DNA of 64,000 nucleotides from Closterium sp. NIES-65 (Eukaryota > Streptophyta > Zygnematophyceae > Desmidiales > Closteriaceae). A program made the position numbers and the translations under genes. This document shows positions 1-64,000 of the stretch, piece after piece; the first letter of the stretch is position 1; every line of letters begins with the position of its first letter. The notes under the pieces were generated by a model. That model did no database searches, was not told the origin of the DNA, and saw nothing but the letters and a program-made list of their open reading frames with translations. The stretch is from assembly GCA_948144175.1 (NCBI GenBank), contig CANXME010002067.1, positions 2,232,001-2,296,000 of the forward strand, read 5' to 3'.

Positions 1-626
1 CACCTTTAATACACACTAGATAGTCCCCACGGCGTCACCTCCAAGGGTCCTCGGGTGTCTGGCAATGCCAGCCCCTACCGAAGGGTCCGTGTTTGTAGAG
101 GGATTTTCCCAAGTGTGAAAACGGTCGTGTGCACTAGGAGCATTCCCAAGCTCAATTGCGCAGCGTTGACGAACGATAGGTGCGTGTGCAGAAAAGCTCC
201 TGGTGTCAATACGTCGATAGAGCAAATATTCACTCCAAAAAGTTGATTACAATGAAACACAAGCACACAATTATAGAACTACTGATGCATGAGCAAAACA
301 AACACAAGACAAACATTAAACAGTTATAAAACTGTAATATAAGACTTCGCCATGTTGTCTTGGTAAAACGGTTGTCAAACTTCAGCTGCATTTGGCTTGA
401 TCCGCTTCATTAGAATAACTGATTTCAAGTGACACTTCATCCAAACGCCTCTGCTGACTTCCCTCGCGAGCACTCATGAATTCCCGTTAACACTCATGAA
501 GTCTCATGTGGGGAAACCGTTTTCCAGTTGTAAGAATTTACCGTTTTGTACCTGAAACAAATTTGTCCAGCTAGGCGCGCGACTTTCCAGCGAAGTATCC
601 TGTTCGCCACGTTACAAAAGTCAAAG
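1..626. other. No supportable gene
   Basis: Mixed-composition DNA with only short overlapping open frames on both strands. I see no splice-bounded exon, repeat array or RNA gene here. Confidence 0.5.
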
Positions 627-918
627 CTCGAGATTCAGTTATTCAACTGAGATCTCGAGTCAACCCCGAGCACCCTTCGGGATTCCTCGGCACCCCCCGA
701 AACCCACGCGCACCCCTAAGGGGTGCAATCATGCATGACCGACTTTTCGGTCGTGCTGTACAGCGCATTGACGTGCGCTGTCCTGCACGAGGACAGGGCA
801 GTAATGTCCCCTGTCCTGTTGCGATCGTGGGCCCTGCCACGCTCGCAACAGTGCAAGGCGCACGCACGAGGCCTGAGGGGCCATACGCGCGTGTCAGGAC
901 CCCACACGCGGGTCCCTG
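627..918. other. Array of consecutive hairpins
   Basis: Successive short inverted repeats follow each other almost without gaps, each with a different stem. Examples are 627-659 (arms of about 14 bp, loop ATTC), 665-681, 687-700, 710-726 (8-bp arms), 737-752 (GACCGA/TCGGTC), 760-781 (ACAGCGCA/TGCGCTGT), 780-794, 791-816 (GGACAGGG/CCCTGTCC), 818-849 (13-bp arms, one mismatch), 851-863, 870-882 and 895-918. Because the stems differ in sequence, this is not a tandem duplication of one palindrome. It may be a structured RNA, a fold-back element or a cruciform-prone spacer. No coding frame explains it. Confidence 0.6.
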
Positions 919-984
919 AGATTCGCGCACAGTTGACCTTGACCAGCGCAAGAAGTCAAAGTGGTAAAACCACTCGCCACTCAT

Positions 985-1165
985 TAAAATGCACGAAAAA
1001 TATCAACTCTCATGAACTCTCATGAAAACTCACAAAAACACATGAGAAACAATGAGCGCACACGCAGACTCATGAACAATCGCGAACTCACGCGAACTTA
1101 CCGAAACTCATAAACTTTCATGCGCTTTCACGGAAACTCATGAACATTCATGAACATTCATAAAT
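985..1165. repeat. Degenerate ACTCATGAA-type short repeat
   Basis: Variants of ACTCATGAA, ACTTTCATG and ACATTCATGAA recur about a dozen times at irregular spacing. No gene is visible, and the following 600 bases down to the LRR exon hold nothing else I can support. Confidence 0.5.
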
Positions 1166-1791
1166 TCCACTCACACACAAAAATGCACATAACTTATGAA
1201 CCGCCATGGCGATTCACAAACCGTAAACGGACAAATGTCAAGCACACAAATGCGCTCCTCACACCCCACAAACAATGGTTCATTTTCCTTTATCGTCGGC
1301 GAATAGGCGGTAGGTTGACGTGCAAACCACATTTTGCACTCAACATCTAGTTGCAGTGCAGTTCAGTGTGGTTTGGGTGTTGATTTTGTGTTTGTGTCTT
1401 GTAGGGGGTTTTGATTGTCACATTGCTCTTGTGAGTTCCTTGTCGGGTTTTCCTGTCGCAGTGCAGTTTAATGTAGTGTGGAGGCTGGTTTAGTACTTGT
1501 GTTTTGTGAAGTTGCTCTCTGAGTCGTGATTTCGTTGAAAAATAGTGGTTCGATATGGTCCTCCACGGGAAGCTCCACTCAACATGGTCGCCACGAACCT
1601 GACGGGGCCATCTTTCGGCTCATATCAAGCCAGCCACTGATCGGCAGTTGATGGCCAACCCTGGATTATCACGAGTTGGCCATATGTAGAAAACTCGTCA
1701 GTTCTTTCTCATAATCACTTATGCAACCACATCCACATCCTCACAATCATGTGTTCATGTTCCCACCCATAGCAAATCTACTGTTACTCAC

Positions 1792-1863
1792 AAATAGCTC
1801 AGCATGTCCAAGGCACTGATGGAATTTGGAATGGATCCAGTTAGGCCTTCGATGGGCAGATTG
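1792..1863 (-). CDS. Isolated leucine-rich-repeat exon (24 residues)
   Basis: On the minus strand a 72-base exon sits between an AG acceptor and a GTGAGT donor. It encodes one plant-type LRR unit, with the core LTGSIPNSI followed by SALDMLSYL. Both boundaries are phase 2, splitting a leucine codon, exactly as in the LRR exons of plant LRR receptor-like kinases. I find no neighbouring LRR exon within several kilobases on this strand. It is therefore either an orphan gene fragment or one exon of a gene with very long introns that runs beyond the window. A kinase domain is not visible here. Confidence 0.6.
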
Positions 1864-4800
1864 CTGGTGGGAGTGGAATAGGACGAGTGGGGAACATTAT
1901 AAATGGGATCAAGAATGAAAGAAAATGAGGTATTGATGAATCCAGATGCTTTGGGTATTATGTGCGAAGAAGTAGCCCTTGCAGTTGCAGCCCAAGTGTT
2001 GTCCACCTACACCTAGGTCCATGGACACGATAGCACCTTGAGGGGAGCGTTGTGGATGGCGTTTTGCTCCTCTGAACTCCTTCCGATGTGAGCCATGCAA
2101 GGGATGGAAGGGGATAATAAGCTACCTCAGGCAACACCTTCACCTACTTTAGCCTATATATGCGTATATTCAGTTTCTATGTTTACGAATGAATGGTACG
2201 GTTCCGTGATGACAATTGAAAAAAGGGTGGAGTATTGGGTTTCTGAAATGTTGACGAGCACAGGCCAGAACCGGGCCGGCTCGCTGCACACGAGACGTTG
2301 CACACAGAACAGAGCAACCCCCCCAGCAAGACCCTCAGCAACTGCAAACCTTCCCACACCTCGCGTGTACATGAACGACGCTCCTCTCCCTCCACTCACC
2401 TGTATACTCCACTTATCCCTTGACAAACCCCAATGAAACGCCTTTCACTCACGTACCTGTTGCTTTACCTGTTGCCATACCCCTTGCCAGGCCAATTAGT
2501 GCTCTGACTTATGCATGACTGGAGTACTGGAGCTGTGCCTATCCTAATCTCTTCTGTAGGATCTCATTTTTTTTCAGTTACTTCGACGTAGCAGCACTAA
2601 TGCAACATGGGAGGTTCTTACAGACTCCGCATGGAAGATGTTCACTTGCCCGATGGTACTTAATCCCATTCGTTTACGCTCTCATTGAAGCTACCATGGT
2701 AATTGACCTCAATATGCCTTCAAAAACAGTAGGGACCATCCTAAGGAGATCGCCAAAGCATTCGGTCAGTCTCAAACAGTGTTAACAGTGGCTCTTGAAG
2801 AAAGGGGGTGCAAGAGAAACACAAATAACCACACAGAGGGCATCAAGGGATTGCATGTACCGCAAGGGTTCACACTCGCTGAAATGCACCAGAAATCTGC
2901 AGATACAGAGCATGCAGAATGGTGGAGCGAGAAGGAAAACAGAGGCACCCAAGTCAAGGTTGGCAAGAGTTGGTGCACACATGGGGGATGCAAGACCAGC
3001 TAGAGTTGGTTCTCTCACATGTAGGTCACCATGCCTTGGGCATCGCAGTACACATGGTAGGCCAAGCTGCACTCCCCCCCAGCCACCCACCCAGGGAAAT
3101 TCCGCCCCCATGCTTGCTGCAAGTCCAGCAGGACTTGCTCTGGTGGCAGATGGCGGGGGGGAGGGGGGTAGGAGGGCAAGAGTAGGATAGAAGGAGGGGA
3201 TGGGGCAGGAATCAGAGTTATGATACATCAGATCTCATCACCTGTGTGTCGCACCTTTCTCTTTCTCTTCTTCCAGCCTGTGCCGCACGAATGTGGAATG
3301 GACACATGCGATGGTGAGGTACCCAGAAACCGTGACTCAGAGATTGAAACCTCTACGGTGATCAGCAGTATGCACATGCATGGGAGCATGGGCATGGGGA
3401 TTCATTCACTGATAACGATGGTGCCACCGGTGGTAGGAGGCGCAAACATGAGGGGAGGTCAAATACTATTTCGGGAGGGGGTCCTAGCTCCATTAGGCAC
3501 AGCACGTGAGTACTAAGCTACGTCTAATAGTACTCGTGGTCGTAGATGAGCTACGACGCCTTGCGATGCTGCTTCCACCCATGGGTGCAAGCCAACCACA
3601 CACCAAATCCCCCCCCATGCCTGCTGGAATTCCAGCCAGCAGGAGGTGCCTGCTTCTGAGGAGGTGGGATGGAAGAAGAGATGAATTGATCAGCTCATCA
3701 GCTTCACATGGTCTTCCATTTCTCTCTCTGCACCAGACATAGGGCACACAAGTGTGATGGGCAAGCACGAGGAATTTGTTCCACATGTGGGTGAGAGAAT
3801 ATTGGAGAAATTGCGGTGTTGCGAAGCTATTAGCATGCTGCTGCAATTTCAAGCTTGGAGTTGGCCGGTCAAGCTGCTAAACATCATGCGTTGTGAAAGC
3901 GCCACTTGACTTTGATGACGCCGTGGCACGGTGGTGTCACAGGTGCCTACATTGTGCATGGCGGGATGATGTTGAACGAAATACTAGCTTTGGTAGCGGA
4001 AAACACAGCGGGCTCGGGCCCCGAGTAAAAACCGTTGATCATAGTGACGCGCCATGGCAGCCGAGCCGATGCGCCCCGCGTCATGGTGGTGCCATCGTGG
4101 TGTGAGAGCCTCCATAGAACCCTTGCTGGACCGAATACTTCTACCGTCACCAAGACTCCATAAGACATTTTGTTTCCAGGTCAACAGAATACAGGAGGAT
4201 TGGAGGTGAGGGTGGGGGTCGTTCAAAGGCGGCCTCCTGAACGCCAAAGTTCGTTACCTTGGGAGCCGGCGAACGGGACACAGCGGACTGGAGAAACCAG
4301 GGCGAGACACGTCAGAAAGAGGAGTAAGCCGAGCGGTATGATCCTTTCCTTGATTGTCATTGGTGCGGCGAGCTTCCAGGAAAAGGCTGGTAACTTTCAC
4401 AAGCGGCGCTTGTGAAGCTGTGCGCAACTAGCAGTGTTTCTACTAAAGCTCAATAGAAGTGCGTGGACATCTGTAGAAGGTTGAACCAAAAGACAAATAC
4501 TACTGGTGTGCAGACGACTCGGATGTCCAAGGAGGAGGAAAGCTATAAATTAGTAGTAGGAAATCCAGGGTTAGGGTTGGAGTTGAGGGAAACGGAGAGG
4601 CCCAGTTTCCCGCAACAAATTTGCTTTGCAAATTTCTTCGTGGCTGCGACAGGCCAACTTCGCTAACGGCGTCGAATTCGCAAATTCCAACCTCCCATTC
4701 ACCCGTGGAGTTTGGATCTGCGATGGTATCGTCAAGTTACCCTGCTCTCGCGAACTCCAACGTGACATGAGTTTCGGTGGTGGCGTGGCGTGCCAGCAGG

Positions 4801-5990
4801 GCGTGTCGAACCCAAGAATCCCGCCTGGTCAGACGAACGAGGGCAGTGGCTGACCCTGTTTGACGAGCACAGACCTCTTCATTCACTCTCGCGATAATGG
4901 AACAAGCGAAACCCTAATGACCACTACCGCGAATGTTATGTACTGCGTCCAGCATACGAAGAGGTAGTATATGTGAACATGCGAATTATGGCACTAGCGA
5001 CCAGTCAGTGCCCTATCGACCTGGCGACCCGACGACATAGTGATCTAGCCTCTCAGCCTTCGACGACCTGCCTTATCGCGATCGGAAAATGTCAAGTGGA
5101 CTAGCGATAAGTTTCAGAGTTTAATCGTGCGAATTCTGAGTTGACTACTAGAAACAACGGCAGGATGCCACTAACATTTGATGCTCAAATAATTAATCCC
5201 TACTCGCTATGAGATGCCAGAATGTCGTCCGCTTTAGGAGACATCACTCTCGCACTTCCTCCCCCGCCCCATCCTTCTTCTCCTCCTCACCATCGCACAA
5301 CTATGTGACCCGGAGCCACCGTCGCGAGAAGCATGAATGCGCAATTGACCTTAGAAGGCATCAGAGAGACGGCAAATCCGCTTTTCTCCCTCCTCCACCC
5401 GCAGCCTCCTCCTTTGCTCTCCCCAAGGAAACGCCTTGATTCTTTACTCAGCCCTTCTTTCTTAACTGCGCTGTGATGTAATCTCAAAGGATAGTCTCAG
5501 GAGGAACGTCTCTCTTGCTCAGTCGTTTGGATTCCGGATGAGCTGAGGGCCCAATACACCAATACTGCTGTTCGTCATCCCTAGTGCTTCCTATTGGCGA
5601 CAGTGACTAAAGCCGAGAAAGTCGGCGCCGCGTGGATTGTCAGAGGCGAGAGGAGGCGACGCGAGCATCGCAGGCGTCGGAGCTGCACGAGCAGCGAATT
5701 GAATGGCGAACTGCACGAGGCAAATGGCAAGCGGCACCGTCATTTGACGGTGCTGGTGAGAGAATTGTCTTCTCCGTCTATGCTTGTTGTGGGGAATAAA
5801 AATATCCATTCACTGTATGCCCTTTCCGATACATTCAGAATTATAGAAAAAATCCTACTCTCCTCCTCCCCTCCCCGTCTCCCCCTTTCCCCTTCCCTCC
5901 CCTCCCCCCTCCCCCTCCCCCTCCCCCCTCTTCCCCTCATCAATCCACCCCCCATCTCATTTCTCCCCACTCTCTCTCTCCCCACACTCA
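1864..5990. other. No supportable gene
   Basis: Only short, mutually overlapping open frames occur. Composition shifts repeatedly between AT-rich and G/C-rich stretches, including a C-rich pyrimidine tract at about 5865-5980. A few exon-like pieces (for example near 4626-4850) lack convincing splice sites or a recognisable protein signature. Confidence 0.4.
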
Positions 5991-6013
5991 TGCTACCTGT
6001 CATCCTCTCACAG

Positions 6014-7631
6014 GCCACAACGACACGCTGGAGGACTGGGCGCTGCACGTGCATGCAGTGGGTCCCTTCCAACCAGACGGCCTTAGCCTTCGCGACCAGC
6101 AAGTAGCCGAGCAGGTGCGCCCTGCTGAGAGTGATGTATGTCTGGGTGCTGCATGGTTGGGTTGGGTGCTGCATGGTTGGGTTGGGTGCTGCATGGTTGG
6201 GTTGGGTGCTGCATGGTTGGGTTGGGTGCTGCATGGCTGGAAGAAGCTTCCTTTCTTTCTCACACCCCTTCCCGTTTTTCTGATTCGGGTCGTCATGCAT
6301 ACGAATCGTTTGCAATGCTCCTTGGTTGTACTATGCATTCATCTATGAAAGCCTTTTCTCCGATCTTTTTTCCCCCCCTCTTCCTCTCGCCTCCGCACAC
6401 CCTCCTCTGTTTCACTCCATCTGTGTCTGATTCATCCCCTGTCTACCGCAGCACTCTTTCCCGTTTCCGCTGACCCTTTCAAGTTCCTCCTCTCCCTTCC
6501 GTGCACCTTCCTCACCACCCTTCCCTTATGAGGCGCCTCAAAAGTCACCTTCCTCACCACCTCCGCTCCATTCTGTGCCTCTCCTGCCAATCCTTGCTTG
6601 GTTGGTGCCTTTATTCCATCCCTTCAGGACCTTTCGTTTGGCGTGGTGAGGCAAGTGGCAATGGAGTGCTGAGGTATGCAGACGTGTGGAGTGTTGTGTT
6701 GTTTTCGTGAGAAGGGGGTGTCGAGCACGGGAGGATGTGGGAGAGCGGCGTGGGAGAGGGAGGTGAGGGGGAAAGGAGGGGAGAGAGGAGGAGGGGGGAC
6801 GAGGAGGTGGCGAAAGGAGAGGGGGAGAGGAGTGGGTGAGAGGAGAGGCGGGGAAGGGGGGGTGGGGTGGGGGAGAGGACGAGAGGAGAGGGACGAGAGG
6901 GATTAGGGAGGTCGAGTTGGATATGAACGGAGGGGGACGAGGAGGGGGGGAGTGGGAAGTGGAGGAGAGGAGGGAGCTGGGAGAAGGCGGAAGGGTTCTG
7001 GTTTTCCGCTCGGTGGAAGTAGATGGTAAGTAGGAGGGTGTGGGGAGTTAGGTGGCAGAGGCAGATGCGCTGCTGCTGGCTTGCCGTTTCTGGCCGTTCA
7101 CGAGGGTGCAGGTGAGCGATCCCGTGCTGCTGGATGGTGAATGCAGATGGGCGCAGGGCGGTTAGGGAGAGGCTGACCATGCTGCACCCAGCAGGACGTG
7201 CAGCTTCGCCTGCCTGGGGGGACTGGGGGGGGGGGGTGGGGGGATCTGGGAGGGGGTGCGAGAGAGACGATAGGAACGCAAGAGAAAGAGGGAAGTCGGA
7301 GCTTCCCAGTAGCTTTCTGAAAAGGCAGACGAAGGAAGACGTGCTATCTAGGCTGATACATCTGATATCGCCCTTTAGTTGTTCGGCGACAACGAGGGTG
7401 AGTCTTGTTGAGCGAGTGTAATCGAATCGGAACGAGTCTCCTTGTCGGCCGATGTTGATGCGATCATTATCGGGTGTTTTGCACTGATTGACCATGTGAC
7501 CGCTTGCACCCTGTGCGTGTGCAATTGAGTATGTGACGGCTTGCCTCTCCAACCTTTGTCCTGTTACACCTCCCCTCCATGCCGACGTGCAGGTGTTCGT
7601 CAATGTGCCCTGTTCTGCTGCGCCATGGCAG
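6014..7631 (+). CDS. Possible short exons of an unidentified gene
   Basis: Three plus-strand segments have AG/GT borders and compatible phases: 6014-6114 (contains EDWALHVHAVGPFQPDG), 7061-7111 (contains ALLLACRFWPF) and 7593-7631 (VFVNVPCSAAPW). The last two are whole codons, and the first ends in phase 0. They look more protein-like than the surrounding low-complexity DNA, and further exon-like pieces may follow near 7830-8040. I do not recognise the product, and neither the start nor the end of the gene can be fixed. The introns contain a 20-bp minisatellite and a purine-rich tract. Confidence 0.25.
6150..6242. repeat. 20-bp minisatellite
   Basis: The unit TGGGTGCTGCATGGTTGGGT is repeated almost five times head to tail, directly downstream of the exon candidate that ends at 6114. 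Confidence 0.9.
6700..7010. repeat. Purine-rich low-complexity tract
   Basis: Irregular GAGG/GGAGAGG runs on the plus strand give long open frames on both strands (Gly/Arg/Glu one way, Pro/Ser/Leu the other). These are composition artefacts and not evidence of a gene. Confidence 0.8.
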
Positions 7632-8447
7632 GTGTGTGGGGGGGAGGAACCACAAAGGATGAACGAGGGATGGGAGAGCTTGGAAGGGTTGCAAGGGCAC
7701 CTCAAGGGAGCAGCATCAGCAGCAGCGACACCCGGTCCCCACAATCGCCCTCCCGACAATCACCACGCCCGTCCCATGGGTCCATAAGAATACCTCTCTG
7801 CAGCGGCTTCGGCTGGTTGCAGAGCTGGAGTGCAGCAGGGAGAGGTGCAATCGGTGCCCGACGAAGGTGCATGCTGCAGCAGGTGGGGCAGTAACGGGGG
7901 CAGGCAGGGCAGATGCGAATCAAGGAGGTGGGTGCTCCTAATCCTCCTGCTGCTGCTTCTGCAGAGGCTGCTGCATGACTTTCACCCACCTTCCCCACCT
8001 GAGAACGTCACGGCTACTGTACTGCTCCTGCTGCAGCAGTGGTGGCACCGTGGCATGAGCGGCATGAGAAAACAAGTGACTGTAAGGATGGACATGGGGC
8101 TGGTAGGGAACAGAAGTAGCAAGCAACAGCAGTCATCACAAAAATCCTGCATCCGGAAAACCGATGAAAAAAGTTGCTTTGGAGTTTTGTCGAATGATTC
8201 TTGAACGACGTTTTTCGAACGCTTTTTTGAGAAAGTATAGGTTGCTTTCCAAATGCTTTCTCGAACGCTTTTCAAATGCTTCTCCAATGCTTTTCTGTTC
8301 AAACCTGCCAGGTGAACACCTTCGGAAGAAGTTTGGTACAAGTTTCCGCAGAGCAATTTCGAAGATCGGATCTCATTGCAATGTACTCTTTATGGAATTT
8401 CGGGCTCATTAAAATAAGCTTATGTAGGAGACTTGCACGACCTTATA

Positions 8448-8962
8448 CCGTCTCCCCCCGGATATAAGCGCCACCCTAGGATAAGCGCCTGGCGCTTCTA
8501 ATTGGCATATGGCGCTTATATCCCCTCCTCGATTATAAGCGCACCCCTTGAAAAAACTTGTTTTATTATAAGCGCACGTAAACTTTAAAATTTGAAATGT
8601 GTTCAAAAAGCTGTAACGATTTTTACTTTAGCAGGCGGATATGTTGCAGAATCGGTTCCCTTCACATTCGGACCCTGCACTGGATGCGGGTCCAGTCAGC
8701 AGGACCTGTCAGGAGCTGGATGTGAGTCAGATTGGGTGTATCGCCCAGCGCGCGCGAGAATTTCACAGACGATCCCATGTAACTTCGACTCGATTGAAAA
8801 GGCAAGCACGAGACCTACAGTTTGGTGTTAAAAGATATAAAAAAATATGTATGTCATTTTATAAACGCCGGCGCTTATAAATTTACTCGATTATAAGCCC
8901 ACCCCCATGAAAAAACCTGTTTTATTATTGCCCCCCATGGGGGTATATCCGGGGGGATACGG
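8448..8962. mobile_element. TA-flanked MITE, pogo/Tc1-like
   Basis: A 515-bp element has inverted ends. The left end begins CCGTCTCCCCCCGGATATAAG. The complement of the right end begins CCGTATCCCCCCGGATATAC. A TA dinucleotide lies on both outer sides, the expected target duplication of Tc1/mariner/pogo transposons. Subterminal motifs such as GATTATAAGC recur inverted inside. There is no open frame for a transposase, so it is non-autonomous. Assignment to the pogo branch is an inference from the terminal motif and the TA target. Confidence 0.65.
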
Positions 8963-9665
8963 TATGTAATTTAAAACTATGTTAAGTTGCCTCAATCTTG
9001 CATTCAAAATGAACAGTACAGAAGCTTTGGTAAAAGCTGATAATTCCACCCTAAAAACGCACATAAAACAGCATCCTAAACCCTCTGTGCCTAGTCAGTT
9101 AGGTTGAGCTGCATCATCCTACGACCTGCTTAGCATGCTCCAGTACACTATGTCTTCCACCGAACCCCATCTCTGGTGCTCTAGGTCGAGCGTGCCCCTG
9201 CGTCCACTGCTTCATTGCATGCTCTGCCCTCTCATGCGTCTGCTGCTCCGCCCCTGGCGCTCCCCAGTCATGCCTTTACTGCTGCTTGCTCCAGTCATGC
9301 CTAACCTGCTGCCCCCCTTGTGCACTCCCCTCTATCTGCTCGTGCCTTTTCTGCTGCCCCCCCAACTCTCTCAACTCATGCCTTTTCTGCTGCACCCTCT
9401 TGCACTATCTGGTTGCCTTGCTGGTTGCCCACCCTTGGACACTCCTCACATTGTCTCTACTGCTGCCCCCCTTGCTGACTCCACGCTTTTGCCGCCCGTG
9501 CTACCCCCCATGCTGACTCTACTTTCTTGCCTGGCGTGCTGCCCCCCTTGCTGTCTCCACCAATGCCTCTACCTCCGTTTTGATGTCTCCTCGCAAGTGT
9601 GTGATGCCTATCCTGCTGCCCCCCCTTGTAAACTCCACTCATGCCTCATCTGCTGCCCCCCTTGT

Positions 9666-12600
9666 TTAGTCACCCCATCGCTTGACCCTCTTGCCTCCCC
9701 GGCGTTTGCCACTCTTGTGTCTTTTGCCCCTCCTTCGCTCCTGGCCCCCCCCCTTCTCATCCTCATCCTCATCCTCTTCCTCCTCTTCCACTTCTTCCTC
9801 CTCTTCCTCTTCCCTCCTGCTTCCCTTGCCTCTGCCTCTTTTGTGCTTTCTGCCCTTCCTCCTCTCCTGCCCCCTATGATTTTCATCCTCCTGCTCCCCC
9901 TCCTCCTCCTCCTCATCCTCTTCCTCTTCCCCCCTGCTTCCTCTGATTTTCCCTCTCTTCTGCCTTCTGCCCTTCCTAAGCTCCCGCCCCCCCCGTTCCA
10001 CATCCTCCTCCTCTTCCTCATCCTCATCCTCTTCCTCCTCTTCCACTTCTTCCTCCTCTTCCTCTTCCCTCCTGCTTCCCTTGCCTCTGCCTCTTTTGTG
10101 CTTTCTGCCCTTCCTCCTCTCCTGCCCCCTATGATTTTCATCCTCCTGCTCCCCCTCCTCCTCCTCCCCACCCTCTTCCTCTTCCCCCCTGCCTCCCCTG
10201 AGTTTCCCTCTTTTCTGCCTTCTGCCCTTCCTAATCTCCCGCCCCCCCCGTTTCACATCCTCTTCCTCTTCCTCCTCCTCATCCTCTTGCTCATCCCTCT
10301 TGCCTCCCCTGCTTTTGCATCTCTTGTGCCTTTTGCTCTTCCTCCGCTCCTGCCCCCACTGTTCCTCCTCCTCCTCATCCTCCTCCTCCTCCTCCTCCTC
10401 CTCCTCCTCCTCCTCCTCCTCCTCCTCCTCCTCCTCCTCCTCCTCCTCCTCCTCCTCCTCCTCCTCCTCCTCCTCCTGATCCTCGTCATCCTCCTCGTCA
10501 TCCGTCTTCAAGTCCTCCGCGTCGTACACCTCCTGCTCTTCCTCCTTCAAGTCCTTCTTCTCCTCGTCAGGCGCGGCCGTCCCCTTGAACGCCTCGAATC
10601 CTGACTCGTGAACATACAGGCCACGGTCGCCCCACTTGAAGCCCTGCACGACTGTGTTGTACACGGGGGTGTGGCATGTGAAGTGGTCCTTGATAATCCA
10701 CCGCACATTTCGGTGCAAACCCGTCATCCACTCGGTGTTCTTCCGGTGGGAGTTCGAGACGTTCCAGTCGGTCTTCTTAACCTTTGCCAAGCCCTGGTCA
10801 ATCTGAAAAAGCGTAGCAAAGTATGGGAAAGAGGGGAAATAGAGACATATGTGGACACTCGCGTGTAGAGTTCATGGGCTGCGCAAATAGCCCCACATTC
10901 CAGTCTGGCGGGCAAGAATTGCAAGCAAAGCTAGAGCAAACTGACGGGAGAGCAATAATGCCTTACCACCATGATTGACCAGGCAATCTGGTAGGCTTTG
11001 ACGCACACCCGGCGCCCGACACAGAGATTCCGAAATGCTTCCCGGACCGCATCTACAAACCGGCCGTTGGCAAACGGGAGCCCGTCTCTGCTGTTTCCCC
11101 ACAAGCTGACCCGCTGATTCCCTCCTGCACGCACGCAGGACAAGGCGGGGACGAAGATCATGCACGACATGGTTAGGGGTTGTCCAAAGGGTATGGACGA
11201 AGTGGAGGGCGGTATAGAATGAATGGAGGGTTGGCTGGAGGGCAGTAGAGCAGGGAAGGGCGGGAGAGAAGGGGAGGGCAGGGGAGAGGGGGAGGGCAGG
11301 AGAGACATGGAGGGCGGGAGAGAAGGGGAGGGCTGAAGAGAAATGGAGGGAGGGAGAGAACGGGATGGCGGGAGGGAAGGGGAGAGCTGTAGATTAAAGG
11401 GGGGGCGGGAGAAGGGGAGAGTGGGAGAAGAACCAACGTTAAGCTGTTATGCGGATGTGACTGCACATGCGCTACAAGCCTGGGCAAGGAGAGCAGGTAT
11501 GTAGTTGCGTGCCACAGTGGGGATGCATTAGGGTAAGTTGTTCATCATCGTCATGAGGGGTGCACGAGCAGATGAAATGAATGGTGAAGTAAAACAGAAA
11601 CGCGCGTACTCACTCGGTTGGTATTTTCTCCACATCTTCTTCTTCTTCTTGGTGCCCATCCAGAGATCGGCTGCACGCAGGCCTTGCACCTTCTTGCCGA
11701 AAGTTACAAGCACTCTGCGCTTGAGGTGGAAGCCACGATCGTTCTTCCATGACGTCCAAGCGCGTTTGAAGCCGTCGACAATGTTTTTGTCTTCCATAGC
11801 CTCTCGCAGCTGCATCAGCTTAATTATGTGCGTCTCGCTGATAACCTGATACAAAACCTAAAGGCGCTGTTCGAGCGTTGGGTAGAAGTCTATGGCATCG
11901 TCTGGCCATTCTAGGCACATCCGGTCCCGCCCCACGGCGAAATGAACCTATGACGGACGGGTGGATTGGAAACGTAAAATTGAGTGATGCCTCCGAATGA
12001 AGGGCGGAATTCAGAGGTTGAGAGAGAGGGCTGTTGCCATCACTGCGCCGCATGGCTCCCATACCAACAACAGCACCATGAACATGGGCTCTGGAAGAGG
12101 TGGGGGAGGGATGGGAGAGAGGGTGCAGGGAGAGGAAGGATAGCTGCTATGGTGAGCTATCACTCCGCCGCATGACACCCACCCCACCACCAGCACCATG
12201 AACAGGAGCTCTGGTTGAGGTAGGGGAGCGATGGTAGAGTGGGAGGGCAGAGAGAGGGGATAAAATAGTCAGAGCGAAAGACGGGAGAGTAGGCAGAGTG
12301 AGAGGGCACCGTACGCCCAGCGCGAGGGTTCATGTTCTCCTCGTACGAGGAGTCTCAACTTCCACTGCAGCCACCCCCCTGCACGCTACGCCGCATGCCA
12401 CACGCGTGACCAGCAGCACCTTTTACAGTGGCTCTGGACGAGGAGGGAGAGGGACGGGATAGAGAGGGGAGGGAGGAGCGGCAGACAGAAAGGGGGCCGC
12501 ATGGGGTTGACGGATACGGCTTCCTCTTTTCCTTGCGCCGCATGACACCCACACCACCACCAGCACCAGGAACAGGGGCTCTCGCAGAGGGAGGGGAGGG

Positions 12601-15600
12601 ATGGGAGAGAGAGGGGTGTGAGATGAAGGATGACTGCTATGCTTAGCTATCCCTCCGCCGCATGACACCCACACCACCCCCAGCACCATGAACATGGGCT
12701 CTCGCAGAGGGAGGGGAGGGATGGGAGAGAGGGTGCAGGGAGAGGAAGGATAGCTGCTATGGTGAGCTATCACTCCGCCATACGACACCCACCCCACCAC
12801 CAGCACCATGAACAGGAGCTCTGGTTGAGGTAGGGGAGCGATGGTAGAGTGAGAGGGGAGAGAGAGGGGATTAAATAGTCAGAGCGAAAGACGGGAGAGT
12901 AGGCAGAGTGAGAGGGCACCGTACGCCCAGCGCGAGGGTTCATGTTCTCCTCGTACGAGGAGTCTCAACTTCCACTGCAGCCACCCCCCTGCACGCTACG
13001 CCGCATGCCACACGCGTGACCAGCAGCACCTTTTACAGTGGCTCTGGACGAGGAGGGAGAGGGACGGGATAGAGAGGGGAGGGAGGAGCGGCGGACAGAA
13101 AGGAGGCCGCATGGGGTTGACGGATACGGCTTCCTCTATTCCTTGCGCCGCATGACACCCACACCACCACCAGCACCAGGAACAGGGGCTCTCGCAGAGG
13201 GAGGGGAGGGATGGGAGAGAGAGGGAAGTGAGATGAAGGAAAACTGCTATGCTTAGCTATCCCTCCGCTGCATGACACCCACACCACCCCCAGCACCATC
13301 AACAGGGGATCTCGCAGAGGGAGGGGAGGGATGGGAGAGAGAGGGAAGTGAGATGAAGGATAACTGCTATTCTTAGCTATCCCTCCGCCGCATGACACCC
13401 ACACCACCACCAGCACCAGGAACAGGGGCTCTGGAAGAGCTAGGCAAGGGATGGGAGAGAGGGGGGAGGGATAGGAAGGATAACTGCTACAATGAGCTAT
13501 CCTTGCGCCGCGTGCCACCCACACCAGCACCAGCACCAGCACCATGAACAGGGGCTCTGGTTTAGGGTGGGAAGGGATGGGAGAGAGGGGCCAATGGAGG
13601 ATGGATAACTGCTATGGTGAGCTAGGGGTCGGGGGCAGAATGTGAGAGCATCGTACGCCCAGCGCCACGTCCCTGAAGCGAGGCGTACTGGGAATGCCTA
13701 TCCCACTGCAGACATGCCGCTATCACTGCGCATAATGCCACAAACACGCTTACCAGCAGCAAGAGGGGTTGAGAGAGAGAGCTGCAGCTATCACTGAGCC
13801 CCATGCCACACATTGTTTAACACTAAAACAATCTCACCTTCAGCAGCTTGGGTGTGGGCATCCCACGCGTTCGACGGACCGGTACGTCTACCATCGCTGG
13901 GCTTTCTGGCGCCACGCCTGGATCGAGGCCCCCTACAGATGGGCCGCTCGACAGAGACGCTAGAGGAGGAGGCCTGGATGGAGGGGTGCAGGGCTTGACA
14001 GGTCCTTCTGATCCTGGCCTTGCCTTGAGTGCAGCGATTTCGCGATCCCGCTGGGCAAGCTCTCGCATGAGCTGCTCCACAGTCCTGCCGCCAGCCACAT
14101 CCGGCCGACTGGATGCGCCAGATGTGCCCATGCTCTCTCCCCTCCCCTCCTTAGTCGCCGGATCCATTTTCTCGTCCCCCCCTTCTCCCCTGCTCTCCCG
14201 TACATCCCACATGGAGCCTTCCACACCGCCGCCACATTCACCCAAGGCATTCGCCCACACACCTCCTCCCACACCGTCATTCGCTGCTGCAGCTGCCGAG
14301 GGTTCGTGCCGCTTCGTTGCCCCCTCGTTTTTCACATGAACCGCGCGACCCCCCATATGGTTGGGGGGCGGGTCCGTCGCTTCCCTGCCAAACCGCGCTG
14401 ACCCCCAAGCCATCAGATCTCCCTTCCTAGCCGAACCCATCGGATCGCGTAACGCAGCGTACGGGTCCGCGGCTTGCCGATCATGAGAGCTTGAGGTACA
14501 TCGTATCCCCATGGACTCGTAAAAATTGAACTCCCGCTTCGCCTTGCTACGCACACCCACAATTTTAGCTTCGAATCGAGGTCTCTGGCGCTTGCCATGT
14601 GGTTTGGCACGACGCACACTCTGTTTACAGCTCTTCACCCGTCCCCTCTCCGATTTTTGCTTAGCGTTGCCCTTCTTGAGCTTCCCCACACTCCTCCTCT
14701 TCAAAGGCCGGGCCTCCTCCCCACCCTCGCTCTCCGGCTCCAACTCCTCATCATCCTCGTCCTCCTCCTCCTCATCCTCGTCCTCGTATACCTCCTCACT
14801 CCCGGATGAGCTGCCCGACTCACTGTCGCTCGAATCTTCCTCGGAACCAGACGAGCTCGAAACGTGCACATTGGGGCCGTGCCGAGCTTGTCTCGCCTTA
14901 TGGTCGCAACTGCCCGGATCCACAGCCTTGCGCCGTTGGTACGGAATCACAGCTTCACGTCCACCTTTCCCATCAGTCAGTGCTACTGGCTCGTCCTCAT
15001 CATGATCGTTAACGCCACGACATGCAGGCACGGCATGATCCTTCTCGTCGCCACCATCCGCATCCTGCGACTGCCTGCCCGAGGGACCGCCCTTAGCCGC
15101 GGCAGCCCTGCCGCCGTTGCACATGCCGCCACCACGAGCTTCCGGCTCGGCATGATCCTTCTCGTCGCCACCATCCGCATCCTGCGAGCCCGAGGGACCG
15201 CCCTTGGCCGCGGCAGCCCTACCGCCGTTGCGCATGCCGCCACCACGAGCTTCCGGCTCGGCATGATCCCCCTCGTCGCCTCCATCCGCATCCTGTGACA
15301 GCCTGCCCGAGGGATCGGCCTTAGCCGCGGCAGCCCTGCCGCCGTTGCGCATGCCGCCACCACGAGCTTCCGGCTCGGCATGATCCTTCTCGTCGCCACC
15401 ATCCGCATCCTGCGACTGCCTGCCCGAGGGACCGCCCTTAGCCGCGGCAGCCCTGCCGCCGTTGCGCATGCCGCCACCACGAGCTTCCGGCTCGGGATGA
15501 TCCTTCTCGTCGCCACCATCCGCATCCTGCGAGCCCGAGGTGTGAAGCAAGGAAAACAGGAATGAAATGACTAAGTCAGAGTTGGGTACAAATGCAACCC

Positions 15601-18600
15601 TAGAAAGCTGTACCCCATATGTGCTACCCCACTATAGCCTACAAACATGCATCAGTTATAATAATCCGACACACCCCCATAGGCAAAGTGGGGGAGAACA
15701 AGGGGTCACAAGACCAGTCAAGCAAAGCAAAGCAAAGCAAGCTCAGGGTGGATCACAACGTCACCACACAGTCCGAGCACAAGAGCAGGGCCAGAGGCCA
15801 GTTCACATGCAGGAGTACAGACATATATATAAAACTAGACAAGCAAGAGCCGGTATATATATATGTCACAGTACAAGTGAAGTCAAGAGGAGAGCAAGTG
15901 AGGCAAGACAGGCACAAGACCCAGCTGGGTGCAAAAGCGCTGATGGTCACAAGGCGCGAGTGCCTTGGTGAACACATCAGCAGTGTTGGCCTCAGAGGCC
16001 ACGTACGCAAGTCGCAACTGACCACGCTGCTGCAGCTCACGAGCAAGGAAGTAGCGGAGAGCAATGTGCTTCGTTCTGTGCTCCAAGCGCTGCTCTCGAC
16101 ACAAGGCCAGCATGGCCTTGTTGTCTACGTACAGCACTGGAGGAGAACGAGGCGGCTCTCCAAGGTCAGTCAGCAGGTAGGTGAGCCAGCAAAGCTCCTG
16201 TGCAGCCATGGCCCCGGCGTAGATCTCAGCCTCACAACTGGAGCCGAGAACCGAAGACGAGCGAGTAGACCGCCACGAGACAGAGCCGGAACCAAGGCTG
16301 AAGGTGTAACCCTGTGACGACCGCTGCGTAGCCTGGTCGTCAGCCCAAGAAGCGTCCGCGTGGCCGGTAAGGACCACTGGACTCCGCCCTCCAAGCACTA
16401 GCCCCATGCCCGACGTGCTGCACAGGTAGCGCAATACCCTCTTCGCTGCAGCCATGTGCTCCGGTCTGTGTCTCCCAGGAGCAACATAGCGTGCAAGAAT
16501 GCTCAGAGGGTATGCAAGGTCAGGTCGTGTGCAGGTCATCAGGTACATGAGGCAGCCAACAAGCTCTGCATACGGACCACTCGACTCTACGGACTCATCC
16601 GAAGGCAGAGCTGAGAGTGAGTGGCGAGTAGGCAGAGGAGTGGCCTGAGGCGAGGAGTACGTGAAGCCGAAGCGCTGAAGGACCTGCTGCACCATGTGTG
16701 ACTGAGTCAAGGTAATGGTGCGGCGTGCTCTGTCCCGAGTGATCTGCAAGCCAAGGTAGCTGCGCAGTTCACCCAGGTCTGTGCACGTGTGTCTCTTCAG
16801 CAGCTCGGACTTCACGTAGGCGAGTCCACCAGTGTCTGCTGTGGCAAAGACCAAGTCGTCGACGTACACGAGGATGTAGAACGGCGGCAGGGAAGTGTCG
16901 GTGCGAAGAAACAGCGACGGGTCAGCAGTAGAAGGAGCAAACCCAAGAGCCGCAAGCGTAGTCCTCAGTGTGTCGTGCCACTCACGCGGTGCCTGGCGGA
17001 GACCGTAGACTGGCCGTCGGAGGCTCCACTGGGTGCCAGGAGGGAAAGTCCCAGTGAAGCCAGGTGGACGGCGAAGCCAGATCTCCTCGTGCAGGCTACC
17101 CTGCAAGAACGCAGTGCTGAAGTCGAGAGAGTGAAGCTCGTAGTCGCGCTGAGCGGCTATGTGCAGCAGCACCCGAAGAGTAGTCATCTTCGGGGTGGGA
17201 GAGAAGGTCTGAAAGTAGTCAACTCCCTGCCGCTGACTGAAGCCACGAGCAACGTACCGTGCCTTGAAGACAGGTGGAGTGCCCGGCGGCCGCTTCACCC
17301 TGAAGATCCACATGCCACTGACGATGTTCGCCCCAGGAGGGGGAACCGCGTCAACGTAGGTGCCTGTGGACTTCCAGGAAGCCATCTCTGCATCCATAGC
17401 TGCCTGCCACTGAGAGGAGTAGGGACCCTCTACGGCCTCCGCGTAAGAACGCGGAGTCGGGATGTCTAGTGCATCCGGGTCTCCCTCAGGGGCAAGCAGT
17501 ACAGACGCGAGATGAGGTGAAGCAGCCGCTAGACACTGTAACTCCTCCTGCCTGTCCTCTAGGACGTCCGTGCCAAGAGCACACTCACCCCCGACGGACG
17601 GAGGACAGACAGACACAGACTCAGCAACAAGACTAGCAGCGTAGTCGAGACGACAGCGAGCAGCAAAGTCGACGAGCTCAGCGACTAGAGCAGACGCAGC
17701 AGTGGACTCAAAAGAGGGGTCAGTGACGACAGTAGCAAGCAGACGCGTGACAGTAGGACTGGCAGCACGAAGAGAGTCCGACTCAGGGTCGGCAAGCGCA
17801 GGAAGAGAGGACTCAGGAGGAGAAGGCAAAGGGGCACGCAGAGGAGCAGTGGACGGACGCAAAGACATCCGGTGCGTGCCAGGGACAGGAGGAGGACGCT
17901 GACGCGAACTGCGACCACTAGCGCGAGCAGCACGAACAGGCGACGCGGGACGAGACGCAGGCTCACGACGCTCAGCAAGACCGCCAGTAGGACCAGTGTA
18001 AGGAGAGGGAGCAGGCAGTGGAGAGGAAGGCTCCAGCAGGGACTGCGACTGGACAGGCGGTGGACCCTCTACTGGAGGAGAAAGACTAAGAACCTACTGC
18101 AGGAGCGGAACAAAGTACGGTCGAGGCCGCGCGGCAGCTCCAGACTCAGCAGGGACAGCACCACCACCCTCAGCGACAGCACCAGCGCCACCCACACCTC
18201 CAGCGGCAGGACCAACAGCAGTAGGCTCAGCACCAACGCCCTCAGCAGCTCCAGCTCCAGGAGGACCCGCAGGTCCAGCAGCTCCGGGACCGGCAGCACC
18301 CGCACCCTCGACGGTCGAAGAAGCTCCAGCTCCAGCTCCAGCAGCACCTCCAGACCCAGCAGCACGCCTCCAGCGGCGAGCGAACCACTCGCGCAGCTCC
18401 TGTGGAGAGAGGGGCTCCCGGCGAGACGCAGCAGCAGGAGAAACCCCAGGCTCAGCAGCTCCAGACGCAGCACCCCCAGGCTCAGCAGCTCCCAGCTCAG
18501 TACCCCCAGGCTCAGCAGCTCCCGACCTAGCACCCCCAGACCCAGCACCTCCAGGCACAGCACCCCCCGGCTCAGCACCCCCAGGCTCCGCACCCTCCGC

Positions 18601-21600
18601 AGTAGCACCCCCAGGCCCAGCACCCCCAGCAGTAGCACCCCCAGGCTCAGCACCCCCGCGCACAGCACCCCCAGAGTCAGCACCCCCAGGCTCAGCACCC
18701 GCAGCAGCACCAGAGTCACCAGTAACCTCGACCGGGTCAACGGCGTCTACCTGGGACACACCTGAGGGGGCAGGAACCTGAGGGGGGAGGGGGTCTACCG
18801 GGGGGGGGAACCGGCACAAGGAAGTCCGGGGGAGGGGGGAGGGAAGGAGTGCGGTAGGGGAAGAGACGGTAGAAGGGGACTGACTCGTCGAACGTGACAT
18901 CCTGGGAGGACAGAACACGACGAGAGGAGGGGTGGTAAAACTGCCACCCTGGGGCGTCAGTGGGGAAGCCAAGGAAGACACAGGGAGCAGCACGAGGGGA
19001 CAGCTTGTCCGCAGACAAGTCGCGGACAAACGCCCGAGATCCCCAGACACGGAACACAGACGCATCGCCAACCTTCCCCGTCCACAGCAAGGCTGGGGAC
19101 ATCGCAGGCCGAGAGACCCGGGGGTGAAGGTTGAGCTGATGCGCCGCGTACCTCACCGCAAACGGCCACAGAAAATGGGGGGCAGCCGCATGCATCATGG
19201 ACGTACGAGCGACATCCATGACCATGCCAATGCGGCGCTCAGCAATCCCATTTTGCTGTGGTGAGTCCGGAAGCGTGAAGGTCTGGCGGATCCCCCGTGC
19301 ACGACAGTAGTCCCGCAGAAGGCGAGAAGAGAACTCTCCGCCTCTGTCAGAGTGCAGACGCAGAACAGGAAAGTCCGAGCCGAAGCTCTTCCTGAGCTGG
19401 AGACGAGCCTCGCGGATCCAGTCGATCAGCACCTCAGTGACCGCACCCTTGCTGCGCAAGGGGAGGACTGTGGTGTAACGCGAGTAGTCGTCAACCACCA
19501 ACAGGAAGTAGCGCTCGTAACCCTGCCCACGGACGGGGGCTGGGCCCCACACATCCATGTGAAGCGTCTGCAGGGGAGCCTCTGTCGGGGGGAAGTGGGA
19601 GGAGTGGGGAGTAGCTCGGAGGCGACCCTCGACACAGGGGACACAGGAAGGTCCTGGCCCGGAGGGGAGAGGAGGGAGAGACTGGGGAAGACCAGAGACA
19701 AGGACACAGGAAGCCATGCTCTGAAGACGGGGCAAGGAGGGGTGGCCAAGACGGTGGTGCCACAGGAGAGTCTGGTGAGACAGGAGGCGACAAGAACAGG
19801 GGGCAGACTCAGGACCTGACCGGGACGCAGCAGCAAGCACCTGACCCGACGCAGCCACCTGACCAGACGCAGGGACAGGAGGAGACTCAACGGTCAGGGT
19901 GTAGAGACTCGACCCCGGCCGACGCGAGAACGTGGCCAGGTGTCGGCCTGTGCGTGCCTCCGTGCAGTGGGTCACCCGCTGACTAGCAGGAGTGAACTGG
20001 TGAACCCCCACATCCTGCAGGTCCGCTCCACTCACCAAGTTCGTAGAGAACGAGGGAAGGTACAGACCCGACAGGGTGCCCGAAGGGGCAGCCGGACACG
20101 GGAGGACAGTGGAGAAGTGAGACAGGACAGGACCCCCAGAGGGGTCAGCAAGGGAGACCGCAACCGGCCGGCCGAGCGGCGTAAGGGTAGTGCGGTCTCG
20201 AAAGAAGGAGCGAGAAGCTCCGGAGTCAAGTGTGAAAGTGAGGGAGGACGAGGACGACGCAGTACCTGAGAGCGCAGTCTCACCAGTACCTGAGAGCACA
20301 GACGCACTGGCACCTAGAGCAGCAGCCTCACAAGCACCTAGCGCAGCAGTACCAATGCCCGGGTCGGGCTGGAAACAACGGTAACCCTCATTCTCCTCAC
20401 TATAATCCACAACATACATAGCAGCAAGGATAGCATCAAAATCAAGATCAAAGATCGCTACACCAGCCCGGAGAAGCTCATCCCAGCGAGGGATCTCACT
20501 GGCCCCAGGGAACTGCTGACGCCAAGCGTCCGTCAGGCGGCCAAAGCAGCGCTGGGTGGCATGGGCACCCCCACACAGCTCACCCGCGCGGTCGCCGGAA
20601 CGAAGAACGTAGGTGCAGGGACCAGTACCCCCACCCCTCTGACGCCCAGCGTACCACTCACGAAGCTGCTGAGGCGGAGGGATGTCCCGCGAGCGCTGCT
20701 GCTGCTGCCGCTGCGAGCGCTGGCCACCACCACCGCCGCTACGCTGCTGGGTACCACCTCGACCAGCTCCACCTCCTCCACCACCACCGCCTCCTCCGCT
20801 GCCGCCTCCACCGCCTCCACCTCCGCCGCCTCCACCTCCGCCGCTGCCTCCACCACCACCGCTGGCACCACCACCACCGTCTCCGCCGCTGCTGCCACCA
20901 CCACCACCACCCCCGCCACTAGTCCCGCCGCCACCCCCACTCCCTCCGCCGCCACCGCCGCCACCGCCACCGCCCCCTCCAGCTCCACCCGCGCCCTTGC
21001 CCCCCTTGCCCTTGCTGGAGCGACGTCTCCCACTAGGGGCAGACGCCGCGCCGACCGACTCAAGACCAAGCAGGTCGGCAGCAGCAGCAGAGGCAACAGA
21101 GGGCAGCAAGGGGGAAGGAGAGCACCCCTCAAAGATGGGGGTGCGAGGGTCACCACGAGAAGCACCTACAGCGACTATGCTCTTCTCCGCTGCAAGGAGG
21201 GCCTTCTCGAGGAGGTCGACGGTGAGGGTGGTGGGACAGACTGCGAGAAAGTGGTCCCTGACGACGCGAAGGGAGTCAGGGAGGCGCGCCACTACGTAGT
21301 AGAGAGCGATGTACATGGGGGGGGGGTTCTTAGCGCAGAACTCAGCAGGAAGGGCGGCGCGGTAGCGAGTGTCACTAGTGCGGAGGTGCGTAATGAGGTC
21401 AGCGACAGTGGGAAAGGCAGAGAGGTCAGGAAAGAGGTAGGGAAGCATGAGACGGCTCAGTGCAACAGTGGCAGGGGAGGAGTAGCGCGCAACTACAGCG
21501 TCGTACAAGGTCTGAGCACTCTTGTACTGACTAAAGTGCGCACGCTCAGAGGTAGGGAGGTGGCGACGCACAGCAAGACGTGCAGCAGCATCGCGGGTGG

Positions 21601-24371
21601 CCCACTTAGAGCGGACAGTGGGATCAGCATCAGCAGCAGGAGCAGGAGAGGCGCCAGAGGTGAGGTCAAAGAGAGAAAGGTCGTCAGCCCTGTCGCACTG
21701 TAAGAACAGCTGCAGGTCGTCTAACCAGACCTCAAAATCAATGGCGCGACCCTCAGCGTCAAAAGCTAGGACACTAGGGGTAGCCATGGCGACGACAGCG
21801 ACGCAGTGCAAGCAGTAGGGAAAGAGCTCGCAGTGTCAGTGGGACTGTGCTCACCAGGCAGGGCAGGTCGTGCAGCTATGCAGAAAGGCGGCTCAGCGAC
21901 CAGGCGGCTCGGGTGCACAGCGGCTCGACTCCCGGGCGGCTCGGCGGCTGGGCGGCTCGGGCGCAGGGCGGCTCGGCTCCCGGACGGCTCGGCGGCTGGG
22001 CGGCTCGGGTGCAGGGCGGCTCGGCTCCCGGGCGGCTCGGCGGCAGGGCGGCTCGGGTCCCGGGCGGCTCGGCGTTGGGCGGCTCGGCTCCCGGGCGGTT
22101 CGGCTGCTGGGGCGGCTCGGCCGGGAGATGCAGGGGCGGGGCCGTCAGGTGCAGCGGCGGGTCGACCGGTGCAGTGGCGGGCCGGCAGGTGCAGCGGCGG
22201 GCCGGCAGGTGCAGCGGCGGGCCGGCAGGTGCAGCGGCGGGCCGGCAGGTGCATGCGGCTGGCCGTAGGGTGCAGCGGCGGGCCGTAGGGTGCAGCGGCG
22301 GGCCGGCAGGTGCAGCGACTGGGCCGTCAGGTGAAGCGGCGGGCCGCTGGGTGCAGCGGCGGGCCGGCAGGTGCAGCGGCGGGCCGGCAGGAGCAGCGGC
22401 GGGCCGGCAGGAGCAGCGGCGGGGCCGTAAGGTGAGGCGGCGGGCCGGCAGGAGCAGCGGCGGGCCGTAGGGTGCAGCGGCGGGGCCGTCAGAGGCGGCG
22501 GGCCGCTGGGTGCAGCGGCGGGCCGGCAGGTGCAGCGGCGGGCCGGCAGGAGCAGCGGCGGGCCGGCAGGAGCAGCGGCGGGGCCGTCAGGTGAGGCGGC
22601 GGGCCGGCAGGAGTGCAGCGGCGGGGCCGTCAGAGGCGGCGGGCCGTAGGGTGCAGCGGCGGGCCGTAGGGTGCAGCGGCGGGGCCGTTAGAGGCGGCGG
22701 CGGGGCCGCAGCAGTAGAGGCGGGGCCGCGTCAGGGGAGGCGGCGGGGCCGCGTCAGGGGAGGCGGCGGGGCCGCGTCAGGGGAGGCGGCGGGGCCGCGT
22801 CAGGGGAGGCGGCGGGGCCGCGTCAAGCAGGCGGCGGGGCCGCGATCAGGAGAGGTGGCGGGGCCGCGTCTGAGGGACAGCGGGGCCGCGAGGGAAAAGG
22901 CGACCCGAGGGGTCGCTAAAAAAAAAAAAGGCGCGCCTCGGGGCGCGCTTCGGTGGGCCCTAAAAAAACGGTCCTAAGGCAGGACCCGCTCTATACCATG
23001 TGAAGCAAGGAAAACAGGAATGAAATGACTAAGTCAGAGTTGGGTACAAATGCAACCCTAGAAAGCTGTACCCCATATGTGCTACCCCACTATAGCCTAC
23101 AAACATGCATCAGTTATAATAATCCGACACGAGGGACCGCCCTTGGTCGCGGCAGCCCTGCCGCCGGTGCGCTTTCCGCCACCACGAGCTTCCGGCTCGG
23201 CATGATCCCCCTCGTCGCCTCCATCCGCATCCTGCGCCGGCCTGCCCGAGGGATCGGCCTTAGCCGCGGCAGCCCTGCCGCCGTTGCGCTTTCCGCCACC
23301 ACAGGTAGTGACCGGCTCGGCATGATCCCCCTCGTCGCCCCTATCCGCATCCTGCAAGCCCGAGGGACCGCCCTTGGCCGCGGCAGCCCTGCCGCCGTTG
23401 CGCTTTCCGCCACCACGAGCTTCCGGCTCGGCATGATCCCCCTCGTTGCCTCCATCCGCATCCTGCGCCGGCCTGCCCGAGGGATCGGCCTTAGCCGCGG
23501 CAGCCCTGCCGCCGTTGCGCTTTCCGCCACCACGGGTAGTGACCGGCTCGGCATGATCCCCCTCGTCGCCCCCATCCGCATCCTGCGACTGCCTGCCCGA
23601 GGGACCGCCCTTGGCCGCGGCAGCCCTGCCGCCGTTGCGCTTTCCGCTACCACGAGCGCGTTGGCCTGCCGTCCCATCTGCGAAGGTGGACATTACAGGT
23701 ACATAAGAAATACTGTGCACACATTATCTTATTGGCTGGAAGTTGTAGCATGACATGCGGCGTCATTGTAATGAGTAACGTGCAAAATATAAACCGTCGA
23801 TATCACACCCACAGCGTACCTAAGCTGTCAAGTCCCCCGTCTTTGCCCTCCTCGTTGCCTTCAGACGCAGGCGTTTCCTCACGATGTGAACGAGTGCCTC
23901 TTTTTCTTGGACGGTGCTTACGCCCCCCCCCGGTTGTCACGCTTGTCCGCTGACGCTGATGTGGAAACACAATTGGAGAGACGATAACCTCCAACAGGTC
24001 AGACACGACTACAAGCATCGTTTCATGCATACAAGTAGAATATTCCGCATCTGCGACCATAAACACGTACCTTTCTGGCCGCCTTTGGGAACGAGATCAT
24101 CTAAGCGCTTCACGCGCTTATCCCTTGGTTTCGGAGGGGATGATATGCCCTTGTTTGCGTATGGCTCAACATCGCAGTCGCTATTCGATTCGTCACCGGA
24201 TGACGAGACACGTCTGGAATCAACAACATCTCGCGCCGTCGACGCATTATTTTTGCGATACTCGTTTACGATCTCGGCCGTCTTATCTGCTGTTACTAAC
24301 TCCGCAAAATTTGTTTCGTCGGGGGTTTTAGTCGAATCAGCCAGTACGATCGCCCCCTCGGGCCCCTTCAT
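9666..24371 (-). CDS. Large six-exon repetitive, mixed-charge protein gene, split by a copia insertion
   Basis: My exon model on the minus strand is 24071-24371 (ATG), 23820-24008, 23677-23135 continuing at 15540-13838 once the inserted element is removed, 11614-11857, 10967-11124 and 9666-10802 (stop). All junctions have GT-AG borders and phases that agree, giving about 1424 residues. In order the protein has a polar N-terminus, a basic patch, about nine 37/39-residue repeats (core QDADGGDEGDHAEPEARGGG), a Ser/Glu/Asp-rich acidic tract, an Arg/Lys-rich segment, a short coiled coil (EQLMRELAQRDREIAALKA), an unrecognised globular region of roughly 200 residues over exons 4 to 6, and a mixed-charge Glu/Arg/Lys tail. 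This composition suggests a nuclear protein, but I do not know its function. The copia insertion separates the repeat exon, so this copy is probably disrupted. Confidence 0.6.
9760..10490 (-). repeat. 258-bp coding repeats and (GAG)n tract in the acidic tail
   Basis: Within the last exon of the large minus-strand gene a block of about 258 bp (86 codons) occurs twice in tandem (copies begin near 9776 and 10033 on the plus strand). It is preceded by an uninterrupted Glu-codon tract at about 10365-10475. Because the period is a multiple of three, the frame is kept. The opposite strand reads as long poly-Leu/Ser frames that are shadows. Confidence 0.8.
11125..11613. other. Intron 4 with a G-rich degenerate minisatellite
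   Basis: The intron between exons 4 and 5 of the large minus-strand gene holds an irregular GGGAGGGCRGGAGAGA-type repeat at about 11210-11420. No separate gene is visible. Confidence 0.6.
11858..13837. repeat. Intron 3 with ~120-bp repeats in a ~610-bp duplication
   Basis: The intron between exons 3 and 4 of the large gene is largely tandem repeats of about 115-120 bp. Each contains CGCCGCATGACACCCAC-like and GGGAGGGATGGGAGAGA-like blocks. A larger unit is also duplicated: the same stretch starting CGTACGCCCAGCGCGAGGG occurs near 12312 and again near 12922, about 610 bp apart. Long hydrophobic open frames on the minus strand here come from the repeat and not from a gene. Confidence 0.75.
15012..15540 (-). 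repeat. 117/111-bp coding minisatellite, distal part
   Basis: About four and a half tandem units of 117 or 111 bp (39 or 37 codons) within exon 3 of the large gene. The two lengths differ by a 6-bp, two-codon indel. The matching proximal part lies at 23130-23660 on the other side of the copia element. Confidence 0.85.
15536..15540. repeat. Target site duplication, left copy
   Basis: CGAGG directly outside the left LTR. It matches CGAGG at 23130-23134, as expected for a Ty1/copia integrase. Confidence 0.9.
15541..15671 (-). repeat. 3' LTR of copia A
   Basis: 131 bp, identical by eye to 22999-23129. On the minus strand it starts TGTCGG and ends TTCACA. This is short for a Ty1/copia LTR. Confidence 0.95.
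15672..15681 (-). other. Polypurine tract of copia A
   Basis: On the minus strand TATGGGGGTG directly abuts the 3' LTR, where plus-strand DNA synthesis is primed. The related fragment at 62058-62067 has the same tract. Confidence 0.75.
15883..18093 (-). CDS. Copia A pol, reverse transcriptase and RNase H
   Basis: This stretch copies element RNA into DNA and removes the RNA strand. The frame continues directly from the in-frame TAG at 18094-18096, and the first ATG after it is at 17868. A Ser/Pro-rich linker is followed by the reverse transcriptase, with WIFRVKRPPG, LDFSTAFLQG and the catalytic YVDDLVFA near 16856-16867. The RNase H part has HADASWADD, SCEAEIYAG and VDNKAMLALC and ends in HLLSS. 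The length is normal for the copia RT-RNase H region, and no further lesion is seen. Confidence 0.9.
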   Translation of the reverse strand, partial: VLSLSPPVEGPPPVQSQSLLEPSSPLPAPSPYTGPTGGLAERREPASRPASPVRAARASGRSSRQRPPPVPGTHRMSLRPSTAPLRAPLPSPPESSLPALADPESDSLRAASPTVTRLLATVVTDPSFESTAASALVAELVDFAARCRLDYAASLVAESVSVCPPSVGGECALGTDVLEDRQEELQCLAAASPHLASVLLAPEGDPDALDIPTPRSYAEAVEGPYSSQWQAAMDAEMASWKSTGTYVDAVPPPGANIVSGMWIFRVKRPPGTPPVFKARYVARGFSQRQGVDYFQTFSPTPKMTTLRVLLHIAAQRDYELHSLDFSTAFLQGSLHEEIWLRRPPGFTGTFPPGTQWSLRRPVYGLRQAPREWHDTLRTTLAALGFAPSTADPSLFLRTDTSLPPFYILVYVDDLVFATADTGGLAYVKSELLKRHTCTDLGELRSYLGLQITRDRARRTITLTQSHMVQQVLQRFGFTYSSPQATPLPTRHSLSALPSDESVESSGPYAELVGCLMYLMTCTRPDLAYPLSILARYVAPGRHRPEHMAAAKRVLRYLCSTSGMGLVLGGRSPVVLTGHADASWADDQATQRSSQGYTFSLGSGSVSWRSTRSSSVLGSSCEAEIYAGAMAAQELCWLTYLLTDLGEPPRSPPVLYVDNKAMLALCREQRLEHRTKHIALRYFLARELQQRGQLRLAYVASEANTADVFTKALAPCDHQRFCTQLGLVPVLPHLLSS
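18094..18803 (-). CDS. Copia A pol, Gly/Ala/Pro-rich integrase-RT linker
   Basis: Continuation of the polyprotein after the frameshift at the nine-C run (plus strand 18800-18808). It encodes a low-complexity hinge of GGAEPGGA-like pentapeptides between integrase and reverse transcriptase, and ends at TAG (18094-18096) just after PYFVPLLQ. The next codon continues in the same frame into the reverse transcriptase segment, so only the stop separates them. Confidence 0.75.
18737..21787 (-). CDS. Copia A gag-protease-integrase
   Basis: ATG at 21787 (MATPSVLAFD) is chosen because it begins the conserved gag. An in-frame ATG 8 codons upstream is possible. The gag capsid-like region (about residues 1-230) is followed by roughly 70 mostly Gly residues and a Cys/His cluster (CGGAHATQRC) that may bind nucleic acid. 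The aspartic protease DSGAS is near residue 520. Integrase has a zinc-binding HHRLGH...CVPC (about 675-720) and a D,D,35,E triad in DVWGP, HSDRGGEF and QQNGIAER (about 744, 813, 849). The frame runs out of register at a nine-C run near 18800 and stops at 18737. Eight C would keep pol open. Confidence 0.9.
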   Translation of the reverse strand: MATPSVLAFDAEGRAIDFEVWLDDLQLFLQCDRADDLSLFDLTSGASPAPAADADPTVRSKWATRDAAARLAVRRHLPTSERAHFSQYKSAQTLYDAVVARYSSPATVALSRLMLPYLFPDLSAFPTVADLITHLRTSDTRYRAALPAEFCAKNPPPMYIALYYVVARLPDSLRVVRDHFLAVCPTTLTVDLLEKALLAAEKSIVAVGASRGDPRTPIFEGCSPSPLLPSVASAAAADLLGLESVGAASAPSGRRRSSKGKGGKGAGGAGGGGGGGGGGGGGSGGGGGTSGGGGGGGGSSGGDGGGGASGGGGGSGGGGGGGGGGGGGGSGGGGGGGGGGAGRGGTQQRSGGGGGQRSQRQQQQRSRDIPPPQQLREWYAGRQRGGGTGPCTYVLRSGDRAGELCGGAHATQRCFGRLTDAWRQQFPGASEIPRWDELLRAGVAIFDLDFDAILAAMYVVDYSEENEGYRCFQPDPGIGTAALGACEAAALGASASVLSGTGETALSGTASSSSSLTFTLDSGASRSFFRDRTTLTPLGRPVAVSLADPSGGPVLSHFSTVLPCPAAPSGTLSGLYLPSFSTNLVSGADLQDVGVHQFTPASQRVTHCTEARTGRHLATFSRRPGSSLYTLTVESPPVPASGQVAASGQVLAAASRSGPESAPCSCRLLSHQTLLWHHRLGHPSLPRLQSMASCVLVSGLPQSLPPLPSGPGPSCVPCVEGRLRATPHSSHFPPTEAPLQTLHMDVWGPAPVRGQGYERYFLLVVDDYSRYTTVLPLRSKGAVTEVLIDWIREARLQLRKSFGSDFPVLRLHSDRGGEFSSRLLRDYCRARGIRQTFTLPDSPQQNGIAERRIGMVMDVARTSMMHAAAPHFLWPFAVRYAAHQLNLHPRVSRPAMSPALLWTGKVGDASVFRVWGSRAFVRDLSADKLSPRAAPCVFLGFPTDAPGWQFYHPSSRRVLSSQDVTFDESVPFYRLFPYRTPSLPPPPDFLVPVPPPGRPPPPSGSCPLRCVPGRRR
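21788..22998 (-). other. Copia A 5' leader with GC-rich minisatellite
   Basis: The 1.2-kb untranslated leader between primer-binding site and gag is nearly all ~20-bp repeats (plus strand GCGGCGGGCCGGCAGGTGCA) and variants. Next to the primer-binding site are three hairpins: 22900-22916, 22931-22948 and 22970-22986. Runs of A on the plus strand (T on the element sense strand) separate them. Leader hairpins in LTR elements often serve dimerisation or packaging, which would be an inference here. Confidence 0.7.
22983..22998 (-). other. Primer-binding site of copia A
   Basis: Immediately inside the 5' LTR the sense strand reads TGGTATAGAGC. This matches the complement of the initiator tRNA-Met 3' end (TGGTATCAGAGC) except for one missing base. 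Confidence 0.7.
22999..23129 (-). repeat. 5' LTR of copia A
   Basis: 131 bp, identical by eye to the 3' LTR at 15541-15671, and followed by the CGAGG target duplication at 23130-23134. Confidence 0.95.
23130..23660 (-). repeat. 117/111-bp coding minisatellite, proximal part
   Basis: The upstream portion of the repeat in exon 3 of the large minus-strand gene, about four and a half units. These units carry GKRNGG where most distal units carry GMRNGG, so the two sides of the copia insertion have partly homogenised subtypes. Confidence 0.8.
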
Positions 24372-26149
24372 TGTCTGACTTCCTTGTTACGATGTCTAGC
24401 TTTCCATTCACGCAGTACTATGAGGTTGCGGGTTGTGCTACCGCGAAGAACCTGACAGCAGTCTACGAGCATAAAAAATTGGTTGAGGAGGGAGAGGGAC
24501 GAGGCAAAGTCTGGGGCCTAGAGCAGACGATCGTCACAGCTGGAGGCATGCAAGGGGAGCACGGAGGTGATAAGGGTTTGAGTGTTTCCTGCTATGGTGC
24601 ACGTTGCGACTGCCAGGTCCCCCTTTTCCGCCAACAACCAATCGCCTGGTGGTTGAGGTGTATAAAGGAAAAAAATGCAGCACTGCCGTGTTAAGATTCC
24701 GTGGGACCTAACGTGCTCAATTGAGTATCAGTCCACAAGCGGCAGGGTGGGCTTCTTTTTGTTAAACCCGACAGTCAAATGCGCTACTGTATCTGGGTTT
24801 GCGAGGGTCATAATTATTCTGCCCGGGTTGTCGCACTGTTTACAATGAAGTGCCTCGCGTGCCACACAAACCTACACAAGCTGCACGTCAAGAGTCACAT
24901 AGGGTCTGCGGAGAAACGGCGACGCTCGATCGCAGCAAGTCGTACAGCGATGCGACAGGTCGACACGAAGCCGTTGCGGCACGCCTGCGATAAAAACGCA
25001 GACTCAAAAGTTCCTTGTGTGTGGTTGCGACTGGTTCGCAAATCAGGGAGATTCGCGTACGTGGCATAGCGTGGAGTCGAGTGGAATGGCGCATGGCGGG
25101 GCACGTAATGGCACATTAGTTTGCAAAGCCTCAATAGTGTGGTGTACGTACATGATAAAAATAGAATTAGAGGGTTATGGAGTTGTAAGGAAAATCTCGT
25201 TTTCCTTACTTCGCATCCCTGCTCAACGCGTACATCACTGTAGCACCTCAGTCAGCACCGTTACCACTCGCATCGACAATCCGCCCGCCACTTTCGCACG
25301 TCGCACCCCGGCCTCACGGCTCGGCGGTAACCCGCGCTCCGGACCTTCTCCTCGACATTTTCCCAACCTCAGTCCCAGGCCCGTCGCGCGACAACCACAG
25401 TCCATTACCGTTACCACTGTGGTTTCGCTATATAACCTTTCGCTCATACCTTCGCTCAGTTGTACTTTTTTCCCGATAGTGCAATCCTCGTTCGCTCACT
25501 CAATTGCACTCGTAACAGGAGTCCCCCTAACCCATTAGCATAGTGACAAGTATGCAACATAACAGTGTAAAACCAAACACCACCTTCACAGAACATGCAC
25601 ATAACGGTCTGTGGTGGAGCAGTCATTCTGATACATCGATTGATTAGTAAGTATGCATTATTTGATTGCTGCCTGGTCGTTATGCAACCCGTATGGGCAT
25701 GTCTCCTCTCATGCCAATTGAGGTGCAATAATAATAGAGCCAAACACAAACTCCCCGTATGGGGCATGGCTGCTCTCATGCCATACAGGGCAACCTTTAT
25801 GCAGGGACCCAAGAGCATGCTGTGTTGTATGTTCTAGGTTCATGCTGGAACGGAGTTGAGAAACCCCTGCTGTTCTACCCACTAGAGTTGTGGGGACATG
25901 CAGGTATGTTTTGTAGCATCACACTGACCCATTGTGTATTGTTTGTATACATGTCAAGTAGGAACGCCAATGACAAACACTTCCCTACGGGTAGTGTTCC
26001 CTAGACATGGAGGACTGGTTGTGGCCAACACTCTCATTTGGCCACACTTGTTGTCAAGTCATGCAGGACTGATTCAAGGCCTCTCCATTGCGCTTTGTGT
26101 CATGTTTGTTGGCATATCAAGCTGGCAGGACGGATGAATAAACAATTCC
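24372..26149. other. No supportable gene
   Basis: Intergenic DNA between the ATG of the large minus-strand gene and the minisatellite. It holds short frames only. It could contain the promoter of the large gene, but I see no clear motif. Confidence 0.5.
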
Positions 26150-26159
26150 CTATTGATCT

Positions 26160-27270
26160 TGTCCTCATTCCCCCATGCTACCCGCTTCCTTGTTCTTCAC
26201 TCACACACTTATTCCTCCCACGTACCCGCCTCACTCCCTCCTGCTTCCCGCCTCATTACCTCTGCTTCCCGCCTCATGTCCCCTCGCTTCCGGCCTCATC
26301 CCCCCTTGCTACCCACCCCATTCCCCCTTGCTTCCCACCCCATTCTTCACTGCGACCCTCCTCATTCTCCCTTGATACCCTCCCCATTCCCCCTTGCTTC
26401 AGGCCTCATTCCCCCTTGCTTCGGGCCTCATACTCCCTTGCTACCTCCCTCATTCCCCCTTGCTTCAGAGCCGCATCCCCCTTGCTTCCCGCCTCATTCT
26501 CCCTTGCTACCCCCCTCATTCCCTCTGCTTCCCGCCTCATGTCCCCTCGCTTCCGGCCTCATTCCCCCCTGCTACCCACCCCATTCCCCCTTGCTTCCCA
26601 CCCCATTCTTCACTGCTACCCTCCTCATTCTCCCTTGATACCCTCCCCATTCCCCCTTGCTTCAGGCCTCATTCTCCCTTGCTTCAGGCCTCATTCCCCC
26701 TTGCTTTGGGCCTCATACTCCCTTGCTACCTCCCTCATTCCCCCTTGCTTCAGGCCCCAATCCCCCTTGCTTCCCGCCTCATTCTCCCTTGCTACCCCCC
26801 TCATTCCCCTTTGCTTCCCGCCTCATGTCCCCTCACTTCCGGCCTCATCCCCCCTTGCTACCCACCCCATTCCCCCTTGCTTCCCACCCCATTCTTCACT
26901 GCTACCCTCCTCATTCTCCCTTGCTACCCTCCCCATTCCCCCTTGCTCCAGGCCTCATTCCCCCTTGCTTCGGGCCTCATACTCCCTTGCTACCTCCCTC
27001 ATTCCCCCTTGCTTCAGAGCCGCGTCCCCCTTGCTTCCCGCCTCATTCTCCCTTGCGACCCCCCTCATTCCCTCTGCTTCCCGCCTCATGTCCCCTCGCT
27101 TCCGGCCTCATTCCCCCCTGCTACCCACCCCATTTCCCCTTGCTTCCCACCCCATTCTTCACTGCTACCCGCCTCATTCTCCCTTGCTTCAGGCCCCATT
27201 CCCCCTTGCTTCGGGCCTCATTCCCCCATGCTTCCCGCCTCATTCTCGCTTGCTACCCGCCCCATTACCA
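26160..27270. repeat. 24-bp minisatellite in ~270-bp higher-order units
   Basis: Units close to CCTCATTCCCCCTTGCTTCC (about 21-24 bp) run for 1.1 kb. Marker variants repeat at a larger scale: a CTCATGTCCCCTCRCTTCCGG block occurs near 26274, 26538, 26822 and 27086, spaced about 265-285 bp. All three plus-strand frames stay open and proline-rich, so they are not evidence for protein. Confidence 0.85.
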
Positions 27271-28426
27271 GCTTTTCACCGCTGCATGCCCCACCTCCAA
27301 CCTCCAACATTGTTTTTGCCCGAAAATACACAGACCACTTCCTCAAATCGTGACGGTACTGACGGCGCCAATGGAGTGGCGTCCCTACAAGCTCACACGC
27401 CGGTAGTTTATGGAAACCATCCTCGACCAACGTGTGCATCACACGCATCGTGAACACACCACAGTCGTTCTCATTTGCCTGCATGGGTATCTGGACAATC
27501 ACAGGGTGCGTGAGCGCGTGGTGAGGGCCGGGACGGGAGTGGGGTTTCGGTGTGGAAATTGCGTGCAGGGAAAGGGAGATGCGATTGTTTCAAAGCTCGT
27601 ACACACAAGGCAACAGCACTCACCGTGACCTGCCTTAGTGGGATGCTCGCCGCCCATGCATCTGCGTCCGACTCAGTGATCCATGCACAGTATCTTATCA
27701 CCTCGTTTCGTAAGTACCTGCACACCGGGAGACATAGATTCAATGCTATCGTAACCCCGAACTTCTGTACGTGACAATAGCAGACTGCCATTAAAAAGAG
27801 AGTACCTTCGCAACGGGGCGTCGACACCGGCATGCGTGCCGTACGAGTCAGCGTGCCAGAGCACGCAGTTCATGGGAATCGGGTCGTCGGGCCTCGGGAT
27901 GCGCTCGATCACGATCAGGCTCCAGTGACTCCTAAGGCACACATGAGGTCTAACATCAGTAACGCCGACGTTAGACTACCGAAATACATATGGTGCTACG
28001 GCTAGACGCGACGACTACTCACTCGGTATTTATCGGAACGAGTACATATGTGAAATCGAAAATACCCAGGCCGAAAGTATAGGCGTTTTCACGCCGCAAA
28101 ATGTCCTTCTTAGCATATTCCCAGAAATATGATCCACTGTAAAGCCATTTGTTGCGGTCGCGACCGTGTTCGTACTGCAGCATCCTGCGCACGCGCGTAT
28201 TTGCGACAAAGGAAACGCATGAGATAACCGTGACGAATCTGGCCTTATGATTTCCTAACCGTGATACTCACACACCGAGCCAATCAATTACGATCCCGCT
28301 GACCCATTCACCGGGTCGTAGCCTGTCGGCGTGTTCCACGTTTATGTCGAGCCAGCCTCCGCCGTAGGGAAAGGGCATAGAAATCGGCTGAAAGGCCAGC
28401 TTACCATCTAAACACGGTAGAGCCAT
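27218..28426 (-). CDS. Ulp1-type (C48) cysteine peptidase, five exons
   Basis: Exons are 28272-28426 (ATG), 28023-28184, 27806-27931, 27624-27717 and 27218-27490. GT-AG borders and agreeing phases give 269 residues, about the size of a bare Ulp1 catalytic domain. The family cleaves SUMO or similar conjugates. Visible catalytic motifs are the His in ESHWSLIVIE, a likely Asp in VLWHADS, and Gln and Cys in IPMQANENDCGVF, preceded by the typical strand FTYVLVPIN. The last 20 or so residues read into the edge of the neighbouring minisatellite. Such peptidases are often encoded by plant and fungal DNA transposons. This one is divergent from the Plavaka-like transposase gene 1 kb away, so transposon cargo is likely. 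A host gene is possible. Confidence 0.75.
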
Positions 28427-29432
28427 GGCTAGGACTTTGACGACCTCAAGATGCGTGTGGCACTAGGGATAATTTGGGGGACGAGCACCGAACTGGAATT
28501 TGGGCTTCTGCAGTCACGACACTATGAGTCAAGAGCAGCCGCGTAGGGTTGTTACACTAGTCGTCAAATTTCACTAAAGGGTTTCGAGCCAGCCTGGTCC
28601 AAACAAGTTTCGCAATCGCATGAGCGATCGAGATTCGCCAAAGCGCCCCCACTTGTCGCGGCTTTGGCAATGGTCAGTGTGGTTTAACCTGCTGACTAGG
28701 CAGATAAAGCCCCCTTTAACGGCCTTTCGGCCAATCAAACACCTCGCTGACGAGGTGGAACTGTGCTGTTCGGGGCTAGCAATTCCACGCGTCAGGCTAT
28801 CATGTATGTGCCCTTCTACACGCACTGTGAAAGGGGCATGTTTACTTCGGTTATGGCTGGCATAGATCCTCTCCTCAGTGTTCACACGTTCACGCTCCCA
28901 TGTTCTGGGCGTTCCCGTGGTTGTCCCGTATAATGTGATGAACAGTGCTGGAAATCTACGGTCAGTTAGCTAAGGCATAACGATCTTCGCTGCTTGGTTA
29001 GGGTTCCGCGCCACGCGCATGCCACAAATGTTGCGCGACGCAGCGTGATTGGTCGAAACACAGAGGGCTGTCAGAACCGATTTGTGGGGGAGTTGGCGGA
29101 AGTTTGGCAAACCAATCATCGGGCGTCAACCCTTGCAAACAAAAGATATTCTTGAGATTCTAGGTGTGAAGAATGGTCTGGTAGCAATAAAAGAGCAGAT
29201 ATATCGGTAAACTAGTTCAGGCGTTCTAATCCGCCACTTTTAGGTCACTGGTGATGAGACGCCTTTATGCACGCCTAGACAAGCTGAGTTGTGCGCGACA
29301 TTCAAACGACTTTCCCGCCAAGCCATCAGATCCCGAACTCAACGATGGGCAATCTTAGAGGTCCAAGATGCTATGGGTTATATTTCAGGGGTGGCTATGC
29401 TGCCCAGTGTTATGTGCTACTGAGTAGTAACA
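28427..29432. promoter_or_regulatory. Divergent intergenic region between peptidase and transposase genes
   Basis: About 1 kb separates the two start codons, so it must hold both promoters if both genes are active. I see no long repeat and no convincing TATA box pair. The assignment rests on gene orientation alone. Confidence 0.4.
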
Positions 29433-32400
29433 ATGAAAGGCCAGAAGTGTGGCTGTGGATACGTTGCCTTCTGTTATCAGACCCTTAGGAGCCACCAAGT
29501 AAATGGCGGGGAAGTCTGCAAGCTCAAGCAGAAACGTAAGCTGGTTCTCAAGCAGCCGATTCCGAAACACTCGAGGCTGGGTGGGGCTTCAAATCCTGGC
29601 GCCATTTTAAACCTTGCACCACTTCCTCGTCCGTATCCGCAGCTCCCACTGACAGGAAACGCGTACCGAGTTGTCACGCCATCAGAACCGAGCGAACAAG
29701 TGAGGCAGATCGCGGAGGCGCCTTGCGAAGGCACGGTTGTCGTGGAACCTGATGGTGAAGACGATCCGATAGACTTGAAGGCCGAAATTTGCATTTTATC
29801 ATGGAAGCACGGCCTTACGAACGGGGCTATAACAGACCTTATAGACCTGTTCCGAATTCCAGACCTTGATATCGAACAGCTACAAGGCTGGACGACCTAC
29901 AGAGACCTTGAGAAGTACGAGAGCAGCTTCGAGTTGGGACCGGAGCAGTCTTGGCGAGTTTTGGAGATTAAAGTGGATCATGAAGTGGGATTCCTCACCT
30001 TCAGATGTCGCAATATTAACGTGGTGCGTCCGTCGCAACATAATGTGCTCTTTGTATGTGTTAGTACCTCCGTAACACGGCCCAAGCTGTTTCTGCTGCG
30101 CCCCTTACCAGTCTCAAGTCTTAGTCGACAACTCATATCTTCACTGCTTCCACTAGTACGCACCAATAAACAATGCCCATCCCTCTCTGCAGTTGGCGCA
30201 GGCAATGTTCAAGAAGATGTCCGCAGTACGCGGATTCATCATCGAGCCGAAGGAGTGGAAGGTGGAGGGGGAAAGGCGCTACAGCACTCCCGGCAACACG
30301 GACTGGATGCTGAAGGCTTGGGTTAGTTAGCATCCAAAGCGCGATGTCCTTTGTCATGGAATCTCTGTCGCCCTAGCTCGTTGTTCGTCGCTCACCACGG
30401 TATTTTCCTCTCTTGTGAGGGGAGATGACCCGCATTTGTTCTCTGAATCCGCCCTTTTGCTCGCTGATCTCCCGCCGTTTGCTCGCTGATTTTGTCATTT
30501 TGCTCCCTAATCTCCGCCCTCTGCTGGCTGATCTTGTCTCTTTTCTTTATAATCCCCGCCCTTTGCTCGCTGATCTCCTGCCGTTTGGTGGCTGATTAAG
30601 ACCCTTGTGCTCGCCAATCTCCCGCCCTTTGCTCACTGACTACGACCATATGCTCCACGAGCTCCATTATTTGCTATCAAATCTCCGCCCGTTTCTGTCC
30701 GATCTTCCGCCCTTTGCTCTCTCACTTCCCGCCTTTAGCTCCCCGATCACCCACACTTTGCTCATTTGCTCTCCCGCCCTTTGCTATCTGCTCTCCCCTC
30801 TCTGGTGCTCTCTGATCACCCGCTCTTTACTCTCTGATCTCCCGCCCTTTCATCTCTCTTCTTAGCGTGAAGCTCCCTAATCTTCGCGTCTTGCAATCTT
30901 GAGCGCATGACTGTTGCAATATGTCACTAATCTCGTGAGTTCTGACCATCGCTTTCGCTCGCCAACCTTTTGATCGTTTTGTAACTCCAGGCATTCACTT
31001 TGATTCCCGCCCCGTGCTCCCTTTCTTGTCCCCGTGCTCTATCCCCTTTGCCCTTGTTCACCTAACCATACTCTATGCTCTCACACATGACAGGACCGCG
31101 TTCGTGCCGTCGGTGCGATCGTCTTGGCGATCATTCTCTATTCGGATCAAACAAACTTGTCTCACAATGGCAGACAATCAGCACACCCGTTCGTCCTGTC
31201 ATTCGGTAACACACCGGAATGGGCGCGTTGGTTGGAGGGCGGCACAGAGCTGGTGGGCCTCTTCCCTAACATTCCCTCCGACCTGAAGCCAGAGGAGAAG
31301 ATTAGGGTGTTCCAGCAAGCGGCTGAATACATGCTACAGCCGCTCAAACACCTCTCCAAGCTCCGCGGGTACGCTGCCCTTAATCTCATATGCTACAATC
31401 CTGCGCCCATGTCATAGTTTTGTGCATCATACGTGTGTGAAACCACCATGCCATGTATTGCGTGTGGGGTTAATTGGAGTGCATATTTGAATTGCTGCCC
31501 CTATCGGTTCGGTAACGAACAACCCCTTTGCACATTGCTGCCATGCTGTCAGTCTGGTTTCCTCACCCTAAAACCACCATAATGGCATGGTTCCATGTTT
31601 GGTTGTGCAGCGGGGGTTTGAAGGTCGAGGACAGCAACGGGGTTGAGTACTTGGCCATCCCGCTGCTGTACTCAGTCGTGAACGACCATCCCGAGTCTAA
31701 CAAGGTCTCGTGCACCATGTCATGTAGCTCCTACCGACCTTGCTCCATCTGCATGGTTACGCGAGAAAATCTTCGAGACGTGGATGACGAGATCGTTCCT
31801 CGAACCGTGAAAGATCAGAAAGCCGTGTACAAGCTAATGGAGGAAGCGGAAACCAAGAAGGAATTGACCCGTCTGAAGAAGAAGTATTCTACCCACTTCG
31901 TGAAGGTATCACTTCTTGTCCGTTTTCGTTGGTTTGGCGCCATGGTCCCGTAGTCCCACCCCTATATCCTCCCACCGCACTTGGGTCTAAAATGAATTAT
32001 CCCGCCCCCACTGCCCATTTGTCAACCCCACGCTCAAAACACCCATGCCTCCACATCAACTCACGTCGCCACCTCCTCGTCGTGTTGGAGGTGGACACCT
32101 CGCCATGTTCCACCCTTGGACAGGCACGCACCCACACCTCACATGATCCCGCCCTCGTTCAGCAAATCCCTAAACCCCCACCCTATCCTTGCTGTCTGTA
32201 CAGTCCACACACATACCCTCCCCATACCCCGCCCATCCTAGTTCTTGGCACACAATCCCACCCTGGTTGTTCTTTTCCCTATTCTTCATCCAAATCCCCA
32301 AAGGGGCCAACTTTCCCATTCCGCGTGCCTCCCCTTGCGGCCAGTCATTGCTGTGGGATTGGGAGTTCTCCAAAACCAAGTGGGGCAACACGTACCTCGC

Positions 32401-32947
32401 CCAGACACCTGACATCATGCACATCATCGAGGCAGGGCTTTGGCTTCATGCAATGAGGTGCCTCGTGAAGAAGTTGAAACCGTCAGAGCGAAAAATACTT
32501 CTCGAGTAAGGTTCCCTTTTCCCCCGGTGGGGCGAGAGTCATACGTGCAAGAGAAAGAGGCATCGAGGGGGAACCAGAGGGATTGAGAGGGGAAGAGGGG
32601 CAGCGAGGGGGAAGGTTGCACTAAGAGAGACGGAGAGTGGGGCAGAGTGTTGCAAGAAGTTGGGCAGAGGGGGAATTCGGGGCAGAGAGATGGAAGGAGG
32701 GGCAGCCGGAGGGAGGGTAGGGCGGTGGTGTGGAAGGAGGGGCAGGGATGAGTGAATGCAGGGCACAGAGAAGGGGGAAGAGTGAGGGAATTTGTAGCAG
32801 CGTTGGAGGAATGCGGGGTGGAGAGAGGGGAAAGTGGTGCAGAAAGAGGGAATTTGGGACAGAGACGTTGAGGGAGGGGCACCATGGGGGAAGGAGGCGC
32901 TGCGAGCAGGAAGGTGGGGCTGCTAGCGGGAAGGAGGGGCATAGAAA

Positions 32948-32983
<36 letters not shown>

Positions 32984-35900
32984 GGTCGTGTGAGGTGAAC
33001 GCGGGATTCAGAATAGTGTCTCGGGGCATAGGGACCGCATGGGGGTAATGTAGGAGTAAAATTGGGCAGAGAGTAAGGGAGATTGCGGCTGGGAGAGGGC
33101 AAGTGGGGCAGAGTGAGGAAAATGGGGGCCTGGAGAAAGAAATTGGGACCGAGCAAGGGGAAATTGGGGCAGGGGGAGAGAACGAGGGGCGGAGAGAGGT
33201 GACCATGGGGCAGAGCGAGGGAACAAGGGGCAGAGAGAGGAATGATGAGGCATAGAGGCTGGGGGAGTGGGGCAGAGGACGGAAAGGGATTCACTGAGAG
33301 AGAGGCAGCGGGGAGATGAGGTGCGATTTGATGCACCTAACTACTAGACCACCCCGCCAGCCCCACCCCTCCCCCGCCCCCCCTCCCTAACCCACCCCAC
33401 CGGCCCCACACAAACCCTAAACCGATACCCTTACTGCATCCCGTACGTGCAGACGCTACAAGATTCTCAAGGCAGTGACTCCTGCGTCTTTGCTGAGACT
33501 CCCATCCGCATGGGCGTACTTCACCACGACGGCCTGCTTCTCAGCGTCGGAGCATCGTGCCATGATGCAAGTGCTGCCCCTCATCATCGACCTCCCCAAG
33601 CGCGCCGATATTCGACATGCCATCACGCTCATGTCGGACTGGTACAAGGAGTTTATCTGGGCTGAGTATCACACCGATGCCACGCTTGAGCGCATGGAGG
33701 AGGTCTCCTGCGAGTAAGTCTAGCGTGAATGGGTGTGGGTGCCATGCGCATAGGGAATGAGGGACAGTGAGATGGCTGAAGGGGTCGAGGGAGGGATTAA
33801 GAGGCAGTGTGTGGGAAATACGGTGCAGAGAACGGGGGAAAAAGGGAAAAGATAAGGAAAGGGGGGAAAAGCGAGGGAAAGAGGGGACGAGGGAGGGAAA
33901 GAGAGGACGAGGGGGGGAAAGAGGGGACGAGGGAGGGAAAGAGGGGACGAAGGAGGGAAAGAGGGGACGAGGGAGGGAAAGAGGGGACGAAGGAGGGAAA
34001 GAGGGGCCGAGGGAGGGAAAGAGGGGCCGAGGGAGGGAAAGAGGGGCCGAGGGAGGGAAAGAGGGGACGAGGGAGGGAAAGAGGGGCCGAGGGAGGGAAA
34101 GAGGGGACGAAGGAGGGAAAGAGGGGACGAGGGAGGGAAAGAGGGGACGAAGGAGGGAAAGAGGGGCCGAGGGAGGGAAAGAGGGGCCGAGGGAGGGAAA
34201 GAGGGGCCAAGGGAGGGAAAGAGGGGACGAGGGAGGGAAAGAGGGGCCGAGGAAGGGAAAGAGGGGAGGAGGGAGGGAAAGAGGGGCCGAGGGAGGGAAA
34301 GAGGGGAGGAGGGAGAGGGAACGATGGACTGTGGACTGTTCCGCATGGGCTGAAAAAGGGAAGGAGGGGCAAAATGACGAGAGGAGGGGCTTACACTGGG
34401 GGTATGGAGTGGCAGAAACATGGAAGCTGAGTTGTGAGTGGGTGGGGAGTTCAGATCAGAGGAGGGGGGAGGGTTTGAGACCGGGTATTAGTACATGAAC
34501 CCGGGGATGGGGCATTGTATTTTGTTCGTGCCTGAATTGTTGTTTATATGCTTACACACGCTAAACCGGTCCCCAACACCCCAATGCCCCAATCCCGAAC
34601 CTTTCAATCCTCCCGAACACGTTCTCTCCAGGATGGTCGATGCGCTTGTTCTAGCATTCGACAACCAGAAGTCGAAGTGGCTTATTATCAAGGTGCATCT
34701 TGTATCGCACCTCCCACCGACGATCCGTGCACGGGGATTGCCACAGGAGTACTCTTCGAACCGGTACGAGCAGTCCCACAAGACAACAGTGAAGCGCCCT
34801 CTCGCGGCACCAACTGGAAGGGTGTGGAGGATCGCATTGTGAAGAAGCATATCGAGCAAGCCGTTGTTCGACAGCTGTCTCGAGCATCCGGTGGGGACAA
34901 AACATACGAGACCGCCATGAAGGAGGTGAGCCTGTGTACGACCTAAGGCCGAACTCGCCGGCCGAATGTTTCCCGCCTGCTCCTGCCACATGAAACCCTC
35001 AATCACCTCGTGTTTTTGTTTAAACCCTGCCTCTTCCCTTCCTCCCGCTGCCCCCCTTGACATCCCTTCTAGCATCCACGTGCTCACCATCATGTCCACC
35101 CATGAAATGCCTCCCCCGCTGCCCCCCTAGACATCCCTTCTAGCATCCACGTGCTCACCATCATGTCCACCCATGAAATGCCTCCCCCGCTGCCCCCCTA
35201 GACATCCCTTCTAGCATCCACGTGCTCACCATCATGTCCACACATGAAATGCCTCCCCCGCTGCCCCCCTAGACATCCCTTCTAGCATCCACGTGCTCAC
35301 CATCATGTCCACCCATGAAATGCCTCCCCCGCTGCCCCCCTTGACATCCCTTCTAGCATCCACGTGCTCACCATCATGTCCACCCATGAAATGCCTCCCC
35401 CGCTGCCCCCCTTGACATCCCGTTGAGCACTGCGTCATGCTCGCGTTCTTGTCCACCCATCGCGCCTTCCACTAGCTGCCACCCTTCACATTCTGTCTTG
35501 CCCCACATGCTCCCCCACTTATCCACCCATGCCCCGCCCCCGGCCCCCGTGGGACTATCCGTCAATCTGACCCCCAATGCTCCCCTACTTGTCCACCATA
35601 TACCTTCGGCTGCTAAACACGTCGCCCCCTCGTTTCCCCCCCACCCTAAACCCATATGTCCATCCCCGACACTTCCCATTCCCTCCTGCCCTTTGTCTTT
35701 CCTTTGCTGCCCCTTTATCTACACTTGTCCACCTATGCTCCCTCCTCTTGCTGCATCCTTTGACCTCTGAAACTGCCCCACTATACTAACCGACTGGTCC
35801 CTTATCTTTGCTCCATATCACTGCTGCCCCCGTTGTACCCAAGTGCTGCCCCTCTCCTGCTGCCCCCCATGTACACCATGCACCCATCACCCTCCTACCC

Positions 35901-36648
35901 AGGCTTGCACGCTTGGGCGTCGGGTGCTGACTAAGACACACAAGAAGATGATCGTGGGGCAGATCACGGATGATGTGTTCAGGAGCTATGTCCTTGTTTA
36001 CGGAGATGTAGCAATGGGCTACTTGAAGAAGCGGCTGGCCAGGGAGGGAATTCACGACCAAGTGCTCAATGTGAGAATCAATATGGTGCTCAATGCTGTG
36101 CAAACTGCCACTGCCACGTAGACCTGTTAAACGCGTAGCATCACCCTCCTTAATGGGCCGAACCGAGACATGGCACCCTGTTGTATCCACGCACCCGTCA
36201 GCACCCCATTGTCTCAACCCTAACACAAACTTCCATTGTTGTGCTGCGACCCCCACTTGCCTATTCGCAGGTGCACACTGCCATGGCAATCCCACCGCAC
36301 GACAGGATGGAGTGGACCGAGAAGGGGCAGTTTGTCAAAGCAAGCCCTTCCGAAAGGCACTTTTCAGATGTGGCCATAGATCCAGCTGGCAAGGGGGCCA
36401 ACTGGTACGGCCGATGCTTGATGCTGTTCCATTACGTGAAAGACGGCGTGGCAAAAAAAGCCGCCTACATCGAGTACTACACGGAGGATCGGCGAGTCTG
36501 CCGGTACACTGGCTGCAAACGACTGTTGCCCACGAAGGGCACCTTCAACTATGCAGTTGTAGATGCAGATTGCATTCTTAGCATCGTGCATGTTGTCCCG
36601 TGCTGCAAAGACCCTGCTGTGAAGCTGCTCAATAGGTTCATCTGGTGA
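29433..36648 (+). CDS. Plavaka-like transposase, nine exons
   Basis: Model: 29433-30023, 30193-30321, 31094-31368, 31611-31905, 32345-32505, 33453-33713, 34632-34925, 35903-36070, 36271-36648, about 850 residues. The N-terminus has a Cys/His finger (CGCGYVAFC...SHQ...C). The core fits Plavaka transposases (CACTA-related, best known in fungi): IILYSDQTNL with HPFVLSFGN, then a Cys motif (CSSYRPCSIC), then FSKTKWGNTYLAQTPDIMH, a helical EHRAMMQVLPLIIDL segment, VHLVSHLPPTIRARG with YSSNRYEQ, and a C-terminal domain with WYGRCLMLFHYV. Exon 7 needs one extra base in a C run near 34800 to stay in frame, so this copy has a frameshift or a sequence error. Introns carry minisatellites. I found no terminal inverted repeats. 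Confidence 0.75.
30420..30870. repeat. Degenerate ~24-bp repeat in transposase intron 2
   Basis: TTTGCTCGCTGATCTCCCGCC-like units recur about fifteen times with much variation. The rest of this 0.8-kb intron shows no gene. Confidence 0.7.
32948..32981. repeat. Run of 34 G
   Basis: Uninterrupted G on the plus strand, inside transposase intron 5. The surrounding 32570-33300 is a G-rich GGGGCAGAGNGAGGGAA-type degenerate repeat. Confidence 0.95.
33840..34320. repeat. 20-bp minisatellite in transposase intron 6
   Basis: About 24 head-to-tail copies of GAGGGAGGGAAAGAGGGGAC with A/C variation at one position. It opens long frames on both strands, which I treat as artefacts. Confidence 0.95.
35040..35425. 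repeat. 71-bp minisatellite in transposase intron 7
   Basis: Five to six nearly identical 71-bp units, each containing GACATCCCTTCTAGCATCCA and CCACCCATGAAATGCC. There are no variable spacers, so this is not CRISPR-like. Confidence 0.95.
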
Positions 36649-37669
36649 TGCATATTAAGTAGCAACTAAGTCAATATACCATAACCTTCTTTGATTGTAA
36701 AACACGCTTTTAATCCACCTTATTATCGTCTCAACAATTAACATCTTACAAACATTCCATTGTAACATCGCAAAACCATTACTCAAACATCAACAAAACG
36801 TTTGGTCTGACAAGAATGCTATACAAACAATTCGTAGATGATTCCTGGGTGATTGTCAAACGATTTTCGGAAACTTGCTTTAAAAAAAAATGGTCAGATG
36901 ATTTCCAGACGCACACATTTTTGTGATGGTAGTGTGAGCGGCAGCTGAGCTGAAAGACACCTCTGCAGGTCTCCCTGGCTCCATCGCTCCTCGGACCCAC
37001 GCCACCTCCATTGCTGCTCCTCGACCCCTTCTTCCCGCCACCTCCTCTGCCTTTGCCTTCCACGTCCTGCCACACCCACCTGAGGACACGCCTTGGGTGG
37101 CTGCCTTACCCAGCACGTGAGGCCTGTTCTCCGGTCTCATTGATCCCTCAAACCCGTAAGCCGGTCTCATGGGGGCCTGTACTAGCATGGAATTGGTGCT
37201 GGCTCGAGCTAAGCTACAACCCTTCCCCCCTTGCATCAACCCCCAAATGCCCCCTTTCCTTGCTTCCCCTCATCGAATTTTGATAGCAGGAGCGTGGGAG
37301 CGTGGGAGCATGGGAGCACAGGAGCACGGAGCATTAGAGCATGGGTGCATGGGAACTTGCACATTCCTCCCAAGCACTTGCAGCTGAAACAGTGGTGACG
37401 GTACCAACATGGTGAGTGGGGAACGAGAGAAGGAGCTGACCACCCTCCTGTGTGGTCATAACAGATGTCGCATAACCCCCACCCCCTCCTTTTCTTCTTC
37501 CCCTTCCCCATTCCCCTCTCTCCCCCCCTCTCCCCCCCTCTCCCCCCCTCCCCTTTCCTCCCCTTTTCCAACCTCCCTCTGCATTTCCCTTTCCATCACA
37601 CATGTTTGTGGCTCTATGACTGCCTCTACTGATGTCCTTGCTGTCTTACGTCTTCCCCTCCCCCCCCTA
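36649..37669. other. No supportable gene
   Basis: Downstream of the transposase stop the DNA is AT-rich for about 250 bp, then mixed with a C-rich tract at about 37490-37570. If the transposase sits in a larger transposon its right end may lie here, but I could not identify an inverted terminus. Confidence 0.4.
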
Positions 37670-38233
37670 CGTTGGAAAATACGAGTATCGAGTATTATAC
37701 ACTAGAGTATTATACGCTTGGTATATACGTGGTACGTCATGGCTGGCGTACTGCTGATACGCAAAAATACGCTGGGCGGGCAGGTAAAACTTTTCCCGGG
37801 CAGGTTCCGCCCTCGAACTGTAGGGAGTAGAGGTCGCCATGGCGAGGAAGTACTAAAGCTAGGAGAATTCGAGCTCGACGAGAGTAGGACGAAATGCAAG
37901 AAGAAAAATGCGGGATTGAATGAAAGACGAGCTGTTTAGGGATTGAGGAGATGTTCGAACGAGTGAAAGGGGGGAGGTTGGGTTTAGGAGGTTGAGAGGG
38001 GTGGTGTGAGGTTGGGGATGTGGGAGGGGTTGGATTTTGAATTTCGAATTGCAGACAGGGGTTGGGTGCTGTGCGAGGACGAGGGTTCAATTCTCGCCGT
38101 CGCAAATTCTCGCATTTTTTTTTACCGGCTGCCCTGGCGTATTTTAACGATTTTAAGGCGTATTAGCGTATTACGTACATACGCGGGCGTATATACGCAA
38201 TACGTCCACCCCCCAAGGGCGTATTTTCCAACA
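37670..38233. mobile_element. TA-flanked MITE, 564 bp
   Basis: The left end CGTTGGAAAATACG and the complement of the right end TGTTGGAAAATACG form imperfect terminal repeats, with TA on both outer sides. Many TATACG/ACGTAT motifs lie just inside each end. A GGTTCAATTCTC block at about 38089 resembles a tRNA B box. No transposase is encoded. Confidence 0.65.
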
Positions 38234-38289
38234 TAGTCCCCCCCCTTTCCTCTTGTCCTTCCTCCCCGTCCTTCCTCTCACACCCAGCT

Positions 38290-38710
38290 AGGGTTGGGCA
38301 CGGGGCTGGCTGGGCCCGGCCCAGGTCGGCCCGGCCCAAATTGGGCTGTCGGACCGGGGCGGGCCGGGCAGTCCCGGCCCGCCGGGCCGTCGTCGACCCG
38401 CTTTTGGCCCGCCCGTTTAGGGGCGGGCCGGCCCAGGCCCAGGTCGGGCCCTAGACTTGTTTGCCTCTCTAAAACAGGCCCAAAAAACAATGTATCTATA
38501 ACGGAATTGCACCCGGGCCGGGTGGCCATACTCAGCCCGCCCGGGCCCTTTTCGGCCCGGATACCCCCTGGGCGAACTCGGGCCGAAGTCTAGCTGATTC
38601 CGCTCGGGGCGGGCCAGGCTCGACCCGGGGCGGGCCGGGCTGGGCCTGGCCCGCTATTTTGGGCAGCCCGGCACGACCCAACCTGGGCTGGGCCTGGGCC
38701 GGTCCGGCAT
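38290..38710. repeat. GGGCC-rich inverted-repeat region, possible hAT-type MITE remnant
   Basis: The left edge TAGGGTTGGGCACGGGG resembles hAT-type MITE ends. The interior is dense in GGCCCGGCCC/GGGCCGGGC in both orientations. No matching right terminus or 8-bp target duplication is clear. Confidence 0.35.
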
Positions 38711-38849
38711 CCTTCTTCTCCGCGCTCCCTTCCACCCGCATGTAGCCTATCCCCCTGGACACTTCTCAAGCAGCTCCTGCCCTCCTCTGGCACTGATAGT
38801 GTGTTGGTGGACCAGTGCATGGCAATGAGGCGATGAGGCGAGCCAAGGA

Positions 38850-39125
38850 GGCAGCAGCAGCAGCAGCAGCAGCAGCAAGAGACGCATCCCGCATTCCCAT
38901 GCATGGTGAACGGGGTGGGTGGACGGGTGGATGGGTGGGTACTATGTGCGCGGATGAGCATGGTGAAGAGGGTGGGTGGGTGGATGGTTATGTGCTATCT
39001 GCGCATGGGTATGTGCATGGAATGTGCGTGCATGGTGTGTGCATGGTGTGTGGATGCATGGTGCGTGCATGGTGCGTGCATGGTGCGTGCATGGTGCGTG
39101 CATGGTGCGTGCATGGTGTGTAATT
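38850..39125. repeat. GCA triplet run and GCATGGTGCGTG minisatellite
   Basis: (GCA)8 lies near 38853-38877. GCATGGTGTGTG/GCATGGTGCGTG units repeat about eight times at 39030-39120. Confidence 0.8.
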
Positions 39126-39229
39126 CGTGTTCTTGGATTGCGCTGCAAGGTTTTGCATGGCAATTAGGGTTGGGCAGATGGCACCAGTGCATGGCTGAGT
39201 GGGATGTACCTTCCTTTCATTTTATACAC

Positions 39230-39560
39230 CAGCCAACAACCCCGTTTTTCTCATTCCTCCGTTCCCGCTCCCTCCCCATTCTCTCTCCTTTCCCTCTACT
39301 CCCTAATTCCTTGGCCTCCCCTTCCCCAACCATTCCACTCCCCTTCCCCTCCCGTTCCACTCCCCATTCCCCTCTCCTTTCCCTCCCCTTCCCCTCGCCC
39401 TCACCTCGCTTTTTTCTCCCTTCCCCTCCACTTCCCCTCCCTTCCCTTCCCTTTCTCCCCCATTTCCGCTCCCCTCTTCCCCCCTTTCCCATCCCCATAC
39501 CCTCCCCCTCCCCTCCTCGTTCCCGCCCCTTTCCCTGCCCATCCGCTCTCATCACATGCA
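39230..39560. other. Pyrimidine-rich low-complexity tract
   Basis: CCCTTCCC/TCCCCTTC-type sequence. Long frames here on both strands are compositional. No gene is supported between about 38710 and 39940. Confidence 0.6.
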
Positions 39561-39788
39561 CCTGAATCAGCTCCGACCGGACCAAAATGGAGAGCCAGTG
39601 TCGGTGTGCCTCGCCACGAGTGTCAAGGAGGTCTCGCTGCTGCTCTCCATTGCTGCACCAAAGGGGGTTGACGGGTGGTGGGATTGAGGGGGTGGTGTTG
39701 AGCCGCAGCGTTGGCGAGCCCACCTCACCCACTTTACCATATTCCTCATCTTCCTCCCTCCCCCGCCTCACTACCTTCCCCCCTCCAC

Positions 39789-39789
<1 letters not shown>

Positions 39790-39821
<32 letters not shown>
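39790..39821. repeat. Run of 32 C
   Basis: Uninterrupted C on the plus strand, within a C-rich tract. A further C run of about 20 lies at 40276-40295. Confidence 0.95.
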
Positions 39822-39940
39822 ATTTCTCCATCTCCTTCTACCTCCCTTCTCCCACAAGGTATAGGAAAGGCAAGAGGCTAAGCAATACAAAAAGGTACAC
39901 CATCAGCAATAGATTCCAATATCTAACTAAAACACTAGTA

Positions 39941-40442
39941 CTGTATTATTCCAGCTATAAGACCCGCCGCTAAAAGGGTCCCCCGGGACTCTCTATAGGG
40001 TACTGGGACTCTTTATTTGGTATCAAAATGGGAGGACCCCCCTTTTGCCCCTAAACAGTATAATACCCCCTTTTTATAAACTGTAGTCGTAAATGTAATT
40101 GCGCGTCAGCTTTTATAGGCGTTTTTTTTCGAATTCTCATATGCTGTAAGTGTCAGATCTCGATTCTGACATGTTTTTGTGTGTCAGACGCGAATTTTGA
40201 CACGAATCTGACCCGCCGCTCACGTGAGATTTCCACACGAGGGGTGTTTTTTGTTACCGAATATAAGACACCCCACCCCCCCCCCCCCCCCCCCCTGAAA
40301 CGAACATTACATGGTAAATCCCATAACATTGTTAGACAAATAAGCACACCCGGGTCTTAAAAAACTGTATGCGAATGTCCACCCTAGCATTTTTTTTGCA
40401 TTTGTAGAAATTTCCCTGGGTCCTATAGCCGGAATAATACGG
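39941..40442. mobile_element. TA-flanked MITE, pogo/Tc1-like
   Basis: A 502-bp element whose left end CTGTATTATTCCAGCTATAA pairs with the complement of the right end, CCGTATTATTCCGGCTATAG. TA lies on both sides. The first residues and subterminal layout resemble the element at 8448-8962, so both may be moved by one transposase not present here. Confidence 0.65.
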
Positions 40443-40816
40443 TAGATTTCTGGGGAAACTCGTATGGTGGGATGACCATGTGACTCTGCATCTCCTTGTG
40501 ACTAACCATAACAGTGTAGTTGAGTTTGCATATGGTTTCCTCAAACGGAATGATGGGTGTACGAAGCTGGCGAGTGGCCATTTAAAAGGGTAAATGACGC
40601 CGTGCAAAGAATCGGGCCTTCCGAAATGCGAACAGTAGTTGAAGATTGTAACAGGCTCACGACCTCTGGCATCGAAACCGGAGTCGCCCAAATTCGTACA
40701 CGTACTTGGGCGAAGTGACAACGATGCGCTGCTTGATTGTTTTGCACTTCGCTTCACATAACTAATAGACTGGCAAACTGAGAAATTCCATCGCACGAGC
40801 GGGTGGTAACTGCTAA

Positions 40817-41337
40817 GGACGTGGGCCCAATCGAGTTTGATCGCCTCGATCAGAAGCGATCTACACCTTCAAGGAAGCCTGGAAGCCAATTTCAGGCAAT
40901 CGGGGGCAATCAGCTGATCGCGACCAGCTGATCGCCCCAACTCAATCACACCCGATTTTCACCTTGATCAAACTCGATTTTGCTCAATCACCCTCGATTA
41001 GTTGATTGCATGTGATCGAGGGCCATAACGATGGCTGCGAAATGTTACACTGTTGAAATGAGTCTCGTGAACCCCTCGCTCATGCATGGCACATGGCAAG
41101 AACTCTCCAGGGGTTGACGGTATTACAGAGGAAACACATTCGTTTGGCAGGTGGCGTTCGGTCGCCAATCTCTCGTGAGTTGGATAAGAATTTGCACGTA
41201 AAGTTTCTGCGTTTGCCGAGCAACAGCTTAAACACTTAGAGGAAACACATAGCTGATCGGGCGGCTCGAGCAAAGTGATCACAACCAATCCGAAACGATC
41301 AGATCAGAGCCGATCAGACCCGATTGGGCCCACGTCC
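40817..41337. mobile_element. PIF/Harbinger-like MITE, 521 bp
   Basis: Terminal inverted repeats of about 20 bp (GGACGTGGGCCCAATCGAGT at left, one mismatch at right) are flanked by TAA on both sides. A three-base target duplication of this kind fits PIF/Harbinger. The interior is rich in GATCG motifs in both orientations. No transposase frame is present. Confidence 0.65.
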
Positions 41338-42029
41338 TAAGAAACGCTATTGGCTGTGTTTAGGAAGGCAAAGCATGGTTGAACTCGAAATTCGAGTGCT
41401 GGGTGATGTGAACTGCCTTCTGACGCCTCTCTACTCCAGCTATGTTTAGCGACTACTACTAGTGTGTGGTGAGTCGTGACGTATAGTAGGCGTAGGTTGC
41501 AAGAGCTCTCTCTCATCGCAAGAGAAGGTGACTCAAATCGCTTCTACAAAACCAGTACGGCCACGGCGACGCCATTTCCTGTGCGACTCGTGCTATACTA
41601 CGCGCACCCTGTGCTCCCGTTACTATTATGGCCGCTCGCCTCCTTCCGTCGCGCCACTTTCAAGTTTTTGCGCCGCGCCATCACGCACCACGCGCTGCAG
41701 ATCGACGTACCTGAGTCACTTCGAGCCGCGGAAACACGATAGTCTAAGAAACCCAAATTAGAGGCAAGCCTCCCCATCCTTTCCCCAGTCAGACCTTCGC
41801 TTTCAAGCTTTGCAAGCCTGAGGCTCACAGCTCTTAACTCAGGGGTGCTCGTAGGTCTGTCAGTGCGCAACTGTTGGTTACACACGGAGTTGCTTACGGA
41901 TTCCGCACACTGCCAAGAGACCAGCAGAGCCCCTTGACGCATTCGTTCCCCCTCTTAGCATTGCTGCTTTCGCCCTGGTTCATGGAGTCACGCTGTCACT
42001 CACCCAAGCAATGATCGCCCAAGCCTGTA
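41338..42029. other. No supportable gene
   Basis: Short open frames on both strands overlap at 41476-41942. None has a recognisable motif or clear splice borders. Confidence 0.4.
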
Positions 42030-42425
42030 ACCAGCTCAGGCTGTGACCAGCTCAGGTTGTGACCAGCTCAGGCTATGACCAGCTCAGGTTGTGACCAACT
42101 CAGGCTGTGACCAACTCAGGCTGTGACCAACTCAGGCTGTGACCAGCAGCGTCGATAGCCTGGACCCTTCCCGTGCTGCCCTTTCTTCGTCTAGGCTGAT
42201 TAACCATGATGCCATTGAGCTCTCATTGACCTAGGCTCCCATTGACCTGGTCTCTCATCAACCTGGTCTCTCATCGACCTGGTGTCTCATCGACCTCTCA
42301 TCGACCTGGTCTCTTATCGACCTGGTCTCTCATCGACCTGGTCTCTTATCGACCTGGTCTCTCATCGACCTGGTCTCTCGTCGACCTGGGCTCTCATTGA
42401 CCTAGGCTCTCATTGACCTTTCCAG
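42030..42425. repeat. Two adjacent short minisatellites
   Basis: GTGACCAGCTCAGGCT-type 17-bp units run to about 42145. TCATCGACCTGGTCTC-type 16-bp units run from about 42215 to 42425. Confidence 0.85.
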
Positions 42426-42429
42426 TGAT

Positions 42430-44131
42430 TAACATAGCTCGTGGCATTTGCACAGGGCGAGTTAAGTGGAATGTCGAGCGTGCCCGACTCGAGACGCTAA
42501 TTTGTGGGTTGAGTTGCCCCTGACTCGAGTCGACGCGCGAGTTGAAGCTGTCTCGACCTGGTGCGTGCATTAAGGTCCATTTTGCTATAACAAGCACGTG
42601 TCAGCCAGTGTGACAGTCAGACGTGTCACGTACTCATAAGAGCGCCTCCCCACCCTGTCTCCCCGCCATCCTCTCCTCTCCTCCCTTCCCTCACGACACT
42701 TACAGACTCCACACAGCCGCTGCTAAATCATCTTGCGAGCCGCACACCCACGGCGATCTAACAAATCCTAATCGAAGGTAAGTATCTTCCTTTTATCTCC
42801 CCAGTCGCGGCCTTCCACATTGCACAGGTCCCAGTGTAGCAACCATGGTGCTCGACATGACATGTATGCATCAGAGTGAATGTGTGACTGTGTTTCATAT
42901 TGAGTGGCCTTATGATTTCAGCTCAACTTCAAAACACGCCGTTTAGAATGAACCAAAGCCAAATGCTTGGAAGTGAAGCAAGAAGATCTAAAGTTTAGAT
43001 TCCAAACTGGATAGGTTGGAGCTAAGGAAAACAATTTAAGTCAAACAGCGTGGCTCTACGAACGAAACAGGCGAGATAAGGCCAAAGCTGGATTTCAAAA
43101 TTGTAAAATCCCTGTATTTGAACAAGATTATCGTGGCCCAAGTAAGTGCAATAGATGGGTCGTCGTGCCAACCTATTCGACTAGACACGAGGCAGGTGTG
43201 TGTGTCGTATCGAATCACCAACCCGGCGAAAGACGACTCGGGAAATGTCAAGTCGAGTTGGGCGATGCATTGCCCAGTAGGCTGAACCAACTTGACTCGA
43301 CCCGTGACGACACAGATTAAAAAAAGAAAGCACTGACTCGACCTGACAAAGATTCGAGTCGATTTAAGTCAACACTCAACTTGTCGCTTGCGTCTGACCT
43401 AGCGAGTGTGTGCTGATTTGGATATCCCCATTCTGCGAGGCTAGCCTGTAGTAAGTGCCTTAGCCTGGGAGTGTCTTTGCCTGCAAATGTCTTCGACTTG
43501 GAGTGTCTCAGCCTGGGAGTGTCTCAGCCTGCGAGTGACCTGGACGCTGTACTTCTGACTGAACAGACTAGTGAGTGTCTTAGTTTGTGACCGACCTAGC
43601 TTCTGAGTGAACTAGGTGTGAATGGCGCAGCATCTTTGTGACCTAGCTTGTGACTTGCCTACTTAGTGAATGACTAATTCTGTTGTTGGGTTACTTCTGA
43701 AAGGCCTAGCCACTAACCACCAACGAGCGAGATGGTTTTTGCTATCTCATTGTCTGAAGCCAAGTCAAAGTCTCTAGGTCAGCCATAGTCCACTGGCTCT
43801 CGGCAAACTGCCAGGCTCGCCCCAGCCTTGCAACTCGCGTGCGAGCCACCTCATCTCAACCTCCCCCAAGTGTAGTCGTCAACTAGCTCGGGGGATTTTG
43901 CATGTCTCGCACTCCTTGCCGACCTCCTCCAATAGAGGAGGTATGAGAATTGTAGATCTTGAATGCATTGGATCTGACTTGGAAAGTGTGTCGTAGAAAC
44001 CCAGCGCGACCTGAGTCGCTCTAGTCCCAAGTTGACCAGCTCTCTGAAAACGAGGTGGGTCCAAGCCCCGTTGCAAGTCGATTTCAGGGATCGTCTGTCT
44101 CGGCTCAACGAGCAGCTCATTCATTCCTACT
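42430..44131. other. No supportable gene
   Basis: Contains ACTCGAGTCGA-like palindromic motifs (42470-42550, 43250-43390) similar to those in the hAT-like element at 58149, and GCCTGGGAGTGTCT-type repeats (43440-43560). A minus-strand frame at 43879-44142 is mildly protein-like but unrecognised. Confidence 0.4.
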
Positions 44132-44193
44132 ATGGCATTCATTCACTACCCTAGGTGTGTGCTCGCTCTGGCTTCTCTCGCCTTCCTAACTGA
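44132..44193 (+). CDS. Possible signal-peptide first exon
   Basis: ATG followed by MAFIHYPRCVLALASLAFLTE, then a GTAAGG donor. The hydrophobic stretch resembles a secretory signal, as a plant LRR receptor gene would begin. No connection to the LRR exons downstream can be shown, so this is a weak call. Confidence 0.2.
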
Positions 44194-44823
44194 GGTAAGG
44201 CGGAGAGTTGGAAGGCCACACTATATTTCTCTACTAGTTTCCTGCCTAACAGTTGCCTTTCCAATAACTGTCACTCTTACTACCGTTCTACCTATGACAT
44301 TGTTGCTGCCCTAATCGTTCAGCTCACACCTACGCCACACCACTAGCGTACCAACCCTCTGTGTGCCAGCCGACTGTGCTCCACATACATTAACCTGCAG
44401 TCTTCCCTGCTCACTGCTGGTCTCCACCCTTCGCTCTGTGCATTCGTTTCCCCATTGTTGCAACTATTTCCCATGTCCCAGCTTGGCAGTACCCACCCAC
44501 ATTTCTTGCCCCTCCCTGATATCTTGTCTCCTCTGCTCCTCCCCCTGGCCTCCCCTTATTACACTGAAGTCTAATCTCGTGTCAACTGCATGTGTGTGCA
44601 CAAGCTTCGTCTCTCACTGAGTGGTCCATCGTTTTGTGCCTCGTCCCACACGAGTGCTTTCCCATTGTGTGTGCATTCACAACCAACTTCCTCTTTGCAC
44701 CCGACCTTACCCCTCACCCCACCCAGCTGTTGTCTACTTTCGACAGTCTGCAGTGAAGGAGGTGGTTGATTGCCAGGATCGGTGATTGAAGCAGGGCTGT
44801 TGAAGGAGAGTCCACTGGATGCT

Positions 44824-45657
44824 ATGGCTGCCGAGAGGGCGATGGGGCCACTGATTGGAGTGGTCAAAGAGGCGGCACTGGCAGCAGTGAGGGAGGAGCT
44901 GACTGGGCACAACGAGGAGTTGGACGAGTTGCGGCATATGTTGAAAGCAGTGAAGAGGGGGTTGGCAGCGGTTAAGGGGGAGTTGAAAGCGGTTAAGGGG
45001 CAGTTGGCGGAACTCATGGACTCAAGAGTAGAGCAACCGGCTGAGTTCAGCAGGGCATCGGATGAAATAGAGCTAAGAGGGAAGAGTAGAAAGAGAAGGA
45101 AAGAAGAGACAGCGGAGGAGAGGAGGAGGGAGGTGCAGGAGGTGAATTGGCCACATGCCACGGAGGAATCGGGAGCCTGTAATGAAGGGCAGAGGATACA
45201 AGATTTGAATTTGAATGTTGAGCTGGAAATTAGGCAGACTGAAGGTGATCGGAAGAAAGCATTGGAGGTGAGTGCTGAGTGCGTTGTTGCACAGGCATGC
45301 CTTGTTCCACTTGGCATTCACTGGTTGCTAGTTCTGTCTTATCGCCATATATTCACCCCTTGTTCTGTCAAATTTTCCCTCTCAACCCATTTCTTCCAGG
45401 CAATAAAGACAGCATCAAAATATTTCAGTATAGACCTGAGGCATTGCCACCGCCTCTCAGACGACATCCATGCTTGGATGCTCCACAAGCATGAGGGAGC
45501 TCACAAAGAAGCTTCCTGGCCTCCTACTGAGCATTCGATGGCCTCAAGCGAGCTCCATCCTCTCAGCTGCAGCACTGCCTGCTGGTCCACAAATAATGGA
45601 GACTGGTATGGCATCATTCTCAGCAGCTGGGTCCTAGGAGGAAATGTGGACGAGTAA
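44824..45657 (+). CDS. Putative coiled-coil protein, two exons
   Basis: Exon 1 44824-45267 and exon 2 45400-45657 join in phase 0 at GTGAGT/CAG borders, giving about 233 residues. Residues 1-70 are a regular charged helix (EELDELRHMLKAVKRG, VKGELKAVKGQLAELM) likely to form a coiled coil, followed by a basic SRKRRKEE patch that could be a nuclear signal. The last 60 residues fall in a dispersed repeat also seen near 48105 and 56525, so the true end may lie elsewhere or the gene may be mobile-element derived. No family recognised. Confidence 0.35.
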   Translation: MAAERAMGPLIGVVKEAALAAVREELTGHNEELDELRHMLKAVKRGLAAVKGELKAVKGQLAELMDSRVEQPAEFSRASDEIELRGKSRKRRKEETAEERRREVQEVNWPHATEESGACNEGQRIQDLNLNVELEIRQTEGDRKKALEVSAECVVAQACLVPLGIHWLLVLSYRHIFTPCSVKFSLSTHFFQAIKTASKYFSIDLRHCHRLSDDIHAWMLHKHEGAHKEASWPPTEHSMASSELHPLSCSTACWSTNNGDWYGIILSSWVLGGNVDE

Positions 45658-47878
45658 TGTTCACCCCCAAAGGGAAGAGTGCGTCTGGGACCAAGGGAGG
45701 CAGCATCAGTGGGCGGACGCGTGTGCAAATCTGTAGTGGGAGCATTAGAGACCAACTATCATGGTTCGAAATTCGAGTCACACGAAGCTATGCACGAGGA
45801 GGAGGGAGTATCTGCACCAGTGCGAATGCGAATCCACTGGGGATGTAAGGTGCCGCAGATCTGGCGGAGAGAGGATGTAGTGTTGAAATGTAGAAACCCT
45901 GTTTGTGCTAACACCTGGAGGTACCTACTAGGTTACGTGCCTCGTCCTATGATCACATTCACATCTCGTCGTGGCATCTTCCACTTTTGCAGCCACCCAT
46001 AACTGCCAAACTGAGTGTAAGGCGTCGTGATTATGTGCTTGTTCAACAGTCAGGACTACCCCAATTGGTTTCATTTGCTTTCACTAATTGTAGTGGCTGT
46101 TTCTTGCAGCATTGTGAAATAGTTCGATGTTAAAGTTCAGTAGCTTCTTTCTGGTGTGCTCACAATCAAGCACCTTCTAGAATAGGTAGCTTGTATCACA
46201 AACGACATATCAGCATGTCATGTTCAATCATCCCTCTCCTACATTTTAGTTCAGTTCTTTTTTTAGTTAGTTTCACGGCACCCTTTTCATGCGCTCTATC
46301 GCAATGGTTTGATTGTATCCGCCTTATATGCAGCCATACTCATGTGTCCATAAATTGAGGTATTGTTTTTCTTGCTGTATTCTATGTTCCTGTGCGCCCA
46401 TACACCCTTTGTATGTTGTATCATTAGGTTTATTGACGACAATTCTCTCAGTGGGTCTATTCCATCCACCATCGGTAGCCTGAGCAAACTCGAGACATTG
46501 TGAGTATCGTGAAGGGAATAGGAAAGAAAGCCAACATGACGTCGTACGTGTTCAGAAATTAGAGGGACTGCGATGGCGACACCAAGTCAACTTGATTTGA
46601 GAACGAGCATATATGCTAGGCATGACCACGGGCTGACACTGGGTTGAGCTAGCCCGCTAACCCAGGGCCTGGGGGGCGGCCTATGGTAGGTCGGTTCTAC
46701 AGCAAGTTTGCCAAAGATCTGCAGCAAGGCGACTAGTTGGTGGGCTCAGACCATGATACAACTAATCACTGTACATGAATTTTCTGCAGCAAGCTGACCC
46801 AACAGGCCGGGCTAGTAATTGCCAGGCTGAGATCGACAAGCGGTACATGCATAAAGGGCAGTCTGGAACGTGTTCCAAACAGGCTGGCCCAACCACGCTG
46901 TCCCACGCCATTCAATTTGAACTACGTCATGACTAGAGGGTCCAAGCTCGGCCATATGAGCATTTGGACCTGTTGGAAATGACTCACAAATGCAAGGCTC
47001 CCACGAATGGTGGGTTTGAGCATAGGCCTATGACCATCTTAGTCGTTACATTGCACAACGAACTGACTGGCCGACGTGATGAGTGGGCAGTTAATTAGGC
47101 CTGTGGCTCATCTATGATATGCAAACCAATCGAGCCAGAACGAGCTTGTATTCCTCGCCACAATCTGTCAAATCCGCATGGAGATGACGGTTTGCAGAAA
47201 CCGGTTCCTTCCAATCAGATCCACGACAATGAGCATCTCGCCTGTCTAAGTCGTGTGGACATGGCCTCAAACATGCCCATCTTGGACCTCATATTTGGTC
47301 AAACCTAAGGGGGCATTTTTTTTTTTTTTTTTTTTAGCAGGAATCCTCTCATCAAACGTAAGCTAGCCTTTTTGGTAAACAAAAACAAAAACAAAACAAA
47401 AACAAAATCAAAGCAAAACAAAACAAACATAACAGCCCCAAAATAAAATATCTAAGCTTACAGACATACTGAATTTAGCAAGCCGGTCTGTGATAGAGAG
47501 GTATGCTGCAAGGAGGCAGGCTGGGGGTCGCCCACTAATTTGCACAAGGATGGCAATACTCTGGTTTGATCCGTGTGGATCTGGCAAAGAGCATAGGACT
47601 GGCCATAGTGCATGCCCTTTCTGCAGTGCAGAGAGATGACCGTGCTTGCAAACTGGCTGGCCCGATCGTGTTGGACATGCAAGAAGTTTTGCACAATCGG
47701 GCACAGTCAGCCCGTTTGCAACAGAGGCTGGACCGACCTTGCATGTCCTAGTTCAGCCATATGAACATGGCTAATGTACTCATGAGACATGACGCCCTTG
47801 ACTGGGAGTGTGCTTATGTTCCATTCACCCTCAGTCATGGCAGAAATGTAGTGTGTCACATCAAGGTCGAGCTAGCCC
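45584..47878 (+). repeat. Direct segmental duplication, copy 1
   Basis: About 2.3 kb nearly identical to 50727-53437. It includes the LRR exon, a GGGCCTGGGG motif, a T22 run near 47315 and an (AAAAC)n stretch. It lacks about 435 bp that copy 2 has at about 51017-51452. A further partial copy (about 46640-46880) recurs at 47876-48103. Confidence 0.85.
46428..46499 (+). CDS. Leucine-rich-repeat exon, copy 1
   Basis: A 72-base exon between TTAG and GTGAGT, phase 2 at both ends, encoding FIDDNSLSGSIPSTIGSL and a short tail. This is a plant-type extracellular LRR. It is paralogous to the exon at 52007-52078 inside the duplicated segment, with the same frame and exact length. Confidence 0.65.
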
Positions 47879-50390
47879 GCTAACCCAGGGCCTGGGGGGG
47901 GGGGGGGGGGCTATTGTAGGTCGGTTCTACAACAAGTTTTCCAGAGATCTGCAGCAAGGCGACTAGCTGTTGGGCTCAGACCATGATACAACTAGTCATT
48001 GTACATGAATTTTCTACAGCAAGCTGACTCAACAGGCCGGGCTAGTAATTGCGAGGCTGAGATCGACAAGCTGTACATGCAAAAAGGGCAGTTTGGAACG
48101 TGTTCCACAACCATGTGGGAGCTCATGAGCAACTTGCTGGCCTCCTCCTGAGCCTGCAATAGCCACAAGCTCCATCCTCTCCGCTACAGCTTCAGCCTGC
48201 CCGTCCACGAGGAGGCTGGCATGGCACCAGTGGCGGTGGCTGTATCCTATGAGGAAATGTGGACAGGGGAAATTTCACCCAGGAGAGACAGGTGCGTCCA
48301 GGACCAAGGGAGGTGGCAGCAGTGGGTCGAGTGTGCGGATCTGTGGCAGGAAGAATGGAAGCCCATTCCCGCGGTTCATAACTCGTGATGGTCCCATAGG
48401 AAGCTTCGTGTGAGGAGGGAGCGTATGCAGCAGCACAAATTTGACTCGAGATCCATTCGGGGTGGAATTCGTGGGGAGATTCCGGCAATTCCCCTGCTGC
48501 GCCGATGTCTCCATCACCAGGGGAATCTTTTCCAAGGCTGGACTTGCTGCAGAGGCAGCCAGTGCCGCTGATTTTGCAGCTGCAGCAACGGCCGGCAAGT
48601 ATGGAGTCCGTCCTGGTTGGCAGACCTACGCTTTGCATGCTGCCTGACACACCTTTTCTCAGCACTGTAATGACAGCCGAGCAGGGGATGATGGCTGCTG
48701 AGAAAAGGAGGATTTCAGGCTTTGCTAACCAAGTACACTTTTGCCCACATGGCTGAAGCACTGTGCACTTTAGCCGTGGCTGGGGAAGGAGACGGTGCAT
48801 GGCAGTGACCAACATTGGCACAGCAGATACGAGGGAAATCTCTCCCGCCCATGTGACGTTTCACCAGTCCAGGCCGCAAATCAGAGTGGTGACCTCTTGG
48901 GTACCGGGGGTCTACTGTCGATCTCTGCTCATTAGCCTCGCGACAAGACCCTGTAATGTTCAAATTTCTAGGTATATTGGCAAGAGATTTTGAATCTTCC
49001 AAACGTGGGCACGAGATTGAGCGTGAAATTCTCTGGAACTGAAGTGGTGGGGAGATTCTGGCGCCATTCCCCCTATACACCAATGTATGGGTCCTGCCAA
49101 CAACGCACGAGTATGTGCGAAGGACGGATGCCATCACCAGTAATGTACCCCGCGCGAGGCATAAGCAAACATGAAAACTTGGTCCAGGCTGAACAATTGG
49201 CCAGCCTGTCTGAATCCGGCCAACCTGTCGGAATCTGTGTCGGCTTGCCAAAGGTCGAACTGCACTGGTTTGCCTTGAATCATAGCCCCGCGCAAACCTC
49301 GTACGACATGCCCAGGATCCTTGCGACCTTTTTTACGATCCGAGGGTAAAAGCTTGTGGTAATACTGGGTGTAGATATTTAATCATGATGGCCACGTAAA
49401 TCTCACAATAATCTATGTGTCGCAAGGTTGTTCTTGGACTGGTGCATTTGGGGTGGAAGGTGCCCTTGGACTGGCGAGAGAGTCAGCCAACATTCCCCCT
49501 CTGTACCAATGCTAGCATAACCAGGGGAATCTCGTCCAAGGACTGAGGTATCAGCTACCAACACAGATGATGCACCGGGTACATTGCACCCACGACAAGG
49601 TTCGGTAGGTGTGGGGCCCGTCCGGATGGGCAGGCATATGCCTCGTGCTGCGAAACCAGCGTATTGACCAACGAGCACTCTCCGCTCAGTCCTGTGATGA
49701 CGTTCAAGTAGGGGAGTGAGTCGGAAGATGCTCACGTAAGAAATTAAGCTCATAGAAGTATGAGGCATATTGGCCCGCACGGGAGAACCTCAGTGGTGAA
49801 TCAGCGGTGAGCTTTGGAATTTCCCGATCCAGGCAGATCGGCAGGTGAAACCGCCGATCTGCTCAGATTGGCTGGCAAGAATACGGTACAAATAAACACC
49901 CGACCATGGTTCCGGTTGACCTGACCGAGGCCCTGGTCGAAAATGACCCATCTGTAAAAGGCCGGGTCAGGAAAATTGGGTCGGGTCGGGATGGGTCTGT
50001 AGCCGAACTCTCCACATAGGGAGTTGTTGAATCCTCCATACATGGAAGGAGTGAAAGCGAAAACCTCTCAGATTAGACTTGTCATGAAGATAAAAGTCCC
50101 AAGAAGACCACAAATAACTTCCATGAGTTCCAGCATACTCTAAGACGCCATTACTTCTTGATCGAGTCTTAGCTCCACCAACTACTAATAAGCCGCCTCT
50201 CTCTGAAATGGTAAACGCTAAGCTAATTGTGAGCTCACCATTTTTTCTCATGAACCATCTTCCCATCAAATCCGCTAGATGACAATTCCTAAGGCCAATC
50301 TGTTCCAAACGCTCACTCATTGCCAGATGAGCAAGATATACACATGTATAATTGTGAAGCTAAAATTTAATCCAACCGGACCCGGTTTCA
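47879..50390. repeat. Mosaic of dispersed repeat fragments
   Basis: Blocks at 48105-48830 match 56525-57180, and 48890-49090 match 56190-56400, at roughly 85-90 percent by eye. They contain partial frames but no conserved protein signature. They appear to be copies of an unclassified repeat family. Confidence 0.5.
49967..50320 (-). CDS. Unrecognised coding-like fragment
   Basis: A 117-residue minus-strand frame with ordinary amino-acid composition (MSERLEQIGLRNCHLADLMG at the start, later GGLLVVGGAKTRSRSNGV and THGSYLWSSWDFYL). It is more AT-rich than its surroundings, which stands out in this low-complexity region. I cannot assign a family. It may be a captured exon, or organelle or foreign DNA. 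Confidence 0.3.
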   Translation of the reverse strand: MSERLEQIGLRNCHLADLMGRWFMRKNGELTISLAFTISERGGLLVVGGAKTRSRSNGVLEYAGTHGSYLWSSWDFYLHDKSNLRGFRFHSFHVWRIQQLPMWRVRLQTHPDPTQFS

Positions 50391-50392
50391 CT

Positions 50393-50723
50393 TAGGGGTG
50401 AGCAAAGGGCGAACACGAACATGTTCGTCTTCGCCCCTTGTCGAACACCCTCTTTTGCCGAACCGAACACAGTTCGGTTCGGTGAACAGTTTAGGAAAAA
50501 ACAGGTGTTCGCTGTTCGCCTGTGGAGGCGTGTTCGGGCGAACCTCGAACACGTTCGTGTTCGTCGCGGGCAAATTTCAGCAGCGGCCCGAACACAAACG
50601 TGTTCGGGCGAACATCGAACACTGTTCGGCGAACGATTTGAGCTAAAAAACAAAACCTGTTCGGTTCGCCTCGAAAGTGTTTGAGGCGAACCGAACACGT
50701 GTTCGCCACCTTGCTCATCCCTA
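50393..50723. mobile_element. hAT-like fold-back MITE, GAACA-rich
   Basis: Ends TAGGGGTGAGCAAAGG and, on the complement of the right side, TAGGGATGAGCAAGG are typical of hAT-type MITEs. The 331-bp interior is a dense set of GTTCG/CGAAC palindromes. I did not find an 8-bp target duplication. The right edge abuts the start of duplication copy 2. Confidence 0.5.
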
Positions 50724-52006
50724 TCCACAAATAATGGAGACTGGTATGGCATCATTCTCAGCAGCTGGGTCCTAGGAGGAAATGTGGATGAGTAATGTTC
50801 ACCCCTGGAGGGAAGAGTGCGTCTGGGACCAAGGGAGGCAGCATCAGTGGGCAGACGCGTGCGCAAATCTGTAGTGGGAGCATTAGAGACCAACTCTTGT
50901 GGTTTGAAATTCGAGTCACACGAAGCTATGCATGAGGACGAGGGAGTATCTGCACCAGCGCGAATGCGAATCCACTGGGGATGTAAGGTGCCGCTGAACT
51001 GGCGGAGAGAGGATGCAGTCATTCCTCCTGTGCGCCCACAGCGACCTGTCACCGTCGTGAGCCGGTCCATCTCGCCACTCACAGTGGTGAGCAGGATTTG
51101 CTGCGAATTGCTCCACATTAGCCTCACTATATGGTCCCGAAATATCCTGGCGGTAAGATACAAGGGCAACGTCATGTGCATGTTTATGCACATTGACAAT
51201 AATATGAAGGGTTGGTCGATCTGTCTATCATTATCTTGTGTCAAAATGCTAATATTTGGCTACTCTAGCACATCATTCACTAATTAAGTGCCATATGTAC
51301 AACTGGTTATCCACTTTGGCCACTGGACATCATCGGTCTGCATGCTGCACTCCTCACTGCTTCTTTGGCTCTATGTGTTTGTGTGCTTGCATAGCATTTT
51401 GGACCAGCACCCCTTATGATATCTCCTGTTGCCCCTTAAAAAAAAATGTTACATAGTGTTGAAATGTAGAAACCCTGTTTGTGCTAACACCTGGAGGTAC
51501 CTACTAGGTTACGTACCTCGTCCTATGATCACATTCACATCTCGTCGTGGCAACTTCCACTTTTGCAGCCACCCATAACTGTCACACTGAGTGTGTGTAA
51601 TGCGTCGTGATTATGTGCTTGTTCAACACTCAGGACTACCCCGATTGGTTTCATTTGCGTTCACTAATTGTAGTGGTTGTTTCTTGCAGCATTGTGTAAT
51701 AGTTCGATGTTAAAGCTCAGCAGCTTCTTTCTGGTGTGCTCACAATGAAGCACCTTCTAGAGTAGGTAGCTTATATCACAAATCACATATCAGCATGTCA
51801 TGTTCACTCATCCTTCTCCTACATTTTAGTTCAGGTCTTTTTTTTTTTTTAGTTTCATGGCACCCTTTTGATGCGCTCTGTAGCAACGGTTTGATCGTAT
51901 CTGCCTTATATGCAGCCATACTCATGTGTCCATAAATTGAGGTTATGTTTTTCTTGCTGTATTTGTTTCTGTGCGCCCATACACCCTTTATATGCTGTAT
52001 CATTAG

Positions 52007-52078
52007 GCTTCTTTACGACAATTCTCTGAGTGGGTCTATTCCATCCACCATTGGTAGCCTGAGAAAACTCGCGGAATT
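52007..52078 (+). CDS. Leucine-rich-repeat exon, copy 2
   Basis: A 72-base phase 2-2 exon encoding LLYDNSLSGSIPSTIGSL plus RKLAEL, with TTAG acceptor and GTGAGT donor. It differs from copy 1 (46428-46499) at several residues but has no frame damage, consistent with both being used as alternating LRR modules. Confidence 0.65.
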
Positions 52079-52347
52079 GTGAGTATCGTGAAGGGAATAG
52101 GAAAGAGAGCCAACATGACGTCGTACGTGTTCAGAAATTAGAGGGATTGCGATGGCGACACCAAGTCAACTTGATTTGAGAACGAGCATACATGCTAGGC
52201 ATGACCACGGGCTGGCGCTGGGTTGAGCTAGCCCGCTAACCCAGGGCCTGGGGGGCGGCCTTTGGTAGGTCGGATCTACAGCACGTTTGCCAGGGATCTG
52301 CACCAAGGCGACTAGTTGGTGGGCTCAGACCAAGATACAACTACTCA

Positions 52348-52887
52348 TTGTACATGAATTTTCTGCAGCAAGCTGACCCAACAGGCCGGGCTAGTAATTG
52401 CCTGGCTGAGATCGACAAGCGGTACATGCATAAAGGGCAGTATGGAACGTGTTCCAAACAGGCTGGCCCAACTACGCTGTCCCACGCCATTCAATTTGAA
52501 CTACATCATGACTGGAGGGTCCAAGCTCGGCCATATGAGCATTTGGACCTGTTGGAAATGACTCACAAATGCAAGGCTCCTACGAATTGTGGGTTTGAGC
52601 ATAGGCCTATGACCAGCTTAGTCGTTCCATTGCACAACGAACTGAATGGCCGACGAGATGAGTGGGCAGTTAATTTGGCCTGTGGCTCGTCTATGATACG
52701 CAAACCAATCGAGCCAGAACGAGGTTGTATGCCTCGCCACAATCTGTCAAATCCGCATGGAGATGCCAGTTTGCTGCAACCCGTTTCTTCCAATCAGATC
52801 CACGACAATGAGCATCTCGCCTGTCGAGTTCGTGTGGACATGGCCTCAAACATGCCCATCTTGGACCTCGTATTTGGTCAAACCTAA
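52348..52887 (+). CDS. 179-codon open frame in duplication copy 2
   Basis: An uninterrupted frame of 179 residues. The matching stretch in copy 1 carries two stops (TAG for Trp at about 46935, TAG for Leu at about 47097). The protein has no motif I know (contains FELHHDWRVQARPYEHLDLL). It could be a decayed gene or a chance frame. Confidence 0.2.
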   Translation: MYMNFLQQADPTGRASNCLAEIDKRYMHKGQYGTCSKQAGPTTLSHAIQFELHHDWRVQARPYEHLDLLEMTHKCKAPTNCGFEHRPMTSLVVPLHNELNGRRDEWAVNLACGSSMIRKPIEPERGCMPRHNLSNPHGDASLLQPVSSNQIHDNEHLACRVRVDMASNMPILDLVFGQT

Positions 52888-53436
52888 GGGGGCATTTTTT
52901 TTTTTTTTTTTTTTTAATCAAGGATCCTCTTATCAAACGTAAGCTGGCCTTTTTTGTTAAACAAAAACAAGAACAGAACAAAATCAAAGCAAAACAAAAC
53001 AAAAACAAAACAGCCCTAAAATAAAATATCTAAGCTTACTGACATACTGAATTTAGCAAGCCGGCCTGTGATGGAGAGGTCTGCTGCAAGGAGGCAGGCT
53101 GGGGGTCGCCCACTAATTTGCACAAGGATGGCGATATGCTGGTTTGATCCGTGTGGATTTGGCAAAGAGCATAGGACTGGCCATAGTGCATGCCCTTTCT
53201 GCAGTGCTGAGAGATGACCGTGCTTGCAAACTGGCTGGCCCGATTGTGCTGGACATGCAAGAAGTTTTGCACAATCAGGCACAGTCAGCCCGTTTGCAAC
53301 AGAGGCTGGACCGACCTTGCATGTCCTAGTTCAGCCATATGAACATGGCTAATGTACTCATGAGACATGACGCCCTTGACTGGGAGTGTGCTTATGTTCC
53401 ATTCACCCTCAGTCATGGCAGAAATGTAGTGTGTCA

Positions 53437-53940
53437 CATCCAGCCCCCCTTCCCCCTCTCCTGCATGCTTTCCACTCACTCCAGCCCCGCTTCCCCCTCT
53501 CCTGCATGCTTTCCACCTACTCAAGCCCCCCTTCCCCCTCTCCTGCATGCTTTCCACCCACTCCAGCCCCGCTTCCCCCTCTCATGCATGCTTTCCACTC
53601 ACTCCAGCACCCATTCCTCCTCTCCTGCATGCTTTCCACTCACTGAAGCCCCCCTTCCCCCTCTCCTGCATGCTTTCCACTCACTCCAGCCCCCCTTCCC
53701 CCTCTCCTGCATGCTTTCCACCCACTCCAGCCCCGCTTCCCCCTCTCCTGCATGCTTTCCACTCACTCCAGCCCCGCTTCCCCCTCTCCTGCATGCTTTC
53801 CACCCACTCCAGCTCCCCTTCCCCCTCTCCTGCATGCTTTCCACCCACTCCAGCCCCGCTTTCCCCTCTCATGCATGCTTTCCACTCACTCCAGCCCCCC
53901 TTCCCCCTCTCCTGCTTGCTTTTCACTCACTCCAGCCCCC
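53437..53940. repeat. 41-bp minisatellite
   Basis: About twelve copies of a 41-bp unit containing CTCTCCTGCATGCTTTCCAC. Since 41 is not a multiple of three, all frames cycle through each other and remain open, giving misleading long peptides. Confidence 0.95.
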
Positions 53941-53943
53941 CTT

Positions 53944-54201
53944 TGTTAGAATTAGGCTGTCAACACTTTGTGTACTACATTCTATATCGCGTAGGTTATT
54001 TGTGGGTTGGGTGTAGTTTGTGATCCCAACCCTATCTGGTTGTGATTCCTTCGTAATCCTGCAAATCTGCCAACTCACCAATTGGAGATTTGCTTGGATT
54101 CCCATCCCATCCTTTCCCTAGCCTTGCCCATCCCAACCTCGTTTGTACTTAAGGCCTAGTGCCTTCTTTCTTAATCAATCAGTTTAGTTCCAATTCTATC
54201 A
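53944..54201 (+). repeat. 5' LTR of copia C
   Basis: Begins TGTTAGAATT and ends AATTCTATCA, an imperfect terminal inverted repeat. It is directly followed by the primer-binding site. Confidence 0.75.
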
Positions 54202-54212
54202 TGGTATCGAGC
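54202..54212 (+). other. Primer-binding site of copia C
   Basis: TGGTATCGAGC, the initiator tRNA-Met complement with one base missing. The gap is one position from that in copia A. Confidence 0.6.
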
Positions 54213-54275
54213 TAGCAAATTCCGCTCACGCGGAATCCGATCCTTGGCGTCGCGATCATTCTCTTCCTCTCGGCT

Positions 54276-55056
54276 ATGGCGTTCTCGGTTCACGCCTTCT
54301 TCGCTTTGCGTTTTTCGTCTTCACATCGTCGCACTGGTCAAAAGCGCTTTCCCGCTCCGTCTACGTGCATTTCCGATTTCCACGGCGGCACATTTCTCCG
54401 TTTCCATGACAAGACAGCAGTGGGTGTTGCCATCCTCATCCCTCGAATGTTCCAGGTCTGCCTTGAGGAATGCCCTGGCATGGCAGATTGCATCTCTGAA
54501 ATCCGCAACATCCATGAGGAACTCAAGGACATTGGGATCATTTTCCCCGAACAGGCACCTGCAGCTGGCCTACTTGTAGGACTGACCCCGACCTACAATG
54601 TCACCAGCTCCATGCTCAAGCAACTTTCCACCAAGGAACTCACCTTCCAAAAAGTCGCATCGGCTCTCCTTTCCGCCGAAAAGGACTTTGCGGCCCAAGC
54701 ATCCGTCAGTGCTGTGCGCTACACCCTTCGAATCCCATTCCGCTCCCAACAGGAACCAAGGCGCAACTCCCTCAGTTGATAACACCCCATCTGATATTCG
54801 CCTCAACGTGTTGTTCTCAGGTGCTGGTCTTATTAATGAGAAGGGGTCACAGTACATCGGTGTTTCAAACACACAAGGGATCGAGTTCATACTAGACAGT
54901 GGTGCCACCCACACAGTGCTCAAAGACCAAACCGCGTTCGTTCCTTACCAGGCTCCCATCCCACTCCTCGGAGCCGACTCTAGCTTCTCCATCCAATGCC
55001 ATGGGTCCTCCACAGGAAACTCGAGCGAGCATTTAGAAAAGCTCGTCCGACTATGA
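54276..55056 (+). pseudogene. Copia C gag-protease remnant
   Basis: Two overlapping frames (54276-54779 and 54598-55056) carry the gag helices and the DSGATHT protease respectively. A frameshift near 54700-54780 separates them, and no integrase follows. Confidence 0.65.
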
Positions 55057-55479
55057 GTAACGCTCGGCCATGTGCCCTTTACGGTATTTACCAGCAGGCA
55101 CGTGAAGAAAAAGGCTGCGCGATGAAATCGTGATTCGCGATTTCGATGCACAACATTGGTGTCAAGGTCGGGTGCGTACGGGAGGAATCAAGATCTCCCT
55201 CTGTCGCAGGATGTAGATATTGGAGAGGTTGGGTTAGGTAGAGTGGATGGGATTTAGTGCGGTTCATTGGAGTAAACGAGTTGGAAAAAAATAGGTATCC
55301 AATTGTATTTTTTGCGAATTTGGACCTACAACAGCATAACCGCTTTGCACCGCACTTCGTCGAACTCACAACCCAACCTCCAATCCATGTAGATTTTAGG
55401 TCAACTGGATCTGGCGGATTTTTTTACTAGAAACAATCGTCCCAGGTGTCCTCTCCTTTTCACCCGCTCGCCCCCTGAC

Positions 55480-55851
55480 TGTCAGAATCCCAACCACTAG
55501 ACTATTGGGATAAAAAGGCTTGTTTCAGTAATGGGTCAGTGCGCCCATAACCCCCCAGGCGAACGCGCCTGTAACCCTCTCCAGGATCAATCGGGCATCC
55601 ACAGTGCAGATCTACTAACACCCTCCCACACTGGGAGGCCTAGAACTAAGCACAGCAGCAACGGCCTACATGTGCATACACCGGGAATCGAACTTGAGAC
55701 CGCTCTGATACCATGCTAGAATCCCAACCACTAGACCATTGGGATAAAAGGGCTTATTAAGTAGCGGGTCAGTGCGCCCATAACCCCCCAGGCCAACGTG
55801 CCTGTAACCCTTCCCTAGGATCAATCGGGGATCTCCAGTGGACCTCTGACA
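55480..55851 (-). mobile_element. Miniature LTR retrotransposon (TRIM), copy 1
   Basis: LTRs at 55480-55620 (141 bp) and 55714-55851 (138 bp) flank a 93-bp interior. On the minus strand the interior starts with the exact initiator tRNA-Met primer-binding sequence TGGTATCAGAGC and ends in a purine-rich tract. No coding capacity. A further diverged interior-like stretch (55852-55926) follows directly, so this is a tandem LTR-interior-LTR-interior array and not a simple insertion. No matching target duplication was found. Confidence 0.8.
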
Positions 55852-56170
55852 CCCCCCTGCACTGAGATGCTCAAGGTGCACAGAGTGGGATTCGGACACT
55901 GACATTAGCTTTGAGTACCTTACCAATGTTATCGCTCCTAGACTCGCGCGGAAACTTAGTTGTCTGTGACGTTGGTCGTAACTGGTATAGAATGACTAAT
56001 CGACGAGTTCCATAAATGCTTGTCTAAAAGCAAGCGAGTACTCGTTGAGCAAAAAAAACTTAATGAGTAAAACTCGCTTCTACTCGTAGGAGTAAAATAT
56101 ACAAAAACCTAAACTCGTTACTCGCACCCAAACGAGTAACTCGGGTGATACCGAGCGAGTAACTCGTCTC
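55852..56170. repeat. Diverged TRIM interior, then ACTCG-rich palindromic sequence
   Basis: 55852-55926 resembles the TRIM interior. After it, 55960-56170 is dense in ACTCGT/ACGAGT motifs of the kind found in the hAT-like element at 58149, possibly a decayed relative. Confidence 0.4.
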
Positions 56171-57960
56171 GTTGCACAGGTATACTCTTGGGTACCACGG
56201 GCGGGGGTGTACTGTCCGTCTCTGCACACTGGCCTCGCAACAAGACCCTGTAATGTTCAATGACAAGGTATATGGGCAAGAAAGATTTTGAATCTTCCAA
56301 ACGTGGGCAGGAGATTGAGCGGGAAATTCTCTGGAACTGAAGTGGTGGGGAGATTCCGGCGCCATTCCCCCTATGCACCAATGTCCCCATCACCAGGAAC
56401 ATATTTTCCAAGGCTGGCTTTGCTGTGGTGGCAGCCACCATCGCACAGTTTGCAGCTGCAGCAACGGCAGGGAGGTGTAGGGTCAGCCTGATTGGCAGAC
56501 CTACAAAGCGCCCTGAACAGACCTTGTGCTCCACAAGCATGTGGGAGCTCATGAGGAACTTGCTGGCCTCCTCCTAAGCCTGCGATTGCCACAAGCTCCA
56601 TCCTCTCCGCTACAGCTTCAGCCTGCCCATCCACAAGGAGGCTGGCATGGCACCAGTGGCGGTGGCTGTATCCTATGAGGAAATGTGGACAGGGGAAAGT
56701 TCACCCAGGAGAGACAGGTGCGTCCGGGACCAAGGGAGGTGGCAGCAGTGGGTCGAGTGTGCGGATCTGTGGCAAGAAAAATGGAAGCCCATTGCCGAGG
56801 TTCATAACTCGTGATGGTCCCATAGGAAGCTTCGTGTGAGGAGGGAGCATATGCACCAGCACATATTTGACTCGAGATCCATTCGGGGTGGAATTCGTGG
56901 GGAGATTACGGCTGCAGGTATGGCAGGCAGGTGTAGGGTCGGCCTGATTGGCAAACCTACGTTCTACTTGCAGCCAGACCCACCTTTTCACAGCGCTGTA
57001 TGACAGCCGAGCAGGGGAGGACCGCCGGGGACACTGGGGGGATTTCAATGTCCTCTATCCAGGTACACTTTGGCACATATGGCTGAACCACTGTGCACTT
57101 TTGACTCCAGGGCTAGGGATGGAGACGGTGCACGGCGGTGACCAACATTGGCGGAGCAAGAGATCTCTCCCAACAGCGTCGTTATGTCAGCTGTCCAGCC
57201 CGCCACTCACATTGGTAACCTCTTGGGTACCAGGTGCTTCCGCAGCCGATATCTCCTCATTAGCCTCGAAATATGGTCGTGCAACATTCAGGCGACAAGT
57301 TACATGGGCGAGGATGGTTATTCCATACATGGGAGGATGACAAAAGTGGGAACCTTTGAAATCAAGCTGGCAATGACGATCAAAGGCGCAATCTTATCAG
57401 GTAAAGCGTCTATTAGTTCCATCATACACAAATCATGTCTCGGATAAAAAAAAAAAAAAAAACTGCCCCTCAAACCCCCATGGGTATGCCAGTTTGTTGT
57501 TAGATGTACGTGGAATTTACTGCCACATTCACATGAAATAAAAAGCTTCTTCTTGCCATATCCATATGTAGTGCTCCTTCCTGTGGCTTTGAGGTAAAAA
57601 CAAGCAAGAAGATGAAGGTCGTATACGATTGGAACTCAAATGGACAATTCATAGTAACTAACCAGCATCTGTTCATAAGTGTATTTGATATTATTGTTTC
57701 GTTTTACGTCGAGCATGTCAAGGCTTCTCAAAGAGTTGATAGTATGCTTGTCGGCGCAAGTTCAACAAGCAATTTCTTGGATCATTAAGTTAAGACAGCA
57801 CAGTTCCACTTGAGTACAGCCAGCAGAGCAAGAAAGTTGGCTTGGGTTCATCACCGTCTTGGACCCCTGGCTTGTGATTGATGAAGAGGATCATTGGTCA
57901 TGGTTGCCTGTCAAGTAGCAACAAGGTACGTCACAGGCCGCGATCCCTTCTCTTCAGTAT
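56171..57960. other. Dispersed repeat copies, then unassigned sequence
   Basis: 56190-57180 repeats blocks of 48105-49090. From 57450 onward the DNA is AT-richer with an A18 run near 57447 and no recognisable gene. Confidence 0.45.
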
Positions 57961-57963
57961 GAG

Positions 57964-58148
57964 TCAGAATAACTCAACCATTTTGTAAGCTGCTTGGTGA
58001 TCAGAATCATATTGAACCATTTCGACCACTTTGTAAACGAGAGCATTGCCGTGCACTTCTTCACCAACATGGTCTTGGATATGGAAGTGTTGTTGTTGTT
58101 TACAATTGTCTGTGTGCACAATTGGCACACCACCACGCTCCGCCAAGC
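57964..58148 (-). CDS. Unidentified exon fragment cut by a hAT-like insertion
   Basis: The minus-strand frame reads LAERGGVPIVHTDN at the hAT border and later VYKVVEMVQYDSDHQAAYKM before a stop. Composition is that of a normal protein. The reading frame runs straight into the transposon border at 58148, so an upstream part, if it existed, would lie beyond 58961. I cannot name the family. Confidence 0.3.
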
Positions 58149-58953
58149 TATACATGGGCAAAAGACGAGTCAAGTTTTACTTGACTCGTTTTGACGAGTT
58201 TTTTGTCACACACGAGTCGAGTCGAGGAAAACTCGCCAAGTTTTTTGTGCCACAAAGCAAACTCGAAACTCGACCATTTTACCGAGTTTTTTCCACACTC
58301 GGACGAGTTCAAAGAAAACTCGTCCGAGTCAAGTAAAACTTGACTCGTTGTTAAACACCCCCCTTACCCACCACCCCACGAAACCAGTTTAGTGAAAGAA
58401 AATGCCGCGCGGATCTAGCGGCGGAATGCTAGGTGCAGGCAGATATGGCGGCAGAATGCTAGGTGTGGACGGATCTAGCGGCGGAATGCTATGTGCGGGC
58501 GGATCTGGCGGCGGAATGCTAGGTGCGGGCGGATCTAGCGGTGGAATGCTATGTGCGTTCAGATCTGGCGGCGGAGTGCTAGGTGCGGGCGGATCTAGCG
58601 GCGGAATGCTATGTGCGGGCGGATCTAGCGGCGGAATGCTAGGTGCGGCCGGATCTGGCGGCGGAATGCTAGGGGCGGCCGGATCTGGCGGCGGAATGCT
58701 AGGTGCGGGCGGATCTAGCGGCGGAATGCTAGGCGCGGGCGGTTCTGGTGGCAAAATGCTTACGAGCCCCAAAAACTTGCGAGATTTGAAAAAACTTGCT
58801 TGGTAGCCGAGTTTTTCACGAGTTTTCTTAACTCGCGAGCAAAACTCGACTCGAGCAACCGAGTTTTTTTTACAAAAAAACAAACTCGAAACTCGAGCTT
58901 TTCAAGTTCCTCGAACGAGTCGAGGAAGAACTCGACTTGTTTGCCCGTGTATA
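58149..58953. mobile_element. hAT-like non-autonomous element carrying a minisatellite
   Basis: 805 bp with inverted ends TATACATGGGCAAAAGACGAG and, on the complement of the right side, TATACACGGGCAAACAAGTCG. The flanks CGCCAAGC (58141-58148) and CGCTAAGC (58954-58961) form an 8-bp target duplication with one mismatch, as expected for hAT. Both arms are rich in ACTCG/CGAGT palindromes, and the centre holds a 30-bp tandem repeat. Confidence 0.75.
58410..58760. repeat. 30-bp minisatellite inside the hAT-like element
   Basis: About 11-12 copies of GGATCTAGCGGCGGAATGCT followed by AGGTGCGGGC. The period is a multiple of three, so both strands read as decapeptide repeats, which is not evidence of coding. 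Confidence 0.95.
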
Positions 58954-59290
58954 CGCTAAGCAGTGTGCACGCTCACAATTTTCAACTCATTCTCGTGTCC
59001 TGCTATGCATTTCCACCACCACTAACATTTTGTAATGTTTATCCCTTCGTGTTGCTTCTGAATGTCCATATATTTTCATGTTTGTGTGAGGCTCAAATCA
59101 TTGCCTGTTGTTTTCACTTGTTAGAAGGGCTGTTTCTTGGAGTACTATTTATGTAGTGTGCTGTTTTTCACTAGGAATATTTTCTTGCTGTATTCAATTA
59201 GTGTTTCGCCGTATCGTTTTTTTAACATATTTGAAGCCCTATTTATGTAATCTTACCACCCGCAAAACACTTCGCATGTTTTACCATAAG

Positions 59291-59362
59291 GTATCTTAAC
59301 CACAATGCGCTGACTGGGTCCATTCCATCCACCATCGGCAACATGACAAACCTCGGAGACTT
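59291..59362 (+). CDS. Leucine-rich-repeat exon with GC donor
   Basis: A 72-base phase 2-2 exon encoding YLNHNALTGSIPSTIGNM plus TNLGDL. The acceptor is TAAG. The donor is GCGAGT, so it is either a GC-AG intron or a mutated site. Confidence 0.6.
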
Positions 59363-60489
59363 GCGAGTAACATCAAGAGATCATAAAGAGAGCCAACATG
59401 ACCGCTCACATGCTCATAAATATGAGGCCCAGAGCTGGCAGTTAAGAAAACGTCTGGTCTTTGCTCAACTTGACACAACTCCCAACTCGACTTCCACTCG
59501 AAGTGACTTGAATCGACTCGACACATGAGCATGTCTGACCCACGTACCTATCCCAGAAAGGGAGAGTCCAGAAAATGCATCTGCATTGAAGAGTAAACAG
59601 CTTCGACTTATTCAAACCGTAACCCACATGTGTCCAACGCGACTCATGAGTCGGGTGTTGTGGGTCTCGGTCGGACGGGAACAGGATTTTACTGAAGACC
59701 AGAACCCAGCAGGACTTATTGTAGTTGTCATAATCTTCCTAACGCGGGGTTTGACTAGCTTGATCCTAGGCTTGTTCAAAACGTGGATTCACCCCTCAGT
59801 TTATCAATTTTAAGGGTGAACTGGGGCCTGCCCTTGGCTATGACTAATGAGAGGGGCTGCAATGCAAGCATAAGCAGCCAAACAAGTGGTTTGTGCCTTT
59901 ATGCACTCTTGCTTTGATACTTCAACATCACTCTTTCCCTGGTTTACGTGAGCATGGTTTTCAGCCATGCCTCAGGACACCGTAAGGAACTCATAATGCA
60001 TGCATGCAGTGTGTAACACAATGTCGGGTCACTTGAGCTCATTGACAGATCTCGTACTGGCTATAGGTTGGAGGTATATATAAAACCTAGTGCCGAATTG
60101 TGACTTCTTTGGCTTAACCTTCTTCCACCCAACAAACATCCTATGTTGATTTTGAAATGTGTTTTGCCTGGTTGAGAAATATCTCACATGAAGCTGGTTA
60201 TGCATCTCATGCTTGACTGGACTCTGTCACGTTGGGTGAACAAAAATCTCTATTGCAACTTAACCATGTTGACCTGGAATAGCCTAATAAGATATGCGTC
60301 CCCTGCCACAATCCACGGCTTTTCCATCTCCTCTGACTGTCTCCTAACATCAACCAATCTTTGGTTTATTCCTTTGTGTTTCGAACCCTGTATAGGTAAA
60401 ATCTCTTGCATGTATGCACGGTTAGGTATCTTGTTAGCAATGCTTTGACTGTTTCTATTCTGTCTTTTATCTGTTTCCATCCATTGCAG
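59363..60489. other. Interval between two LRR exons
   Basis: If the exons at 59291 and 60490 belong to one gene, this is a 1.1-kb intron. It ends with a pyrimidine-rich CCATTGCAG acceptor. No other gene is visible. Confidence 0.4.
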
Positions 60490-60561
60490 TGACGTCAGCC
60501 AGAACAACCTCACGGGCCAACTCCCTCCAACAATAGGCAACCTCAAACTTCTCTCAACGCT
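60490..60561 (+). CDS. Leucine-rich-repeat exon
   Basis: A 72-base phase 2-2 exon, acceptor TTGCAG, donor GTAAGG, encoding DVSQNNLTGQLPPTIGNL plus KLLSTL. The LTR of copia B begins 9 bases beyond the donor, inside the presumed intron. Confidence 0.65.
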
Positions 60562-60570
60562 GTAAGGCAC

Positions 60571-61057
60571 TGAAGAAAGTGGATCGGTGAACTTAGGGCA
60601 CGATAGGAAGAAGAAATCTCCTTAGCAAGAAAATGGTACAAGTCTTAAAGACTAGAGCAAGGTCCTTGTCAAGGATACTTCCTAATGAAGTGGGAAGCCA
60701 CATATATGTGGCTGAACTCTTGAGGCTAGCTGCAGCACCTCAATGCTGAGGGCTAGGCTAGCCAACCTTGCCAAGCTAGCAAGTGAGGCCACATATTGCA
60801 CATGTGGGCCAGGCTGGAACAACAGCCCACATGACAGCATATGGCACACCATAGAGGCCAGCAAGGTGAGTGTGGGATGAGTGGACAGGTGGCAATGCCA
60901 ACTGTGACCACACTTCATTGTGGTGGAGTGTGGTAGAGTGTGGACATGTAATGTGGAGCATAATGAGAAGGGAGCCTGCAGCTACTGAGAATTGAACCCA
61001 CAACCTCTAAGACTACAGGTGAGAATCTACCCTCTGGGACATATTTGCTGCACAACA
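60571..61057 (-). repeat. LTR of copia family B with tRNA-like boxes
   Basis: The sense strand starts TGTTGTGCAGC at 61057, right after the purine tract that follows the RNase H stop. The far end is placed at TTCTTCA (60571) by the TG...CA rule. The first 75 bases contain an A-box-like TGTCCCAGAGGG (61030-61041) and a B-box-like GGTTCAATTCTC (60987-60998) at tRNA spacing. Confidence 0.55.
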
Positions 61058-61091
61058 CCCCCCCTCAAGGATGTCCTCGGGGTAGGGTCCT

Positions 61092-61770
61092 TCAAGCGGA
61101 GACATGGGTGAGACCGAGAAGACCACGGATGCAAAGAAAAGGGTCACGGGGCAAAGGTTTGGTGCCCATGTCAGCGAGGTTGTCTTGAGTAGGAACATAG
61201 TGAAGGGTGACGGAGTGGTCGGCGACATGATCACGGATGAAATGGTGCTTGATGTCGATGTGTTTGGCCTTGGGATGAAAGACGCCGTCGTCCTTCGCCA
61301 GAATGATGGCGCTGCTGTTGTCACACGAGATGCGGGTGGGGCCGGGTGGGGGAAGTCCAAGTGCAGTTAGGAGGGATCGAAGCCATAAGGCCTCATGCAC
61401 CGCGGCGCCCAGAGAATAGTATTCACCTTCACATGAAGAGATAGCGACGACAGCTTGACGTTTGGACTGCCAAGAGATGAGTGACGGACCGAGGAAGAAC
61501 AAGTAGCACGTAACGGAGCGTCGGAGCTCGCCCTCCGGTCCCCAAGAGGCGTCACACCACCCATGAAGTTCAAGGGTGTTGGGAATGCCGCCAAGGAGAA
61601 GCCCGAGTGAGGTAGTCCCTTTCAAGTAGCGAGCAACGCGTTTGGCAGCCGAGACGTGAGGAGTAGACCAATCATGAAGGTGACGAGCAAGAACTCCAGC
61701 GCTATATGCGAGGTCGGGACGGGAACCCACCATGGCATACATGATGGATCCGACAAACGAGGTGTAAGGA
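61092..61770 (-). pseudogene. Copia B reverse transcriptase C-terminus and RNase H fragment
   Basis: The minus-strand frame begins in PYTSFVGSIMYAMVGSRPDL and runs through HGWCDASWGPEG, SCEGEYYSLGAA and CDNSSAIILAKD to LADMGTKPLPRDPF and a stop. That is the final third of a copia pol. Everything upstream is missing, because at about 61770 the sequence switches to the 3' end of a family A element in the opposite orientation. Confidence 0.85.
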
Positions 61771-62215
61771 AAGGAGCACTTCCGCCTTGTGATCATCAGC
61801 GCTTCTGCACTCAGTTGGGTCTTGTCCCTGTCTTGCCTCACTTGCTCACCTCTTGACCTTGCTTGTACTGTTACATATATATATACCTGCTCTTGCTTGT
61901 CTAGCCTTATATATATATGTACTCCTGCATGTGAACTGGCCTTGTGGCCTTGTACTTGTGCTCGGAATGTGTGGTGACTTTGTGATCCACCCTGAGCTTT
62001 GCTTTGTTTTGCTTTGCTTGACTGGTCTTGTGACCCCCTGTTCTCCCCCACTTTGCCTATGGGGGTGTGTCAGAACATTATAGCTTATGCTTTTGTGTAG
62101 GTTGTAGTGGGGTATCCCATAGGGGGTACAACCCAATTAGGGTTAGTACTTGTACCCACTTCATTCATAGTTCATTCATTCTCGTTTCAGTTTTCTCAAG
62201 AACTTCGTTTGCACA
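61771..62215 (+). mobile_element. Copia family A 3' end, plus strand (A')
   Basis: It starts in the last RNase H residues (CDHQRFCTQLGLVPVL) and continues through the same 3' untranslated sequence as the full element, including a TATATATA stretch. It then has the TATGGGGGTG purine tract (62058-62067) and an LTR at 62068-62215 (148 bp, TGTCAG to TTGCACA). Divergence from the full copy is substantial, so it is an older insertion. Confidence 0.8.
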
Positions 62216-63559
62216 ATTGGCGTCATGCAGCAGATCATGCATGTGACGACGAGGTGATGTGTGCATACGGTTATATCTTGTTGTCTTCGTGTACACTCAA
62301 AAGAAACTGCGTCTGCGTGAGAGAATTTTTGTCGTGGGCAGCACATTTCTCGTCACGCAACCGATTACGCCTCTGACGAATACGAAAATATATGCTCGCG
62401 AGTATATTTTTGTTGTTGTGGGAAAGTACGTGTAGGTTTTTTGTCGTGCGACAGATCACGCTTCAGACGAGGTGTAGGTATGCACACGATGTATTTGTCG
62501 TTTAAAACTGCTGCAAAGGTTTCCAAACCCAACAGATAAGAATGCGCAAAGGCTCACCCCGTGCACAAGGTAAAAAGGATCCTGTGCTTAACAAATAAAT
62601 TTCCCTGACCCATGTTAGCACACCTAAGACACGATTCGCACAGGGTTAAAAGTCCCTACCATACAAAGCGTTTGCACGTGTAAAAAGGACGTGTAAAAGT
62701 TGCGAGTACTGAATGTGTGAATGCGCGAGGTAATCATTTATCTTGGGGGTGACAAACGCTGTACAATGGTGTCAGACATGAAAATGACGCCACTGATGCA
62801 TGTGGTGTTGCTCGTGGAAAGGTGTAAAAAACATCGTCCGCAGGAAAAATGCTTGTCGAGGAGAAGTTCCGTGTACCGAAAAATATACCGTATCTTTTGC
62901 GAATGTCATATGCCAGCATCCCAATGCGATGATGAATGCAGCGTGTACAGTATTTGTCGAGCACGTTGACAAGGTGCGCTGTACACGACCAGCCAGGTGC
63001 ACGCGCGTCACATGTGGCAACAAAAGTTGCGCGTGGGGCTAACAAGTTCTGCGCACGAACACAATCTGCGCCACTGGTTGTCCAGAATTTGTGCGTGTAC
63101 GGGCAAGATAACGCGGACAGTTACAGCATGAGTGTGTTCCAAAAACAACATGCGCATGAGCATGGGATGGGACAACGGTGTCAGGCATGAAAATATCATG
63201 CTACAGTTGTATACCCATGTGGTGTAAAGAAATTCATCTAAATTTTCTTCTACTCCTAAAGATTGCCCTTTGAAGCATGATTTGGTGAGGCAAAAACTAT
63301 TTGAGGAGGTGTGTGTACAGTCTGCACACGAATTTTTATTGTCGTTTGTACGTTGACAAATGTTCGTTTTCGTCCGTTGCGTTGGCGTGATCCGACAACG
63401 GCGGGCAAATGCAAGGACGTGGTGCGAAACGCCTCCGCACCGTACGGAAAGGGTCCCGACGGCTCGTAACCACTCACCACCGATTTGCACAACGGGAAAC
63501 GCATGTTCCGCGTAAGAAAAATTGCGTCGTGTGGGCATGTTCAGACTCTCGTTCGCAGC
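62216..63559. other. No supportable gene
   Basis: Unassigned DNA rich in GTGC/CACG dinucleotide-type repeats. Short overlapping frames only. Confidence 0.45.
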
Positions 63560-63564
63560 AGTTC

Positions 63565-63939
63565 TGTCAGAATCCCAACCACTAGACCATTGGGATAAAA
63601 GGGCTTGTTTCAGTAGCGGGTCAGTGCGCCCATAACCCCCAAGGCGAACGCGCTTGTAACCCTCTCCAGGATCAATCGAGCATCCACAGTGCAGATCTAC
63701 TGACACCCCCCCACACTAGGAGGCCCAGGACTAAGCACAGCGGCACCGGCCTACATGTGCATACACCGGGAATCGAACCCGAGACCGCTCTGATACCATG
63801 TCAGAATCCCAACCACTAGACCATTGGGATAAAAGAGCTTGTTTCAGTAGCGGGTCAGTGCGCCCATAACCCCCCAGGCGAACGCGCCTGTAACCCTCTC
63901 CAGGATCAATCGGGCATCCACAGTGCAGATCTACTGACA
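63565..63939 (-). mobile_element. Complete TRIM with target duplication, copy 2
   Basis: A 375-bp element with two 141-bp LTRs (63565-63705 and 63799-63939, starting TG and ending CA) and a 93-bp interior. AGTTC flanks both sides (63560-63564, 63940-63944). On the minus strand the interior begins with TGGTATCAGAGC, the exact initiator tRNA-Met complement, and ends in a G7 purine tract. No protein is encoded, so it must rely on enzymes of an autonomous copia element. An A box in the LTR and a B box in the interior resemble tRNA-Glu. Confidence 0.9.
63768..63823 (-). promoter_or_regulatory. tRNA-like A and B boxes across LTR and primer-binding site
   Basis: The sense strand reads TGGTCTAGTGG (63813-63823) and then GGTTCGATTCCC (63768-63779), separated by 33 bases. 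tRNA-Glu has nearly the same spacing. Pol III use is an inference. Confidence 0.5.
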
Positions 63940-64000
63940 AGTTCCGCGTATAGTGTTCACGGACTCTACGTTGCGTGGGCATATGCATCCTGTGTTTGAG

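Follow-up and report, generated by a model that had tools for sequence, protein, structure and literature searches.

The question raised by this locus is whether a short retroelement that carries no protein of its own could be transcribed by Pol III from a tRNA-like promoter of which one box lies in the LTR and the other in the interior, with the primer-binding site (PBS) between them. The element, here called E1, lies in a window of 64 kb (the whole stretch of DNA that was analysed; G+C 54%, CpG 0.70 of expectation), together with a second copy, E2, and a larger Copia element (Table 1).

Anatomy of the element and of its second copy

E1 displays everything by which a TRIM is recognised: two LTRs, a total length (375 bp) below 1000 bp, a PBS, a purine tract and a target duplication, AGTTC, directly adjoining each end. 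An earlier note on this DNA, which had described a complete TRIM with 141-bp LTRs, a 93-bp interior and the AGTTC duplication, was right in these respects and in its coordinates, and the LTR identity proved to be 97%. Its description of the element as protein-free held as well: no mobility proteins were found in the 375 bp, and the single open frame that partly overlaps them (63011-63715, minus strand, 235 aa) has no Pfam match at E values up to 0.01. The PBS, TGGTATCAGAGC, presumably fits plant initiator-Met tRNA.

Table 1. Positions of the TRIM copies, their promoter-like motifs and the Copia element in the 64-kb window.
Feature	Position	Strand	Remarks
E1, complete TRIM	63565..63939	minus = sense	LTR pair 97% identical over 141 bp; AGTTC both flanks
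E1 5' LTR	63799..63939	minus	141 bp, TGTCAG...CTGACA
E1 3' LTR	63565..63705	minus	141 bp; carries A box
E1 interior	63706..63798	minus	93 bp
E1 PBS TGGTATCAGAGC	63787..63798	minus	first bases of interior
E1 purine tract GGGGGGG	63706..63712	minus	interior end, before 3' LTR
E1 A box TGGTCTAGTGG, then TTGGGATTC	63813..63823	minus	end of 5' LTR; exact
E1 B box GGTTCGATTCC	63769..63779	minus	interior; exact
TTTT in E1 5' LTR	63831..63834	minus	seven bases before A box
TTTT in E1 3' LTR	63597..63600	minus	seven bases before A box; putative Pol III terminator
CAA, proposed start region	63839..63841	minus	A63840 17 nt before A box; putative role
23-base run GGGGGTTATGGGCGCACTGACCC	63852..63874	minus	longest invariant run in 4 LTRs; upstream of proposed start; contains TTATGG
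E2, second TRIM copy	55480..55851	minus	91% identical to E1; no target duplication
E2 A box	55728-55738	minus	exact
E2 PBS	55702-55713	minus	
E2 B box AGTTCGATTCC	55684-55694	minus	one mismatch, first G lost
Copia element	15541-23130	minus	identical ~131-bp LTRs; CCTCG both sides; PBS TGGTATAGAGC directly after 5' LTR
Copia integrase match	18740-21835	minus	Pfam, above cut-off
Copia RVT_2 match	15886-18093	minus	Pfam, above cut-off

The order and spacing of boxes and PBS in E2 are those of E1. No target duplication was found around E2, whose flanks are CTGAC and CCCCC, and its 5' LTR is a diverged form that agrees with the region of the E1 3' LTR at 86.7% of 150 aligned columns, a dozen bases past the LTR being counted in. 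E2 is therefore a possible recombinant. Within 55714-55880 a purine-tract-like sequence, GCAGGGGGG, precedes the diverged LTR, and the copy may have been left by recombination between related elements, as these two features and the missing duplication would suggest. An older second interior upstream of E2, seen by eye, was discarded: 113 of 2000 shuffles reached its local alignment score of 28, and the top score among 790 control windows was 42.

Two tRNA-like boxes on either side of the primer-binding site

On the sense strand of E1 an A box, the PBS and a B box follow one another, with 33 nt separating the boxes, as the earlier note had reported. E1 holds the only exact A and B pair with a spacing of 20-80 nt on both strands of the 64 kb; none appeared when the window was dinucleotide-shuffled 200 times or the element shuffled 20000 times. 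If one mismatch is tolerated in the B box, the real pairs are two in number and coincide with the two TRIM copies, as against 19 pairs from the 200 shuffled windows and 3 from the 20000 shuffled elements. The A-box consensus by itself is unremarkable in the window (17 sites against 18.6 expected). When 42 PBS-like sites (at most 3 mismatches) were scanned, the two TRIM copies alone combined an exact A box in the preceding 40 bases with a downstream B box that departed from the consensus by one base or none. A tRNA-like promoter sequence does extend over the junction of LTR and PBS, and chance is an unlikely source of it.

The distribution of the boxes among the LTRs is uneven. All four LTRs of the two copies have the A box and none has a B box, the best match having 3 mismatches of 11. 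A B box lies downstream of both 5' LTRs, with no mismatch in E1 and one in E2, and none was found in the 120 nt that follow each 3' LTR (best 3 mismatches). Since no LTR contains a B box, the complete pair arises only from the 5' LTR of a full element, and solo and 3' LTRs are left without a full promoter because the B box sits outside the LTR.

Across the four LTRs, the block from TTTT to GGATTC, which was picked post hoc, has 1 variable column in 31, compared with 27 in 111 elsewhere (p 0.009), and the single variable column remains within the A-box consensus. A longer invariant run, of 23 bases, is found in another part of the LTR (Table 1). The two predicted 244-nt transcripts differ at 18 positions, none of them in the A box or the PBS and one in the B box; these figures come from two non-independent copies (four LTRs), which are too few to settle conservation.

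E1 does not score as a tRNA gene. ARAGORN found no tRNA genes in the window, and the Rfam tRNA model, which aligned to 63824-63765 with both boxes in register, gave 15.6 bits against a cut-off of 29 (E 1.8) and was outscored in the same table by another sub-cut-off family on the opposite strand; with E2 it gave no match up to E 10. The likeness to tRNAs nevertheless extends past the boxes, as judged from ten tRNA sequences, the best of which gave 53 identities (an animal Glu), 52 (a plant Gly), 50 (a plant Gln) and 48 (a plant Glu), values so close that the isotype is uncertain. Of the earlier statement that the arrangement is as in tRNA-Glu, the spacing thus stands (33 in E1, 32 in a tRNA-Glu), whereas the assignment to Glu is not decisive, as Gly and Gln score alike. 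In our reading, the LTR terminus and the PBS occupy the place of the tRNA anticodon arm. A tRNA-like fold was rejected as support: an arm formed by the LTR end and the PBS (TCTGA/TCAGA) is possible, but its z score is -0.45 and 61 of 200 shuffles were as good; it is further weakened by the E2 5' LTR, which has TCTAG at this place.

Pattern scans for relatives of the TRIM in viral and prokaryote contigs returned one match, in viral contig L001, where a short tRNA-like intergenic stretch (830-905, minus strand) has TGGTATCAGAGC and GGTTCGACTCC enclosed by the arms GAACTG and CAGTTC; a similar stretch lies near 1010-1060. Nothing resembling an LTR pair was visible by eye in 601 bases, and the match was taken as unrelated. 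As the collections consist of viral and prokaryote records, absence from the scanned contigs says little on a eukaryote.

A transcript model and its rivals

Each LTR of E1 and E2 has a single T-run, 4 or 5 bases long, which ends seven bases ahead of the A box, and TTT is found nowhere else in either copy; the earlier observation of a TTTT just upstream of each A box was confirmed for E1 at 63834-63831 and 63600-63597. The absence of inner T-runs is ordinary, as 82% of 5000 shuffles and 58% of 2552 window segments have no TTTT. An RNA 5' end near 63830, as had been proposed, would fall after the T-run and give no end repeat. Because reverse transcription needs equal bases at both RNA ends, the start must precede the T-run and has to be sought upstream of 63834. 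Transcription from A63840 to 63597 would give an RNA of 244 nt with the ends AAGCTCTTTT and AAGCCCTTTT. This A lies in a CAA, a motif present within 50 bases upstream of 78-82% of flowering-plant tRNA genes and, in about 36-45% of them, 10 or fewer bases upstream, where it is the usual start site in Arabidopsis (excerpted text of PMC11700998). The E2 5' LTR has TAA in its place. A T-run shortly after the start could abort Pol III, and TTATGG, 29 nt before A63840, with the CA would suit Pol II as well.

From these motifs we infer that E1 may be transcribed by Pol III, in which case the cycle would run as follows. The end of the LTR would provide the A box and the interior the B box, both bound by TFIIIC. 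Initiation by Pol III would take place before the T-run, with A63840 or its vicinity as the likeliest site; transcription would then pass through the PBS, the interior and the greater part of the 3' LTR and terminate at the single T-run of that LTR (63600-63597). The ends of the predicted 244-nt RNA would share about ten bases, a repeat that would serve strand transfer, initiator-Met tRNA would prime reverse transcription, and a Copia-type element would supply the proteins for copying and inserting the TRIM RNA.

The Copia element of the window is a possible helper. It has the type of PBS and the 5-bp duplication in common with the TRIM, though not the LTR, and the identity of its two LTRs points to a recent transposition. 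When its LTR and the first 151 bases of its interior were searched, the closest A-box matches had 1 mismatch (one of them being the PBS itself) and the closest B-box match had 4, so the boxes of the TRIM are not simply shared with it. A Pfam scan of 30 open frames gave Copia domains above cut-off in two frames, and a Myc_N match below cut-off. Long low-complexity tandem repeats with steps of 15, 16, 20 and 23 bases lie within or near the Copia element. A copia-type gag match at 54216-54776 on the plus strand (26.7 bits) falls just under the Pfam cut-off of 27. Near the TRIM, the 412-base stretch 61776-62187 is 85% identical, in opposite orientation, to 15554-15963 in the 3' region of the Copia element and is probably a Copia remnant, judging from this similarity. 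The window also contains 2-kb direct repeats (45878-47865 and 51454-53443, 93.7% identical), with shorter related repeats around.

A split tRNA-type promoter driving Pol III transcription of the TRIM is, in our view, the best explanation overall, and we give it an even chance of being correct. In its favour are the TRIM anatomy, the exact pair set against the shuffles, the order and spacing kept in E2, the register of the tRNA model, the A box in four of four LTRs with a B box only after the two 5' LTRs, the low variation between TTTT and GGATTC, a T-run position that suits end repeats and the lack of the boxes in the Copia element; against it stand the changed B box and the lost CAA of E2, the small number and non-independence of the copies, the post hoc choice of the conserved block, the early T-run, the suitability of TTATGG/CA for Pol II, and a tRNA model that stays below cut-off for E1 and finds no match in E2. 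The same changes in E2, the low tRNA model score and the TTATGG 29 nt before a CA, which could serve Pol II, would also fit a TRIM of the usual kind, transcribed by Pol II, in which the boxes survive from a fossil tRNA gene or tRNA-derived SINE and no longer serve any purpose. We consider this rather unlikely, though a serious contender, as both boxes of E1 are exact and the A box has stayed within its consensus in all four LTRs while 27 of 111 other columns vary. That the likeness to tRNA boxes is fortuitous appears very improbable indeed: the ordinary frequency of the A-box consensus agrees with chance, whereas the absence of the exact pair from all shuffled windows and elements and the similarity to tRNAs beyond the boxes do not.

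We also doubt that the copies simply belong to Helenus, the TRIMs with tRNA-derived LTR sequence described from fungi, animals and Selaginella moellendorffii (Kojima 2024, PMC10886601, excerpted text), with a split that is minor or already present in a plant Helenus. Helenus-1_SMo of S. moellendorffii is indeed similar in size, with an LTR of 120 bp, an interior of 85 bp and 5-bp duplications (excerpted text of PMC10886601). Helenus is defined by tRNA-derived sequence in the LTR, however, and the same excerpts place both boxes of Helenus in the LTRs and mention no interior box B, whereas no B box was found in any of the four LTRs here; Helenus-1_SMo entered this comparison by its description only. 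E1 is not filed as Helenus because it does not have both boxes in the LTR.

With the split promoter retained as the preferred explanation, a fuller formulation can be offered tentatively. The two copies may represent a TRIM family in which a Pol III promoter of tRNA type comes together nowhere but at the junction of 5' LTR, PBS and interior, with an A box in every LTR and a B box in the interior alone, so that only full elements, and neither solo nor 3' LTRs, would be transcribable. The PBS would replace the anticodon arm, and the T-run would act both as terminator and as the end of the strand-transfer repeat.

Relation to known short retroelements

The earlier suggestion that a tRNA-like counterpart of Cassandra would be undescribed does not survive, as Helenus has already been published (Kojima 2024, PMC10886601, excerpted text). 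The split over the PBS may be new, tRNA-like promoters in TRIMs being already known; no TRIM promoter divided in this way was found among the literature matches listed (titles and abstract openings). If the model is true, such a split would be an alternative to a promoter housed in the LTR, and so a second solution to combining Pol III transcription with replication through LTRs. In that case some 70 bases would accommodate the promoter, the primer site and the end repeat together, a solo LTR would be inert, and the arrangement would hint that a tRNA gene or SINE had been captured where LTR and interior meet. If the host is a plant, E1 would extend the plant record of tRNA-like TRIMs, which so far names one species (PMC10886601, Table 1, excerpted text).

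E1 is a real TRIM with a tRNA-like promoter, and three kinds of element invite comparison. Judging from the excerpted text of PMC10886601, it resembles Helenus in TRIM size and anatomy, in its PBS, purine tract and tRNA-like A and B boxes, and in its 5-bp duplications, which are those of fungal and plant Helenus; it differs in that box B of Helenus comes from the LTR and that of E1 from the interior, after the PBS, and in that the PBS of many fungal Helenus fits a tRNA anticodon loop, whereas that of E1 is the common TGGTATCAGAGC. A and B boxes of tRNA type also head the short non-coding tRNA-derived SINEs, which are without the LTRs, PBS and purine tract that E1 has. With Cassandra, E1 shares a Pol III-type promoter in a TRIM, the same PBS (excerpted text of PMC7215508) and an RNA model with short end repeats, which are stated to be of 18 bp in Cassandra RNA (introduction of PMC10886601, excerpted text). 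The promoter of Cassandra is of 5S rRNA type and that of E1 of tRNA type, and at the gathering threshold Rfam gave no match in the window, to a 5S family or any other. E1 would work like Helenus and Cassandra.
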